A stretch of 64,000 nt of DNA from Chloranthus sessilifolius (Eukaryota; Streptophyta; Magnoliopsida; Chloranthales; Chloranthaceae). A program made the translations under genes and the position numbers. Positions 1-64,000 of the stretch are shown piece after piece (the first letter of the stretch is position 1; each line of letters begins with the position of its first letter). The notes beneath the pieces are model-generated. The model was given only the letters and a program-made list of their open reading frames with translations. It had not been told where the DNA came from and did no database searches. The DNA is taken from NCBI GenBank assembly GCA_021018995.1, contig CM037586.1:145928060-145992059 (forward strand), given 5' to 3'.

Positions 1-14
1 ATGGTAAAAAAATA

Positions 15-180
15 AATTCAAAATTTGAAAAGACACTTTCGAAAAAACACTTTAGAGAATAAATATTTACAAATATGCCATTGAATTATTTTACAAGTTT
101 GCCATTGAATTATTAATGATAATTTAACCTTAATTTTAAAATACAAAAATATATTTTACTATTCTAATATATATAACATT
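15..180. repeat. Left copy of a ~160-bp direct repeat
   Basis: This AT-rich stretch recurs at about 866-1023. Both copies share GAAAAGACACTTT, then ATATTTAC, CCATT(G/A)AATTATT and a TTTTAAAATA block, in the same order and strand. Identity by eye is about 70-75%. The pair brackets the large hairpin at 217-684, so the whole 15-1023 block may be one element, but I recognise no family and see no coding capacity. Confidence 0.6.
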
Positions 181-216
181 CCCCCACTTGTTTTAAAATA
201 AATGAAAATAAAAATA

Positions 217-684
217 AAAAATTGTGTATAAAAAAATTTGTGTGGCAAGTTCTTTTTCTAGAAAGTGCAATCTAGAAAAGAATATACGATTCTTGGCAAG
301 ACCGGACTCTATGATATCCTAAAAGCAGATTTGCTGGGAACTCTATTGCATCTTCGTTTATCCAACGGAGTGAGGGCGTCTATTGTCTTTAAGACAACGT
401 AGTGAACTATGTGCCTCGGAACCATTATCAATCCCAAATTTTCATTAACAATTTAAAGACAATAGATCGTTCTAATGGCTCCGAGGCACGTAGTTCACTA
501 CGTTGTCTTAAAGACAATAATCGCCCTCATTCTGTTGGATAAACGAATATGCAATAGAGTTCCCAGCGAATCTGTCTTCAGAATATAACAGAGCCCGGTC
601 TTGCCAAGGACCGTATGTTCTTTTCTAGATTGCACTTTCTAGAAAAAGAACTTGCCACACAAATTTTCTGATACACAAATGATA
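217..684. repeat. Large near-perfect hairpin (foldback/MITE-like)
   Basis: The left arm (about 217-445) and right arm (about 470-684) are inverted copies over some 215-230 bp. Examples are TTTGTGTGGCAAGTTC on the left with GAACTTGCCACACAAA on the right, and GTGCCTCGG with CCGAGGCAC near the loop. The loop is only about 25 bp. There is no ORF of note. The structure fits a MITE or recent foldback, or an inverted duplication able to give hairpin-derived small RNAs. No clear target duplication was found. A short relative of the inner arm occurs near 32497-32524. Confidence 0.75.
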
Positions 685-865
685 AGAACGAAAAAGAAAA
701 AATATATATATACCTTATTTGTAAAAAGATAAATCGATTTCACTTGTGTCTTTTCATAGAGTTCTATCCTTTCAGATAACATTAAAAAGATTCACTTTGT
801 GTCTTTTCAGATTTACTGTGAAGTAATGCCAGACTTATATCTTTTCACATTTACGGTGAAGAGAT

Positions 866-992
866 AAATTTAAATCTGAAAAGACACTTTTTTAGAAAAA
901 TAATATTTACTTATTTACCATTAAATTATTATTAATATATATAATAATAATTATAAACTTTATTTTAAAATAATAAAATATATATTACTACA

Positions 993-1023
<31 letters not shown>
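866..1023. repeat. Right copy of the ~160-bp direct repeat, ending in an (AT)n tract
   Basis: This is the partner of 15-180. It begins with CTGAAAAGACAC and ends in a TA microsatellite (996-1024). Just before it, 800-886 has a small inverted pair (GTGTCTTTTCAGATTTA and TAAATCTGAAAAGACAC), so this flank also folds back on itself. Confidence 0.55.
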
Positions 1024-1024
<1 letters not shown>

Positions 1025-1559
1025 ACAATATCTGGATAAGCTATAGCTTAAAAGCCACATAGATTCCAGATAGACTTAAGGACTTGTTTTTTTTAGTTCA
1101 TTCTGCTAGGTTGTGCGGACCTCACCCGCAACATTTTATTAATAAAAGTCATACAAATTTGCGGCTTATGTAGCAAAATTGATCGTGCACATAGTGAGCC
1201 CAAGGACGATAGGCATTCAGTAGCCATTCAGGTCGTGCCACATAAGCTTACCAGCAAAATTATCTAGCTTTAATTATTAATCTTAACTAAGAAATGTTGA
1301 GTAACCCTTATCCAACGCCTTAAAAACTTGCATTTACCCAACTCTCTTTAACCCTTCGAAGGAAAGGCTTCACGAGCTTGACATGAAGGAAAGATTCTAG
1401 AGTCTAAAGTGCCCTATAGCTGCAGGTCTCCTTTAGTGTTGGAAGTCTGGGACATTAATTTCTGGTGCTGCTTATTATACATTCAGTCTAAAAACAAACA
1501 AATACACAAAATTAAAGAGAAAAACATCACAGTGGCTCAAAGATCATGGGGAAATTTCC
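1025..1559. other. Spacer including the likely HSP21 3' UTR; no gene seen
   Basis: The minus-strand HSP21 reading frame stops at 1560, so the right part (about 1350-1559) probably holds its 3' UTR. No protein family, RNA gene or repeat is recognised in 1025-1350. Short ORFs here have no recognisable domain. Confidence 0.4.
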
Positions 1560-2410
1560 TTACTGTATCTGGACGTCAACTACTTTGTGATCGACTTTGG
1601 TCTTAGGAATAGAAATGAACAAGACCCCATTTTTAAACTCCGCCTTGATCTTATCCTTCTCGCAGTTGTCGGGAAGGACGAAGCGCATATCGTATATATT
1701 AGAGCTCTGGCTCCACCACGAATCCTCGCCTTTCTCTTCCTTGGTTTTGGTACTTCGTTCTCCCTTAATAACAAGGACGTTGTCTTCTATTGAAACCTTC
1801 ACTTCTACTTTGGAGAGTCCAGGCATATCGAACCGCATCTTGATCTCCTTCTCGTCCTCTTTGAAATCCCATGGTTGGCGAATTTCCCCGACTGCCCGGT
1901 TCGAACCGGGGAACAACATCACGTCATCAAACAGCCGGTCTATGGTTTCCACCATCTGGCGCATGGTCCTCATTGGAGAAAACGGGTCCACTAGACCTAC
2001 ATATAAATTTATTATGATTAACCCAAAAACAAAACTATAATTTAAAATTAGGGCCTTTTAGACTATTAGTCATCTCGGTAGGGGTTACCAAAGGGGGAGA
2101 GTTCGAGAGTCGACCGTCGTGGTCTGCGCTCTGTCTCTGTTTTGTTTTTTTGATAACTTCGCTCTATCTCTGTTGATCCTTTCTTATGTTCCACTTGTAC
2201 ATCCGCTGACTTATCTTTGTTCTCCGCCGTCGCTTGAGGTCTTAGGATGGAGAACCGAGATGGTCCACCGCTAACCCTAAACGTGGAAACGCGTCTACCA
2301 TTCGATGGAAAGGGAACAGAAGATGGTGAGCCCTCGGTTCTTGAAGGTCTTGGGTGCAGGGAGAAGAGCGCAGAAGAGTTAATCGTGTTGGAGGCAGCAA
2401 AAGCAGACAT
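1560..2410 (-). CDS. HSP21: Chloroplast small heat-shock protein HSP21 (HSP20 family), two exons
   Basis: ATP-independent plastid chaperone that binds unfolding proteins during heat stress. Exon 1 is 2089-2410 and exon 2 is 1560-1996. A 92-bp GT-AG intron (1997-2088) splits the Gly codon of SPFG. The joined frame is 759 nt, coding 252 residues (Arabidopsis HSP21 is about 227). Residues 1 to about 60 are a Ser/Arg-rich transit peptide starting [13 protein letters not shown]. Next comes the Met-rich amphipathic segment that marks plastid HSP21 ([19 protein letters not shown]). The alpha-crystallin domain follows, with [18 protein letters not shown] and [10 protein letters not shown]. The tail ends VVDVQIQ, with V-x-I in the usual C-terminal position. 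No break is seen. The start is the first Met of an open frame with a good transit peptide. The family and intron position match known HSP21 genes. That the protein works in the plastid is inferred from the leader. Confidence 0.95.
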
Positions 2411-2523
2411 GGTCGGAGGAATATGGACGAATGTATTGGATTAAGAAGCTTTGACCCCGAGAAGAGGAAACCAAACACTGAGAAACCTGACTTGAGAATG
2501 GATGTCAATCGGAGTTTATTAGT

Positions 2524-2554
<31 letters not shown>

Positions 2555-2700
2555 GGAGGTGGAAAAGAGAAGAGCAATCGGGAAGCCTCGTCTGGAGGGC
2601 TGAAAACTCTGGATGCAGTACACGTGGCAAACAACTTCCTTCGGGAAAACTCCTTCGGAGCTTTAGAATCTTCTAGGACCGCCTCGCCTCGTTTTGAAAC
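2411..2700 (-). promoter_or_regulatory. HSP21 promoter with heat-shock elements and an ABRE/G-box-like site
   Basis: Upstream of the minus-strand start there is a long TA tract (2525-2551) that could serve as a TATA region. Beyond it, TTCGGGAA (2640-2647) and GAATCTTC (2666-2673) are perfect inverted GAA/TTC pairs, the core of heat-shock factor sites, with imperfect extra modules beside them. CACGTGGC (2621-2628) is an ACGTGGC-type ABRE/G-box. This layout fits a heat-inducible gene. Transcription start and factor binding are inferred. Confidence 0.6.
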
Positions 2701-2897
2701 CCACGAAAAGAATATCTTTCTTACGTTTTTGCAAGGGCCAAACAGGCTAATCTCGGCCGTCAATCTTGTTTTGACATACTGAAGCGCCCCAGATCAAAAA
2801 GATATAACACGGCCTGAAACAAAGATATAAGGGAATATACGTGGCAAACGCATCGACTCTAAAATCGTCCATACCGTTTGGTACGGCGTGATATGAA

Positions 2898-2980
2898 CGG
2901 CATATTTTACCCAAACAAAGTGCAAGGCAGTTGATGTGGCGCAAGGTAACCAGTTGTAAGTGTGGTGAGACTAAATTAAT
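2898..2980. repeat. Truncated MITE abutting the MULE
   Basis: ACAAAGTGCAAGGC, TGATGTGGCGC and a block ending GACTAAATTAATGG match, in order, the reverse complement of the MITE at 48456-48600. The similarity stops where the MULE terminus starts (2981). The other half was not found after 13476. Confidence 0.5.
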
Positions 2981-3020
2981 GGAAAATTTATCAGACCGGC
3001 ACGGTCAGATACATCTTTTA
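2981..3020 (+). repeat. Left terminal inverted repeat of the MULE
   Basis: It starts GGAAAATTTATCAGACCGG and ends CAGATACATCTTTTA. It matches the reverse complement of 13437-13476 with seven mismatches and no gap. Similarity stops sharply inward. Confidence 0.8.
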
Positions 3021-3049
3021 GCACGCTTCGTTAGATCAGTCTACTTCTG

Positions 3050-4010
3050 ATACTAACAGTCGCGAGACGTCCTTCGACGCGCTTTTAATCTGCGCGGTGC
3101 TTCGCTACCGCATACAGCGAAGCCAATCCATCTACATATCAGCTCTGATACCATCCGCCTAGAGGACGGGAACTCCGCCAACATGGTTACCTCTGTTTCA
3201 CGGCCTACCATCCAGCTTATCGTACCCCTTACGACACGCCAATCGCACCACTGTGCTAAACTTGGCCTGCTCAAGCTTCACCCTGTACACTACACTAGTA
3301 CCTCACTCGCAACAGTCTTGGCATGCAGCTTCCCATGCCACCATGTCTTGCTCACCTGCCGAATCAAGCCCACAGCCTTGTGTCTCGTGCTCGCGTGCCC
3401 AACTGAGTCCCACGCAGCTTGCCTTCGTGTGTGTTCCGAATTACTAGCACACGTTCATCCTTAGCCCACATGCTGTTGTGCTCAACTGAGTCCCACGCTG
3501 TGCCCTGGTGTTCTCATGAGGTTGCCCAGCCGTATGCACCGCGACGCGTAGTCCGGAGCCATACTTCAACCTCCCTTGGGTGCCACACGGCATCGCTGAG
3601 TCGGTGTCCTAGGCCCACCCTTTCAGGCCTAGGAGACACTTGCGCCTCCTCTGGCAACGCAAGGCCCCGTGTGCGGGGGAATAGCTCTCAAGCTCCCTTC
3701 CCCTATATAAGGGTAAAACAGTCATTCAGCCAGAATGACAGGAGAACCTCAAACCCCTTGGTTTCACATACCGCAACGCCTCTTGCATCGCTAGCCCACC
3801 TTGGCTATGTCGCGACCGTGTCGCCCCCGCGTCCTACCCTCATGCGACCATGTCGCGTCCTCGCAGCGCGACCACGTCGCTAGGCCCACTTGGCCCCATG
3901 TTGCGTGCCCTCCTGGCACCACTTGTCGTGCTCCAAACACCATGCTGCAAGCTCGAGTATTGGCCCCGTCATACGTCACTCGCCCTTAGGAATTGCCCAA
4001 ACTACCCCCA
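3050..4010. other. GC-rich module at the 5' side of the ULP1-like gene
   Basis: This kilobase is strongly C/G-rich, while the rest of the MULE is AT-rich. It has repeated phrases (GAGTCCCACGC; GCGACC(A/G)TGTCGC several times at 3808-3880) and a TATA-like TATATAA at 3704-3710 on the plus strand, followed by 5'-UTR-like sequence to about 4240. It may be the promoter of the ULP1-like gene or a captured foreign segment. Open frames across it match no family I know. Confidence 0.4.
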
Positions 4011-4252
4011 ATGTAATAAATAACCGCCATTTTTTCAACTCTTCACTGTTTACCTTTCTCTATTTTTTACTTTTTCGTTCGAAGTCGGTGGAGAGTCGGT
4101 GTCGCTTCGTAGACGCTAGCGTTTAGTTCTACAATCTTCAAGCTACCAAATCACTGAGTTGGAATTAAAATTACCTTCCATTGTTGTAGATTTTTTTTTT
4201 CTCCTTCCTTTAGTGCACATTTTGACATAATTTATTAAGGTTATCCTATATA

Positions 4253-4385
4253 CAATCGATATCGATTACATATGTAATCGATATCGCTTACATATATAAT
4301 CGATATCGATTGTATTTGTACTCGTAATCGACTATATAAATAGTCGATGATGACTCTATAAAAAATCGATATCGACTCTATATGT
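4253..4385. repeat. ATCGATATCGA array 1 (5' flank of the ULP1-like gene)
   Basis: Several degenerate units of about 20-22 bp, such as TAATCGATATCGATTACAT, in both orientations. It is the first of seven such arrays in the MULE. Confidence 0.75.
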
Positions 4386-5102
4386 ATATAATTAATACCC
4401 ATCATATGAATATAATTATTACCCAACATATTAACTCCTCGATGCCATAACCCATAATAAATCATACGAGGTTTTATATTTATTTCAGCCGACGTTTAAT
4501 TTCCTTCAATTTATTGCCAACTACCCTTTTGTAAAACCATTATGGCAAGTAAGCTTGGAAGGATGAGAAAATTTAATACAACGATTCGTATTCTACCATC
4601 TAGGCGCTTTAAATACAGGTTTAGTTCGTCCTTAGTAAAATGAGTCCCTATCATCCCTACCAGCCCATCTTTCCTCATGACAGACGATAAAAAATGATAA
4701 AAAAATCAATTATAATCCAATCAAGTTCTTTCCCGTATGGGAGACCCTACCACCACTACCAGAATCAGATCCTCTGCAGTTCCTATAGGACGAATACGAG
4801 GAAGTACAGAAAATTTTGGCGAAGAAAGAAAAGAAAAAGAAGAAAAGAAAGAAAAAGAAAATTAAGACGAAACCACCCATCTCTTAACTCCACCCACCAC
4901 CTGCTCATCATCCATCTTCCTAAATTTTGGTTAGAAGCGTAGGACCGATCTTTATCGAAGAATCTTCTATCGGACGTTGCTGCCAGAGTCTTAGTTTAGT
5001 GTGTCCAGATTTTATTTTTAACTGTAAATGAAATATTTTGAATGTAAATGAAAATTTTTGAGTGGATGGAGACTTCATGAAATATTTTGAGTCTGTAAAT
5101 TA

Positions 5103-5470
5103 AATAACGACTCTAATTAAAACCGATATCGACTCTAAATGTAATCGATAACGACTCTACATGTAATCGATAACGACTCTAAATGTAATCGATATCGACT
5201 CTATATGTAATCGATAACGACTCTACATGTAATCGATAACGATTCTAAATGTAATCGATATCGACTCTATATGTAATCGATAACGACTATAAATAAAATC
5301 GATATCGATTACATTTAGAGTCGATATCGATTACATTTAGAATCGATAATAATTACAATTAGAGTCGATATCGATTACAAGTAGAATCGATATCGATTAC
5401 ATTTAGAGTCGTTATCGATTTTATTTATAGTCGTTATCGATTACATTTAGAGTCGATATCGGTTTTATAT
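5103..5470. repeat. ATCGATATCGA array 2, a tandem array that inverts to form a hairpin
   Basis: About seven 22-bp units read GTAATCGATAACGACTCTAA up to ~5285. The array then flips, and about seven units read as the reverse complement (ATTTAGAGTCGATATCGATT). It lies in the probable intron before the DUF1985 exon, whose T-rich acceptor is at about 5530-5540. The flip gives a potential stem of roughly 170 bp. Confidence 0.85.
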
Positions 5471-6334
5471 ATTACAGTTCAGTTAACATTTAAACTATTC
5501 TTGTTAATGTGAGACTCAGTCCTTTCTTTTTTTTTACAGTTCATTTCAACTAGCTATCAAGATAGTTGTATACCGACCTGTTGTCAAGTGTTCTCCCAGT
5601 GCAATTTCGAATCTCTACGATAATGCTACCCCAACTCGAAAGAAGTTGCTGAGAGATTCAGTTTTCGATGGAATATTTCAAATGCCTAATGGTGTGAAAT
5701 TTCTTTTCGATGTGGTCGATGCGATGTTGACGTTTTGAGTTGAAAAAAATCACTTCCGAATCGGAAAGACTGATGTCTATCTTCAGAAGTTGGACATTGC
5801 ATTGATACTGGGTCTTGCCGTAGTTGGCCCAGAAAAGTATACCCCGTCCATTAAACCACTGGAAGAACAAACCATTCGATACAAATACTTTCGTGGAACG
5901 CCTCCTGAAAAAATTCTCCGATCTCATAGATGCTGCAATTTGGAGAGCGAAAAGTGATGAAGACTTCGTAAAGTTGTCCCTTCTATATGTGTTGTGCATA
6001 TTTCTCTTTCCCGGGTCCCACCATCAACTTTCGAAAGACCACATCGACCTCATCGATGATGTGGAGAACTTTAACTGAACTCCGTAGAGTCTCCACGTGT
6101 ACCACGACTTGATCGAGTATATAATGAAGGCCGCGGCGAATAGAAAGATCGCAGAGACAGATAAAGCCCTTAAGACGTACAACACATATGGATGCATATG
6201 TGTACTTCAATGGTCGGACAGGGCGCAGTCAAGGATCAGAAGTTACACACGCAGACAGATGTTAGACAGCAAGGTATGAGGTCTATTAAATAATTCAAAT
6301 AAAAGGAGTAGAGAGATCTGATGCCGATTCATTC

Positions 6335-6595
6335 TAGAATCGATAATGACTTACTAAGTAGTCGATACCGATTCATTAAGTAATCGATAGCGATGCTGTC
6401 AAAAATTGATAGCGACTATTTAATAAGTCGATAACGATTCATTACAAAATCAATAACGACTTACTAAGTAGTCGATACCGATTCCGTACGTAATCGATAG
6501 TGATGCAGTACAGAATCGATAACGATTTATTAAATAGTTGGTATCGATTCATTACATAATCGATAGTGATTTATTAAATAGTCGATACTTTGCAT
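6335..6595. repeat. ATCGATATCGA array 3 (intron 6274-6652)
   Basis: Degenerate ~22-bp units such as AGTCGATACCGATTCATTA and AATCGATAGCGATGC fill most of this intron of the ULP1-like gene. Confidence 0.8.
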
Positions 6596-7284
6596 TTAGA
6601 ATATATGATCAATTTAGTGTGTTATTGACCGTGTTTTCTTTTCTTTCAAAAGGTTCGCGCTCTCCTCGTGCCTGTTGGCTTCGAATTAGAGATATCCATC
6701 TTAAAAGAATATCTACGGGTTAAAAATGTCGTTGGGGGGAAGAGGAAAGAGCCTCATGAACCAGTTAAGAAAGTTATGAAAGAGATGCGGCCAAAGAATA
6801 AGAGAAATTACATTCCGGTCGAGAATATTGACGAGGAAGAATGGGATGACCAATCGACGTCGGACGAAGAATCGTCCTCGAAAAAGGGCCCCGTCCATGC
6901 AGGTGTAGAGCGGCCGAGAACTAGGGGGGCCACGAAGGAGAGCCTAGCTGCGAAAGAGAGCCCAGCTGAACCGTCCACCTCCAATGAGTTGTTGTTGAGG
7001 AGGGTCGACGGTTTGGCGCTAGAGAACTTGAAGCTCACCCAAAGAGTGAGTGATTTGGAGGGATAGAATAAGGTCCTGGCAAAACATTGTGCTTCCATAG
7101 AGAAACTATGCAACTCCTTAAATGAGCAGCTGAAATCAAGGGATGAGGATTTGCAGAAGTTGAATCACTACAACTCGTTGGTCAGAAAGGGCCAGGGGAA
7201 TATAAAAGAACTTAAAAATTTATTGGAGGCGATACCTAAGGTATGTGTTGACACGTGGTATTTATGTGTTCAGATTTGTTAACA

Positions 7285-7475
7285 TAAATCGATATCAACT
7301 ATATAGAGAGTTGATAACGACTATATATTTAATCGTTATCGACTATATATACAGTCGATAACGACTGTATATTGAATCGTTATCGACTATATATACAGTC
7401 GATAACAATTGTATATTGAATCGTTATCGACTATATATACAGTCGAGAACGATTAAATGTAAAATCGATTTGGAC
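7285..7475. repeat. ATCGATATCGA array 4 (intron 7241-7512)
   Basis: Units such as ATCGTTATCGACTATATATA alternate with ACAGTCGATAACGACTG, so successive units are inverted relative to each other. It fills most of the intron. Confidence 0.8.
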
Positions 7476-8206
7476 TTTTTAAAATATTTTGCACCATTAT
7501 TTCGATGTTCAGGATGGCGGTATTGAGGAGCTGATATCGAAAGTGTGCGACACAACGGTCGATGAGAAACCATCAGCTCCCCTGCATCAGGATCCTCCCA
7601 CGGGTGAGGTGACGGCAGCTGCTGACGAGCTGCCTGAGACTCAAACCGATAAGGGTCCAGTTGGTGAAGAGTAAACCTCTTCCCAATTGCCTCACTAACA
7701 AATTGACCCTCGCTTAAGACCTAGGCAAGGAAAACTCATTAAAATAGCTGCCGTCAAACCTAGGACACAGCGAAGGATAGCGACGATAAAAAAGCCTATA
7801 ACCAAGAAGGCCATTGAAAGAAAAACTGTTGAGCCTGGACCGATGACTGATGCTACTGCTAAGCCTAGGTCTACGGCTGATGATGCTACTGTTGTGCTGA
7901 CAGCGGAGCTGAAATGCATGCAAGAGATATGGAACAAGCCTGAGAAGGAGGACGAGTAAGTTATTCTTCCTAGGACCAAGCCTGAATCTTTCACTTTATT
8001 ATTATAAATTTACAAATGTATTACGAAGATTAGTTACGTTGGCCTTCATTTATGCAGTGACTACATAAGCACCGTCGGTAACTATAGGCTGGTGGTGCAA
8101 TCTTTTAGATGTTTGGAGGGTACGCAGTACATGGACAATTTTGTAAGTAAAGTAAAGCTATTGTAGCTATTATAGGCACAAATAGACAATTTAAAGTTTT
8201 CGACGA

Positions 8207-8455
8207 CTCGAAATAGAGTCGTTATCGGCTCTACACTGAATCGGTATCGATTCATTTTAAAATTGATGACGATGACTTATATAATGGTTATCGACTTTAC
8301 AAGGATTTGTTATCGATTCATTGTATAGTCAATGGCGATTATATATATAATCGTTATCGACTCGACAACGAATAGATATCGATTCAGTCTAGAGTCAATA
8401 TCGATTATATAAGTCATCGCCATCGATTATAAAATGAGTCGATACCGATTATTTA
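8207..8455. repeat. ATCGATATCGA array 5 (intron 8143-8495)
   Basis: More diverged units (GAATCGGTATCGATTCATTT, AATCGTTATCGACTCG) inside the intron between two well-defined ULP1-like exons. Confidence 0.75.
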
Positions 8456-9464
8456 ACTCTAACTGCATATTTAACTCTAACTGCTTTGGTTTCAGATTAT
8501 GGGCGCCTACCTGAGACACTTGAAAGTAATTGATGACGATATTCATCTTGATGTAAAGCACAAAAGCTTCCTTATGAGCCCTACCACTCTGACGTACATG
8601 GGCTTTGAACTGAACGATTTCAATAAGTTCCTTCTCGCTGAAAGATTTTATGAAGAATCGTTCGAGAGTCAAATTAAACGGTGGGATGCCTATAAACAAG
8701 AACAGAGCCAAGGCAAGAAGCTGATGGAAAATTTCTTCTTCAATCAGTTTTGAAATTTGTGGGCTCACAAGTGCAGCACAGTATGCTTCTAACCTCTTTA
8801 TAATTTTTCTATCATACCCTTTGAGATTATATTACTTTTTTATAGATATTTATGCCAATTCATTCTCAACAACCATTACACTGGGCGCTTGCGATTGTGA
8901 ATTTAGTCAAATGATCGATAATAGTCGTCGACCCTATATTTAATAGGCCCTCTAAGGAAAGATATCCGACCCAATTAAAAACGCTAGTAAGATATTTTGC
9001 TTAGCATATCTTTCATCATTGTTAGCTTAGTATATCTGACATTCCTTTATTTTGAAACAGACCCACTACCTTCCCGCGGTTTTATATTCGTACGGTGACT
9101 CCACTGCACTGAACACGAAGACCTATCCTTGGTTATCTAGTGACTGCCGGATCAAAGCCCTTCCCCGACAGACCAATTCGAGTGATTGTGGGGTGTTTGT
9201 GGTGAAGTATGTGGAGTACTTCATATCGGGGAAAAAATTTGACTTCGCGTAATCAGATATGGATAGGTTCAGGGCAGAAATTGGCCATACACTGACGACA
9301 TACACCGGCGATAGGGGAAGAGAACTTGAGGAGGACGACAAAGAGGAGGAGGCGCAGCAGTAGTGTGGTTGTAAATGTAAATGACACACTTTTTGTAAAT
9401 GAAACATTTTTAATATAATTGAAATATTTTTTAAGTAGCAGTGGTTATAATGTAGAAATAGAAG

Positions 9465-9752
9465 TCATTATCGACTTATATATAGTTGTCATCGACTATA
9501 CAAATAATCGATAATGACTCTATTTAGAGTCGCTATCGACTATATAAATAGTCGATATCGATTCTAAAATGAATCGATATCGACTTTATATAAAGTCGAA
9601 GGTGATTCTGAATAGAGTCACTATCGATTATTTATATAGTCGATGGCGACTCTGTATAGAGTCACTATCGATTATAAATATAGTCGATGACGACTATAAA
9701 TAATCGACAACGACTATATATACAATCGTCAACGAGTATATATACAGTCGCT
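9465..9752. repeat. ATCGATATCGA array 6 (between the convergent genes)
   Basis: Units such as AGTCGATATCGATTCTAAAA occur in both orientations. They lie between the 3' end of the ULP1-like gene (9363) and the 3' end of the transposase gene (9907). Confidence 0.8.
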
Positions 9753-9906
9753 GACATCTTATTTGTACATTCTTGGTTGCATGTTTCTGTGTAACTGTAC
9801 AGGAAAATTACAACTATTGCGAATCAAAAAAATCTAGATTCTAAATTTCTGAGCAAATATATATTCTCGTTTACATTCCATCTATCTTTATTAAAAATAT
9901 ACACTA

Positions 9907-12638
9907 TCAACCCATCGGTCCCACTGCCGTGCAACTCCTGCGATTATGACTATATTCACTGCACTTGCTATACTGTAGGGCCCTAACCTCACCCTTAGAC
10001 CTTATCCTTCTCTTCCTCGGACAGCCGACTTACTTTCGGCAATTATAGGGCGGTCTCACTTTCATATTTTCAGGGAGTTGCTCTGCTTGGAACTTCCATT
10101 GGCTTTTATCGGGGGTGGCAAGCCATTGCTCGTCGTATGTTTGTCTAAAGCAAGCGGTGAAAAATCACTTCTCACAGAAGTTATGGTAGTCGTAACTTCT
10201 CCGATTGATGGCCGCCATGGCATGGGAGCAAGGCAAGCCATGAATGTGCCAACGGCGGCAACTACACGTCTTGTGTTCCAAGTCGACGTGATGAATGAAA
10301 TTTCTGGAGTTGACTTGGAATTGATCGCGCCCGTATGGTTGAGCTCTCTTTCTACCGGCCCATTGCAACACCTTCTTCATATGCTCGTCTGCTCTCGGGC
10401 AGAGGAGGGTGGTCCATTTCTCATATATCTGTCGGTACTTTTAAAAATGATCGGTGACTTTCTCTCTAGTAGTTCTAATTAAGTCGATAATTGGTCTCTC
10501 TCAAGCTATCTTTAGTACATTGTTTAAGCTTTCGGCATTATTCGTAGTAAGAGAATCGTACTACCTTCCTTTCATATGTACGCATGCCCAATGCTTCGGG
10601 TCTATTTTTGAAATATACTGTACGGCCTGAGGATCAGCAGAATCTTTCTTCATTTCATTCATAAAATAATCAAATCTCTCTACTGAATATGCACGCGCAG
10701 CTTTCCACCATAGACCCTTCACATTGTTCTTGGGATACTTGTGTGCCAAATTTTGTGTCATATATCGCATGCAGTAGTTGTGATATGCGTTAGGGAAGAT
10801 TTGTTTCACCGCATTTATTAAATCCTTCGACCTATCAGTGATAAAAATGAAATCTTCGTTAAACCCACCGATTACGAACGCACCTACCCGTTCAAGAAAC
10901 CACATCCACGTATCCTCTTCTTTTAACTCGACGACGGCAAATGCTAACGGTAATATATGACCATTACCGTCTTGCGTCGAGGCGATAAGTAGGATCCCTT
11001 CAAAACATCCTCATAGGTGTGTGTCGTCTACAAGCAATATGCGACGAAGTGTATTGCGGTAGCTTCTGATGCACGGGCCAAAACTCTTAAAAAATCTTTG
11101 GAACTTACCGTCAAGCGTAAGTTGAAAGGATGTTTGTACAATAGGATCTACCCTCTCCATCTCCTTCACGTAGGCCGGTAAATCCACAAATTATCCTTTC
11201 CAATTACCTCTAATATCATTAAGGGCAAGTTCTTTTCCCCTCCAAGCCTTTGCATATGAGATTTGCACATTATAAGCTTTTGCAATATCAAACATTATCG
11301 ACACCGGTGTGTAGTCGAATCCTTCCATAAGTTTATCCCGTACATAGTTGACTACGAAGGAGATTATTGCATTACGGTGATCGTGCGGTCCGATCTTAGC
11401 AACCCCGCATGTGTGAGTACTATTGAAAGTCTTGATTTGGAAGAATCGAGCCCAGTCAATTTAGACGCATGTATTCGCCACGAACAATCGGGTTCGTAGC
11501 ATCTAGCTATCACTCGATAACTAGCGGTTTTCACAGGTCAAATTTGAAAGTTTTTCTCCACCGCATGCTCTTTCAATGCTCTTTGAAATGTTTGTTTGTC
11601 TCGGAAGATCTCTCCAACTTTAAATGTCCAATTCTAATATTCAGTTTCCACCTCTTCATCAGAGGAGTCGCCCGATGTCTCTGATACTTCGTAATCTCCG
11701 TCTACTAGGGGATTATCAATGTCTCTCACAAAAATTTTCGGATCCTCTTTTATAAACTCATCTGGTTCACTTTCATAATCTTCTTCTAAAGTATCTTCAT
11801 TAGTGGGTTGAGGATGACTACGCCATTCACTAGTGGTGTTCTCAGGTGGTTGACTAGATCCTTCACCGAAGGGATTTTGATGTGATTGACTAGATCCTTC
11901 ACCGAATCGATAATGGCATGGTTGACTAGGCCCTTCACCGAAGGGGTGCTCATATGTATGGACATGGGGTTGAGTTTCTCCGGTAATTCCCACCGATGGC
12001 ATGGTAGAACATAATTCGTGAGTAAACCAAGTTGTCCATCCACCGGGGAAGATATGACTGAAATCGTCGGTATCCACCGCCCATTCTGAAGTGTAGTCTA
12101 ACCATTGACTACATTGTTGTAACCCATGCATGTATTTTAGTGGGTCATCATACGATTTAATCGGAGCATCGTTTAAATCAAAAGTTGCTTTTCTGGCAGT
12201 CATGTTCGCCGTAATATCGCTATCATCGCCTAACTGGACGATATCGTATACAGTTTCATCCTCAAACTTACATGGCTAAAATTCAGTCCAGCCAAGATCT
12301 ACTTGTTCAGCTTCGACTCGAAAGGATGACGGTTCCTTAATGATAAATACCTTTATGACGTCCACCCCGGATCTATAAAACGTAAATAGGGTGGCCAAAT
12401 CATCAGCGTCCAAAATGTCGACAGCCACAGGGGTATTCACTATCTTCATATGAAACTTTGTGAAAACGGTTTCATCCGCCCTCGCAAAACTGACAGCAGA
12501 CATTCGCCTCATGAATTGTTCATAAGAAACACTTGTCGAAATGTTAATAACACTCCTCCGGCCACCTTCATACAAGCCATTATCGTTTACAAGAAGGCCA
12601 TCATAGTGACAAAGAAGAGGAATCCTTATGTCCGTCAT
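9907..12638 (-). pseudogene. mudrA-type MULE transposase, decayed
   Basis: DDE transposase of the MULE. In coding order: an N-terminal PB1-like region (12638-12276, MTDIRIPLLCHYDG); an acidic linker (12203-11634) with three FGEGxSQ repeats; a MuDR DNA-binding region (about 11640-11380, FRDKQTFQRALKEHAVEKNF and CYEPDCSWRIHASKL); and the MULE catalytic domain. In that domain a first Asp sits in VDDTHL (~11030), the FITDRSKDL motif is at ~10840 and HNYCMRYM follows. Then come a SWIM zinc finger (10380-10165, CSCRRWHIHGLPCSHA) and a C-terminal zinc knuckle (YSKCSEYSHNRRSC) before a stop at 9907. Several in-frame stops and frame changes interrupt it. It converges with the ULP1-like gene. Confidence 0.88.
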
Positions 12639-12694
12639 CGTCTGTTTAATAATGAGAAGGAAGGGTCATAAGACTGATGAAACAAAAAAAAAGG

Positions 12695-12965
12695 ACTCTA
12701 TATACAATCGATTATATATATAATTGATATCGACTTTATATACAGACTGTATATATAATCGATATCGACTCTATATACAATCGATATCGATTTCAAATAT
12801 AATTAGCATCGACTCTATATACAATTGATATCGATTGTATATATAATCGTCATCGACTTTATAGACAATCGTTATCGATTAAATATAGAGTCGATAACGA
12901 TTATATTTGCAATCGATATCGACTGTATATAAAGTCGATGATGATTATATTTGCAATCGAGATAT
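12695..12965. repeat. ATCGATATCGA array 7 (upstream of the transposase start)
   Basis: Units such as AATCGATATCGACTCTATAT and AATCGTCATCGACTTTATA end 50-60 bp upstream of the mudrA-like start, in its likely promoter region. Confidence 0.8.
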
Positions 12966-12969
12966 ATAC

Positions 12970-13436
12970 TTTTCAAAAAATGATCCAAGGATATAAAGAC
13001 TTTCTTATCCTGCACGAATAGGAGATCCTAACAAATTGAAAATGTGGACCAATAAACTTAAATTATTTCTTATATTGCCCTATTAAGAGACCCTAATAAA
13101 CTGAAAATGGGGTTTATGTAAGATACCTCGCGTCGCAAGGGCAAACTGCAAGGTTTTCTTGTCACAATGGAGGAATGCACGGCTTCTTCTCCCAAGCCTC
13201 TGTTTTCTTCTTCGAAATAGCACATCGAAGCATATCAGATTAAGGAAGAGGACGTCGTCACCTGTGACCTGACCCACCTCTAACTTTTTAGCAGATTAAA
13301 ATGAGGAAGAAGAGGATGCTTTGTGGGTTAAAGAAAGTCATAAAAGGGGGTGATTTGGACTTTTTACTCTCCTTAGGGTCGGCTAGGCTTGGAGCTGGTC
13401 GGTTTGGGTAAAGGTGAAACTACAGGGCCTCTGACG
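12970..13436. other. Right subterminal region of the MULE; no gene seen
   Basis: Mixed-composition sequence between array 7 and the right terminal repeat. A small open frame at 13083-13277 (minus) matches nothing I know. It probably carries the 5' leader and promoter of the transposase gene. Confidence 0.4.
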
Positions 13437-13476
13437 TAAAAGGTGTATCTGACAGGGCCGATCAGGTAAATTTCCC
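13437..13476 (-). repeat. Right terminal inverted repeat of the MULE
   Basis: It reads TAAAAGGTGTATCTGACAGG and ends GGTAAATTTCCC. It is the inverted partner of 2981-3020 (33 of 40 bases). Confidence 0.8.
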
Positions 13477-14132
13477 CAAAAAATGGCAATTCATAGCTTT
13501 GACCTGCAACACAATCATAGATTAATAGTTTTTTATAGACTATTCACTATAAAAAAAAAAAAAGATTATTAGGAGTAGTTAAAAACTATCGCTACTAGCA
13601 AAAAAAACTATTAAGACTATTAGTGACGAGTGTATTAGCGACAATTATTTTGTTCATAACAACAGTCAAAATTGCCACTACAAGTATATAATGGGATAGA
13701 ATTTTTTTGTTGACCCAATGATGTGTTTAATATATTAGTATTACATGTGTTTTTTTATCATGAGTTTAACCTTATGGCCTAAGTGTATGTGTTTATGACT
13801 AATTTTGACATCACTCATTATTTAAAATATTATTTTGTGGTACTTTTGACTATCTATATATTACACAGATACACTTTATGGTGAGTTGGTTAAACTCTTG
13901 AGACTAGAGACATTTCAGGTCTAGGTCTTTCTAATGGGGTTAAGGATGACCCATAAAGTGGTCGTTCGAGAAACTATAATTAAAGTAGGATTGGATTTGT
14001 CCAAAGGTGACCATTCTATGGAGGTTCTTGTTTTTTGAATCTTGAGAATTTATCTAATTAAAATGACCTTGTGCACTGATTTGCATGGAGTTTTTAATTC
14101 TATCCAAAGGTGATTCATTAATTTCATGTAAA
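13477..14132 (+). other. Probable internal remnant of a Copia-type element; no gene
   Basis: No coding domain is visible. The phrase TATCCAAAGGTGA recurs here and at about 28552, on the far side of the nested LINE and Tekay-type insertions. This suggests 13.5-14.4 kb and 28.6-29.7 kb were once one non-coding internal region belonging to the LTR at 29669. This is an inference from shared phrases and position. Confidence 0.35.
13545..13690. mobile_element. CACTA-family terminus fragment
   Basis: It starts CACTATAAAAA followed by GATTATTAG and subterminal AACTATCGCTAC and TTAGCGACAA motifs, as in the other CACTA copies of this window. No matching right end was found nearby, so it is truncated. 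Confidence 0.5.
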
Positions 14133-14270
14133 CACTACAACAAATAAGATTATTAGTAGCAGCCAACTATTAACAAAAAACTGCCGCTAACAATCTTTAA
14201 TAGTTTTTTGTTAATAGCGGCAGTTTTTTGAAGCAAAAAACTGTCGCTAATAATCTATTTTTTTGTAGTG
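14133..14270. mobile_element. 138-bp CACTA (En/Spm) MITE
   Basis: It begins CACTACAACAAATAAGATT and ends TTTTTTTGTAGTG. It is flanked by the 3-bp direct repeat AAA (14130-14132 and 14271-14273), the target-site length of CACTA elements. Interior AACTGCCGCTAA / TTAGCGGCAGTT motifs make it fold back almost completely. It has no coding capacity. Confidence 0.8.
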
Positions 14271-14418
14271 AAATGAGGTGAGTAGAACAGTCGTAAGTGT
14301 AAAGGAGAGAGAATGATGATTCTCTTATCCAAAGGTAATGAGCCATCGAAATCAAATCGGAAACATACGTAATTAGGTCTATGCACATTTTTCTACACCC
14401 TAAGGGAGAGGAGAGGTT

Positions 14419-14604
14419 TTCTTTTCTTTTTTTTTTTCTTTTTTTTTTTTAAAGAAAGAGACGAAGGTCACCTGTCCATGAGTGACCCCCCTCTCAATTT
14501 TATTAAAAGTCCTCACTTGTGGCGGCAGAAAATCGTGATAACATGCAGGACACTTGGGATTTACAGATATTCAAAGAAAACATTCCAAATATCAAAATTA
14601 TACG
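14419..14604 (-). mobile_element. 3' end of a LINE with poly(A) tail (part 2 of a split LINE)
   Basis: On the minus strand this reads as a 3' UTR with TTTTAATAAAATTGAGAGG, ending in a long A-rich tail (T-tracts at about 14419-14451 on the plus strand). It abuts the Tekay-type element. Beyond that element's other end, the LINE RNase H region continues at 27802-28560. So the Ty3/gypsy element landed in the LINE 3' region. Confidence 0.65.
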
Positions 14605-17483
14605 TGAGACAACCTGGATTTTTACACTCGAAAACTCGTGCCATCAGGATCAAACTCTGGATGATCTCCGGGACAATTCAAAGAGTGTCTGCTCATCTAG
14701 CGGAAATCAGAGCAGACACTGTCCAGTAGTGGCAGATCGAGTCATCATATAAGGCTCATAAAGAAAAAAAGAAATAAAGCAATGCATGTATGTATATCAA
14801 AAGAATATACATTTTCAAAAAGGAACCAAGAAGAATCACTGGTGATGGACATCCATCACCAAAACAATGATCCCTGATAGTGGTTCCTATAGAATGTATA
14901 TAAATACAAGTATAACATCTATAATAAAAATATAGAAAGGTGGCCACCAGACGCATAGATAATCTAAAATATACAAGTATAGGACCCAAAACACAAAACT
15001 AATACCCAAGCTACTAATAAAACTCGTCAGCTGGGGTGTCAATGTCCTCCTCCTCTGCCTCAGCCTCCGGCTCGGGCTGGTAATCAGGATCGCTCTCTGT
15101 ACCGAAAACTCTAGCCCCAGAACCTATTATATTAAAACAGGGTGAGCTACCATCTAAGCTTAATAGAAGAAACTCAAATAATTTACATCTTAATTGTAAA
15201 ACATGATTACAGAATATAACTCAGACAAATAAGCAAGGCAGAGTACAGATAGAACTGGACAAATGCAGACAGATAATCAGATGTACAGAAAAATCCAAAT
15301 GTAGAGCTTGTAAGAGCAGATATAACCTCGAAGTTTCAAGATGCTTTACATATAGTATTTAAATGAATTAAAATAGTATACTAAAGTAACTCTTGTGAAT
15401 ATAACACGTGGTAGCCAGATGTGTGTCGATAGGTAACCCCGACCATCGTCGTTCAGTGAGCAATTTCAGGAATGTAACAATGCCTCATCTAAAGAACGCA
15501 ATTGTGTCGAAAAATTTCTAAAGCAGACGCACGAATGTGTCAGCCACGGATATACCATCAAGTCGGTGGGATTCGTCAGATAGATAAACTTAAAATCTCA
15601 TGCATATATATCATAATAACAGGAATCAGATGACAGATATCAGATAACAGGAATCAGAAGTGATGGAACTTTCATTCATATGCAAGACATGATTTAGAAA
15701 ATAAAATCAGAACATGCATCAGAACACAGAAGCTATGAACCCATGAGATCAAAAAATAAATGTAAGTTCAGTTGAATTTCTCCTACCTCAGATCAAGTAT
15801 TTCTAAGTAAATCCAAAGCTTTTTAAGATGTTCAGACTTTTACCCAGATCATACGTGTAGTATACTAAGTGTCGGAACAGTAACTAGCACAAAGTCCAGC
15901 CTTAAATTCTCCAGAAACCAAAACAGTAGAAACAGAGGAACTCGATCGATCAATCCCTCTGTTTGATCGATCGGGTTCACATCTAATCGATCAATCTCAT
16001 CATTGATCGATCGAATGTCTCAAACCTAACTAGTCTGAATAAAAAATAACTGATCGATCAACCCCTTGCTTAATCAATCGGATTCTCAAGTTGATCGATC
16101 AATTTCCATAGTTGATCGATCATACCAGCATCTCCACATCTTCATAATAGAGGAAATTTGATCGATCAATCTCTTCATTGATCGATCAGATCCTCAATTC
16201 GATCGATCAATCCCCATGTTTGATCGATCGAGCCAAAAATTCAAAAAAACACACCTCTTGTTTCATAGTGTGTTTTATAAAATTAGATCGATCAAATCCC
16301 TTATTTGATCAATCAATTTCCTAATTCGATCGATCAATTCTCAATTGATCGATCAGTCCCTCATTATAGATCAAAGGTAGATTTGATCGATCAATCCTTT
16401 AATTGATCGATCGATTCCTCAATTTGATGGATCAATCCCAACAATTGATTGATCGGATTTTCATAGTCAAAAAATTTAGAAAAATAGGCCTCCTATTCTA
16501 TAGTCTTCTAATAAAATTCGATTGATCAAATCCCTAATTTGATCAATCAATTCCACAGTTTGATTGATCAGTTCACACCTGATCGATCACTTCTATAATT
16601 GATCGATCAATTCCAAATTTGACATCGGGCTCTCACTTCCCAAGAAAAACACCCTTCTATTTCAAAGGGGCATTTTACACCATTCGATCGATCAACTCCC
16701 AAGTTTGATCGATCGGATTAGAGATTTTTCGATCAATTCTCAATTGATCGATCGGGCATGGTCGTAAGCTGTCATTAATGGGGTTTGTTGAATTCAAACC
16801 CATTTCATCTCTAACCTTTATGATTCTCCACGAATCATTCAAGCTGACCAAACACAGATATTTAATGACATCTAAACTATAAAAAACCCATAATAACTCA
16901 CCTCTTTGATGGCGGTTCCTTGGTTCACGGCATCCAATGTCCACGAGAGTTTTCATATTCAAATCGGAGAGTTTGTCGTTTGAGCTCTTCGGCGAACCAA
17001 AGGTACAACGCCGCGCTAACTCAAAGATGCGTTTTACTCTCTCAAATAGATTGACGTACTCAGGTCCATTCACTTACACTCTTAATCAGCGAATCGAAAA
17101 TCTAGGGTTTCTCAAGCTTGGTTTCTCAAAGGGTTTCTAGGAATGGTTTGCAAGCAGAGATTTTTCAAAGCAAGGAGAAAGGTATAAGATAATCCTGACC
17201 TTCTCTTACAAGCTGCAAATGGAAATATCTCAGATATTTCCATTTCTTCAACATTCACTCCGGTGTTGAGCGCACACACACAACACACTTAGATGACATT
17301 CTACCCAGGTCTAAATCGGAACTCGGATTCGTGCTGCAAGTGATTTATCACTTCACACGCTCACAGATTAAAAGTAATGGTATTAATATTCTTATTTTTT
17401 AAATTTTAAATTTGTCTTGATTTTCGTGCCGGACACGAATACCAAAGAAGTCAGAAGGTTTTCGGAATTTTAGAGTCGTTACA
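14605..17483 (-). repeat. 3' LTR of the Tekay-type element
   Basis: 2,879 bp, co-linear with 24929-27801. It ends ...GTCGTTACA on the plus strand, next to the polypurine tract. It includes the GATCGATC array at about 15940-16760. Confidence 0.88.
15940..16760. repeat. GATCGATC palindrome array in the 3' LTR
   Basis: Dozens of TTGATCGATCAAT-type palindromes spaced about 20-25 bp apart, with many diverged copies (TTGATTGATC, TTGATCAATC). The matching array in the other LTR is at about 26226-27066, so it was part of the LTR before insertion. Confidence 0.88.
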
Positions 17484-17497
17484 TTCTCCCCTCAGGA
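17484..17497 (-). promoter_or_regulatory. Polypurine tract of the Tekay-type element
   Basis: On the minus strand, CCTGAGGGGAGAA lies immediately before the 3' LTR, the usual place and composition of the plus-strand primer in LTR retrotransposons. Confidence 0.7.
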
Positions 17498-17779
17498 ATT
17501 TTTGTCCTCAAAAATGTCAGGGAGTCTCAGACAGGTTTATGGTGTTCCCTAATCCTAACGTGCAGAACAATGCAGAAACAAGCAGTCGAATATAGTGGAC
17601 AGCACTAAACTAAGCAAACAACGATCGAATATAGCGTACAGAGCAAGCAAATCATAAATCATGCAAGAACAAGCATGCATGCAGAACAGAAATTATATGA
17701 AAAACAGAATAATAGATATACAAATATAATTATTAAAAAATATACATAATAGCATAGTAATTACTTGCCAATGGAGCGG

Positions 17780-19172
17780 ATGATGAACCTGGCTCCGTAG
17801 GTACATTTGGTCGGCTCGATTGGGGTAGCTGAGTTCGATAGTCGCACGGATTCACAACATGATGGCGGGCATGAGCTAGCATTGGAGTAGAAGTGGTAGC
17901 ATATGAGTGCTACATAAGTATCTTAAGCATGCCCTCATGATAATCCAATCGTCGATGCACCTGACGATGGAACTCCTGCATCTCATCCACTCTCTCGTGC
18001 ACCCTCTTGTTGTTCTCGTTCATGATGACAAGTAGGATTTCAAGAGAAAGGGTGGAAGGCTCGGGTCTGCGTGAAGTAGATGCTCATGCAGGGCAGCGCA
18101 AAGGAATGGGGGCAGGTCTATCAGGTGCTTGGGGCTGAGGCGGAAGGTCAGGTTGTGCCTCCCCCGCATCTAGAGCTCTCTCTGCTGCCTCTTCTCCCGC
18201 CTCCACTGGAGGAACCTCCTCCTCATTCGGCAATCGCTTGACCAAAAGATTGTAGCTTTTGGTTCAATCCTTCAGCAGAAAGACCTTGACGTTGTTGTTT
18301 CTTCTTGGCTCGCCAGGAGCCATGTTATACACCTCACACACGGAGTTATACTATTCTACCATGCGGGTGATTAGGCGAGCATAAGGCATCTCCCCCTTGG
18401 GCTTTGCCTTCCTCGTCAACCGATTAAAGGCATCAAGCATGTCGTCTATAACAACATCGGTGACGGAGAACCAACGTTTCTCAAAGGTGGAGAAAAGAAC
18501 TTGTTGTACAATGCCCATACGCTCTGACCGATGTAAAAATGGGTAAATGGCACACTTGACATAGGTGTCAAGCATCCATAGGTTGTCGGGTAGTTGGGCC
18601 CTCTTGACTGATTGGCTCGATCCATGCAACCCATGGGTCATCTTAGCGATGACATCCTCAAAGGGCACCTCCTTAATGTAAGGAGTCACCAATCCACATG
18701 TCTCCACGTACCCAGATGGGCACTGCATCATTGCAGCAACGTGAAACTGGTTGAATCGGTATTCTAACCCATCAATCGTGGTAACCATTTGATGGTGGCT
18801 ACCACCCCGTCGAAGGTATTAGTAAAAGAGGTGTACTATGCGTGGGCAATAGTGGTCATGGAAGGTTTTTAACATGCGCTTAAGCCCTAGTTTCCCAACA
18901 TACCCGATCGCCCAAGCCATCTAGGGACGATCGTCAAAAAGAGTTGGGGTAAACTCTTGCTCGGGTAAAAAGCTTTTGGCATTCCAAAAATCTTTTGGCA
19001 ACTCACGTTCAAGAAGTGGTGGTTGGGGCGGGTTAAGGGGTGGCACGGGTTGTTGTGGTGGTGCCACGGGTGGCATAATAGGTTGGGCAACCGGTTCTAC
19101 GGGTGGGGTGGGTACGCGAGCCTGCTACGTAGGAACTTTGCGCAAAGCATTCTTCGTGCGCGGTCCCATGGT
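17780..19172 (-). pseudogene. Extra sense ORF region downstream of pol (aORF), decayed
   Basis: Between the pol end and the 3' LTR lies a coding-like region in the same strand as gag-pol. A Pro-rich start near 19172 (MGPRTKNALRKVP) is followed by a conserved-looking block at 18788-18351 (MVTTIDGLEYRFNQFHVAAM, ending LITRMVE), then an acidic/Pro-rich and coiled-coil-like tail. It loosely resembles the 'putative plant transposon protein' domain found beside plant retroelements; I am not sure of that. It is broken. Function unknown. Confidence 0.5.
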
Positions 19173-19404
19173 TTACAAATGAGAAAAAACACAAGAAAAA
19201 CCCTAAAGAATTTGAAAATTTTAGGGTTTACCGTGCTAGGGATCCGAAAAGCGATCGAAGGAATCGAGAAAGTGGAGCTCCGACAGTCGTGAGTTGGCGA
19301 AAATCAAGTTCGAACGCAAGGAAGATAGAGTGCTCTCGCTCGATGCTCTCCTTTTGATCATTCAAATGAGCCCATTCAAAACCCAGCGCCACTTAAGTTG
19401 ACAT

Positions 19405-19745
19405 ATTCGATCGATCAATGCTCAATTGATCGATCGGATTTATAACTTTAAAAAGCCCTAACCCGACATATTGATCGATCAATCCTTTAGGTTGATCGAT
19501 CGACTTCATAGTTTGATCGATCAATTTACCCAATTGATCGATTGGATTTCATAAAACCAAAATCCATTTGATCATTCAATCCTTGAATTGATCGACCAGA
19601 TTCAACAGTTGATCGATCAAATGGCTTATTTGAACGATCGGATTGGTCTAACTTGAATTTTCAAGACTGGTCGATCAACTAGTCAGGTTGATCAATCAGA
19701 CTCATAGTTGATTGATCAAATCATTACTTTGATCAATCGGATCTA
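19405..19745. repeat. GATCGATC palindrome array inside the Tekay-type element
   Basis: About fifteen TTGATCGATCAA-like palindromes lie between the aORF and the end of pol. This is a third array of the same motif as in the LTRs, but in a non-coding internal spacer. Confidence 0.85.
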
Positions 19746-19979
19746 ACAATAAAGCTGTTTCTTGATTTATAAGTTTTAAACCCTTGTTAGCTTAGTTTGA
19801 GGAACCATATGTTATCTCCCAATGCTATACCAGTATTATATGCAAGGTATATAAATCTAAAGATACGCCTAATTTGATTTAACAAGGATACAATACAAAA
19901 ATGAATTAATTCCAAATTTCAAAATTTTCCTCGCATATCAGTTAAACAAATGCGGGTATTGCTCGCGAATTTTGGCTTT

Positions 19980-22900
19980 GTGTTCCTAGGTAGCTTCCGC
20001 AGAAGAGTGATTCCTCCACTTTACAAGCACAAGTGGGATCATCTTAGTCCGTAAAACCTGCTCCTTACAGTCCATAATCTGCATAGGTTCCTCTACCAAA
20101 GTTAAATCCTCTTGAAGTTCAATCGGTTGAAAGTCTAGGATGTGTGTTGGATCCTTCACATATCTCTTCAGCATAGAAATGTGAAATACATTATGCACAC
20201 TTGCCAACTGTGGTGGCAGAGCAATCCGATAGGCGACTTCTCCAACCCGTCCAAGTATTTCAAAAGGTCCAATATAATATGGACTCAACTTCTCATGTTT
20301 CCCGAAATGCATCACGCCCTTGGTCGGCGAGATCTTGATAAAGACTTTGTCTCCGACCTAAAAATAGGTGTTAGCCCAATATAATTTGAGCGGATAAGTA
20401 ACGTAAAGCATTGAACAAAACCAAGTATACTTGAACTCAACTTGCGTTCGATGAAGATCGGCATAACGTTTTTGGCGACTTTGAGCAACTCTCAATCTCT
20501 CGTGGATCAACCGAACCATCTCGGTCCCACTATCCACGATATCAGGTCCCAAAATAAGTTTCTCACAGACTTCCTCCCAATTCAACAGAGATCGGTATTG
20601 TCGTCCGTATAAAGCTTCGTAAGGTGTCATCCCAATACTGGACTGATAGCTGTTATTATAAGCGAACTCAATCAGAGGTAAATGTTGATCCCATGGCCCG
20701 TGAAAGTCTAACATGCATGCACGCAATATATCTTCTATGATCTTGTTCACTCTCTCAGTCTACCCATCTATCTACGAATGAAATGCTGAGCTGAAGTCAA
20801 ATCTAGAGCCCATGCCTTCCTGAGATCTCTGCCATAATTGTGATATATAAAGTGAATCTCGATCACACACAATACTAACCGGTATACCATGAAGTCTAAC
20901 TACCTCCTTCATATACAACTTTGCAAGCAATCTAGCAGTGTATGTAGTACGGAACAATAAAAAGTGTGTAGACTTAGTCTATCCACAATGACCCAGATGG
21001 CATTGTATTTCCTCAATGTCCTCGGCAACCCCAATATAAAATCTATAGAAATGGCTTCCCATTTCCATTCAAGCACTGGTAATGGTTACAATAACCCTGT
21101 AGGATTCCGATTGTCTACTTTCACTTGCTGGCAGACCAAGCATCTGGACACGTACTCTGCGACGTCCTTCTTCAATCCTCTCCACCAGAAGCTCCGCTTC
21201 AAATTTTGATACATCTTGGTACTTCCAGGTTATATAGCATACATTGACTTATGAGCTTCTTCTAAAATAGTATCTTTAAGGTCCTTGTTAGCAAGTATAC
21301 ACATCCGATCTTAGAATAACAAAGTACCATTATCCTTGATAGAGAAATCTGCTCTAATCACATTGATCACATCCTTTCTAATGGCCATAAGCTCATCATC
21401 AATCATCTGGAGCTTACGTATGTTATCAAACAACATGAGCCATATCACAATGGTAATCATCAGTGCCCCTGAACCACTGACATCAAACCGTATATCACAT
21501 AAGATCAGGTCCTCAAGTAGATGCCACCTCTGTATTCTAGTAATAAGAAGTGACAATTGAACCAAAGATTTCCTGCTTAAAGCATCCGTCACAACATTTG
21601 CCTTCTCAGGGTGATACTGGATGGAACAGTCGTAATCCTTTAAGAACTCCATCCATCTGTGTTGTCGCATGTTCAAGTCCTTCGGGGTAAAAAGATACTT
21701 GCGGCTCTTGTGGTCGGTGAAGATATCAAACGTCTCACTGTATAAGTAGTGCCTCAAAATTTTTAACGTAAAAATCACCGCTGCTAACTCCAGATCGCGA
21801 GTTAGATAGTTCTTCTCGTAGTCCTTAAGCTGTCTAGAGCCATACGCTATCACTTTTTTGCGTTGGTTGAGGACACAACCCAAACCACTGTAAGACGCAT
21901 CACTATATATAGCAAAACCTCCTCTACCAAAAGGTATAGCTAGCACTGGTGCTATAATCAGACGCATCTTGAGTTCTTGAAAATTCTTCTCACATTGTTC
22001 GGTTCAATCAAACTTAGCATTCTTCTTCATGAGTTGAGTAAGCGGACTTGAAAGTTTGGAGAAACCTTTTACAAATGGTCTATAGTATCATGCCAAGCCA
22101 AGGAAACTATCGACTTCGGTTACCGTCCTTGGATGCTCCCAATTCACTACGGCTTCTATCCTAGTCGGATCAACCGTTATACCCTTCTCCGAGATAACAT
22201 GACCTAAGAAACTGACTTGGTCAAGCCAAAACTCACATTTATTGAGCTTTACATATAGTTTGTGATCTCTGAGAGTTTATAGAGCCATGTGCAGATGTCA
22301 TTCATGCTCTTCCTTTATCCTTGAATAGATAAAGATGTCATCCACAAAAACGACCACGAATTTATCCTAGTGTGGTTTAAACACTCGGTTCATTAGATCC
22401 ATAAAAGACACGGTGCGTTCGCCAACCCAAATGGCATAACAAAAAATTCATAGTGCCCATATCTGATTTTGAATGTCGTCTTTTGAATATCCTTTACTTT
22501 GACTCTTAGCTGATGATAACCATTTCGTAAGTCAATCTTCAAAAAGAATCTCGCTCCTTGTAACTGATAAAAAAGATCATCTATTCTTGGGAGCGGGTAA
22601 CTATTCTTAATCGTCAACTTATTCAACTGACGATGGTCAATGCACAGCCGCATCGAACCGTCCTTCTTCCTAACAAATAGTACTGGTGCTCCCCAAGGAG
22701 ATGCACTAGGTCGGATAAATCCCTTGTCAAGTAATTCCTGCAATTGCTCCTTCAATTCTTTCAACTCTAGAAGAGCCATACGATATGGAGTTTAGACAAT
22801 GGCTCAATACCCGAAACTAAACTAATAGCAAATTCAATCTCCCAAGCTGGTGGTAGTCCTAATAAATCCTCAGGAAACACATCAGGGTACTCGCAAGTAA

Positions 22901-23234
22901 TATGAATGTCAGAAATAACATTCTTTTCTTCCCGTAGCTCCTCCAGAAAAGTCATATAGCCACTGCACCCATTCTTCATCATTTTCTCAGCTCGAATAGC
23001 TGATATAAACGGTGCTACCTTGGACTTTAGTCTAAAAAATCTAAACGACTTTCTCTTGGGAGGGCGAAAGACTACGATTTTCTGTAGGTAATCAACGCTA
23101 GCATGGTAAGCTAATAGCCAGTCCATCCCCAAGATCACATCGAAGCCTACCATATTTAACAGTATTAGGTCCGCTCGAGTTTCCTCCCTTTCAACTCTAA
23201 TGACTACCGCCTTGTTCACTGTATCTGTTCTCAC
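19980..23234 (-). pseudogene. pol of the Tekay-type element (PR, RT, RNase H, INT, chromodomain), broken
   Basis: Landmarks on the minus strand: protease around 23234-22980 (VILGMDWLLAYHASVDY); reverse transcriptase about 22779-22020 ([30 protein letters not shown]); RNase H about 21967-21500 ([36 protein letters not shown]); integrase about 21300-20150; and a chromodomain at the C-terminus near 20080-19980 (MIPLVLVKWRNHSSAEAT). RT and chromodomain place it in the Tekay/Del chromoviruses. It has several breaks. Confidence 0.9.
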
Positions 23235-23532
23235 TGAATTACCCTAGGAATTGTTACTGTCAAAATGAAATCTAACTTCTTCGGCATAATTCCTATACGT
23301 GCTGAGAACATCTACGTAATAAAGAAATGTGTAGATCCAGGGTCAATCAGTACTCTCGTTTCAGTTTCAGATATATCTTGCTCTTAACGTATAGGAAGAG
23401 TACCTTAGTTTATTTATCAAACATACACGGTCATGAATGTAATCTAATACACAGTATTTACTTAAAATTTTGACGTACTAAAATTTACTAACACATTCAA
23501 TAATATAAGAAATCAATGACATAATTTAATTC

Positions 23533-24594
23533 TCAAAGCATAATGATACCTTGAATGACATCATTCGATGTCAGAGCATCCGTTGCACTGACGGCATATG
23601 CTCGACCTTGAATAACATGTCGAGAGAATCTCTGAGTGGATACCGATCTAGTCCGCTCCTTGCTCTCCTCTGAGTAGTTTTTAACCATGTGACCCATCTT
23701 GCCACATCTGAAATACCCCCCGTCTCTCTCCTGTAGTCTTCTGTCTTGTGCAACTTTCCACACTTTGCACATGACAAGGCCGGAGCGAAAGATGAGACCT
23801 TAGAAGATTCCTGCGCTACTGAAGCTCCGCTCTCAGAAGAATCAAACGATCTGAATGGTCTGGATGATGCAGGTATTGCTGGCCTCTGATATGAACTCGG
23901 CCTTGAAGATATCGCTGGTCGTGAGTGAGTAGGATATTTGGGAGGTCTGGAGAATCTAGCCCTCTTGTTTTGCTCAGGGTCCTGAGAGTGTCCCTGAAAT
24001 GACCTCTCTGTTTTGCTTGTCTCTCCAAGCAAACTGCTTCTGATTTTCCTCCATTGAAATGAGAGCTTTAGACATGACTACAGCATATGTCTCCAACTCC
24101 CATATGGCCACTTCTCGATGTATGTTCGGCCTCAAGTCAAGCTGAATCTTTCGAGCTCGCATTAACTCGGTGGCGACATGTTGCGGAGCAAACAATCTAT
24201 CGAACTCTACGCTATACTCGTGCGCTGTCATATGCTTTTGCTCTAACTTGATGAATTTCACTTCCCACTGATGCCTCACAATCTTGGGGAAATATTAGTC
24301 GTTAAAAGTTTCAACGAATTTGGCTCATCTCCAAGGGACATTGGGAAGCTCTTGCTCATGGTGCCTTGATACTAATTGCCACCAAGGCCCCGCTTCCCTA
24401 TCTAGTTTGAAGGTTGCCCAGCGCACCTTCTCCACATCAATGCATTGAAGCACTTCGAACACTTTCTCCATCTCCTCTATCCAACCCTTGGCCTCAATGG
24501 GATCTGTTTGACCCGAGAAATTAGGAGGTCTCATTCTCCTAAACTCCGCAAAACCGTCGGGTTGGTGAGGTGGTCTAGATGGTTGTTGATTCAA
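23533..24594 (-). pseudogene. gag of the Tekay-type element, broken
   Basis: Retrotransposon gag domain (FRRMRPPNFSGQTDPIEAKG and the downstream MTAHEYSVEFDRLFA segment) followed by a degenerate zinc knuckle (YFRCGKMGHMVKNY) near 23710. It is normally translated as the first part of a single gag-pol frame in this lineage. Confidence 0.88.
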
Positions 24595-24914
24595 AGCAGC
24601 AGTCTATTGAGCTACATTGGTAACCAAAGCTTCCAACACTTGCTCTATTTTGCCATCACCACCTCTTCTACCTCCTCTAAGTCCTATCGGAACAATATTC
24701 TCATTCGATAGGAACCCTAATCCCCTAGATGTACCAGTAACATCGAGAATCTCTCGCAGTGGGACTTCTCTCTATCCTTCTCTTCCTCCACTGCATCGAC
24801 CTCTGAACCTTGGGCTCATAGTACCGGTCTGTCATTGTAAAAATAATAACATTGATCAACACATAGATTATAAAAACAATCCAACCTGAACCCGTGGTTC
24901 AACCTAAAGTCTAA

Positions 24915-24926
24915 GCTCTGATACCA
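24915..24926 (-). promoter_or_regulatory. Primer-binding site (initiator Met tRNA) of the Tekay-type element
   Basis: The minus strand reads TGGTATCAGAGC, complementary to the 3' end of plant initiator tRNA-Met, two bases inside the 5' LTR. Confidence 0.88.
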
Positions 24927-24928
24927 AC

Positions 24929-27801
24929 TGTGATAGCCCGGATTTTCGCACTCAAAAGCCCGTGCCATCAGGATCATACTCTGGATGATCTCCGAGAGAA
25001 TTCAAAGAGTGTCTACTCATCTAACAGAAATAAGAGCAGACATTGTCCAATAGTGGCATAAAGACAGTAACAATGCATGTATGTATATAAAAAAAATATA
25101 CATTTTTAAAAAGAAACTAAGAACCACTAGTGATGGACATCCATCACCCAAAATAATGGTTCCTGATAGTAGTTCCTATAGAATGTATATAAATACAAGT
25201 ATAACATCTATGGTAAAAATATAGAAAGGTGGCCACCGGGCGCACAGATAATCCAAAATATACAAGTACAGGACCCAAAACATAAGACTAATACCCAAGT
25301 TGCTAATAAAACTCATCAGCAGGGGTGTCAGTGTCCTCCTCTAGCTCAGCCTTTGGCTCGGGCTGGTAGTTAGGATCGCTCTCCTTACTGAGAACTCTAG
25401 CCTCAGAACCTATTATATTAAAATAGGGTGAGCTACCATCTAAGCTCAATAGAAGAAACTCAAACAATTTGCATCTTAATTATAAAACATGGTTGCAGAA
25501 TATAACTCAGACAGATAAGCAAGGCAGAGTGCAAATAGAACTAGACAGATGCAGACAGATAATCAGATGTACAGAAATATCAGAATACAGAGCTTGTAAG
25601 AACAGACATAACCTCAAAGTTTCAGAATGCTTTACATATAGTATTTAAATGACTTAAAATAGTATACTTAAGTAACTCCCGTGAATATAACACGTGGTAG
25701 CCAGATGTGTGCCGATGGATAATCCCGACCATCGTCGTTCAATGAATAATTTTAGGAATGCAGCAATGCCTCATCTAAGGAGCGCAATTGTGCTGAGAAA
25801 TTTTCAAAGCAGATGCGCCAATGTGCCAGTCATGGATATGCCGCCGAGTCGGTGGGATTCGTCAGATAAATAAACTTAAAATCTCATGCATACATATCAT
25901 AGTAATAGGAATCAGATGACAGATATCAAATAATAGGAATCAGAGGTGATGGAACTTTCATTCATATGCAAGACATGATTTGGAAAATAAAATCAGAACA
26001 TGCGTCAGAACACAAAAGCTATGAACCCATGAGATCAAAAAATAAATGCAAGTTCGATTGAATTTTCCCTATCTCAGATCAAGTCTTTCTAAGCAAATCC
26101 AAAGCGTTTTAAGATGTTCAGATTTTGACCTAGATCATGCGTGTAGTATACTAAGTGTCAGAACAGTAACTGACATAAAGTCCAGCCTTAAATTTCTCAT
26201 AAACCAAAATAGCAGAAACAGGAGAACTCGATTGATCAATCCCTCTGTTTGATCGATCGGGTTCACATCTGATCGATCAATCTTATCATTGATCGATCGA
26301 ATGTCTCACACCTAACCAGTCTAAACAAAGGACAATTGATTGATCAACCCCATGGTTGATCGATCAAATTCTCAAGTTAATCAATCAAATTCCATAATTG
26401 ATCTATCACACCAGCATCTCCACATCTTTAGAATAGAGGAAATTTGATCGATCAATCTCTTCAATGATCAATCGGATCCTCAATTTGATCGATTAATCCC
26501 CATGTTTGATCGATCGGGTCAAAAATTCATAAAAACACACCTCTTGTTTCATAGTGTGTTTTATAAAGTTTGATCGATCAAATCCCTGATTCGATCGATC
26601 AATTTTCCTGTTCGATCGATCAATTCTCAATTGATCGATCAGTCCCTCATTACAGATCATAGGCAGATTTGATCGATCGATTCCTCAATTTGATCGATCA
26701 ATCCCAACAATTGATCAATCGAATTTCCAAAGTCAAAAATTTCATACAAGCATGCCTCCTATTCTATAGTCTCCTAATAAAATTTGATCGATCAATTACA
26801 CACTTTGACCAATCAATTTCCAATTGATTGATCAGGCCAATTGATCGATCAGTTCACACCTGATCGATCACTTCTATAGTTGATCGATCAGTTTCAAATT
26901 CGATTGATCAAACTAGCAGTTTGATTGATCGAGCACATCGGGCTCTCACTTCTCAAGAAAAACACCCTTCTACTTCAAAGGGATATTTTACACCATTCGA
27001 TCGATCAACTCCCAAGTTTGATCCATTGGATTACAGATTGATTGATCAATTCTCAATTGATCGATCGGGCATGACCGTTAAACTGTCATTAATGGGGTTT
27101 GTTGAATTCAAACCCATTTCATCTCTAGCCTTTATGATTCTCCATGAATCATTCAAGCACACCAAACACACATATTTAATGACATCTAAACTACAGAAAA
27201 CCCATAATAACTCACCTCTTTGATGGCGGTTCCTTGGTTCACGGCATCCTAGGTCCACGAGGGTTTTCAGATTCAAATCAGAGAGTTTGTCGTTTGAGCT
27301 CTCCGACGAACCAAAGGTACAACTCTGCGCTAACTCAGAGATGTGTTTTACTCTCTCAAATAGATTGATGTACTCACGTCCATTCACTTATACTCTTAAT
27401 CAACGGATCAAAAATCTAGGGCTTCTTGAGCTCGATTTCTTAGAGGGTTTCTAGGAATGGTTTGCAAGTAGAGGTTTTTCAAAGCAAGGAGAAAGGTATA
27501 AGGTAATCCTGACCTTCCTTCTCCTATAAGCTGCAAATGGAAATATCCCAGGTATTTCCATTTCTTCAACATTCACTCTGGTGTTGAGCGCACACACACA
27601 ACTCACTTAGATGACATTTTACCCAGGTCTAAATCGGATCTCGAATTCGTGCTGCAAGTGATTTATCACTTCGCACGCTCATAGATTAAAAGTATTGGTA
27701 TTAGTATTCTTATTTTCAAAATTTTAAATTTGTCTCGATTTCCTTGCTGGGCACGGATACCAAAGCAGTCAGAAGGTTCTCGGAATTTTAGGGTCATTAC
27801 A
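24929..27801 (-). repeat. 5' LTR of the Tekay-type element
   Basis: 2,873 bp, beginning TGTGATAGCCCGG and ending TCATTACA on the plus strand. It is the partner of 14605-17483. Confidence 0.88.
26226..27066. repeat. GATCGATC palindrome array in the 5' LTR
   Basis: Same motif, order and spacing as 15940-16760, with small unit gains and losses between the two LTRs. Confidence 0.88.
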
Positions 27802-28560
27802 TTACGAAAATAAATAATTCAAACAAAAAACTATAACTAAAGCAATCAACCAAAGTAAACAAGCCTTTAAGAACCAAACACTAAGTCCTCAGACAAGGAA
27901 AACCCAACTTATCAAGACGAAGGACACCTCACAAAGATCATGACAAATTTTGATATCCTTCATAAGTCAAATTTCGACCCAACTCACCTTGCCGTGCTAG
28001 GAAATCCCCTACTTGATTAGCCTCCCGAAATTGATGCACAACCATAAAGTTCACTCCTTCAAGAGTGACAAGTAAATCATCTCAATAATCTCATAAATAC
28101 CACACTGTGCACTAACCCGCACGAAGCCAATCCACAACCACTTTAAAATCACTTTCAATAATCATATTAAAAAGATTTAGTTGTTTACATAACACAATCC
28201 CCTCTGTAATAGCCCTTAACTCAGCCCCATTGTTAGTTCCATGACCAAAATGAATGGAGTAAGCTCCCGTTACGTACAGTACCAACTTCATCTCTAATCA
28301 CCCCCTCCACCAGAACTCCCGAGATTTCCACGGCAACTCCCATCACAATTGAGTTTAAACCAGCCTGCAGGAGGTCTCTGCCAGGACACCAATTTATGCC
28401 GACGAAGCTGCTGGACTGGGAAGTTTATTTGTAAATCCTGTAAAATCTTCATATCTTGCACAAAAAGAGAATTAGAAGCATTGAGATCCCCCAGTGAGAG
28501 AGCGAAGTCAGTATTTAACTAACCACCAAACTCGAGAGCACTCAGTTTCTATCCAAAGGT
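27802..28560 (-). pseudogene. LINE RNase H region (part 1 of a split LINE), decayed
   Basis: The minus strand encodes a plant RVT_3-type RNase H domain with phrases such as SIHFGHGT, NNGAELRAITEGIVLC and MIIESDFKVVVDWLRAG, then VVHQFREANQVGDFLARQGE near the end. Stops and frame changes interrupt it: one frame change lies before the HFGHGT segment and a stop follows WLRAG. The LINE is 5'-truncated near 28560. Its 3' UTR and tail continue at 14604-14419, across the Ty3/gypsy insertion. Confidence 0.75.
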
Positions 28561-29668
28561 GATGTTGGATGTTGCACATTATCTATATATAAAGTGTGAA
28601 TTATTTGCATATGATAAAACACTCTAATTAATTTGTTCACTCCCCTAATACGAATTATGTTATCCTTGGTGGATATTAATGACTTATTGTCATTTGGAGT
28701 CCTTTGTGGACATTAGTCTTTTAGACCTTTTTTTTGTGATATGTTATCGTGTCTATATCCTTAGTGGATTCTATAGTTGATGACAAAATTTTGTAATATA
28801 ACTTTTAATATTAAATAGTAGATATATCGATAGGATTATTTGTTAAAAGAATAGATTTATAAATCATTATAGAGTGGGGATCTCTATTTATATTTTATCA
28901 CAATTTATTACAAAAATTTTATTTTAAAATTGATAATATATTTTGAACATAAGTTATTATTTAATGGTAATATGGTTTTATTGTTACATCACGATTTTCA
29001 CCTTAAGAGATTGATAAAGTCTTAAACTTTGTACTTTGAGTGGGTGTTATCTCACTTCTAAACTATAATTATTATTAATGCATCTTAAAATATGTCTTTT
29101 ATATACATGTATATTTTGGGTGGAGTTTTTCACAAATTGTGGGTGAAATGTTTCACAATTCTTTGTAGCACACTTTGGTGAGTGGGCCAATGAGGTTGTA
29201 CATCAATCTTTCCTGTAAGTTTTGGTACTCTTTTGGATTTGCTCGGAATTGAACATAACTAGGCACTACATTAATAACTTCTTGTTCGGAGGATCAAGTA
29301 AAATATTTCACAAATAAGATTTTTCTGAATATTAGAACAACATAATACGAGTATGGAGCGAGACGTTATGGATTTGCTCACTTTGGGTGTGCATTTAGTT
29401 CACATGTTAAATTGGTTTACTGTTTCTCAAATTTATTGATAATATTAGTTTTGTCACCACGGAACTGTCTTAGTATCAATTTAAGAGAAATGGTATACTA
29501 GGGGCATTCATGAACCGACACTATATTTTTATTAAATTCAGGTGATTTTTGAGAATGCTTAACTTATTTCAAACAATGTTTTGTTTTTTGACTGCACTTT
29601 TTTTTTTGTCTAATCCAATGAAAGTCATTTTTTAAAACTATAGTCCGTGTATGGACCAAGTGGGAGAC
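28561..29668 (+). other. Non-coding remnant upstream of a Copia-type LTR; no gene seen
   Basis: AT-rich sequence without recognisable domains, ending in a purine-rich AAGTGGGAGAC directly before the LTR at 29669. It is probably the decayed internal region of that element, interrupted by the LINE. Confidence 0.35.
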
Positions 29669-30029
29669 TGTTGAAATTTTTTATGAAAACTCAAAATTCT
29701 TATTTTTGTGTGGTCCATACACAATAAAATTTTAATAAAACAATAGATTAAAGTTGCTTGAAATAACAAATAATATTATTAAAAATTAGTGGGAATCTCT
29801 AGGTTTTCTTATTTACATGTTATTCTTATTCCTATTAGAATATCTAGCTTGTTGGACAGTATTCTAAGTAGGGCATGACTCTTCATGCTATATATATAGG
29901 TGGACGTCCCCCGTTCACTACACACAAGCCTTTTGACATTTTCCTATCAAGAGAGTATAAAGAGGCGGGTAGAGCCACCCTCATATTTTTTGGAAGAAAA
30001 GCGTCAGATTGCGTACTTTGCGTCAACTA
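29669..30029 (+). repeat. Partial 3' LTR of a Copia-type element (fossil)
   Basis: It starts TGTTGAAATTTTTTATG right after a polypurine tract, the usual layout for Copia 3' LTRs. A TATATATATAGG TATA-like box lies near 29889. The sequence runs into CACTA debris at 30030, so the right end is not defined. Confidence 0.5.
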
Positions 30030-30345
30030 CACTATAAAAAATAAGACTATTAGCGACGGTCAATAGTGACAGTTTTTTTGTTAAAGGGTATTAGTGACAC
30101 TACAAAAAATAAGACTATTAGTGGCAGTAAAAAACTACCGCTATTAACAAAAAAACTGCCGCTAATACCCTCACCAGCAGTTGTAAAAACTACCGCTACT
30201 AGTGTTGTCGCTATTTTGTTTTAGTGGCAGTTTTTAAAATTGCCGGTGAGAGTATTAGCGGCAGTTTTTACTAAAAACTGCCGCTAAGTAATCATTAGTA
30301 GTGGCAATTAAAAAACTGCCGCTATCATGTTTATACCGACATTAC
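30030..30345. mobile_element. CACTA-family debris: two stacked left termini
   Basis: CACTATAAAAAATAAG at 30030 and CACTACAAAAAATAAG at 30098 are two left ends of the family, followed by many inverted AACTGCCGCTA / TAGCGGCAGTT motifs. No right terminus ending GTAGTG is present. One copy seems to sit inside another. Confidence 0.6.
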
Positions 30346-30663
30346 TAACAGGGTTGGATTAGATTGGGGGTGCAAACCTACCTATACAAACTCCAAGCCA
30401 TTCAATAAAAGTAATAAATTTGTTTCTGAATTTTACATGGTTTACATTTTTAACAAACTACACAAAAATATGAATTTATTTCTACAATATTTCTACCCCA
30501 CATTTATGATCTTTGTTATATTACAACAATGTTCGCGATTCATTCATACAGCCCTTCCTTCTTTACTACGACACGTAGACATGCCATGCCATGGAAAAAC
30601 TTGTAGACTCATACCCAACCACCACCACCATTATTCTCAAATCTCCCCATCTCTGTCATCTGA

Positions 30664-31145
30664 TTAGCAATAAACCTCTCGCGCATCTTGGAGAAATGTA
30701 CAGTCATCGGCATTGGGGGGCCTTTGGACCTTTAATTGTAGCTTCGCATAGTTAGTGCCAGCTGTCGTCCCAAGGATCTCTACATCAATGGCGATATTGG
30801 ATTTCGAGTCATTATATTGGTTCGTGCGACAAACTTCAGATGCAGAGTTCATGCTTTGTGACTCTTCCCTGTCCTTAGAGGCCCCGATTTCATCCATTGC
30901 TTTCGTTGCATTCTCCGATGAAGAGTTTGAGTCCATCTCAGCATTGTCGATCTCTTCCTTATACATCTCCTCAACCATGGGCTTCCAAAGATGCACTCGG
31001 GCATTTATAAACTTGTTTGAAACCTGAACCAAAAGTGAATCTATGCATTAATATAAAGAAAAGGAGATTAGATATTTAGCTTTATGAGCTTACCTGAGTT
31101 CGGGTCAAACCCGTCTGTCTTGCTAGCATTACTAGCATTATTTTA
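30664..31145 (-). pseudogene. BEL1-like homeodomain (BLH) gene fragment
   Basis: BLH proteins are TALE homeodomain transcription factors. The upstream exon (about 31145-31094) reads MLARQTGLTRTQ. After a 70-bp GT-AG intron (31024-31093), the next exon (31023-30664) reads [24 protein letters not shown] plus an acidic/Ser-rich tail to a stop. In the intact family the third helix has WFINARVRLWKP; here Lys replaces the invariant DNA-contacting Trp, and His replaces an Arg. The N-terminal SKY/BELL regions are absent, and the upstream exon is fused to a RuvB-like piece. The intron shows it is genomic, not a retrocopy. A pseudogene is most likely. Confidence 0.85.
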
Positions 31146-31465
31146 TCTTAAAGATGTCTGCTGCTCAATCACTCTTAGATATGCAAGGCTTTCTTCATCA
31201 ATAGCCAATTCTTGAACCTGAGCATGGATCACTAGTATTTGGCCATGTAGCAATCAACGGAAACAACAAACCAAAAATAGAATTTTATTATAGTAAGAAA
31301 TTTGAAGCATTATTGTTTAATTCTGTTGGAAGAGAAACAAACAACCTTGCACGAAGCTGTATCATTTCAGCAGGACCATAAGTTTCTGTCTGTATAATCA
31401 CTAGACGGTCTAACAAATCAACGAGTATGCCATGTGGACTGCTAATATCAATTTCCATGCTTATC
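31145..31465 (-). pseudogene. RuvB-like 1 (RuvBL1/TIP49a) gene fragment
   Basis: RuvBL1 is an AAA+ ATPase of chromatin-remodelling complexes. The exon at about 31465-31346 reads SSPHGILVDLLDRLVIIQTE then TYGPAEMIQLRA, with a few residues lost against the family's EMIQILAIRA. A 128-bp GT-AG intron (31218-31345) follows. The next exon (31217 to about 31145) reads VQELAIDEESLAYLRVIEQQTSLR, given here in parts: VQELAIDEES, LAYLRVIEQQ, TSLR. It then runs straight into the BLH exon with no intron. Walker motifs and the rest of the gene are missing. A short direct duplication of the GATATCAGCAGTCC segment lies just upstream (31495-31550). Confidence 0.85.
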
Positions 31466-33147
31466 AAAATTAAGAAAAAGCAAGAACATGAGTTCCCCTG
31501 ATATCAGGGGACTGCTAATATCATGTGGACTGCTGATATCAGTTCCACTGCTCATCATCCTACTCATTTTTTTCAAATTTAAAAAAAAAAAAAAAAAAAA
31601 AAAGAGTAAAAACTTCAAATTCTCTCATAAAAAAAAGACCTTATCTTTCTCAAATTGTTCTTTAACAGTAAACTGAGGCCCATGCAATAAATTTTTCAAT
31701 GAACTATAAAAATTTAAGAGTGAACCTTGAGAGATGTACAGTTTTTTTTATAAAACCCAAATCAGTGAAAGTTAATTACATACTTCCACTGATTTAGTAA
31801 CCACACATTTCTATGCCACCTCCTGAGGTTTAACCAATTTGGTCATGGATTTTTTTCCCCTAACACCTGCTTCATTGAGTTGCAAGAGAGCTGGTCTTGT
31901 GGTGTTTTGTTTTATTTCATTTCTTTTTTAATTAGCAAGTCACAGTCCAAAGTATGTTGGCGAGGGGAAAATTCGGCACAAAAAAATAAGATTAAGAAGG
32001 GTGAAAAATATTGGAAAAGGTTGTAATTTATTGTGAAAATCGCGAAATTTGTGATCTTAAAAGAAAATTAAGAATGCTTTAAAAAAATCAATATGTATTT
32101 TGTGATTTATTGGGTAAAGCAAATAATTGCCAATTGCAAATTTTACAAAAAGTCATATGAGCCATGCGCCTCATAGACCCTCGCCTGTGGAGACCTCCAT
32201 GCTCTTTAAGCCTGTGTATCTACGCGACTCAGCTCATACGTCATTTGCTAATGGCCAAGTTGGTCACTCTATACCAGCACTTTAATATTTTTGGCGGCTC
32301 CCCAGCCATCGGTTATCGCATTCTATTCTCCTCACTAATCAAGAAAAATGATAAACTAAAGGAATAATGGCACATGACTTATGGGAAACTGATTAGTCCA
32401 TAAACACCCAACCCTGACTTGGCTTGGTGGCGGATGACTTTGAGCAGTCCAAGTCGTTAAGATGATAGTTTATATGGATCAAAGTGATATTGAAAATGGC
32501 TCTGAGGCACATAGTTTACTACGAATCGACCGATACCGATTAGTATCGGCCTACTATACATATAGTAGGGTTGCATATTTAAGTGTCAGTACTCTGATTC
32601 ATTTATGATCCATATATCATCTCAGGAACTGTAATCAACCCAAAAAACAATGCCCATGAGAGGATGTAAAATACTCAATCCAGAAACTTTAATATGGACC
32701 ATTATTCATATATACATCAGCGTATTTGAATGGTTCAGGCATTTATAGGCATTTTTTTGGGCCTGAGTTTCAGTCATATGATGTTTTCCTTTCAGGATGA
32801 TGGGCTTGTAAAAAAATGTGTTCCAACTAGCACCATATTTTCTTAAAGTGGGACAGTGGACGGCCACGGTGTTATCTCAATCAAAGACAATTGGTAAATT
32901 TAAAAAGAAAAAAACTGCCAAGTCTCCTCATCAATTTAAAAAGAAAAAACAGACAATTGGTCAATTTAAAAAGCTGAATTCAAAGACAGTTGGTCAGTTT
33001 AAACGATATTTTGGAAGTTGAGATTTGGAAACCCAAAGCACCAAACCGAGTTGTCTCCCCAAGTCACTTACTAAAATATTTATCAAAAAAATCACAAACA
33101 AGAGACAATATCAATAATAAGAAGTGAAATAGGGCAAGTGGCTGAAC
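31466..33147. other. Spacer between host-gene fragments; no gene seen
   Basis: It holds an A-tract (31580-31603) and a short relative of the 217-684 hairpin arm at about 32497-32524 (GGCTCTGAGGCACATAG). Repeated AATTTAAAAAG / GACAATTGGT / GACAGTTGGT phrases occur at 32880-33003. No further host exon was recognised, though diverged intron pieces of the captured genes may be here. Confidence 0.4.
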
Positions 33148-33234
33148 CTTGGGTGCTCCGCTTACTGTTCCAACAGGTAAAGCCGAACGTAGAGCATCAC
33201 AACATGTGAGATTATCAAATAAGTCTCCTGTAAC
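33148..33234 (-). pseudogene. Anthranilate synthase alpha-subunit exon fragment
   Basis: The minus strand reads [20 protein letters not shown] then VGTVSGAPK, matching the conserved chorismate-binding core of plastid anthranilate synthase alpha (family form [22 protein letters not shown]). A good acceptor (TTTTTGTAG) precedes the exon at 33235. Only this exon is present, so it cannot encode an enzyme. It is on the same strand as the BLH and RuvBL1 fragments. Confidence 0.8.
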
Positions 33235-33596
33235 CTACAAAAAGGTTAAAAGTAGAATGTCATAAACTGCCTTCAACCACCCTCGGTAAGATGAAATGCT
33301 CATCGAGACACAATATTATACTTGCAGTAAATTAAAATAATAACAGCCAGGATTAAAATAATAACAGTCAGCATTTACTGTTCTAAATTTTAGGGTCTTG
33401 AAATCTTGCAAAAGATTTAAAAAGCTTAAGATAAAATTTCCTACAATGAAACACTCAATCCGCTCGTCATGTGATCACATTTAGATAACTACGTGACCCA
33501 AGATCTCGAGAAATTTCTCATTTTATTTTTTCTACTTCATGTGGCCAATTAAAGTGGTCACATCACTCTCAATGCCCACTTGGCCTTCTTCATTAA
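33235..33596. other. Spacer; no gene seen
   Basis: AT-rich sequence with a short duplicated ATTAAAATAATAACAG phrase near 33330-33365. Nothing else was recognised before the solo LTR. Confidence 0.4.
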
Positions 33597-36244
33597 TGTG
33601 ACAGCCCGGATTTTCGCACCCAAAAATCCGTGCCATCAGGATCATACTCTGGATGATCCCCAAAACAAATCACGAAGTGTCTGCTCGTATAGCGGAAATC
33701 AAACAGACACTGTCCAGCAGTGGTAGATCGAGTCATCACATAAGGTTTTTAAAAAGAAAGAAGCAATAAACAAAACATGTATATATATCTCAAAAAAATA
33801 TACATTCCCAAAAAGGAACCAAGAAGAACCACTGGTGATGGACATCCATCACCCAAAACAATGGTTCCTGATAATGGTTCCAATAGAATGTATAATAATA
33901 TAATAAAAGATACTAACATATATAATAATAAATACAAAATGGTGGCCACCAAGCACACAATAATCCAGAGTACCAAAAAGTGTAAATTACAGGATTCAGG
34001 TACCCAGGCTACAGATAGAACTCGTCCGCCTGGATGTCAGTCTCCTTATCCTCGGCCTCTGCCTCTGGGTTAGGCTGGTAATCGGGGTCGCTATCGGTGT
34101 CGGGAACTCTAGCCTCAGAACCTATAATTGTTGTAGAAACAGGGTGAGCTAACCATCTAAGCTCAGTAGAAGAATTTCAGTTAAAATTGCATCTTAATTG
34201 TAAAACATAGTTGCAATATATATTGACAGAATTGAACATATGCAAGCAAATGCTTCAGATATGCAGAATTTATTAAAGCAGGCATAACTTATTAGAGTTT
34301 ATAGAATGTTATATATACAATATTTAATGACTTAAAATAGTAAACTTAAGTAACTCACGTGAGTATAGCACGTAGTAGCCAGATTTAGTCCGATGGGTAA
34401 TCCCGACCATCGTCGTTCACATGAACAATTTCAGGAATGCAACAATGCCTCAACTATAGAGTGCAATTGTGCCAAGGATTTCCAAGCAGATACACGATTG
34501 TGCCAGACACGGATATACCACCGAGTCGGTGAGATTCGTCAGATTAATAAACTTCAAATCACATGCAGACTTATTATACTTAACGGAAATCAGATGACAG
34601 ATAGCAGGTGTCAGATATAACAGAGTTGTCACACATGCTAAACATGACTGGAAGCAAAATCAGACTATGTAGTTGAATGCAGAAAATTTGGAATCCATGA
34701 GATCAAGAATAAATGCAATTTCAGTTGAATTCCCCTACCTCAAATCAGACATTTCTAAGCAAATCCAAAGCTTTTCTAAACATCAAAGTATGATCCTAGA
34801 CCATAAATATAGTACACTAAGTGTCAAGGATATTAGAACGTCAACTGGCGCGGTGTCCAGTAGTGTTCAATTTACAAAAACAAAACAGGTAAAAAACATG
34901 GGTGATTGATCGATCAACACCTTGATTGATTGATCAATCCTCCTCCTTGATCGATCAATGACCTCACTGATCGATCAATCCCCTCCAAACACTCCCAAGG
35001 CAACAAGGTTAATTGATCGATCAATAGCCTCTATTGATCGATCACCTTCTCTTTGATCGATCAATGCTTCAATTGATCAATCAATAGCTCCTTTCTCTTC
35101 ACACTTGTCAGAGGAAAAATTGATCGATCACTAGCTTAGTTGATCGATCAATCTGTCTCATTGATCGATCACTAACCTACATTTTCAAATTTCTCTCTTC
35201 CTGTTCTCATTCATACTTTATACAGATTGATCGATCAATACCCTTATTGATCGATCAATTCATGCCAGTGATCGATCAATACCCTTATTGATCGATCAAT
35301 TCATGCCAGTGATCGATCACTCTCTCTGTGATCGATCAACCCCCACAATTGATCGATCAATTAGCTGATTGATCGATCAATGCCTCTCAAGCACTGAACT
35401 TTCAGGAAAGAGCTCCTACTGTTCCCACTAAAGACTTATATGAATTGATTGATCAATGCCTCCCATTGATCGATCAATCCAGTATTGATCGATCAATAAT
35501 GACAGTTCTCTGTCATTAATGGAGGTCACTCCTTTGACCTATTTTCAAACCTTTTTTCATTAATGGTTTCTAACCATCTCTACGCACACATAAATATAGT
35601 ATAAGGGGCTTTAATCTTGCCCAACTTAAATGCAAAGGCTCACCTCTATTTGGGCCCTTTCGGGGTCTCGGCAAACGCAAATCAGAAGAGTTTCGGATCC
35701 GACTCTCATAGTTTATCACTGCTATGGCTCAAACAAGCAGACGATCAGTTCTGCTTCAACACGCAGAGACCGCACACATACATGAACTAGATGTGGAGCG
35801 TTTTATTTGATCTCTCCACCCTCTATCTCAGACAAACTCACAACCTCAGGTATCACTAACCCTGCTCTTCTCAAAGAACCCACTCAAAACAAAACCTAGC
35901 TACAAACTTTTGTTCAAGAAACAAGAGAAAGAAGATGAGAGGAGATCTTTCTAGGTCTCTTCCTCCTCTTATAAGCTAAGAAACAGAATATCCTTGATAT
36001 TTCTGTTTCTCATGACTTAAGCTCCGGTGTGGAGCACCTATACGGTCTCTATGATGTAGCACGCCGTATCAACGTCCTACAAGACTCGGACTTAAGCGAG
36101 AAGTCACACATGACTTCACCTACATGTGAATTAATAATATTTTCAATAATATTATATTTAAACTTTCATATTTGTCTCAATTTTTGTACCGGACATGCAT
36201 ATCGAAACAGTCAGGTTCTTATTCGAAATTTTAAGGTCGTTACA
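33597..36244. repeat. Solo LTR of a Tekay-related Ty3/gypsy family (fossil)
   Basis: It starts TGTGACAGCCCGGATTTTCG and ends AAGGTCGTTACA, like the 14605-27801 LTRs but clearly diverged from them. It is flanked by a perfect 5-bp duplication ATTAA (33592-33596 and 36245-36249). No internal region is present, so it probably arose by LTR-LTR recombination. A GATCGATC array occupies about 34905-35490. Confidence 0.88.
34905..35490. repeat. GATCGATC palindrome array in the solo LTR
   Basis: About thirty ATTGATCGATCAAT-type palindromes, many of them intact, with spacers unlike those in the Tekay-type LTRs. The palindrome is conserved; the spacer sequence is not. Confidence 0.88.
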
Positions 36245-36249
36245 ATTAA

Positions 36250-37627
36250 GGCCCAATGGGTTTTTAAATAAATCATTTGCAATAAGTAATACGTTAGACT
36301 TCATTGACCCAACTATATGTGATAAAGAAGATGATAGCATTTACTATGGATTTGTATTAAAGTGCACTGTAGTTTTGAGAAAAAAAAAAAAGCCTTTATA
36401 TTTTGGAAGTTTCACGTAAAACTAAAGAAAGAAAAATGCAGTCTTAAATAATCTTGTGAAGCTGCATATTTTGAAGTTTCAAGTATTATTTGACTTAACA
36501 AACTAAATTTTGAAATTTCAAAGATCACCAAAATCATGGCTTTAATCTCATTATGTCGGTGGTAAATCCATCCGATTTTATATTCTGGATCTCCTCTCAA
36601 CCCCAAACTGCAATTTAAACCCAAACTCACCGATATTTGTATGAAATGAATAGTAACATCTGGAGATTTGACCGATCTGTGATTCGGAACCAGTTCAACA
36701 ATCGGTGGTCAGCGATTGGAGGTTCGTGATTAAAGCTGATCCACCACCTCCAAAATAGAATCTAAAGCTTAATAATAAAAATTCCAAATCTATATAATAA
36801 TAATAATAAATAAATAAAACCGTCTCGGTAGTTCAAGAGCTAAAAGCGAAGCTCCAATCGGAAAAAGCTACCGAAATGCTACATTTTCCAAAACGAAGCC
36901 CTTAATTAAGAACGGTAATAGTGCTAAAAAACCAAAAAAAAATTAAAAACTAATAAGCTAGAAGAGTAAAAAATCTCAACGATCTACGAACCTAAATCCA
37001 AGAAAACATTAGAAAAAATCTAGTTCTTGAACTAAACATCCAAAAAAATAGATGAAAAATCGACACCAAAAGCACGAAGAACATAGATCTACGAAACCTA
37101 CCTCGATTTTTACCAAAAATAGTTTATTTTCAACTGCTCCAGATCTGAAGACTATAAAGATCTCAAAACTAAAAGGTTTGAAGAGACGTCTTCGTGGTTC
37201 AAGTGTGACGAAAAACTGAGAGGGTTGAGTAGCTTAACTGGCGAGCTTTTTTAGAACGGCAATGGCACCGGAAATCAACATCGTGAGGCTGCTAGAAAAA
37301 GTTACAGAAGCAAATATCTTGAAGAAAATGTTATAAAACCACAAAATCAGAGAGAAAAACTAAAGACACCCAAGCAGATTTGATCATCCAATGCTCCATA
37401 GATTCCAAAGTCGATCGACCCTAATCACAGATCCAAAACGCTCAACGGCTGTTCAATCCCTAATCGTTTCCATGAGAGATTTGGATAGATGAAAGGAGCT
37501 ACGGCTTGATAATGTTTTAGTATTTATATGGAAGGAGTGAGGGTTAAAAAGGAAGAAGAAGAAGAAGAGACGAAGAGGGAGATGGAGGCGCTAGGGTTTC
37601 GAAGAGGGAGATGGAGGTTATGGTTTC

Positions 37628-37665
<38 letters not shown>

Positions 37666-37850
37666 GGGGGAGGGGGAGCCGGATTCAGAGTAAAAAACAA
37701 TTATTCTGGTTTGGTTGGGCACGATATCTTATAGCATGGGATGAGGGTTTGTTTTTTATTTAGCAGGTTTGTATCACTTCAAATGCTCTTATTTTACCCA
37801 GTTGTATCATTTGTATCGGCGGTTTATATAAGTGGACGCCAGTATTTGTA
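36250..37850. other. Spacer; possible CACTA internal debris; no gene seen
   Basis: No protein family is recognised. A purine-rich stretch and a (GA)n tract (37632-37662) give a low-complexity open frame at 37528-37734 that is not credible as a gene. Because a CACTA right terminus lies at 37888, part of this stretch may be the interior of a non-autonomous CACTA element, but its left end was not found. Confidence 0.35.
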
Positions 37851-37970
37851 TCGGAGAACTGTCGCTAAAACTGTCTTTTTTTGTAGTGTGGCAGTTTTTT
37901 TGTTATTAGTGATAATTTTGGCTGTGGCTAATACTCTTATGTTTTGTTGTGTAGAATCAACTATCATGAT
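37850..37970. mobile_element. CACTA-family right terminus and neighbouring fragment
   Basis: AACTGTCGCTAAAACTGTC runs into TTTTTTTGTAGTG ending at 37888, the right-end motif of the family. A second partial copy follows to about 37970 (GGCTGTGGCTAATACTCTTA). Confidence 0.5.
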
Positions 37971-38123
37971 CTTCGCGATAAGGTACATACATATATTTTA
38001 ATTTGTGAATTGTTGATTTATAATTTCGATTGATCATACACTTAGATCCTAGGGAAAATATTTAGATGGTCAGATCAATAGATCTAAAATTTGTCTCTCT
38101 ACGAATGCAAAAAGGTCCTCAAC

Positions 38124-38404
38124 CAGGGCTGGGATCTGGTTTGGATTCAGATTTCTAATCCGTTTGGCTGAGTTGAATATCCCGACCTATTTACTAAATA
38201 GGTCGTGTTCGGCTCAGGTTAAGGCTTCTACACATGAACCCGACTCGACTTAACTCCCTACCTTCTATTTTAACTAAGTTTTTCCAACCCAACCTGACCT
38301 ATTATTCGATATTGGCTCAGGTCAGATTTGGCTAAGTGCTGTGATAATCAGGTTGACACTGATCCGACCTATACCCAACCTGACCAAACCAATTCGCATC
38401 CCTA
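38124..38404. mobile_element. Possible hAT-type MITE
   Basis: The left end CAGGGCTGGGATCTGGTTTGG and the reverse complement of the right end (TAGGGATGCGAATTGGTTTGG) match at about 15 of 20 bases. The CAGGG/TAGGG ends resemble hAT termini. The interior repeats CCGACCT / CAACCTGACC phrases. No clear 8-bp target duplication was seen, so the boundaries are tentative. Confidence 0.4.
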
Positions 38405-38486
38405 GATGAGGCTAACACAAAAGAAGAATTATATAACACAAAAGAAGCATGCTTCACACTTAAATTCTCGTACACATCAACTTTTA

Positions 38487-40626
38487 GGCCCTGTTTGATA
38501 ACAAAGAAACTCCAAAGAGGAAATGAAATCAATTTCTTAGTTGATTTCCTGTGAAATGATTTCCTCTAGAAATGGATTTTCCACTATTTGATTAGTGTGT
38601 TTGAGAAATGAATTTCATTGGAAATTGATTTCTCTCGTTTGATTAGTATCTTTGAAAATGAATATGAAAATAAGTTTTTAAGTTTTGATCATTTATTATT
38701 AAAATCATAATTAAAGTCAAATATTAGCCAATAATTTTTTAATTATATTTTATTACGTTACAAATTAATACCATAGTAATCACTATTTATTATTAAGTTA
38801 ATTAAGTCAAAGTTTGAAAAGTCAAACTCAAATAAAAAGTCAAACTTTGACCAAACTTAAAATTTTGATAAAAAAATATGTAAAGCTAAATAACAAAGTT
38901 GTAAATGCAGTATCTAATATAAGTTTATACGTTGAAATAAAATTAAATTTTATAAAAGTCAAACTTTGACTAAAATTTCAACTTTGACCAAGAGAAAATT
39001 TTACGATGTACCAACAAGTTACAAAAGTTTAACTTCAAATTAATATAACAGTATTCATATACATCGTTAGGTTACACTAGTCAAAATTTGATCAAATATC
39101 CACTTTTAATAAAAGTCAAACTTTGACCAAACGTAAAACTTTGATTAATAAAAAACTTTAAGACTAAAGTTCAAAGTTATATAGTAAATGCTAGTATGTA
39201 TTATAAGGTTACATGTTGAAACAAAATTCAATTTTTAAACTTGAAAAAAAATTCAATTTTTTAAAAAAGTCAAACTTTGACCAATAAAACATTTGACAAT
39301 CTACCATCAACCTACAAATTAACATAACGTATTCGTATTCATCACTAGGTTACACTAGTAAAAAATTTTACTAAATATCAACTTTTAAAAAGTCAAACTT
39401 TGACCACATGTAACAAAAAATAAAATAAAATTTTGTAATGTACTACAAAGTAATAAATAAAAAATGATAATCTCATTGGGGATACAGAAGTTCAAAAAAA
39501 TCAAATTGTGTTAAAAAGTTAAAGTTTGACTAAATATCAAACTTTGACTAATAAAAATTTACATTACCAAAATACAAATAACAACAGTAATAATCACTAT
39601 CTATTATCAAGATATACTTCTCAAATTTTGACTAAAATTAAAATTTGAATAAAAGTCAAATTGTGACTAAAAGTCAAACTTTGATTAATAAAAATGAAGC
39701 AATATATTTTCAAGTTATAAATTAAAATAATGATATATATTTTTAATTATAATATGTCACTAATAAAAATTTATAACATTTTATATAAAATAGAACTTTG
39801 ACCAAAAGTCAAACTTTGATAAAAAAAAATTGCACTAATACGGTATAAAGTTATGTAGTAGTAGACTCTATCTATAAGCAAGTTTCAAGTTAGACTAAAA
39901 ATAAATTTTGTATAAAAGTCAAAGTTTGACCAAAAGTCACAGTTTGACTAAAAGTCAAAGTATTGACTAATACAATTGAGAATCTAATATCAAATTATAT
40001 ATCAACACGGCAGCATCATTTTTTTGCCATCAAATTATTGGAGTCAATGTTTAATAAAAAAGTAAAATTTTAATTAAGAGTCAAAGTTTGACGTTAAAGT
40101 CAACCTTTTACCCCTAAAATTTTGATAATATATTACTAACTTACAACTTATTATCATGTTTTAGTAGTCAAAGTTTGATCAAAAGTCAAAACTTTATATA
40201 ACTTATAAATCCAATTAAAGTTTGATTAAAATTCAAACTTTGACCAAAGTCTAATATTAGCTGAAAAGAATATGATGTAGATAATGTGGTCGTCATAGTG
40301 ATCGTGCTGGTATGATGGTCATAGAAATTGAAGTTACTTTTTAATAGTTAAAAAATAATTTTTTTTTACTTTTATATTTTTTACAAGTAACTTTAGATTT
40401 GCAATAACAAAAAATTATTATTTTGTTAGTAGGAAACTCAATTTCAGCCACTTAATAGGTTGAAATGATTTCCTCCTAAAATGATTTGATGTATAGAAAT
40501 TCAATTTTCATGCGGGACCGACTTAATTTCAATTCCATCTCCTTAAATAATTATCAAACAACAACAATTGAAAATTAAATTTCATTTCCACTATAAAATT
40601 ACATTTCCATGTTATCAAAAAAGGCC
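38487..40626. mobile_element. PIF/Harbinger-type non-autonomous element rich in TTGAC/GTCAA motifs
   Basis: 2,140 bp. The left terminus is GGCCCTGTTTGATAACA and the reverse complement of the right is GGCCTTTTTTGATAACA. Both sides have the target duplication TTA (38484-38486 and 40627-40629), typical of PIF/Harbinger and Tourist elements. Subterminal stretches are rich in GAAATGATTTCCTC-like motifs. The middle (about 38800-40280) is a degenerate array of AAAGTCAAACTTTGACC in both orientations. It has no transposase or other coding capacity. Confidence 0.8.
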
Positions 40627-40629
40627 TTA

Positions 40630-41440
40630 TCTTCAAATACCTATTGAAATGATGGACCAATTGAAACAACTATACACAAGTTTGAATTTAATAGACTCTT
40701 GACTACTATTTTAAAGGGTGTTTGCTGGTGAAAGATTTGCGTAATGCTACTAAAAGTGCTTGCTTGAAAACGAAAAAGCTTAATATGGTCTGCAAAAGCT
40801 ATAAATATTAACTAGAACATTTCGTTAGTTTTGGGATTAATAGAATGTGACCCTTTTAAAGATTGGGTCATGACCATCGCACTTGTAAACAGGGGGTCTC
40901 AAATCTAAATGAGCCAGGTTGTTTTAAGGGCATGCCTTAAATGCATTGACCAACAATGGATTCATAGGATCTGGCCCATACCCGGGCCAAATAACTATTT
41001 ATGTCAGTCCAGCCTATGTATAAAATGGGCCATTCCTGGCCCATATAACCATGCCCATACATGATGGGCTGTGACGCGAGTTAGACATCCTCTTTGAGAC
41101 CCCTAACATCCTGTCGGGCCATAAGGGAGCACAAAACATAATCGGCCCCAAGCATTCTGCCCATCCAGGCCCAAATATCAGATATGGATGGACTGGTCCG
41201 TTTATATATTAAATGGGCTTACTTCATTTATCCCGGGCCATGGAAGGCTGGTCTCAAGGTTGGCCCATTAACACACACACCCACAGGCTCAAGGCTGACC
41301 CATTAATTATAACACACACACCACTTGGGCACTCTAGGTCATGCAAAAGGTAGCTCATATTGAGAGCTACCCTGAGCCCAAAAAAGACACTAATTGAAAG
41401 ATTTGAACCACCCCATCGGTACACTCTAATATGAATATTT
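40630..41440. other. Spacer with clustered TGGGCC/GGCCCA motifs; no gene seen
   Basis: About a dozen TGGGCC/GGCCCA sites occur in 40970-41300, some in two roughly parallel blocks (AAAATGGGCC near 41026; TTAAATGGGCTT near 41210). They could be an old repeat. No family is recognised. Confidence 0.35.
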
Positions 41441-41993
41441 TGCATAAGAAGTCAATACTTGCACCCTAAATATAAGTCATTGCACCATTTTAAAAGAAAA
41501 ATAGAAATTAAAAAAAGGTGCAAGTTAAAAAAATGGTACAAGTACTTGCACCCATTTAAAATCATTCTAAAAGACTAAACGACAGCGCAAGTTCTAAGTC
41601 ATTCATTTTCCCCTGTTTTGAGTCATTCTTTATCTTGAAAGCACGGGAAACAAAGAGACAAGCAAAGAGAGGAAACGATCGAGAAGAAAGCTCACTTTGT
41701 GATAGAGAAGAAGAAAACAATTGACGATCAACAATCTAAAACTTATGAATCTATTGCGCTAAGTGTTGTCGATTTGGATGAAGAAGAAGAATATTTCTCT
41801 CAAATTTAGGGTGCCGAACGATCTGCGATCTCTCAAATGTTTGTTTTAAGTGGGGTGCAATTACATAATGTTCATGTAAGATAATATTCACTGTATGTTT
41901 TTTTTAAGTTGGGTGCAATTACATATTGCTTGTGCAATCATTAAAATGGTGCAATAACTTATATTTGGGATGCAAGTATTGGCTCTCTTTTGC
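41441..41993. mobile_element. ~550-bp MITE with ~50-bp terminal inverted repeats
   Basis: Left CAATACTTGCACCCTAAATA and then CATTGCACCATTTTA pair with the right end (TAAAATGGTGCAATAAC, TATTTGGGATGCAAGTATTG). The inverted similarity covers about 50 bp, and an inner GGTGCAAGT / ACTTGCACC pair is also present. The superfamily is undecided because no convincing target duplication was seen. Confidence 0.65.
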
Positions 41994-42599
41994 TAATCTT
42001 TTAATAATTAATATTAAAGTGCATGGATCGAATGGTTCTACTCCTTTCATGAAAAATATTTTTTTTCGCTGGTTTTGATCCTTTGATGTCCATAATTATT
42101 TTGGGTGAGATATTATAATTTGCCAGGTGGACTGGTTGGATATATAAATGAGTGCCATGTGGAGATTGAGTGTACGTCCATTCAAAATTTCTCAACAGAG
42201 TTGATCGATCTCATAGTTTTATCATCCAATAGTGATACACATAAATGCCAAGACCTAAGCGAATGTTAATCATGAGTTTATCCTTACTTACCGATTCCAT
42301 TATAATATACAATAATCATTAATCTTGACTTTAGCCTTCTATACCAACGGCGTTGCAACCTTCTTTTTGTCTGCCCATGAAGTTATTCCAAATATGGTAT
42401 TTGCAGCCAGTCATTCGGATTTTGGATTAAATAAAAAAATATTTATAAGAGTATCAATATTTACAACCGAATATTCAGTAAGGGCAACCTGTTTTCTACT
42501 GTGAGGGCTGTTGACTTCCTTGAATCAAATGAGGGAAATCATTTTTCCTCCCAATCTTTCCGACAATAAATATTGAAATCACAACCAACCTATCAAACA

Positions 42600-42715
42600 G
42601 CGAGATGTGTATATATTCCACGTGGCACACACCCCCTTGGTGACTAGGATCATGTGTGTACCATAAGAACAAGTTCTCAGGTCACTTTTTCGGATATGTG
42701 CCACATGGAATAAAT
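42600..42715. repeat. Short inverted repeat (TATTCCACGTGGCACA)
   Basis: GTATATATTCCACGTGGCAC (left) pairs with the reverse complement of TGTGCCACATGGAATAAATAC (quoted to 20: TGTGCCACATGGAATAAATA) on the right. About 22 bp are inverted around an 80-bp middle, probably a small MITE. Confidence 0.45.
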
Positions 42716-42739
42716 ACCTTATCAACCGTTTAATATGTA

Positions 42740-42800
42740 GACTATGATCTCAAGATCTGTTGTGTGTAAGATTGAGACGAAAAACGAACTCCATCCTCTT
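42740..42800. repeat. Dispersed repeat member (GATCTCAAGATC...AAGATTG)
   Basis: ATGATCTCAAGATCTGTTGT followed by GTGTAAGATTG and GACGAAAAACGAA. Related copies are at about 47825-47880 and 48745-48800 (same strand) and 48385-48432 (inverted). The family is unrecognised. Confidence 0.5.
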
Positions 42801-43240
42801 ATTCAAGGGTGAGGCACTCTACGACTCTCACGATGGAAAACCCAAGTTGCCCTTATTGAATATTTGGTTGCAAATTCTGGTTATAAGTGGCCCTATAAGC
42901 CTGTTTCTTCTAGCAAATTACATATTTTATCAGGAATTATTTCTAGCTTTAGGTATCAATACTTCTCGGTTTTATAAGATAGCCTAATTTTTCCCTATAG
43001 CAATAGCTTTTAAAGCAAATCTTAATGTGGTTTTTTTTTTAGCCATAACTCCACTTTTTTCTACTATATTTATTGTAAGTTATTTGGAATAGATTTTGTA
43101 ACAACTTGCAAAGACTAACCTCCATGAGCGTTATGACCATAGTAGCAAATTCTATATTTTGCAACATTTCGATGGGGTTGTTTCAGTTCATTTCGGATAG
43201 GATTAGGAAAAAATTCAAGGAAACTTTGTGAGAATTTTGA

Positions 43241-43276
<36 letters not shown>

Positions 43277-43470
43277 ATGACTAAATGTATATTAACATAT
43301 TTAAAGAATAATATTTTTTAATAATAAAATAGGTACATTACATATATAATTCACTATCTATATGCATCACAAATTGATAATCATAAAATGAACCCCACAA
43401 AGAGACATGCAATAAACAGTATTCCATGAATCCAACTTTATAAGCTATAACATTTTAAAATTTTGACCAA
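42801..43470. other. Spacer with an (AT)n microsatellite; no gene seen
   Basis: The (AT)n tract is 43242-43273. A 75-residue hydrophobic open frame (42760-42987) has no family match I can name and looks accidental. Confidence 0.35.
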
Positions 43471-43619
43471 CACTACAAAAAATAAGACTATTAGCGATGC
43501 CAAAAACTATCGCTATTAATAAAAAAAATTGTCGCTACTAGTCCTGTCGCTATTGAAACAAGAGTTTTTGTTAATAGCGGGAGATTTTGGTGTCACTACT
43601 AATCTTATTTTTTGTAGTG
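43471..43619. mobile_element. 149-bp CACTA MITE
   Basis: It begins CACTACAAAAAATAAGACTA and ends ATCTTATTTTTTGTAGTG, with TTAGCGATG and TTAATAGCGGG subterminal motifs. The 3-bp flanks (CAA, TGA) do not match, so the target duplication is lost. Confidence 0.75.
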
Positions 43620-45058
43620 TGAAATTTTAGAGAATTTCATCAACATAATCAAAATTTTGCCAAAAGCTTCGCAGGACCCCTTTTTCCGCTAAAATTTGGA
43701 TAAAATTTGGAGAGATTCGGAAAATTAGTCTCTATATATTCTAACTAAGAATCCCTTTTGTATACTTAATACGAGTTGACTTCCACTTTCCCTTATGGTC
43801 CGCTGAGCTACCATTTACCCTTTTTCAATAACTGCTGACCAGTGCAAAAACGAGTTATGAAGCTGGGATAATTAAGTAATACTATTATGTAATGCAGCCA
43901 ATTAAAAGCTTAATTATTTTTAACGCATACAAAATATTTTTAGACCGTCTGAAATAATCATAGCATCTAATTAAAAGCTACACCCTCCCGCAAATATCGT
44001 ATTTGATTAAATATCTTGAATTATAGATTCTTAAGCATACCATAATGTTTCCTGGTCCCTTGGTTGGCTCAGTTTAAATTTTGGATATGCAGTTTGTGGG
44101 TCTAACCAATTCCTATTCGCTGGGATGAGTTTTCACCTATGCAGAAATATTTATTATATATTAAGACGATTGTAGTTTTCTCAAAAAAGTGATTAAGAGA
44201 GATGGTACATGAACATGTGTGTGCCTCAAGTAAGATTAGAAGTTCAACTATCCTTTACGATTTTCTTAAGTCGGACACAAATGAAAAAATTAAAAGAGTA
44301 GCGATCTACTAACAGTGAACCAGACCGAATCAAACCTCAAACCTATTCGTTGTTCAATACCAATTGCAGCGAATTGGCTAGCCCTGGTATAAACCACCAT
44401 TCTATAATGATGTCAATAAAGTTTGGGCTATGTTGAGAGGATTAGCTAAGTAGTTGGAGTTAAAGTAATTAAAGGCTTTAAGAGATGGAATTATCAGTCT
44501 TTAACTCTCTAAACTAAGAAATTTGTAAGCCTTTAAATTATCATAGTAACTCTCTAAACTAAGAAATTTGTAAGCCTTTATTATGGAAGTCTAGGGGTCT
44601 TATTAATAAGAAAATGGATGAAAGATGAACGACTGGATGTTAGACAAATGCCAATCATTCTTAGATTAATCAATAGAAGTGGTGATTATAGTGTTTCTCT
44701 GGGAGAAATTTTATTAGTTTTGTGGCCAATGCCGATAATTTAAGAGGTAGTTTAGAAAGAAAGATTAGACTAATGCAGAGGAAATTTTATTAAAAAGGGT
44801 TAGGCGGAGAGAGAAGTTAGATAATTCTAGAGTATGTGACGGACTAAAGGATTCACTAATCTTTTATTAAAGTAATTAAGCACATTTGACTACCTTAATT
44901 ATTTATCTAGAAATTTCTAAATGTTGAGTTGATTTTGATCAAGAGAAAGCCACGGATTCTTATATCAAAGGGTCAAATTGTTGATTGAGAATATTTTAAG
45001 GGAGTTTTTAATAACGTTTAAAAGAAATTGGAGTCAAAATTATTGGTTGAAACCTCAA
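43620..45058. other. Spacer; no gene seen; holds a 33-bp direct repeat
   Basis: 44503-44535 and 44548-44580 are identical 33-bp copies (starting AACTCTCTAAACTAAGAAA) with a 45-bp period. Nothing else was recognised. Confidence 0.4.
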
Positions 45059-45247
45059 GGGGTTAGGTGAGTTGGTCAGGTACCTACTTTCAAAAGCAAG
45101 AGACTTGAGTTCGAACCCCCTCTCCCCCTTGAAGCCACCCTAGGGATTTACATCCTGTGCTGAATTTGGGGTGTGCATGTGCCCTTGGGATTAGGCTGGT
45201 GCTGTAAGCGGCACGGATACCCAGGTTAAAAAAAAAAAAAAAAAAAA
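45059..45247 (+). mobile_element. tRNA-derived SINE with poly(A) tail
   Basis: A-box-like TAGGTGAGTTGGT near the 5' end and B-box-like GAGTTCGAACCCC about 45 bp later are RNA polymerase III promoter elements. A unique body follows, then a 20-bp A tail (45228-45247). The flanks have a possible imperfect target duplication starting ATTGGAG (45027 and 45247). The length, about 190 bp, is normal for plant SINEs. Confidence 0.8.
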
Positions 45248-45276
45248 TTGGAGGTTAAAGTTCTCTAAAAAATCAG

Positions 45277-45440
45277 TACTACGAAAATAAGGTGTTTCAG
45301 CGGCACTTGTTGTTAAGGCATTTTTTGGTAACGAGAAGACTAACAACGGCAATTTTTTGCAGCAACAGGATTAATAGCAACAATTTTTTGTTAATAGCGG
45401 AGGTTTTTGGCTGTCGCTGATAGTCTTATTTTGTGTAGTG
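45277..45440. mobile_element. 164-bp CACTA MITE with CAG target duplication
   Basis: It begins TACTACGAAAATAAGG (a diverged CACTACAAAAATAAG) and ends TAGTCTTATTTTGTGTAGTG. It is flanked by CAG on both sides (45274-45276 and 45441-45443). Confidence 0.75.
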
Positions 45441-45443
45441 CAG

Positions 45444-46440
45444 GCACTTAGTTGACTTTTGTTGACATTCATTGACCTTTATCAATGATTGGTCCTTGTT
45501 TGTCATTAATAGTGTATCGTATATACTATGTGTCAGTATATGAGTTGATTTGGGTCTCTCTGAAGAGAGGTCGTATCTTGAGGGAATATTAGTAAGCAGT
45601 TAAGGGATCTAAGTGATTTATCTGAAGATAAATGGAACAACATATTATTCTTGTAAATCTAATTAACTCGCCAATTCTATGTAAACCTGGAATGATCCAT
45701 GGCTTGGGGAAGAGTGGAGACATCTCATTCATGCCTATGGCTATCTTATGAGGAGTGCATCATGTTCACGTGGCATAGACTTTTCTAGCTTCACAAGGAA
45801 CTTGTCATCTTAATTTGCCATCTTAAGAGTGGCTATTTAGCAGGCCTTAGACAGGTCTTGAGAACTCGCTATCACCATCGGTAGGGGTGGATGACTTTAT
45901 TTCATTGAGTTCATGGACTTGATATTTCCAAAAAATCATCTTCGGATGTAGTGATGATCTTAATTTGATTCACCAACTATAGATATTATTTCAATCCTGA
46001 ACAGACCTAATAAATTTAATCACTAAATTAATTCGATGAAAATTTAGGCAGCCCAACTACTGAGAGAATTTCTTCAATATAGAAAATTTTGTGACAAAAC
46101 AACCCATCACTGAACCGTATCAATGTGAAGGTGTGACGAGCGTGGATAAAGCTTGTCTGTACATGTTAACTTGTTTGCAAAACCCTCTCACCAACTTTCT
46201 TTCCCACCACAGACCCCGTAGTTAACTTACTCCTTAAAAATGCCTACATTTCTTACTTCACAGTCATATATTATTATTTTTATTTATTTTTTGAGGAATA
46301 CTTCAGTCATATATCGATTTCAAGGAATTGGGTGATTATTATTATGAGCTTAATAAATAAGTAAATTATTAATTGATTAGTTAAACCTAAACCCTTTAAT
46401 CCATAAAACAAGAGCCTTAATGAATAATTTTGCTATCTTC
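45444..46440. other. Spacer downstream of the DUF4228 gene; no gene seen
   Basis: No domain, repeat family or RNA gene was recognised. Confidence 0.35.
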
Positions 46441-46724
46441 ATATATTATTAAACAGAGCATATCGGCAAAAACAAAGCTCCCGGCCAAGAACATAAGAAA
46501 ATAACAAATCCATGTGATTTACTACATAAGTTACATCCACCAGATCCCCCCACCCATACTTCTTGAACATAGGAAACGATCTTAAAACTAAAGCAGAAAA
46601 AGGACTCAACTCCCAAATCCATTACATGGAATATATAAATAATTATACCCAGAGAAAGAAAATTAAAAGGGAAGCTAGTTAGTATTACAAGACACATGCA
46701 GTATAGGAAAGCATCATTTCCAAT

Positions 46725-47297
46725 CTACATCAGGTTCTCCGAAGAGGCCTTCCAACTGCTAGAGACACTCCACTGATCTGAATTAGCACCAGAAGAAAAC
46801 CCATTGGCACATTTCGCGACCGTCCTTACACTCTCGATCAAAGCCTCTGTGCGAGCCTCTTGCGACAATATCTCGGTCAGCTGTTCTGGGGTTATCGCCA
46901 GCTTCACCTTCCAAACTCCACAGTTGTTATATCTAGGAAACGCCTCTTTGGTCTCTGCTCTCTTCCAAATGCCGTTGGTATCGAAAGACATTCGATAAGG
47001 AGCAGCAACCACGGACGAGATCGTGCTGGGCACGGGAACATGGTCTTCTGGTATAATTCTGCTTCTCTGGCTGTTGAGGGGAAGTAGATAATACAATTCA
47101 CCTAGAAGAAGCTCTTCATTGTGAAGGAGTGGCTGCGAAAAGAGTTCGCGGCTGCGGAAAATGCCGTATCCCGGGAATTCATTAGTTATGCACTCAACAG
47201 TAATGGGTGCATAGAGCTCCATGATACCGCCATTAGCGTTAACCACCTTTATCACTTCATCAACCTCTGCAAAGCCTCTGAAAACACAGTTCCCCAT
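46725..47297 (-). CDS. PADRE/DUF4228 domain protein, 190 residues
   Basis: Plant-specific small protein of the DUF4228 (PADRE) family, members of which often respond to pathogen or abiotic stress; the biochemical role is unknown. It starts MGNCVFRGF. Gly2 and Cys4 form a likely N-myristoylation/palmitoylation signal, suggesting membrane attachment. The family core is clear: VIKVVNANGGIMELYAPITV (residues ~16-35), a Pro/Gly segment FPGYGIF, and LLLGELYYLLPL (~63-74). A second conserved block, VWKVKLAITPEQLTEILSQE, lies near residues 127-146. The tail is Ser-rich. The frame is single-exon, open and full length, with a normal family start. The 3' UTR probably extends to about 46440 and the 5' UTR to about 47400. 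No break is seen. Confidence 0.93.
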   Translation of the reverse strand: MGNCVFRGFAEVDEVIKVVNANGGIMELYAPITVECITNEFPGYGIFRSRELFSQPLLHNEELLLGELYYLLPLNSQRSRIIPEDHVPVPSTISSVVAAPYRMSFDTNGIWKRAETKEAFPRYNNCGVWKVKLAITPEQLTEILSQEARTEALIESVRTVAKCANGFSSGANSDQWSVSSSWKASSENLM

Positions 47298-47560
47298 CTA
47301 ACTTCCTTCCAATTTCAGAAACTCTTCTTCTTGTTGTTCTTCTTGTGTGTAGATAGAAAAGGACTCGGAGCAACGAAAAACAGATCTGTTGAGTGGGATC
47401 TGCGTGGGCGGTATGGTTCAATTGAGGTTTTCTGACCGACGCGCGACCATCTTTTCGCAATGGAAAAGCCCACTTAATGGGTCTCCATCTTTGTGTGTTC
47501 TTTAAAGAGGTCCCACGCCCTTTTCTTCGAAGTGGCGGTACCTTTTTCTTAAAAGAAGAG
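47298..47560 (-). promoter_or_regulatory. 5' UTR and upstream region of the DUF4228 gene
   Basis: Minus-strand sequence above the start is C/T-rich and leader-like. A weak TATA-like CTTTAAAG lies near 47501-47508. No defined cis-element cluster was recognised. Confidence 0.3.
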
Positions 47561-48455
47561 AAGGTTTGCGCTTTGCGGGCTTTTGTGTGTCTGATTCGAG
47601 CGATTTAAGGAGAACTTTGTATTTTGGCATAAATAAGATTTAACAATAAAGATAAGGGTTGCATTATTTGCGCCCGTTTATCTTCGAAAGAATACATGCG
47701 TTTCGACTATAAAAATTCGTTGGCTGACTTGAATCAGGTGGTGGTCATTATTTTTTGCCCCAATTTTCAACACATACAACAGATCTTAAGATCATGGTGT
47801 ACCTATAATACGGTCAGATATTGATTCCATGATCTCAAGATCAATTATGTGAAAATTTGGAACGAAAAATGATTTTCATTGTCTATTCTATAGTGACAAA
47901 TTTCATGAAATTCGCCGAAAAGGTGGTGAAACAAAAATTTTCGAGAAAATTTTAGTATTTTTTGATTTTTTAGGCAAAATTTTGGTTTTTTTTATTTTAA
48001 TTTTTTTTATTTTAAATATGTTACTAATTTAGTATATATTTTAATAATTTTTAAAAAAAATATTAAATATGTTTTTGGTATATTTTTAATTCCCGAAAAT
48101 TTTTCAAATATTTTTCAAAAGGTATCATAATTAATCCGAAATGTTCAGAAAGGACTCCCCACTGAAAAATTATCCAAAACAAAATTTTTCACTATGATCT
48201 ATTCAAGTCGGTCAACGGCATTTTATGATTGAAAATCGTGTGTGCTGATCACTGGGAAAACAAATACAAATAATGCCACTAAAGATAAGTTGAGTAAGTG
48301 AGTCAAATTTGGTATGCTCTTGCGTCTGTTGTTCGCCACCATAGAATGACCGTATTATTAGTAGGGTAAGGGTTTGGGCAACCTACGATTCAGTCTATGC
48401 AACGTTCCAATCTTACACACAATATACAGTTACGAAAAATTATAATCGTAATCCA
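47561..48455. other. Spacer with two dispersed-repeat members; no gene seen
   Basis: Members of the GATCTCAAGATC repeat lie at about 47825-47880 and, inverted, at 48385-48432. Otherwise the sequence is AT-rich without recognisable content. Confidence 0.35.
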
Positions 48456-48600
48456 GATTTGTTGAGGATAAAGTGCAGGCGGCTGATGTGGCGTGACTGG
48501 CTGTACTGACCTTCATTAATTAAGCTCCACCGCACTTGTAGCCAATTAAGTCGCACCACATCAGTAGCCTGCACTTTGTCTGCATAAAATTTGTCCTCCA
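48456..48600. mobile_element. ~145-bp MITE (AAAGTGCAGGC...GATGTGG ends)
   Basis: AAAGTGCAGGCGGCTGATGT on the left is inverted on the right (ACATCAGTAGCCTGCACTTT). A truncated relative lies at 2898-2980 beside the MULE. Confidence 0.65.
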
Positions 48601-49402
48601 CATAACATTATCCATATATTGAGTGTTGATTCAACATGGAACGCAACCCCGAAGTAAGCTAAGAACTCGCCTAATAGTAAGCCATGATCATGGCCACTGT
48701 GAGGATGTGACCCACATGTAGTCAACGTCTGAACCGTCTGATTTGTGAGCCATGATCTTGAGATCTTTTGTGTGAAAGATTGGAACGAACAACAATTCCA
48801 TCAAAGATTAAAAAAATGATCTCCATCATTTGATGATATAGAGTTGAAAAACTCGTATTCTAATAATGGGTCCTCCTATATTAAGCAATTTGCAATTTAG
48901 GACTATAGTTACTCAATTATTTACCATCTAAAGCACCTTCCATTAGTATTTACTACTTTTGGGGCCACTCAGTGAAACTTATAGTTTCTTTAGGGTGATG
49001 ATGGTGTTTTACGAATGGCATGCGTGGTAATAATTAGAAATCGGGAATGTATTTGCTTTTTTCGTCCCCAACTAACCGGCACTAATGCAAAGAGTATCAG
49101 AGAATCATTTTTACCACTAATAGTGCTTCGCGCTTCCATGAGCACCCATTATCATGTGCCTCAGTCAAATATCGTTAGTGCGTATTTCACTTGTGATTGT
49201 AGCTATGGGGTGGTGCGCCTTTGTAGTCACTAGCTTTGGTCGAAGTAATAGATCTACACCGTCCAGTCAATGGACCATCTCTTAGGTGGGGCATAACCCC
49301 TCAGATGTTCTTTTCTTTAGGATTGATCTTACGGCTGAAAACAGTCCAATGAGAGATCAGTTTGTCGGACCTACTGGATTGTCAAATAGTGAACGATTGG
49401 AG
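48601..49402. other. Spacer; no gene seen
   Basis: It includes a dispersed-repeat member at 48745-48800 (ATGATCTTGAGATCTTTTGT). The short open frame at 49015-49233 has no recognisable domain. Confidence 0.35.
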
Positions 49403-50318
49403 TGATTATAAAGATACATATCATATGATATCTATCTTATATTTTAGAGAATATTAAAGTTGATTAGAATTTATAAATATTTTAGGAAGTATTTAAAATA
49501 ATTAAAAATTTCTTGAGATCTTAATTGATTTTATTAACTTCTATTTAAAAAGACTTCACTTCATAATAAAATATAAACCATTCCGAAGATATAGAGTTTT
49601 AGTATTTCTTAATGGTATCAGAGCCATAGCCGTCTCCGATATCATGCTCAGGCCGGTCAAGGTCTTGGGTTCAACTCTCACTCCTCACTTCTTAATTTGC
49701 TTGATTTTTTTCTAATAAAATTGTTTCCTTCCTTTTTATTTCTACAAGTTCTATTGATCCACGCATTTATGTCATATGATCTTATATTTTCTTTAATTTA
49801 AACCAATTCAACAAAAGTTTTCTTTAAGCTGCAAGATCCTTCATTAGTAACTTTCAAGAGAGTTCATAAGGGATTTGAGCTACTGGCTCTGACAGACTCA
49901 AAAAGAGCAGGATGCGACAATGATAAATTTCTCACACAGACAATGACTACTAGCAAGCACAATTGGACGTTACAGGCTATTCATTGAAAACTCACTTCAT
50001 AAGATCCAAGTCTAAGATTCCATGTAACCAATCGCGCATTCCTTCTTCATAGGAGCATGTGATTACATGAGGGTAATAAAGAATATTTAGGATTGAAAGA
50101 AAGATACACATCCTATGTTTTATATCTTATGTTTTCGACAAAATTATATTAATTGAGATTTTATTAATATCTTAGATAAATATTTTAGAAAGTATTTTAA
50201 ATTGTTAAGATCTCTTGAGATTTTATTTAAAGGTATTCACCTATGTTTAAAGAAGCTCTTCTCTATTAAGAAAAGATAAAAAAAATATTATGAAAATGTA
50301 GTATTCTATTTTGTTTAT
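49403..50318 (+). mobile_element. TRIM-like miniature LTR element (fossil)
   Basis: Two similar ~210-225-bp repeats (about 49403-49612 and 50094-50318) share AAGATACA(T/C)ATC, TATCTTAT and TTTTAG(A/G)AAGTATTT blocks in order. TGGTATCAGAGC (49613-49624), the initiator tRNA-Met primer-binding motif, immediately follows the first. The interior is about 480 bp with no coding domain. Ends are approximate; the repeats are old and diverged. Confidence 0.55.
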
Positions 50319-50879
50319 AGGATAGATGGAACCTTGATCCTAATTCTTATCTTATTTGTATTCCCTTTTCTCTTCTTAATAAAATTTTATCTTTACTGAT
50401 AAAAAAAATTAAAAAATATAGGATTTTAAACTTCTACCTTAGGTAAAAATAATCAGTCCATAATCCAATTTGATCTGATTCAGCCTGATAAGTGAATTAA
50501 TGAATTAATGGTAAATGCTAACACTTTCCTTTTAAAGTATAAAGAGGAGATTTGAACCAAGAAAAATGGTAGAAGAGGTGAGTTATCGCACTGATGAAGA
50601 TCATTTGATCAATGGGGATAGTGACAATTTAAGGATCATTAACCATTGGGAATTGAGAATACCAGTCAAAAGATCTGATCCGACCTTTGTAGGTGGTGTC
50701 TCCGCCTTGAGAAAATTGGGTTAAACTAAATAGTACTGATGCATCAATCAAAAAAGGGAAGGCAGGCATATAGTTACTTTTTTATAAATACCAAGGGATA
50801 TTTTGTGAGGAGTTACTTTAACAATGTTGGAGATAAATTGGATATAAGCCATGTTGAAATTAATGCTATTTTCGAGGAA
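50319..50879. other. Spacer; no gene seen
   Basis: No protein family, repeat or RNA gene was recognised in this AT-rich stretch. Confidence 0.35.
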
Positions 50880-51179
50880 TTCTAATATAAACAATAGTCT
50901 CACATCGCCTGAGTATCATGGCTTTGGGCTATATGTAAACTCGGGAAAAACCTCTCCTTATAAGTCAGATTTGTGAGGTTGAGTTAGGCCCATAAAATTC
51001 TTCATGATATCAGAGCGGGTAATCATAGGGATGTAGAGAGATACGTTACACGTGATGAGATACGTTACACGTGATGAGCGTAAAGTCTCACATCGTCTGT
51101 GGGCTGGAAGCCTTGGGCTATATATAACTTGGGAAATCCTCACCTTTGTAAGGTTCAGTTAAGCCCATGGAATTCTACA
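50880..51179 (+). mobile_element. Second TRIM-like element, ~300 bp (fossil)
   Basis: Two ~115-125-bp repeats (about 50880-51004 and 51067-51179) share GTCTCACATCG, GGGCTATAT and a TTAGGCCCA/TTAAGCCCA segment, as in Katydid-type plant TRIM LTRs. TGATATCAGAGC (51005-51016) after the first resembles the primer-binding site with one change. The short middle has a 19-bp tandem duplication (GATACGTTACACGTGATGA, 51038-51078). Confidence 0.6.
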
Positions 51180-51218
51180 TACACTTCATCCCGTTACAAT
51201 CTTAGAGCTTATATTAGA

Positions 51219-52255
51219 GCACTTTAGAAAAGCAACCTTGGAAACCAAACATTTTAGCCTAGTATACAAAACCTAAACGTTTTAGAAAAAAAAATATTTT
51301 AACATTTTTTTGAAGTTCAGACATCCATGGGATCTCACAACATGTGTTTGAGTGGATCTGTGAGTTTACAAATTTATCCCTGGTTGTCTTCTCCACTCAA
51401 ACCAACTCCGACGAAACCAGCTCCGGCGGCGAGTTCACCCCGACACTCTACTCTCCCCTAGTTGTCTTCTCCACTCAAACCAGCTCCGGCAAGGTGTAGA
51501 GAGAGATTCCCTGAAGCCTTTTAATGGTTTCTTTTGCGTAGAAGAAGGCCCATCATCCTCATTTTTCTTTTCTTTGAACTGAAAACTTCAAGAAATTAAC
51601 TGCTACCTATGTCTGAAGTAGTGATTTTCTAAATTGGATTTATCAATTTTGAACGAAATACATTAGAGAGTTCAATTTTTTGCAAATAAGGTTCATTAAC
51701 TTTCCTTGAAATCCATCACAACATGCCTAAGAAACAGTTTTTTTCAGGGGAATTTGATGAAATAAAAACAACCCAGTTCAGAAATTGGTGTTTTCTGAAA
51801 TGGGTATCTCGATTAGTTCGAAATTTTTCAGAAAAGTGAAAGATAATTGTGAGCTGGGTTCATTGGGTTTGGCTCAAATTCTTCAAACCCATCGGTCAAC
51901 AAACAATAGTCCATCTGTTTCGCTGGAGCTGGTTTGAGTGGAGAAGACAACTAAGGGAGAGTAGAGTGTCAGGGGTGAAAACGTTGCCAGAGCTGGTTTG
52001 AGTGGAGAAGACAACCACGGGAGAGTAGAGTGTCGGGGTGAACTCGCCATCGAAGCTGGTTTCGTCGGAGCTGATTTGAGTGGAGAAGACAACTAGGGAT
52101 AAATTTGTAAACTCACAAATCCACTTAAACCTGAATATTTGAGATCTCAAGGATTTCTGAACTTCAAAAAAATGTTAAAACTATTCTTTCTAAAACTTTT
52201 TGGTTCTGTATATTAAGGTAAAACCTTTGTAAGCCAAAGTTGTTTTTCTAATTTT
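51219..52255. mobile_element. ~1-kb foldback element with long (~280-bp) terminal inverted repeats
   Basis: The left arm (about 51219-51500) and right arm (about 51920-52255) are inverted copies. Shared blocks include TTAGAAAAGCAAC/TTAGAAAAACAAC at the ends, TTTTTTTGAAGTTCAGA, TGAGTTTACAAATTTATCCC and TTCACCCCGACACTCTACTC. In both arms the phrase GTTGTCTTCTCCACTCAAA is itself duplicated. Long TIRs suggest a non-autonomous TIR-MULE, but no target duplication was settled and no transposase is present. Confidence 0.75.
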
Positions 52256-52867
52256 CCCCTTGTATTACTTGTCTGACTTGAGCGTCAGGCACGATGTCGA
52301 TCAAGCTAATCTCGTTCTCTCCAAATAGTCAAGCCTTATAGGAAAACAAAGCTGTTTTTTCTTCTTTCTTTTTGTTTTTTTTTTATATAAAAAAGAATTG
52401 GTAACAAAAGGGATTTCATTCAAAAAAACATGCATAGCTGTTAATTATTTATTGGTTTATTGATAAAAATATGATCCGTCCATTCTCAAGGTTATCCGTT
52501 TTAGATTTAACTTTTAAGTGTTGAGCCAATGGTACTAATGGGAAAAGATGATGTGAAAGAAATAAAACAAGCATTTCACTGCTGTGGCTTCTAAGATGAT
52601 TGTCGACCGATGGAACCATGTTCAGGGGTAGCCCTCATCGTTGATTTGAAGCTTTTGGCATTTGGGGCAGTTTGTTAGTTCTGTTTTCTGTAGTTTCGTC
52701 AGTTTAAAGTTGACTTTTACTTCCCCCTGTTACGAGAAGACTGCTTTCGGTTTGATGGGTGGCCAAGAAGCCTAGTCGCATGTTCACTTGTTGTATATCT
52801 GAAGTTGGGAACTTTATATTGGATAAATAAAAAAAAATGGTTCTCGTCACTTTATCAACAGATGGTG
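52256..52867. other. Spacer; no gene seen
   Basis: AT-rich sequence with no recognisable gene or repeat. Confidence 0.35.
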
Positions 52868-53497
52868 CATGTGTTTTGACCAATCTACTATATTCGGCTG
52901 GTTGAAAAGAAGAATGCACAAAAGCAATCACAAATAACACAAAAGAAATTTATATGGTTCGTCCAATCTAGAGTTACGTTCATAGAGTATATACACTATA
53001 TTTCGAAATGTTTAAACGCACACACTCTCTTCCCTTTAGTACACTCTCAATCAAGATCTCACATGATTTTCAACAGCCAACACACTGAATAAATAAGAAC
53101 ATAGTCCTTTGATACAGAGAAGAGATCTGCTGGAATATAATAATGATTCCAACACAATAATTACTTCAATCGGATGCTTCAATCCTCAAGTTATTCTTCA
53201 ATGCCTTTGTCTTCCAAAGTATTCACCGGTTTTCACTCTTTAGAAAACCCAGTCACATCATCACACGATAACCCTAATTAGGTTAAAGTAATACAAGTAT
53301 AAACACTTAAAACGTATAAGATGAAAATACCCCTAAATGACCTCAAAACAGGTCAAATCTGAAGTTGGAAATCTCCTCGAGCTCGTGTCCGCAAGCTCAA
53401 CTTCGTGATCGCGAACTTGAGCTCGAAAAATTCCATTGGTGCACTCGTGGCCACGAACTCTGGGTCGTGGACACGAGATTTCAAGTCAACTTTTACA
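52868..53497 (-). repeat. 3' LTR of the Copia element
   Basis: About 630 bp. On the minus strand it starts TGTAAAAGTTGACTTG just after the tract CAAGGTGGAGAT (53498-53512). The left end, at TGTGTTTTGACC, is tentative because the partner LTR is not in the window. Confidence 0.6.
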
Positions 53498-53640
53498 ATC
53501 TCCACCTTGACTTGAATACCCACAAGTCATCTTGAAGATACAACCATATTGCTTCTCGTTGTACTATCGTCCTTCTTTCCTTCCGCATTCTTTCACCTAA
53601 AATGCAAGGTTTCGCACCCTTCAAGAGTGCAATCCAATCT

Positions 53641-54607
53641 TCAACACTTAGTGAGATTGATGAAGTCCAAGCAATGCTTGAACTTCTTCTGTGTAACCGA
53701 TTTAGTCAATATATCTACTGCAATTTTTTTCTTATCAATCTTCTCAACTAATACTTCTTCATCTTCTATCATATCTCTAATAAAATGATACCGGACATCT
53801 ATATATTTTGTTCTAGTATAAAAAACTTGATTCTTTGCTAAGTAAATAGCACTCTGACTATCGCAAAAAATATTGATGCTCTCATATTCAACCTCACCAA
53901 ATTCACTGAACAACCCATTAAGCCATGAGGCTTCCTTAGCAACTTCTGTAGCCGCTATATACTCGGCCCCTTTAATTGACAGTGCAACTATCCCTTGAAG
54001 CATAGACTTCCAATTGATCGCTCAACCTGCCAAAACGAATACGTACCCTGTGGTAAACCTTTTTCTGTCAAGGTCACCAGCATAGTCAGAATCAGCGTAA
54101 CCGTAGAGATCCAACTCGCATGTATCTCTACCTTCAAACGTTAATTTATTTTTAATAGTACCTTTTAGATATCTAAATATTCATTTAATCGCAAGTCAAT
54201 TCTCTCTTCTCGGATTAGACATATACTTGCAAACCACACTCAAGGCATGTACTAAATCTTATTGTGTACTCACCATGGCATACATCAAACTCCCAATAAT
54301 ATTTGCTATATAGAATATTCTTCATGTATTCCCTTTCTGTATGTTTGGACGGACTCATCTTCTTTGTAAGTTTGAAATGCTCTCCCAGAAGAGTTGACAC
54401 CGACTTAACATCACTCATATTATACTTCTCAATGAGCCTTTGGATAGAAGTCTTTTGAATTAGCCAAAGCCTCTTATTTTTACGATCTCTCGTGATTTTC
54501 ATACCTAGAATCTTATTTGCAGAACCATGATCCTTTATCTCAAACTTCTGGCTCAATGTTCGCTTCAGCTTGTTGATTTCAACCTTACTTTTTATTACTA
54601 TCAGCAT
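53641..54607 (-). pseudogene. Copia reverse transcriptase end and RNase H, broken
   Basis: RVT_2-type text (LSQKFEIKDHGSANKILGMK, TSIQRLIEKYNMSD) at 54607-54215 and Copia RNase H (GAEYIAATEVAKEASWLNGL, IFCDSQSAIYLAKNQVFYTR, DVRYHFIRDMIE) at 54003-53641. It is the catalytic end of a Copia polyprotein. Confidence 0.85.
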
Positions 54608-56001
54608 ATCATCTTCATAGAGAATTAAAAAGATTCTCTTGAATTCGCAATATTCTTTTCAGTAGACCCAACAATCATACTGTCTCCTGTGATACCCTAT
54701 ACTTAGTATGTATGAATAAAACTTTCTATACCACTTCCTGGGTGTCTGTTTAAGACCGTATAAAAATTTCTTCAATCTGAAAATGAGCAATTCTGACCCT
54801 TCTGCTTCAAATCCTTTTGGTTATCTCATATAAATTTTTTCCTGAAAATCTCTATGGAGGAAAGTTATTTACGCATCCATTTGTTCTAGTTTTAGATCTT
54901 TCTAAGCAATCACGGCCAATAACGTATGAATCGATGTGTGCTTCGCAATCGGAGAGAATATCTCATTATAATCGATGCCCTTTGTCTAAGAGAACCCCTT
55001 TCCAACTAGTCTTTCTTTGAACATTAGATTTTATCTCTTATCACCTTCTTTCTTTCGAAAGATCCATGTACAACCGATGGCCCTCTTCCCTTTAGGAAGT
55101 TTCATGAGATCTCAAGTTTCATTTTTCAAAAGTGATTGTCAATTCTTCTTTCATAGCAAACTACCACTTTAATATATCGGTATCCACCCGAGCTTCTGAA
55201 ACTGTATTTGGTTCCCCATTCTCTGTGATAAGTATAAGTGTTAAAGAAATCATATCTTTAAACTTTTTAGGATGTTTCTTTGTCTTTTTTGACCTTCTCA
55301 GTATAGCTTGAATCAGAACAGGTACCTGGGACTGCAAGTCTTAAGAAACTGTGTCATCATGCTCTATTTCAGAGTCTTTATTATTTTTCTCATCTTGCTA
55401 ATGTCTTTCAACATCAACTTGTACTTTTGGTTCACTAGATGACTGAGGTTTATCTTTCACCTCTTTCATTGGAAACTCACCTTCATTGAAAGTAACATCT
55501 CTTTCAACTATCACTTTATGACATTATGTATCCCACAAAAGATAACTTTTATTCTTTCGCCATAAACAATCAAGACAAACTTTTTAAATTTTAGATCCAA
55601 TTTGGATTGTTCACTTCCCTGAAATAATGCATACGCGACACATTCAAATACCCTCAAGTGAGAGCAACTTCTTTATCTTCCATACCAAACCTCAGCTGCA
55701 ATTTTTGAGTTCAATGCCACTGATGGCGACCAATTGATCAAGTAATATGTTGTGCTCACTGCCTCTGCCTAAAGTTCGTGATTCAAGCATAAATGATTCA
55801 ACATACACCACATTTTTTCTAATAATATTCTATTCACATCTCGACTATGCAGCTTTATTAAGCATTTTCATAAATTATAAAGTGTCTAACAATCCCTTGA
55901 TTTTCATAGTTAGCCTTGAAATTTGTTGACAAATATTCTCCACTATTATCTTATATGAGAACCTTCACCTTTCTATCAGTTTATTTTTCAATCATACTAT
56001 A

Positions 56002-56290
56002 TCACTGTTTGACTTTCTGAAACACATCTGACTTATTCTTAATCGGATACACCCAAACTTTTCTGGAATAATCATCTATGAATGACACAAAGTAGTTTGC
56101 TCTACCTACTGAAGTGACTTTAGTCGATTTCCATGCATCTGAATGTATGTAATCAATCAGCCCTTTCGAAGTATTTTTTTCTGTAGAGAAACTTTCTTTT
56201 GCTTCCCGAAGAAGCAATCTTCACAAAATTTTAGTTTGCAAGTTTGAATATCAGAAGTCATCGTATTCTTTATGAGCTCTGTTAGCCCAC
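56002..56290 (-). pseudogene. Copia integrase N-terminal part, broken
   Basis: GLIDYIHSDAWKSTKVTSVG and YFVSFIDDYSRKVWVYPIKN carry the D of HSD and D-DYS landmarks of the Copia integrase core. A CxxC segment (CKLKFCEDCFFGKQ) precedes them. The part is cut at 56290. Confidence 0.8.
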
Positions 56291-57931
56291 TATAGACACC
56301 CAAATTTGGCCCGAGGCTCGATCGAAATACATTTCGAGAGAGGCGTGCCTCCAAGCTTTTGCTGGCATGTATGGAACCCTTCCAAACCCTTAGGAATCAT
56401 CCCAAAATCTTTAGAAATCATCCCAAACACTTAGGAATCAGTCATAGCCTTTCCAGACCTATTAGAACCCTTCTCGAGCACAATTCAAACTCCCGTGAAT
56501 AGCGGTTAGAAAGAGGAGTGCCAAAGTTTTTATAGATAGTTGCCCAACTTAAGGCATATACCATTAGAAAGTAGAGCTTCCCATCTTTATAATAAACTAA
56601 GAATCGCCTAATTTAGAGTTGTACATAAAAAATTATGGTGAAATGAAGATCGCAGATTATTGTAGGAAATTATAAAATTGGACTCATAGAGCTAGTTTCG
56701 AACCCTCCTGAGCAGTGATTAAAGAGAGCAATGCCAAAATTTACACAAACCTCTTTTAAAGTTGAATTATTTATCATTGGAAAGAGGACTTCCCCAGCTT
56801 TCCAATAAGCTAAAAATCGCCTCAATCAGAGTTATACATCAAAAGTTATGGTGAAATGAAGATTGTGGATTTATGCAGGAAATTGCAAAATCGGCTGGGC
56901 CCCTGCGGGTCTTCAACTTCCAACAGTTTGAGCCTGGTTTTCCTTCAAAAATGGCCAAAATTGACATTGGGGTTTTGACTTGTGGACCATCCCAAAGTCT
57001 GGGGTGTGTTTCTTTAGGACCCTAGTGACCCTATTAGCTTAGGTTATCTCCCTTTTACCATTCAAGTCACCACCCTATCATCTACCATTAAACCAAAATC
57101 CCTCTTCTCCAAGCTCTAGAAAACCCCAAAAATTTTAGATTGCCCATTACCTAATTGCTAACCCAATTAGGACTTTAACCCCTCACTAATCCTCCCTTTC
57201 TTTATAAATAGAGAGCCACCCTTCTTGCTTAGGGGTTGAGAATTTTGCCTAAGAGAAAAAGAGCTTAAGTGAGAAGATCTTTCTCCCTTTGGTGCACCAT
57301 CCCCATACAAATTTCAGAATTCAAAAACACCCTTTAGCCCTTAGTATTTCACTAAAAACCTCTAAGTTAGGTGTGTGTGATCCCCTAGCCTTCCTTCCCT
57401 ACCTCTTAGCTTCAGGCCTTAAAAGTTAGAAACTCATTCCATACCATACAAGCCTTCAAAAGCTCATCAAAGCATGCCAACGCAAGGCTCTCCTAAGGTG
57501 CTACAAGGGCCCGAGGGCTCCGGCTCTCTCCTTTCTTCTCTTATCTCTTCCTTAGCTCTTCCCATCCCCTTCATTTGTGTCGTTACGTCGCTGAATTTTC
57601 GGTAGGAACAGAGGGGCACAAATAGGATTTAGGGCCCATTTGGGCAAGAGGAAGCCATTTTCTTTTCTTTTCTTTTCTTTTTGTATTGGATATTAGTAGA
57701 GACCGCATTAAGTGGGTTGATCGGGTGTCTAACACCTTCCCGATCGATAACCAAAGCCCCTACCCAAGAGCCTTTGGTGTGGACCGGATTCAGAGTCATA
57801 TTGTTAACACTTTGGTGCTCATAAAATGAACTAGGTTTCCCGGGACACCAAAAGCTCCGGGTGGCGACTCTATATTTTTGTTAGCGAGCGCACCGCCGCA
57901 ACTGGATTGTCACAAATCCCACGGTTGCACA
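56291..57931 (+). repeat. 5' LTR of the Tat-type element
   Basis: About 1,640 bp, starting near TATAGACACCCAAATTTGG and ending GGTTGCACA. A TATA box (TATAAATAGAG, ~57203) and C/T-rich downstream sequence fit an LTR promoter. It contains a ~200-bp internal tandem duplication (about 56495-56690 and 56705-56895). Confidence 0.75.
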
Positions 57932-57933
57932 GA

Positions 57934-57950
57934 TGGCGACTCTGTTGGGG
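57934..57950 (+). promoter_or_regulatory. Primer-binding site of the Tat-type element
   Basis: TGGCGACTCTGTTGGGG lies two bases after the LTR end. It has the TGGCGAC-type sequence used in this group, presumably for an elongator tRNA. Confidence 0.7.
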
Positions 57951-58068
57951 ATAGCTTGTAGAGCTTCTCTTTAAAATTTGGCCCTTTATTTTTTATTTTA
58001 CTAACTATTTTTACTATTTTTTTTACTATTTTTTATTTTTCTCACCCCTACTTTTTCATCATTTACGA

Positions 58069-58243
58069 GTCGCCTTAGCCGATTGGCGGGCCTACATGCG
58101 TATTGTCCTTTAATTTCTTTATTTTTTCATCACTTTAGCGCCTTAGCAAATTGGCGGGCCTACTTATGCATTGTCTTTTAATTTCCTTTAAATTTTTATC
58201 ATTTAAAGTGTCTTAGTCAATTGGCGAGCCTACTGGTGCACTC
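58069..58243 (+). repeat. ~70-bp tandem repeat in the Tat-type leader
   Basis: Two units and a partial third share CGCCTTAGC(C/A)(G/A)ATTGGCGG, GCCTAC, GCATTGTC and TTTAATTTC blocks. The third is cut by the solo LTR insertion at 58249. Confidence 0.7.
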
Positions 58244-58248
58244 ATATC

Positions 58249-59811
58249 TGATGAGTAGTGAAATATGATGATATTTCACCCCTAGATACCTACATTTAGC
58301 TATCCGATGAAGGCTATCTGATAAGAATTATTAGATTTGAAGTGTTTCAGGTAAATACAAGCCAAGTACAGAAAACAGCCCAAGAATTCTGAAAATAATG
58401 TCAAAACACTGCAACTTTGGGTCATCGAGAACTTGATACGACTTGCAGCTCAATTTTGACCTTCAAGACGGCCTAATTATAAAATTTTCAAAATACAAAT
58501 GTTCTAGAGTTTTCTGTCATCTTTCTAACGGCATAATAATTGCCTCAATCCGAGTTCGGGACAGAAAGTTATGACCAAAATACCGAAGTAGTGTCTGATG
58601 CAAAGTTCGGCGGGAATTCACGAAAATCTAGGAGGTCGATGCATCGACCCTATTGGGTCGATTAATCAACCCTAAATTTTCGAGTTGGAACACCTCTGCG
58701 GCTGGGAAACTTCGGCTCTATTTAAAGCGGATCAAACACTTCGGAAAGGAGGAATTAGAGATAGGAATTAGAGGGAGGAAATTAGAGATAAAAATTAGAG
58801 ATAGATAATTAGAGAGTTAGTTTTGGCTTTTCTTTTCTAGAGTTTTTGGAGAGAATTTTTTAGAAGATTATTATTCATTATTATTATTTTTGATTTTAGA
58901 CTCCTCTTGGCATCTTTTCAAGAGTTCTTCTTTCTCCTTCTTCTAGGGTTCCATCTGGGTAGATTGTACCTAGGATTTGCATTATTTTTCCTTTACGTTC
59001 ATGAAAGCATAGATTGTATTTAGGAAAAGGCATTGTAAATAAAGATCTTTTGGAAGAAATAAAAAGAGGAATGGCTTTGAATGAACAAGGAGATCATACA
59101 CCAAAGATGAGCGGCTAAATCAGTTGATCGGGGAAGATGCGATCCCCAGATAAGTACCCTTATTTATGATTAATACCATAGTCAATTTATTGTCATCATG
59201 GAATCGTTTTGCTAAAAGTTTGTGTTATTAAAAATATATTGAATGCTTTGTTATGACCGTTGATTGCGCGTATCAACGGCTATAATCGCTAGATCTGGAC
59301 CTGCAGACTGATCTAGGCTGCAAAGCGATTATGTACTTACTGTTATGATTTAAACATCATGAGATACGCTATGCTTTTTACATGACTCATACCGCAATGA
59401 TAGGCTGAGTCATTATTTTTAGATAGGATATGCCGGATTTATGATCATATTTTATTACGAATCATCTCTATAGACGAATGATGGTGTGAATGATGCTTTA
59501 ATGAAACTGTAGGTTTTAATGGTAGAAAAGGGATACAAATCTGGGATAGCATATTCCTTGATCTTATTTAATTATTATTTTAGATTCATTGGTAATTAGT
59601 TGTTTAGATTAATTTATTTTTCTTGCATTTAGAAAAAGTGTGATAAATTTTGGTAAAATTGAATCTGCCCTTTAGTACTTCCTTAGGGAAGTTTTTAAAT
59701 CTCTGAAAGAATTAATTAAAATTCACATTTCCCTGTGGGTTCGACACCTTTGTTCTTGCCATACTGCAATAGATCTTGTGCACTTGCAAGGGTTACACTT
59801 AAAATCGATCA
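58249..59811 (+). repeat. Solo LTR nested in the Tat-type leader (Ty3/gypsy, possibly Athila-like; fossil)
   Basis: 1,563 bp starting TGATGAGTAGTG and ending AAAATCGATCA, with a perfect 5-bp duplication ATATC (58244-58248 and 59812-59816). The end region (CCCTGTGGGTTCGACACC, then CACTTGCAAGGGTTACACTT) resembles Athila-group LTR 3' ends; the lineage is tentative. No internal region remains. Confidence 0.85.
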
Positions 59812-59816
59812 ATATC

Positions 59817-60863
59817 CCAACAGCAGACGTCGGCCCGTAGTGGCGGCACGGGATCATCACCCCCGATCTTTGAACTAAAGAAAACTTTCAAAAAAAAAGA
59901 AAAGCTTTGCAAAAAAAATTAAAATTAAATCAAGAATAGGGAGTTTAATTAATTTGTTTTCACAGGGTAGATTTTTAAAAGGGTTGGGTTTAGGCACACA
60001 TACAACCACCCGGGTCTTTGTATGGCGGCAGCCCCTAGTGGTGATGATCCAGAAAAGTCTCAGCCTACCTAGTATCTGAGAAGGTGCTTGTGCAGGAGGT
60101 ATATCGGGTGGGTTCCCATTCCAAAGCTTAAAACTCTTAGAGAGCGCGCTAGCGAGTTATACCGAACTCAAATCCTTTAGGCGCGGTAGGAGAGAATCGA
60201 TCACAAAAAATAGCTCAGTTCCCGGAAGCCTAGCTTTCACAAAAACCAAAAAAAGAGACTCATTTCGGGTGTTGTTTGCTGCTGTCATATACATCTGGAG
60301 CCCCATTTTAGCCTGGCGCAGGTATTAGTTGCACCAGCTTTATATTCTAAATTTTTACCTTGGCACAACTAATAGTTGCGCTAGTCTTTAAAAAAGGGTC
60401 CTGCTACCTGGGCACATGTCTTAGTTGTGCCAAGTTTGTTCTAGACAGCTGCTGCCCGAATCTGTGGCCTTTGTCACCTCCCAAGTTCCCCTATTAGTGT
60501 GCTTAGTGCCTTGTTTGGGCCCCGCCTTCTCCGACACCCAATACGCCCCCGCCGGTCAAAAGAGGGCAACTTCTTTTTGGCTCATTCTGGGGGATCGGGT
60601 TGTTCGCCTCAATTTCCATGCCTTCAATAGATTGAAGGTTCTCCTTCGATTTTTTCAAAGTGCGTCGGAATTGTCGCCGCGGGTCTTGAATTAGGGTACA
60701 AGAGCCACCCGAAAAGGGAATTCCAAGGCCTCAGAACCTTTGTTTTTCAAAAACTTTTTTCTAAAAACCAAAAATAAAAAAGTAAATCAAAACCCAAAAA
60801 AAAAAAGTTTGTGGTGCCGGCACAACGGCATCATATTGCCCTCCACCACCCCGTAAGGGAAGA
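59817..60863 (+). other. Leader of the Tat-type element, resumed after the solo LTR
   Basis: It contains GTATGGCGGCAGCCCCTAGT and GGTGATGATCC phrases like those in Tat/Ogre leaders. The short open frame at 60425-60694 has no domain I recognise. Confidence 0.5.
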
Positions 60864-62420
60864 ATGAGGAGGATTTTTGGACCTTATCCAAGGCGCCCTT
60901 ACCCAACCCGTTCCCATAGAATGTCGTGGGTAGTGGACCCGGCTTATGCCGATCCCGACTCATCCCCGCCACATTCTCCAACCAACTCCCATTCGGGAGA
61001 AGTTTTTTCCACCATCCCCCTCACCCAATCATCCTTTGCCGTTACCGGCCCGTTTGGCGCCCCCATTTTTCCAACCACTACCCCTCAAAATATCCAAAAT
61101 CCAACCTCCCATTCTCCATCTTTTGCCCAAGCCATGCCCATACCAAATCCAACTAATTTCCCATCCACATCCATACAAGACCCAAACCCATTCTCCCAAT
61201 CCACATCCATGCCCCATTTCCCATCTTCCTCCTATACGCCCGATCCACCCACATTCACATACACCACTTTCGCCCTATCCAACCCCCACAAATCCCCCCA
61301 TCTACTCGGGTCATGCCTATTTTTACCAGGGCCATGCCCTATTTTTTTCAAGCATCCACACCCCACCAATCATCATTCCTAAACATCCCTACCTTCCCCT
61401 TTCCCAATACCCCCTCTCATCCACCCCATGTCCCACCACCTACCATGGCCGTGCCTGATCATACCGGAGCCATGCCCAATTTTTCCTCCACCCCCCCCCA
61501 CCTACATCTCATCACCCCTTAAACCCACCGTCCACATCCGATCCCCCTTTCATGGCCATGATGAAGGAAATGTTTCAAGCCTCCTTCTCATGGAAGGCTT
61601 TCCAAAATACCTCCATGCCCATGAACCCATCTCATACTAGCCCGTCTCCATGCCTCACTCCCCCATAACCCCCATCAACCTCCCATAATCGACACCACCC
61701 AAACCCCCATTACCCACTTACCCCAAGGCCCCATGGCCCAACCTCCCACTACACATACACCGCAAGGCCCAATGGCTCAATCTCCAACCTCCCACATGCC
61801 CCAAGGCCCATTGCCTTTTTTCAGGGCCCAATGGCCCAATACCCTACCACCCAAACCTACCAAGGGCCCATGGCCCAGACCCATCAAGGGCCCATAGCCT
61901 AGACTCACCAAGGGCCCATGGCCTAGACCCATCAAGGGCCCATGGCCCAAACCTACCAAGGGCCCATGGCCCAAAATGACCAAGGCTTCATAGCCCAAAC
62001 CCCACACTCATACCTTCCACAATACCACCAACATTTCACCCAACCTTCACAGCCGGGTCAAACCCATGCCGTACCCCAAACCCAATTTTCCCATGGCCCC
62101 ACACCCCAAGGCCATCTCCAAACCTTCCCCCATATCCAATGGCCCCATCAGGCCCCACCCCAAAACCAAACTTCCATTTATCCTATCACCCAACAAACCT
62201 TTCCTCACCCCCAATGGGCTCACCCAACTCTCACTCATGTCATTCCCATCCAACCCGTACAACACCCACAAGAGAATCCCGCCCTCGCTGCACATTATGC
62301 CGACCAGCAGTATGAGAAAAACAAGATTAGGAACAACGGGGCATATGTCGAGGCATTGACCAATCTTAACCCTCCTCCCATAACTGCCAATCCCTTGGTG
62401 GCCCAGAGTGAAGTCTAACT
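60864..62420 (+). pseudogene. Pro/Gln/His-rich ORF1-like region of the Tat-type element, broken
   Basis: Low-complexity coding-like sequence (for example FPSTSIQDPNPFSQSTSMPH and FPHIQWPHQAPPQNQ), then a more normal tail (AAHYADQQYEKNKIRN) before gag. The Tat/Ogre group is known for an extra ORF at this place. It includes a minisatellite at 61850-61990. Function unknown. Confidence 0.6.
61850..61990 (+). repeat. ~24-bp coding-type minisatellite (CAAGGGCCCATGGCC)
   Basis: About six units of CAAGGGCCCATGGCC(C/T)A plus AC(C/T)CA(T/C), reading as QGPMAQ-like peptide repeats in the ORF1-like region. Related single units occur from 61690 on. Confidence 0.8.
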
Positions 62421-62496
62421 AACGGCCGAGAAAGCAGCCCTTGTATCAAAAAAGTCAGAGCAGTTGAAAGAATAGTTGGACAAAATATAAAAGCAG

Positions 62497-63778
62497 TTGA
62501 TAAAAATGGGTGGTGCTGAAATCCACGGCACGGACTTCACAGATTTATGCTTGTTCGTTGAGGTCCCCTTGCCTCCCAAATTTAAAATGTCAGCCTTCGA
62601 CAAATATAATGGCACCGGTAATCCTATTGCACACCTGAAGTCCTACTGTGGGGACATGTGCCTATACGGATGGGACGAAAGACTACTAATAAAAGTCTTT
62701 CAGAAGAGCCTAACAGGTCTGGCCCTGAGGTGGTTCACATCCTTGGAACCCTCAATGATGAAGACGTGGAAAGATTTGATGCACCTCTTTCAAGAACAAT
62801 ATGTCTACAACATAGACATTGAGCCGTGTAAGTCAGATTTAGCCCGTCTAAGGCAGAATCCGAACAAACCTTCAACGATTATCTAGGCGGTGGAGAGCAC
62901 TAGCAGCTCAGCTCGGAAACAGAATACCTGATGATGAGCAGATAGAGATGATTTCAAAGAATACTCTGCCAGTGATCTCTGACTTTTTGGTGTATCAGCA
63001 GCAGTCCAGCTTTATCGATCTGGTAAGAAATGCTAATCGATGTGAGGATGCCATCAGGGAGGGTCGTCTGAATAAGAACATACCAAGTGGACCTAGTGGA
63101 GTTAGGAGGTTTTCAGAGCAGAAGAACGAGAAGAGAACAGGGGCCGATGTCCAGAACATTGCCAATACCAGGCCCAATAATAATACAACCCCGTTTCAAT
63201 TTCAGGCAGCCCTACTAGCACCAGTTAGAATTAAGCAAATGCAGAGAATAGGGAATGGGCAAGGAATGCAAATGACTCCGGAGCAGAGGAGAGCCCGCTA
63301 TGATCGAGTTTTTACACCTCTGGGGCAATCATTGAGTGTACTTCTACCTCTGTTAGTGGAAAAAAGATTAATCACTATTCGTCAACCGCAACCTCCTCCC
63401 CATCAGATCCCAAAGAACTACGACCCAAATACCCACTGCAATTTTCATCGGGGTCTGGGTCACCCAACTGATCGCTGGTTCCCATTGAAGCATGCAATCC
63501 AAGATTTGATCGATGCCGGAAAAATCATCCCCCCTGCACCTTCTCAGCACGTGAATATTCACCAGGTGCCACTACCCCCACATCCTATCGGAGGAGCAGG
63601 TCCCAGACCCACCGTTGGAATGGTAGAAAATGAAGAGGAGCTTGAGTTTGACCCATCCGATTACATCAGTGATCGGGAGAGTTATGTGGCATCGTTGTCA
63701 AGGAATACTGAAGAAAGGAATATCGAGGTAATTGAACCCCTGAATTTGTCAGATTATTTCCCCAACCCAACTCTGTAA
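62497..63778 (+). pseudogene. gag of the Tat-type element, broken
   Basis: Conserved gag text: PPKFKMSAFDKYNGTGNPIA, HLKSYCGDMCLYGWDERLL, LALRWFTSLEPSMMKTW and LMHLFQEQYVYNIDIEPCK, then after a break the ANRCEDAIREGRLNKN segment. A degenerate zinc-knuckle-like region (HCNFHRGLGHPTDRWFPLKH) is near 63450. A Pro-rich continuation runs to the window end. Confidence 0.82.
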
Positions 63779-64000
63779 ATTGAACCCTTAGATCTAAGGG
63801 CATACTTTCCATCACCCACCCCCGTCAATTATGTGCACATAAATGCATATCAGCCATACACCACCAACCCCGCCAATTACCTAATAAACTATCAGGCCCC
63901 CAATCCTACACCCGCACCCGTCAGTTATCCATGGCCTGTGCCCATCCCATGGCCCCTAATTCAGCCACCGGCAAACTCCACCCCGGTCAATTACCTAACG

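Follow-up and report, generated by a model that had tools for sequence, protein, structure and literature searches.

Seven arrays of one 22-bp repeat in the non-coding parts of a Chloranthus MULE, most likely an anti-silencing system of the VANC/KIU type

Genes and repeat arrays of the element

The window, a stretch of 64,000 nt from Chloranthus sessilifolius (contig CM037586.1), contains a MULE with two convergent genes, a right terminal inverted repeat (TIR), the remnant of a left one and seven arrays of one 22-bp repeat, all in non-coding parts (Table 1). One gene encodes the transposase, for which a sister copy (L073:2883-4385) also gave a match to DBD_Tnp_Mut (E 3.9e-15), such that the gene comprises DBD, MULE and SWIM domains. 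The second gene encodes a DUF1985/plant-mobile-domain (PMD) protein that has an Ulp1 (C48) peptidase at its C-terminus. Its DUF1985/PMD exon is frame-broken in the window copy, with ORFs split over two frames; in a sister copy (L071:400-1233), PMD was matched at E 1.3e-8 and DUF1985 at E 2.6e-4. The Ulp1 profile PF02902 was also matched in a sister copy (E 1.5e-10), both matches being partial ones in the C-terminal region of the profile. Judging from exon order and splice signals, the DUF1985 and Ulp1 exons probably form one transcript. Positions 3021-3974 are without counterpart in the sister copy E_C13, whose similarity to the window begins at 3975.

Table 1. Features of the MULE, in window coordinates.
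Feature	Position	Strand	Location	Evidence
MULE	about 2981-13476
Left TIR, remnant	2981..3020	+		40 bp, 82.5% match to inverted 13437-13476
Array 1	4247-4383	no strand	5´ flank of DUF1985/Ulp1 gene	TRF, period 22
Array 2	5104-5461	no strand	before DUF1985 exon, probable intron	TRF; counterpart in E_C13 and E_C1
DUF1985/PMD exon of VANC-like gene	5522..6273	+		DUF1985 E 0.0026 on 5824-6078
Array 3	6325-6588	no strand	in intron 6274-6652	TRF; intron ends GT..AG
Coiled-coil exon	6653..7240	+		sister L071:1737-2294 weakly matches several coiled-coil models, all under cut-off
Array 4	7287-7452	no strand	in intron 7241-7512	TRF; intron ends GT..AG
Array 5	8219-8450	no strand	in intron 8143-8495	TRF; intron ends GT..AG
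Ulp1 (Peptidase_C48) exon	9061..9363	+		PF02902 E 8.2e-8 on 9040-9252
Array 6	9462-9750	no strand	between convergent genes	TRF
MULE transposase gene	9990..12665, bounds approximate	-		PF10551 E 5e-15, SWIM E 6e-11
Array 7	12745-12960	no strand	upstream of transposase start	TRF
Right TIR	13437..13476	-		pairs with 2981..3020

The presence of the arrays in seven separate non-coding places, proposed in an earlier note on this DNA, was confirmed by TRF and by a motif search of the window, which gave 72 matches (≤2 mismatches), every one within 4251-12927, against 0.38 expected from 100 shuffles (maximum 2). Comparison of 163 interior units, which were picked by strong sites 22 bp to either side and independently of their own sequence, showed that both half-sites are conserved while the middle four bases vary, and the core is better written ARTCG-NNNN-CGAYT, with positions -3 and 12 of the unit nearly free. 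The core is thus a 14-bp, CpG-containing dyad in which 4 bp separate two ARTCG half-sites, recurring with a 22-bp period. Across 40 examined loci, one of them without sites, 361 of the 388 neighbour distances below 120 bp between strict sites were multiples of 22.

Against an exon model built from ORFs, splice signals and sister copies, all 40 strict ARTCGN4CGAYT sites in the element (3975-13476) lie outside the modelled exons; for the looser TCGN4CGA, a single site (1/46, at position 6872) falls in an exon. The 102-bp intron (7956-8057) and the last intron (8771-9060), which likewise have GT..AG ends, gave no motif match at ≤2 mismatches, nor did the DNA near 4660-4900, which may hold a first coding exon that the model omits. 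The earlier description of the exons and the 102-bp intron as free of the motif therefore holds, with the one looser site as the exception. All seven arrays were non-coding in only 4 of 20,000 random independent placements and in 17 of 1,901 circular shifts.

Arrays in sister copies and across the genome

Three long sister copies hold 5, 6 and 7 arrays at corresponding places (counting an array required three sites); the first two arrays are missing from E_C6, and in E_C13 array 4 is under the counting threshold. The arrays thus belong to the element, as the earlier note had supposed. Each array place keeps much of its own core-variant mix across the sister copies, so that the arrays look old and inherited, which lends no support to recent reseeding or to gene-conversion-like copying among introns, of the kind the note suggested. 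The TIRs are 95 bp long in E_C1 (88%) and about 84 bp in E_C13, where a 99-bp alignment at 91% takes in a flanking TA repeat; none were found in E_C6.

In the 2.17-Gb genome, we counted 25,635 core pairs at 22-bp spacing compared to 9 at 17 bp, and none for the reversed core pattern. Despite this genome-wide occurrence, the repeat is no general satellite within a sample of ten array loci, fetched without regard to genes: 10/10 sit in copies of the same MULE family rather than equally in unrelated introns, in a sample that is non-random with respect to the genome (all within 20 Mb of the start of one contig, C1; the first two listed clusters, six hand-picked lone or small clusters and two with other core centres). 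Three of the ten are short TIR-array-TIR derivatives. With one short element (L075, 1,523 bp) as query, 22 of 40 loci, L075 included, matched over at least 1,400 bp in one piece. Of 30 transposase loci, one (L014) lies away from any core site. Among 30 other DUF1985 loci searched for arrays of other motifs, 29 are without a comparable array within 1.5 kb, any repeats there being short and limited to 2-4 copies; at the 30th (L057), the array is part of an LTR element that has inserted there. A DUF1985 gene therefore does not imply arrays.

Array lengths vary between copies and pairwise identity is mostly lower in arrays than in coding parts, as might be seen for neutral micro-satellites grown by slippage where coding selection permitted. 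We regard this origin as very improbable given that seven places share one motif and one period, that conserved half-sites flank a free centre with positions -3 and 12 nearly free, and that gene-less derivatives retain the arrays; the near absence of 17-bp spacing points the same way, although slippage alone also keeps a period. The arrays could instead be host-factor sites (enhancer, nucleosome-phasing or insulator) exploited by the element, since any dimeric factor would suit phased palindromic sites and the window also holds an LTR retrotransposon with phased arrays of another palindrome. However, all ten sampled loci are in the MULE family, so no host-gene use of the arrays is seen, and we consider this explanation unlikely.

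A VANC-type protein and its probable docking sites

The array-family proteins are related to other DUF1985 proteins of the genome (hhalign 98.8%, E 9.8e-17), which in turn match VANC21 (9lnj/9lnk) in PDB at E 1.5e-6. A joint profile of both groups retrieved VANC21 at E 2e-9, the sole solved structure matched up to E 1. The profile from the array-family proteins alone did not retrieve VANC21, two single array-family proteins used as queries gave no VANC21 match, and the Pfam DUF1985 scores of the array-family proteins are below the curated cut-off.

A review (PMC13317346), citing Sasaki et al. (EMBO J, 2022), covers KIU (Kaonashi), VANC genes of VANDAL/non-TIR MULEs that include an Ulp1 domain. 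VANC proteins are described as binding tandemly repeated short motifs in the non-coding DNA of the VANDAL MULEs that encode them, and as lifting silencing (PMC5735166). In Arabidopsis VANDAL21, the introns of two genes, VANC21 and VANB21, and the DNA upstream of VANA21 hold tandem arrays of short motifs; the targets of VANC21 are introns, intergenic and terminal non-coding parts, binding by the element's own VANC protein was documented by ChIP-seq and EMSA, and VANC21 causes methylation to be lost (PMC5735166). The earlier note's statement that it knew of no intron-resident arrays in MULEs is contradicted by these descriptions. VANC genes bearing Ulp1 (KIU) are reviewed as acting likewise, recognising motifs in the non-coding parts of their own family (PMC13317346).

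VANDAL21 (Hiun) and the Chloranthus element are both MULEs with a transposase and a DUF1985 protein, and both have a family-specific tandem motif that is absent from exons and occurs within introns, between genes and upstream of them, in arrays where units are gained and lost (PMC5735166; PMC10398659). With KIU, the element shares a MULE-borne VANC gene with an Ulp1/C48 domain (PMC13317346). The VANDAL21 motif is YAGTATTAY, in contrast to the 14-bp dyad with its strict 22-bp period, and the Chloranthus MULE, known here from its sequence alone, differs from VANDAL21 in the Ulp1 domain of its DUF1985 gene and in TIRs of about 84-95 bp. These do not match the absent or short degenerate TIRs of the VANDAL clade, of which some members do possess TIRs (PMC6446971), and KIU MULEs are described as non-TIR (PMC13317346).

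Given a second gene homologous to VANC21, and given that VANC proteins bind tandem motifs of the VANDAL MULEs encoding them and lift silencing, the MULE with its arrays most likely constitutes an anti-silencing system of the already known VANC/KIU type; the MULE transposase, VANC-homologous DUF1985 protein, Ulp1/C48 domain and family-specific non-coding arrays are all present. We think it probable that the arrays are cis-acting docking sites of the element's own VANC-type protein. The protein (DUF1985/PMD, coiled coil and Ulp1 peptidase), perhaps a dimer since the site is a dyad, would load in phase every 22 bp, about two turns of DNA, on the non-coding parts of family members, gene-less copies included. 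Once bound, it would remove or block DNA methylation, allowing the element's genes to be expressed and the element to move; binding, dimerisation and demethylation are what we infer. The earlier note had also suggested binding sites, which is the best reading of the arrays, and had named transposase or host factors, not the second gene, as the binding partner.

Sites for the MULE transposase, serving transposition or self-regulation, seem quite unlikely. Array 7 lies directly upstream of the transposase start, short elements reduced to little but TIRs retain arrays, and the inverted repeats of the fold-back element L075 continue into its array. However, the terminal repeats of E_C1 and E_C13 contain no array unit, nothing requires transposase sites to recur in introns, and a second gene is present from a family known for such binding.

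An indirect trace of methylation loss at the arrays was sought in CpG decay among four copies. Decay reached 25.9% in arrays, compared with 28.9% in coding parts; for other non-coding parts the value was 36.4%, inflated by how poorly E_C6 aligns. When set against other transitions, decay is the same in arrays and non-coding parts (4.9 each; coding 6.3), so these four copies give no sign of germline hypomethylation in the arrays.

An apparent VANC/KIU-type system can be recognised in a 2.17-Gb plant genome without experiment; its candidate target sites number tens of thousands, and gene-less derivatives retain them. Concrete predictions for the solved VANC21 structures follow from the dyad with its CpGs and from the strictness of the 22-bp phase, and the very many array sites are natural variants for learning which half-site changes matter.

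Arrays of LTR elements

LTRs of a Ty3/gypsy family carry TTGATCGATCAA arrays at 19-21 bp. The locus L057 was considered as a DUF1985 element carrying GATCGATC arrays of its own and rejected, because its similarity to other DUF1985 loci stops before the array and the DNA adjoining the array matches LTRs of the window. An extra ORF of the LTR element (18351-18818, minus strand) was also considered as VANC-like and discarded, having no similarity (hhalign 0.2%). A literature search with the core as a 10-mer gave nothing on transposons among the matches listed. We tentatively raise, with considerable doubt, the idea that helically phased dyad arrays are an anti-silencing device common to unrelated elements of this genome, here the MULE and Ty3/gypsy. 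The MULE would combine a VANC-like protein of its own with a dyad that contains CpGs and may sense methylation; the Ty3/gypsy LTR arrays would be served by an own or hijacked factor. If true, the VANC principle would also apply to LTR retrotransposons.

Unit, period and placement of the arrays

All seven arrays of a 22-bp unit in the MULE of the window were confirmed. Across the 40 loci examined, 361 of the 388 neighbour distances below 120 bp between strict sites (ARTCG-NNNN-CGAYT) were multiples of 22. In 163 interior units, picked for having a strong site 22 bp away in both directions and with their own sequence ignored, A-R-T-C-G and C-G-A-Y-T were conserved, the four central bases were variable and positions -3 and 12 were nearly free. 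The unit is a dyad of two half-sites. Genome-wide counts, covering spacings of 22 and 17 bp, gave 25,635 strict pairs at 22 bp versus 9 at 17 bp, and the reversed-pattern control gave 0 pairs at either.

The arrays were compared with an exon model built from ORFs, GT..AG ends and similarity to sister copies. All 40 strict sites lay outside the model, as did all but one of the 46 looser sites (TCGN4CGA). Of 20,000 random placements, just 4 kept every one of the seven arrays out of coding DNA; of 1,901 circular shifts, 17 did so. The 102-bp intron, described earlier as free of the repeat, indeed gave no motif match. Intron 8771-9060, the last in the VANC-like gene, had no match at two mismatches; what looks by eye like a degraded trace of the motif remains at ~8912-8945. 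The window copy is decayed, with two frames sharing its DUF1985 exon, and a counterpart of 3021-3974 is absent from E_C13, one of the long sister copies. A minus-strand ORF a little to the left of the MULE (1560-2057) looks Hsp20-like (small heat-shock), as named from reading only.

Features of the window discussed here
Feature	Position	Strand	Content
MULE, window copy	2981 (TIR remnant) to 13476
MULE transposase gene		minus	MULE and SWIM domains
Second gene of the MULE		plus	DUF1985-like exon, coiled-coil exon, C-terminal Ulp1 peptidase exon
Ty3/gypsy-type LTR retrotransposon	14605-27803	minus	RNase H, protease
LTRs of the retrotransposon	~14605-17485 and 24929-27803

Probable inheritance and family restriction of the arrays in the loci sampled

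Three long sister copies, E_C1, E_C6 and E_C13, were fetched from the 2.17-Gb genome by transposase similarity. Far from lacking arrays (three or more TCGN4CGA sites each), one copy carries 5, another 6 and another 7, at places matching by offset; arrays 1 and 2 are absent from E_C6, and in E_C13 array 4 has too few sites to reach the three-site count. The mix of core centres at each array place is largely kept, as for the ATAT/ATAA centres of array 2, common to the window copy, E_C13 and E_C1. Because each place keeps much of its own mix across sisters, the arrays seem to have been inherited and not seeded anew in recent times; recent reseeding, or gene conversion between introns, is thus not supported as a form of the spread proposed in the earlier note.

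The TIRs of E_C1 are 95 bp (88%) and those of E_C13 ~84 bp, the 99-bp alignment of the latter (91%) taking in a flanking TA repeat; a search for a TIR pair in E_C6 found none. By eye from the terminal-repeat output, target-site repeats of ~9-10 bp were seen in E_C1 and in L075, a short element, and none in the window copy.

Core sites were present within 1.5 kb at 29 of 30 transposase-domain loci, the window copy counted and L014 being the one without. Ten array loci were also sampled regardless of genes: the two clusters heading the list for one contig (L001-L008), six that were isolated or small (L075-L080), and a further two (L081, L082) whose core centres differ. All ten matched the window MULE family once their arrays were masked, which within this sample argues against a general satellite. 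Seven matched coding parts or gene flanks of the family; L075, L081 and L082 are short TIR-array-TIR elements. With the same queries, matches in the controls (30 DUF1985 loci and window 14001-64000) were to parts of the fetched copies outside the stretch common to the family: flanks, and E_C6 DNA left of ~3,900. With L075 (1,523 bp) as query, a hand tally of 40 loci, L075 among them, gave 22 with an unbroken match of 1,400 bp or more. In the loci sampled, the arrays are specific to the window MULE family.

Among the four copies compared, CpG decay reached 25.9% for arrays, 36.4% for the remaining non-coding DNA and 28.9% for coding DNA, or 4.9, 4.9 and 6.3 relative to other transitions, with 34 exon alignment columns masked as array and E_C6 non-coding DNA poorly aligned. 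No special protection of array CpGs was seen in this decay, most of which will have accrued after the copies died.

Probable relation to VANC-type systems

An exon of the sister L071 matched the plant mobile domain exactly on the curated cut-off (E 1.3e-8) and DUF1985 under it (E 2.6e-4), and two divergent family members matched DUF1985 at 2e-5 and 5.5e-7, both also under the cut-off. Six array-family proteins aligned with six other DUF1985 proteins of the genome (hhalign 98.8%, E 9.8e-17). The profile of the latter found VANC21, the DUF1985 anti-silencing protein of Arabidopsis VANDAL21 (9lnj, 9lnk; E 1.5e-6), and seven further chains at E 0.14-0.79, while a joint profile of eight proteins found VANC21 only (E 2e-9). 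The VANC21 link rests on the intermediate DUF1985 proteins, since the profile of array-family proteins alone gave no significant match. Comparable arrays were absent within 1.5 kb of 29 of the 30 other DUF1985 loci. One of these 29, L053 (257-1197, 1402-2100), is also a MULE, its DUF1985 gene lying close to the transposase, and has no arrays in the fetched stretch.

The earlier note knew of no description of such arrays in MULEs, yet published work on VANDAL21 reports tandem repeats of a nine-base motif in VANC21 and VANB21 introns as well as upstream of VANA21, binding of that motif by VANC21 (ChIP-seq, EMSA), accompanying methylation loss, and DUF1985 in VANC proteins (PMC5735166). Non-coding parts are also targeted by host RdDM (PMC10398659), and some VANC genes (KIU) carry an Ulp1 domain and act likewise, as a 2026 review (PMC13317346) states, citing Sasaki et al. 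2022. Like VANDAL21, the window MULE family combines a DUF1985 gene with tandem motif arrays in non-coding parts and, like KIU, that gene has an Ulp1 peptidase exon; the family has clear TIRs and a CpG-containing dyad. Sasaki et al. 2022 reportedly also stress how dense the motifs are, their helical periodicity, and copies that are non-autonomous; in that case both the 22-bp phase and the short elements would fit that work well. By this comparison, the window MULE would be a further case of the already described VANC/KIU-type system, with binding and demethylation putative. The arrays are real, and the described mechanism explains them well.

Palindrome arrays in a neighbouring retrotransposon

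The palindrome TTGATCGATCAA also occurs in arrays, mostly at 19-21 bp spacing, in the LTRs and 3' spacer (19.4-19.7 kb) of the Ty3/gypsy-type retrotransposon; its close pairs number 34,000 per strand genome-wide, versus 0 for the reversed control. A minus-strand ORF between pol and the 3' LTR (18351-18818) is a possible additional ORF; it had no match in a Pfam search, and profile comparison showed no likeness to DUF1985. An apparent solo LTR of the same kind at 33598-36246, with an ATTAA target-site repeat by eye, carries a dense TTGATCGATCAA array at 34906-35496.
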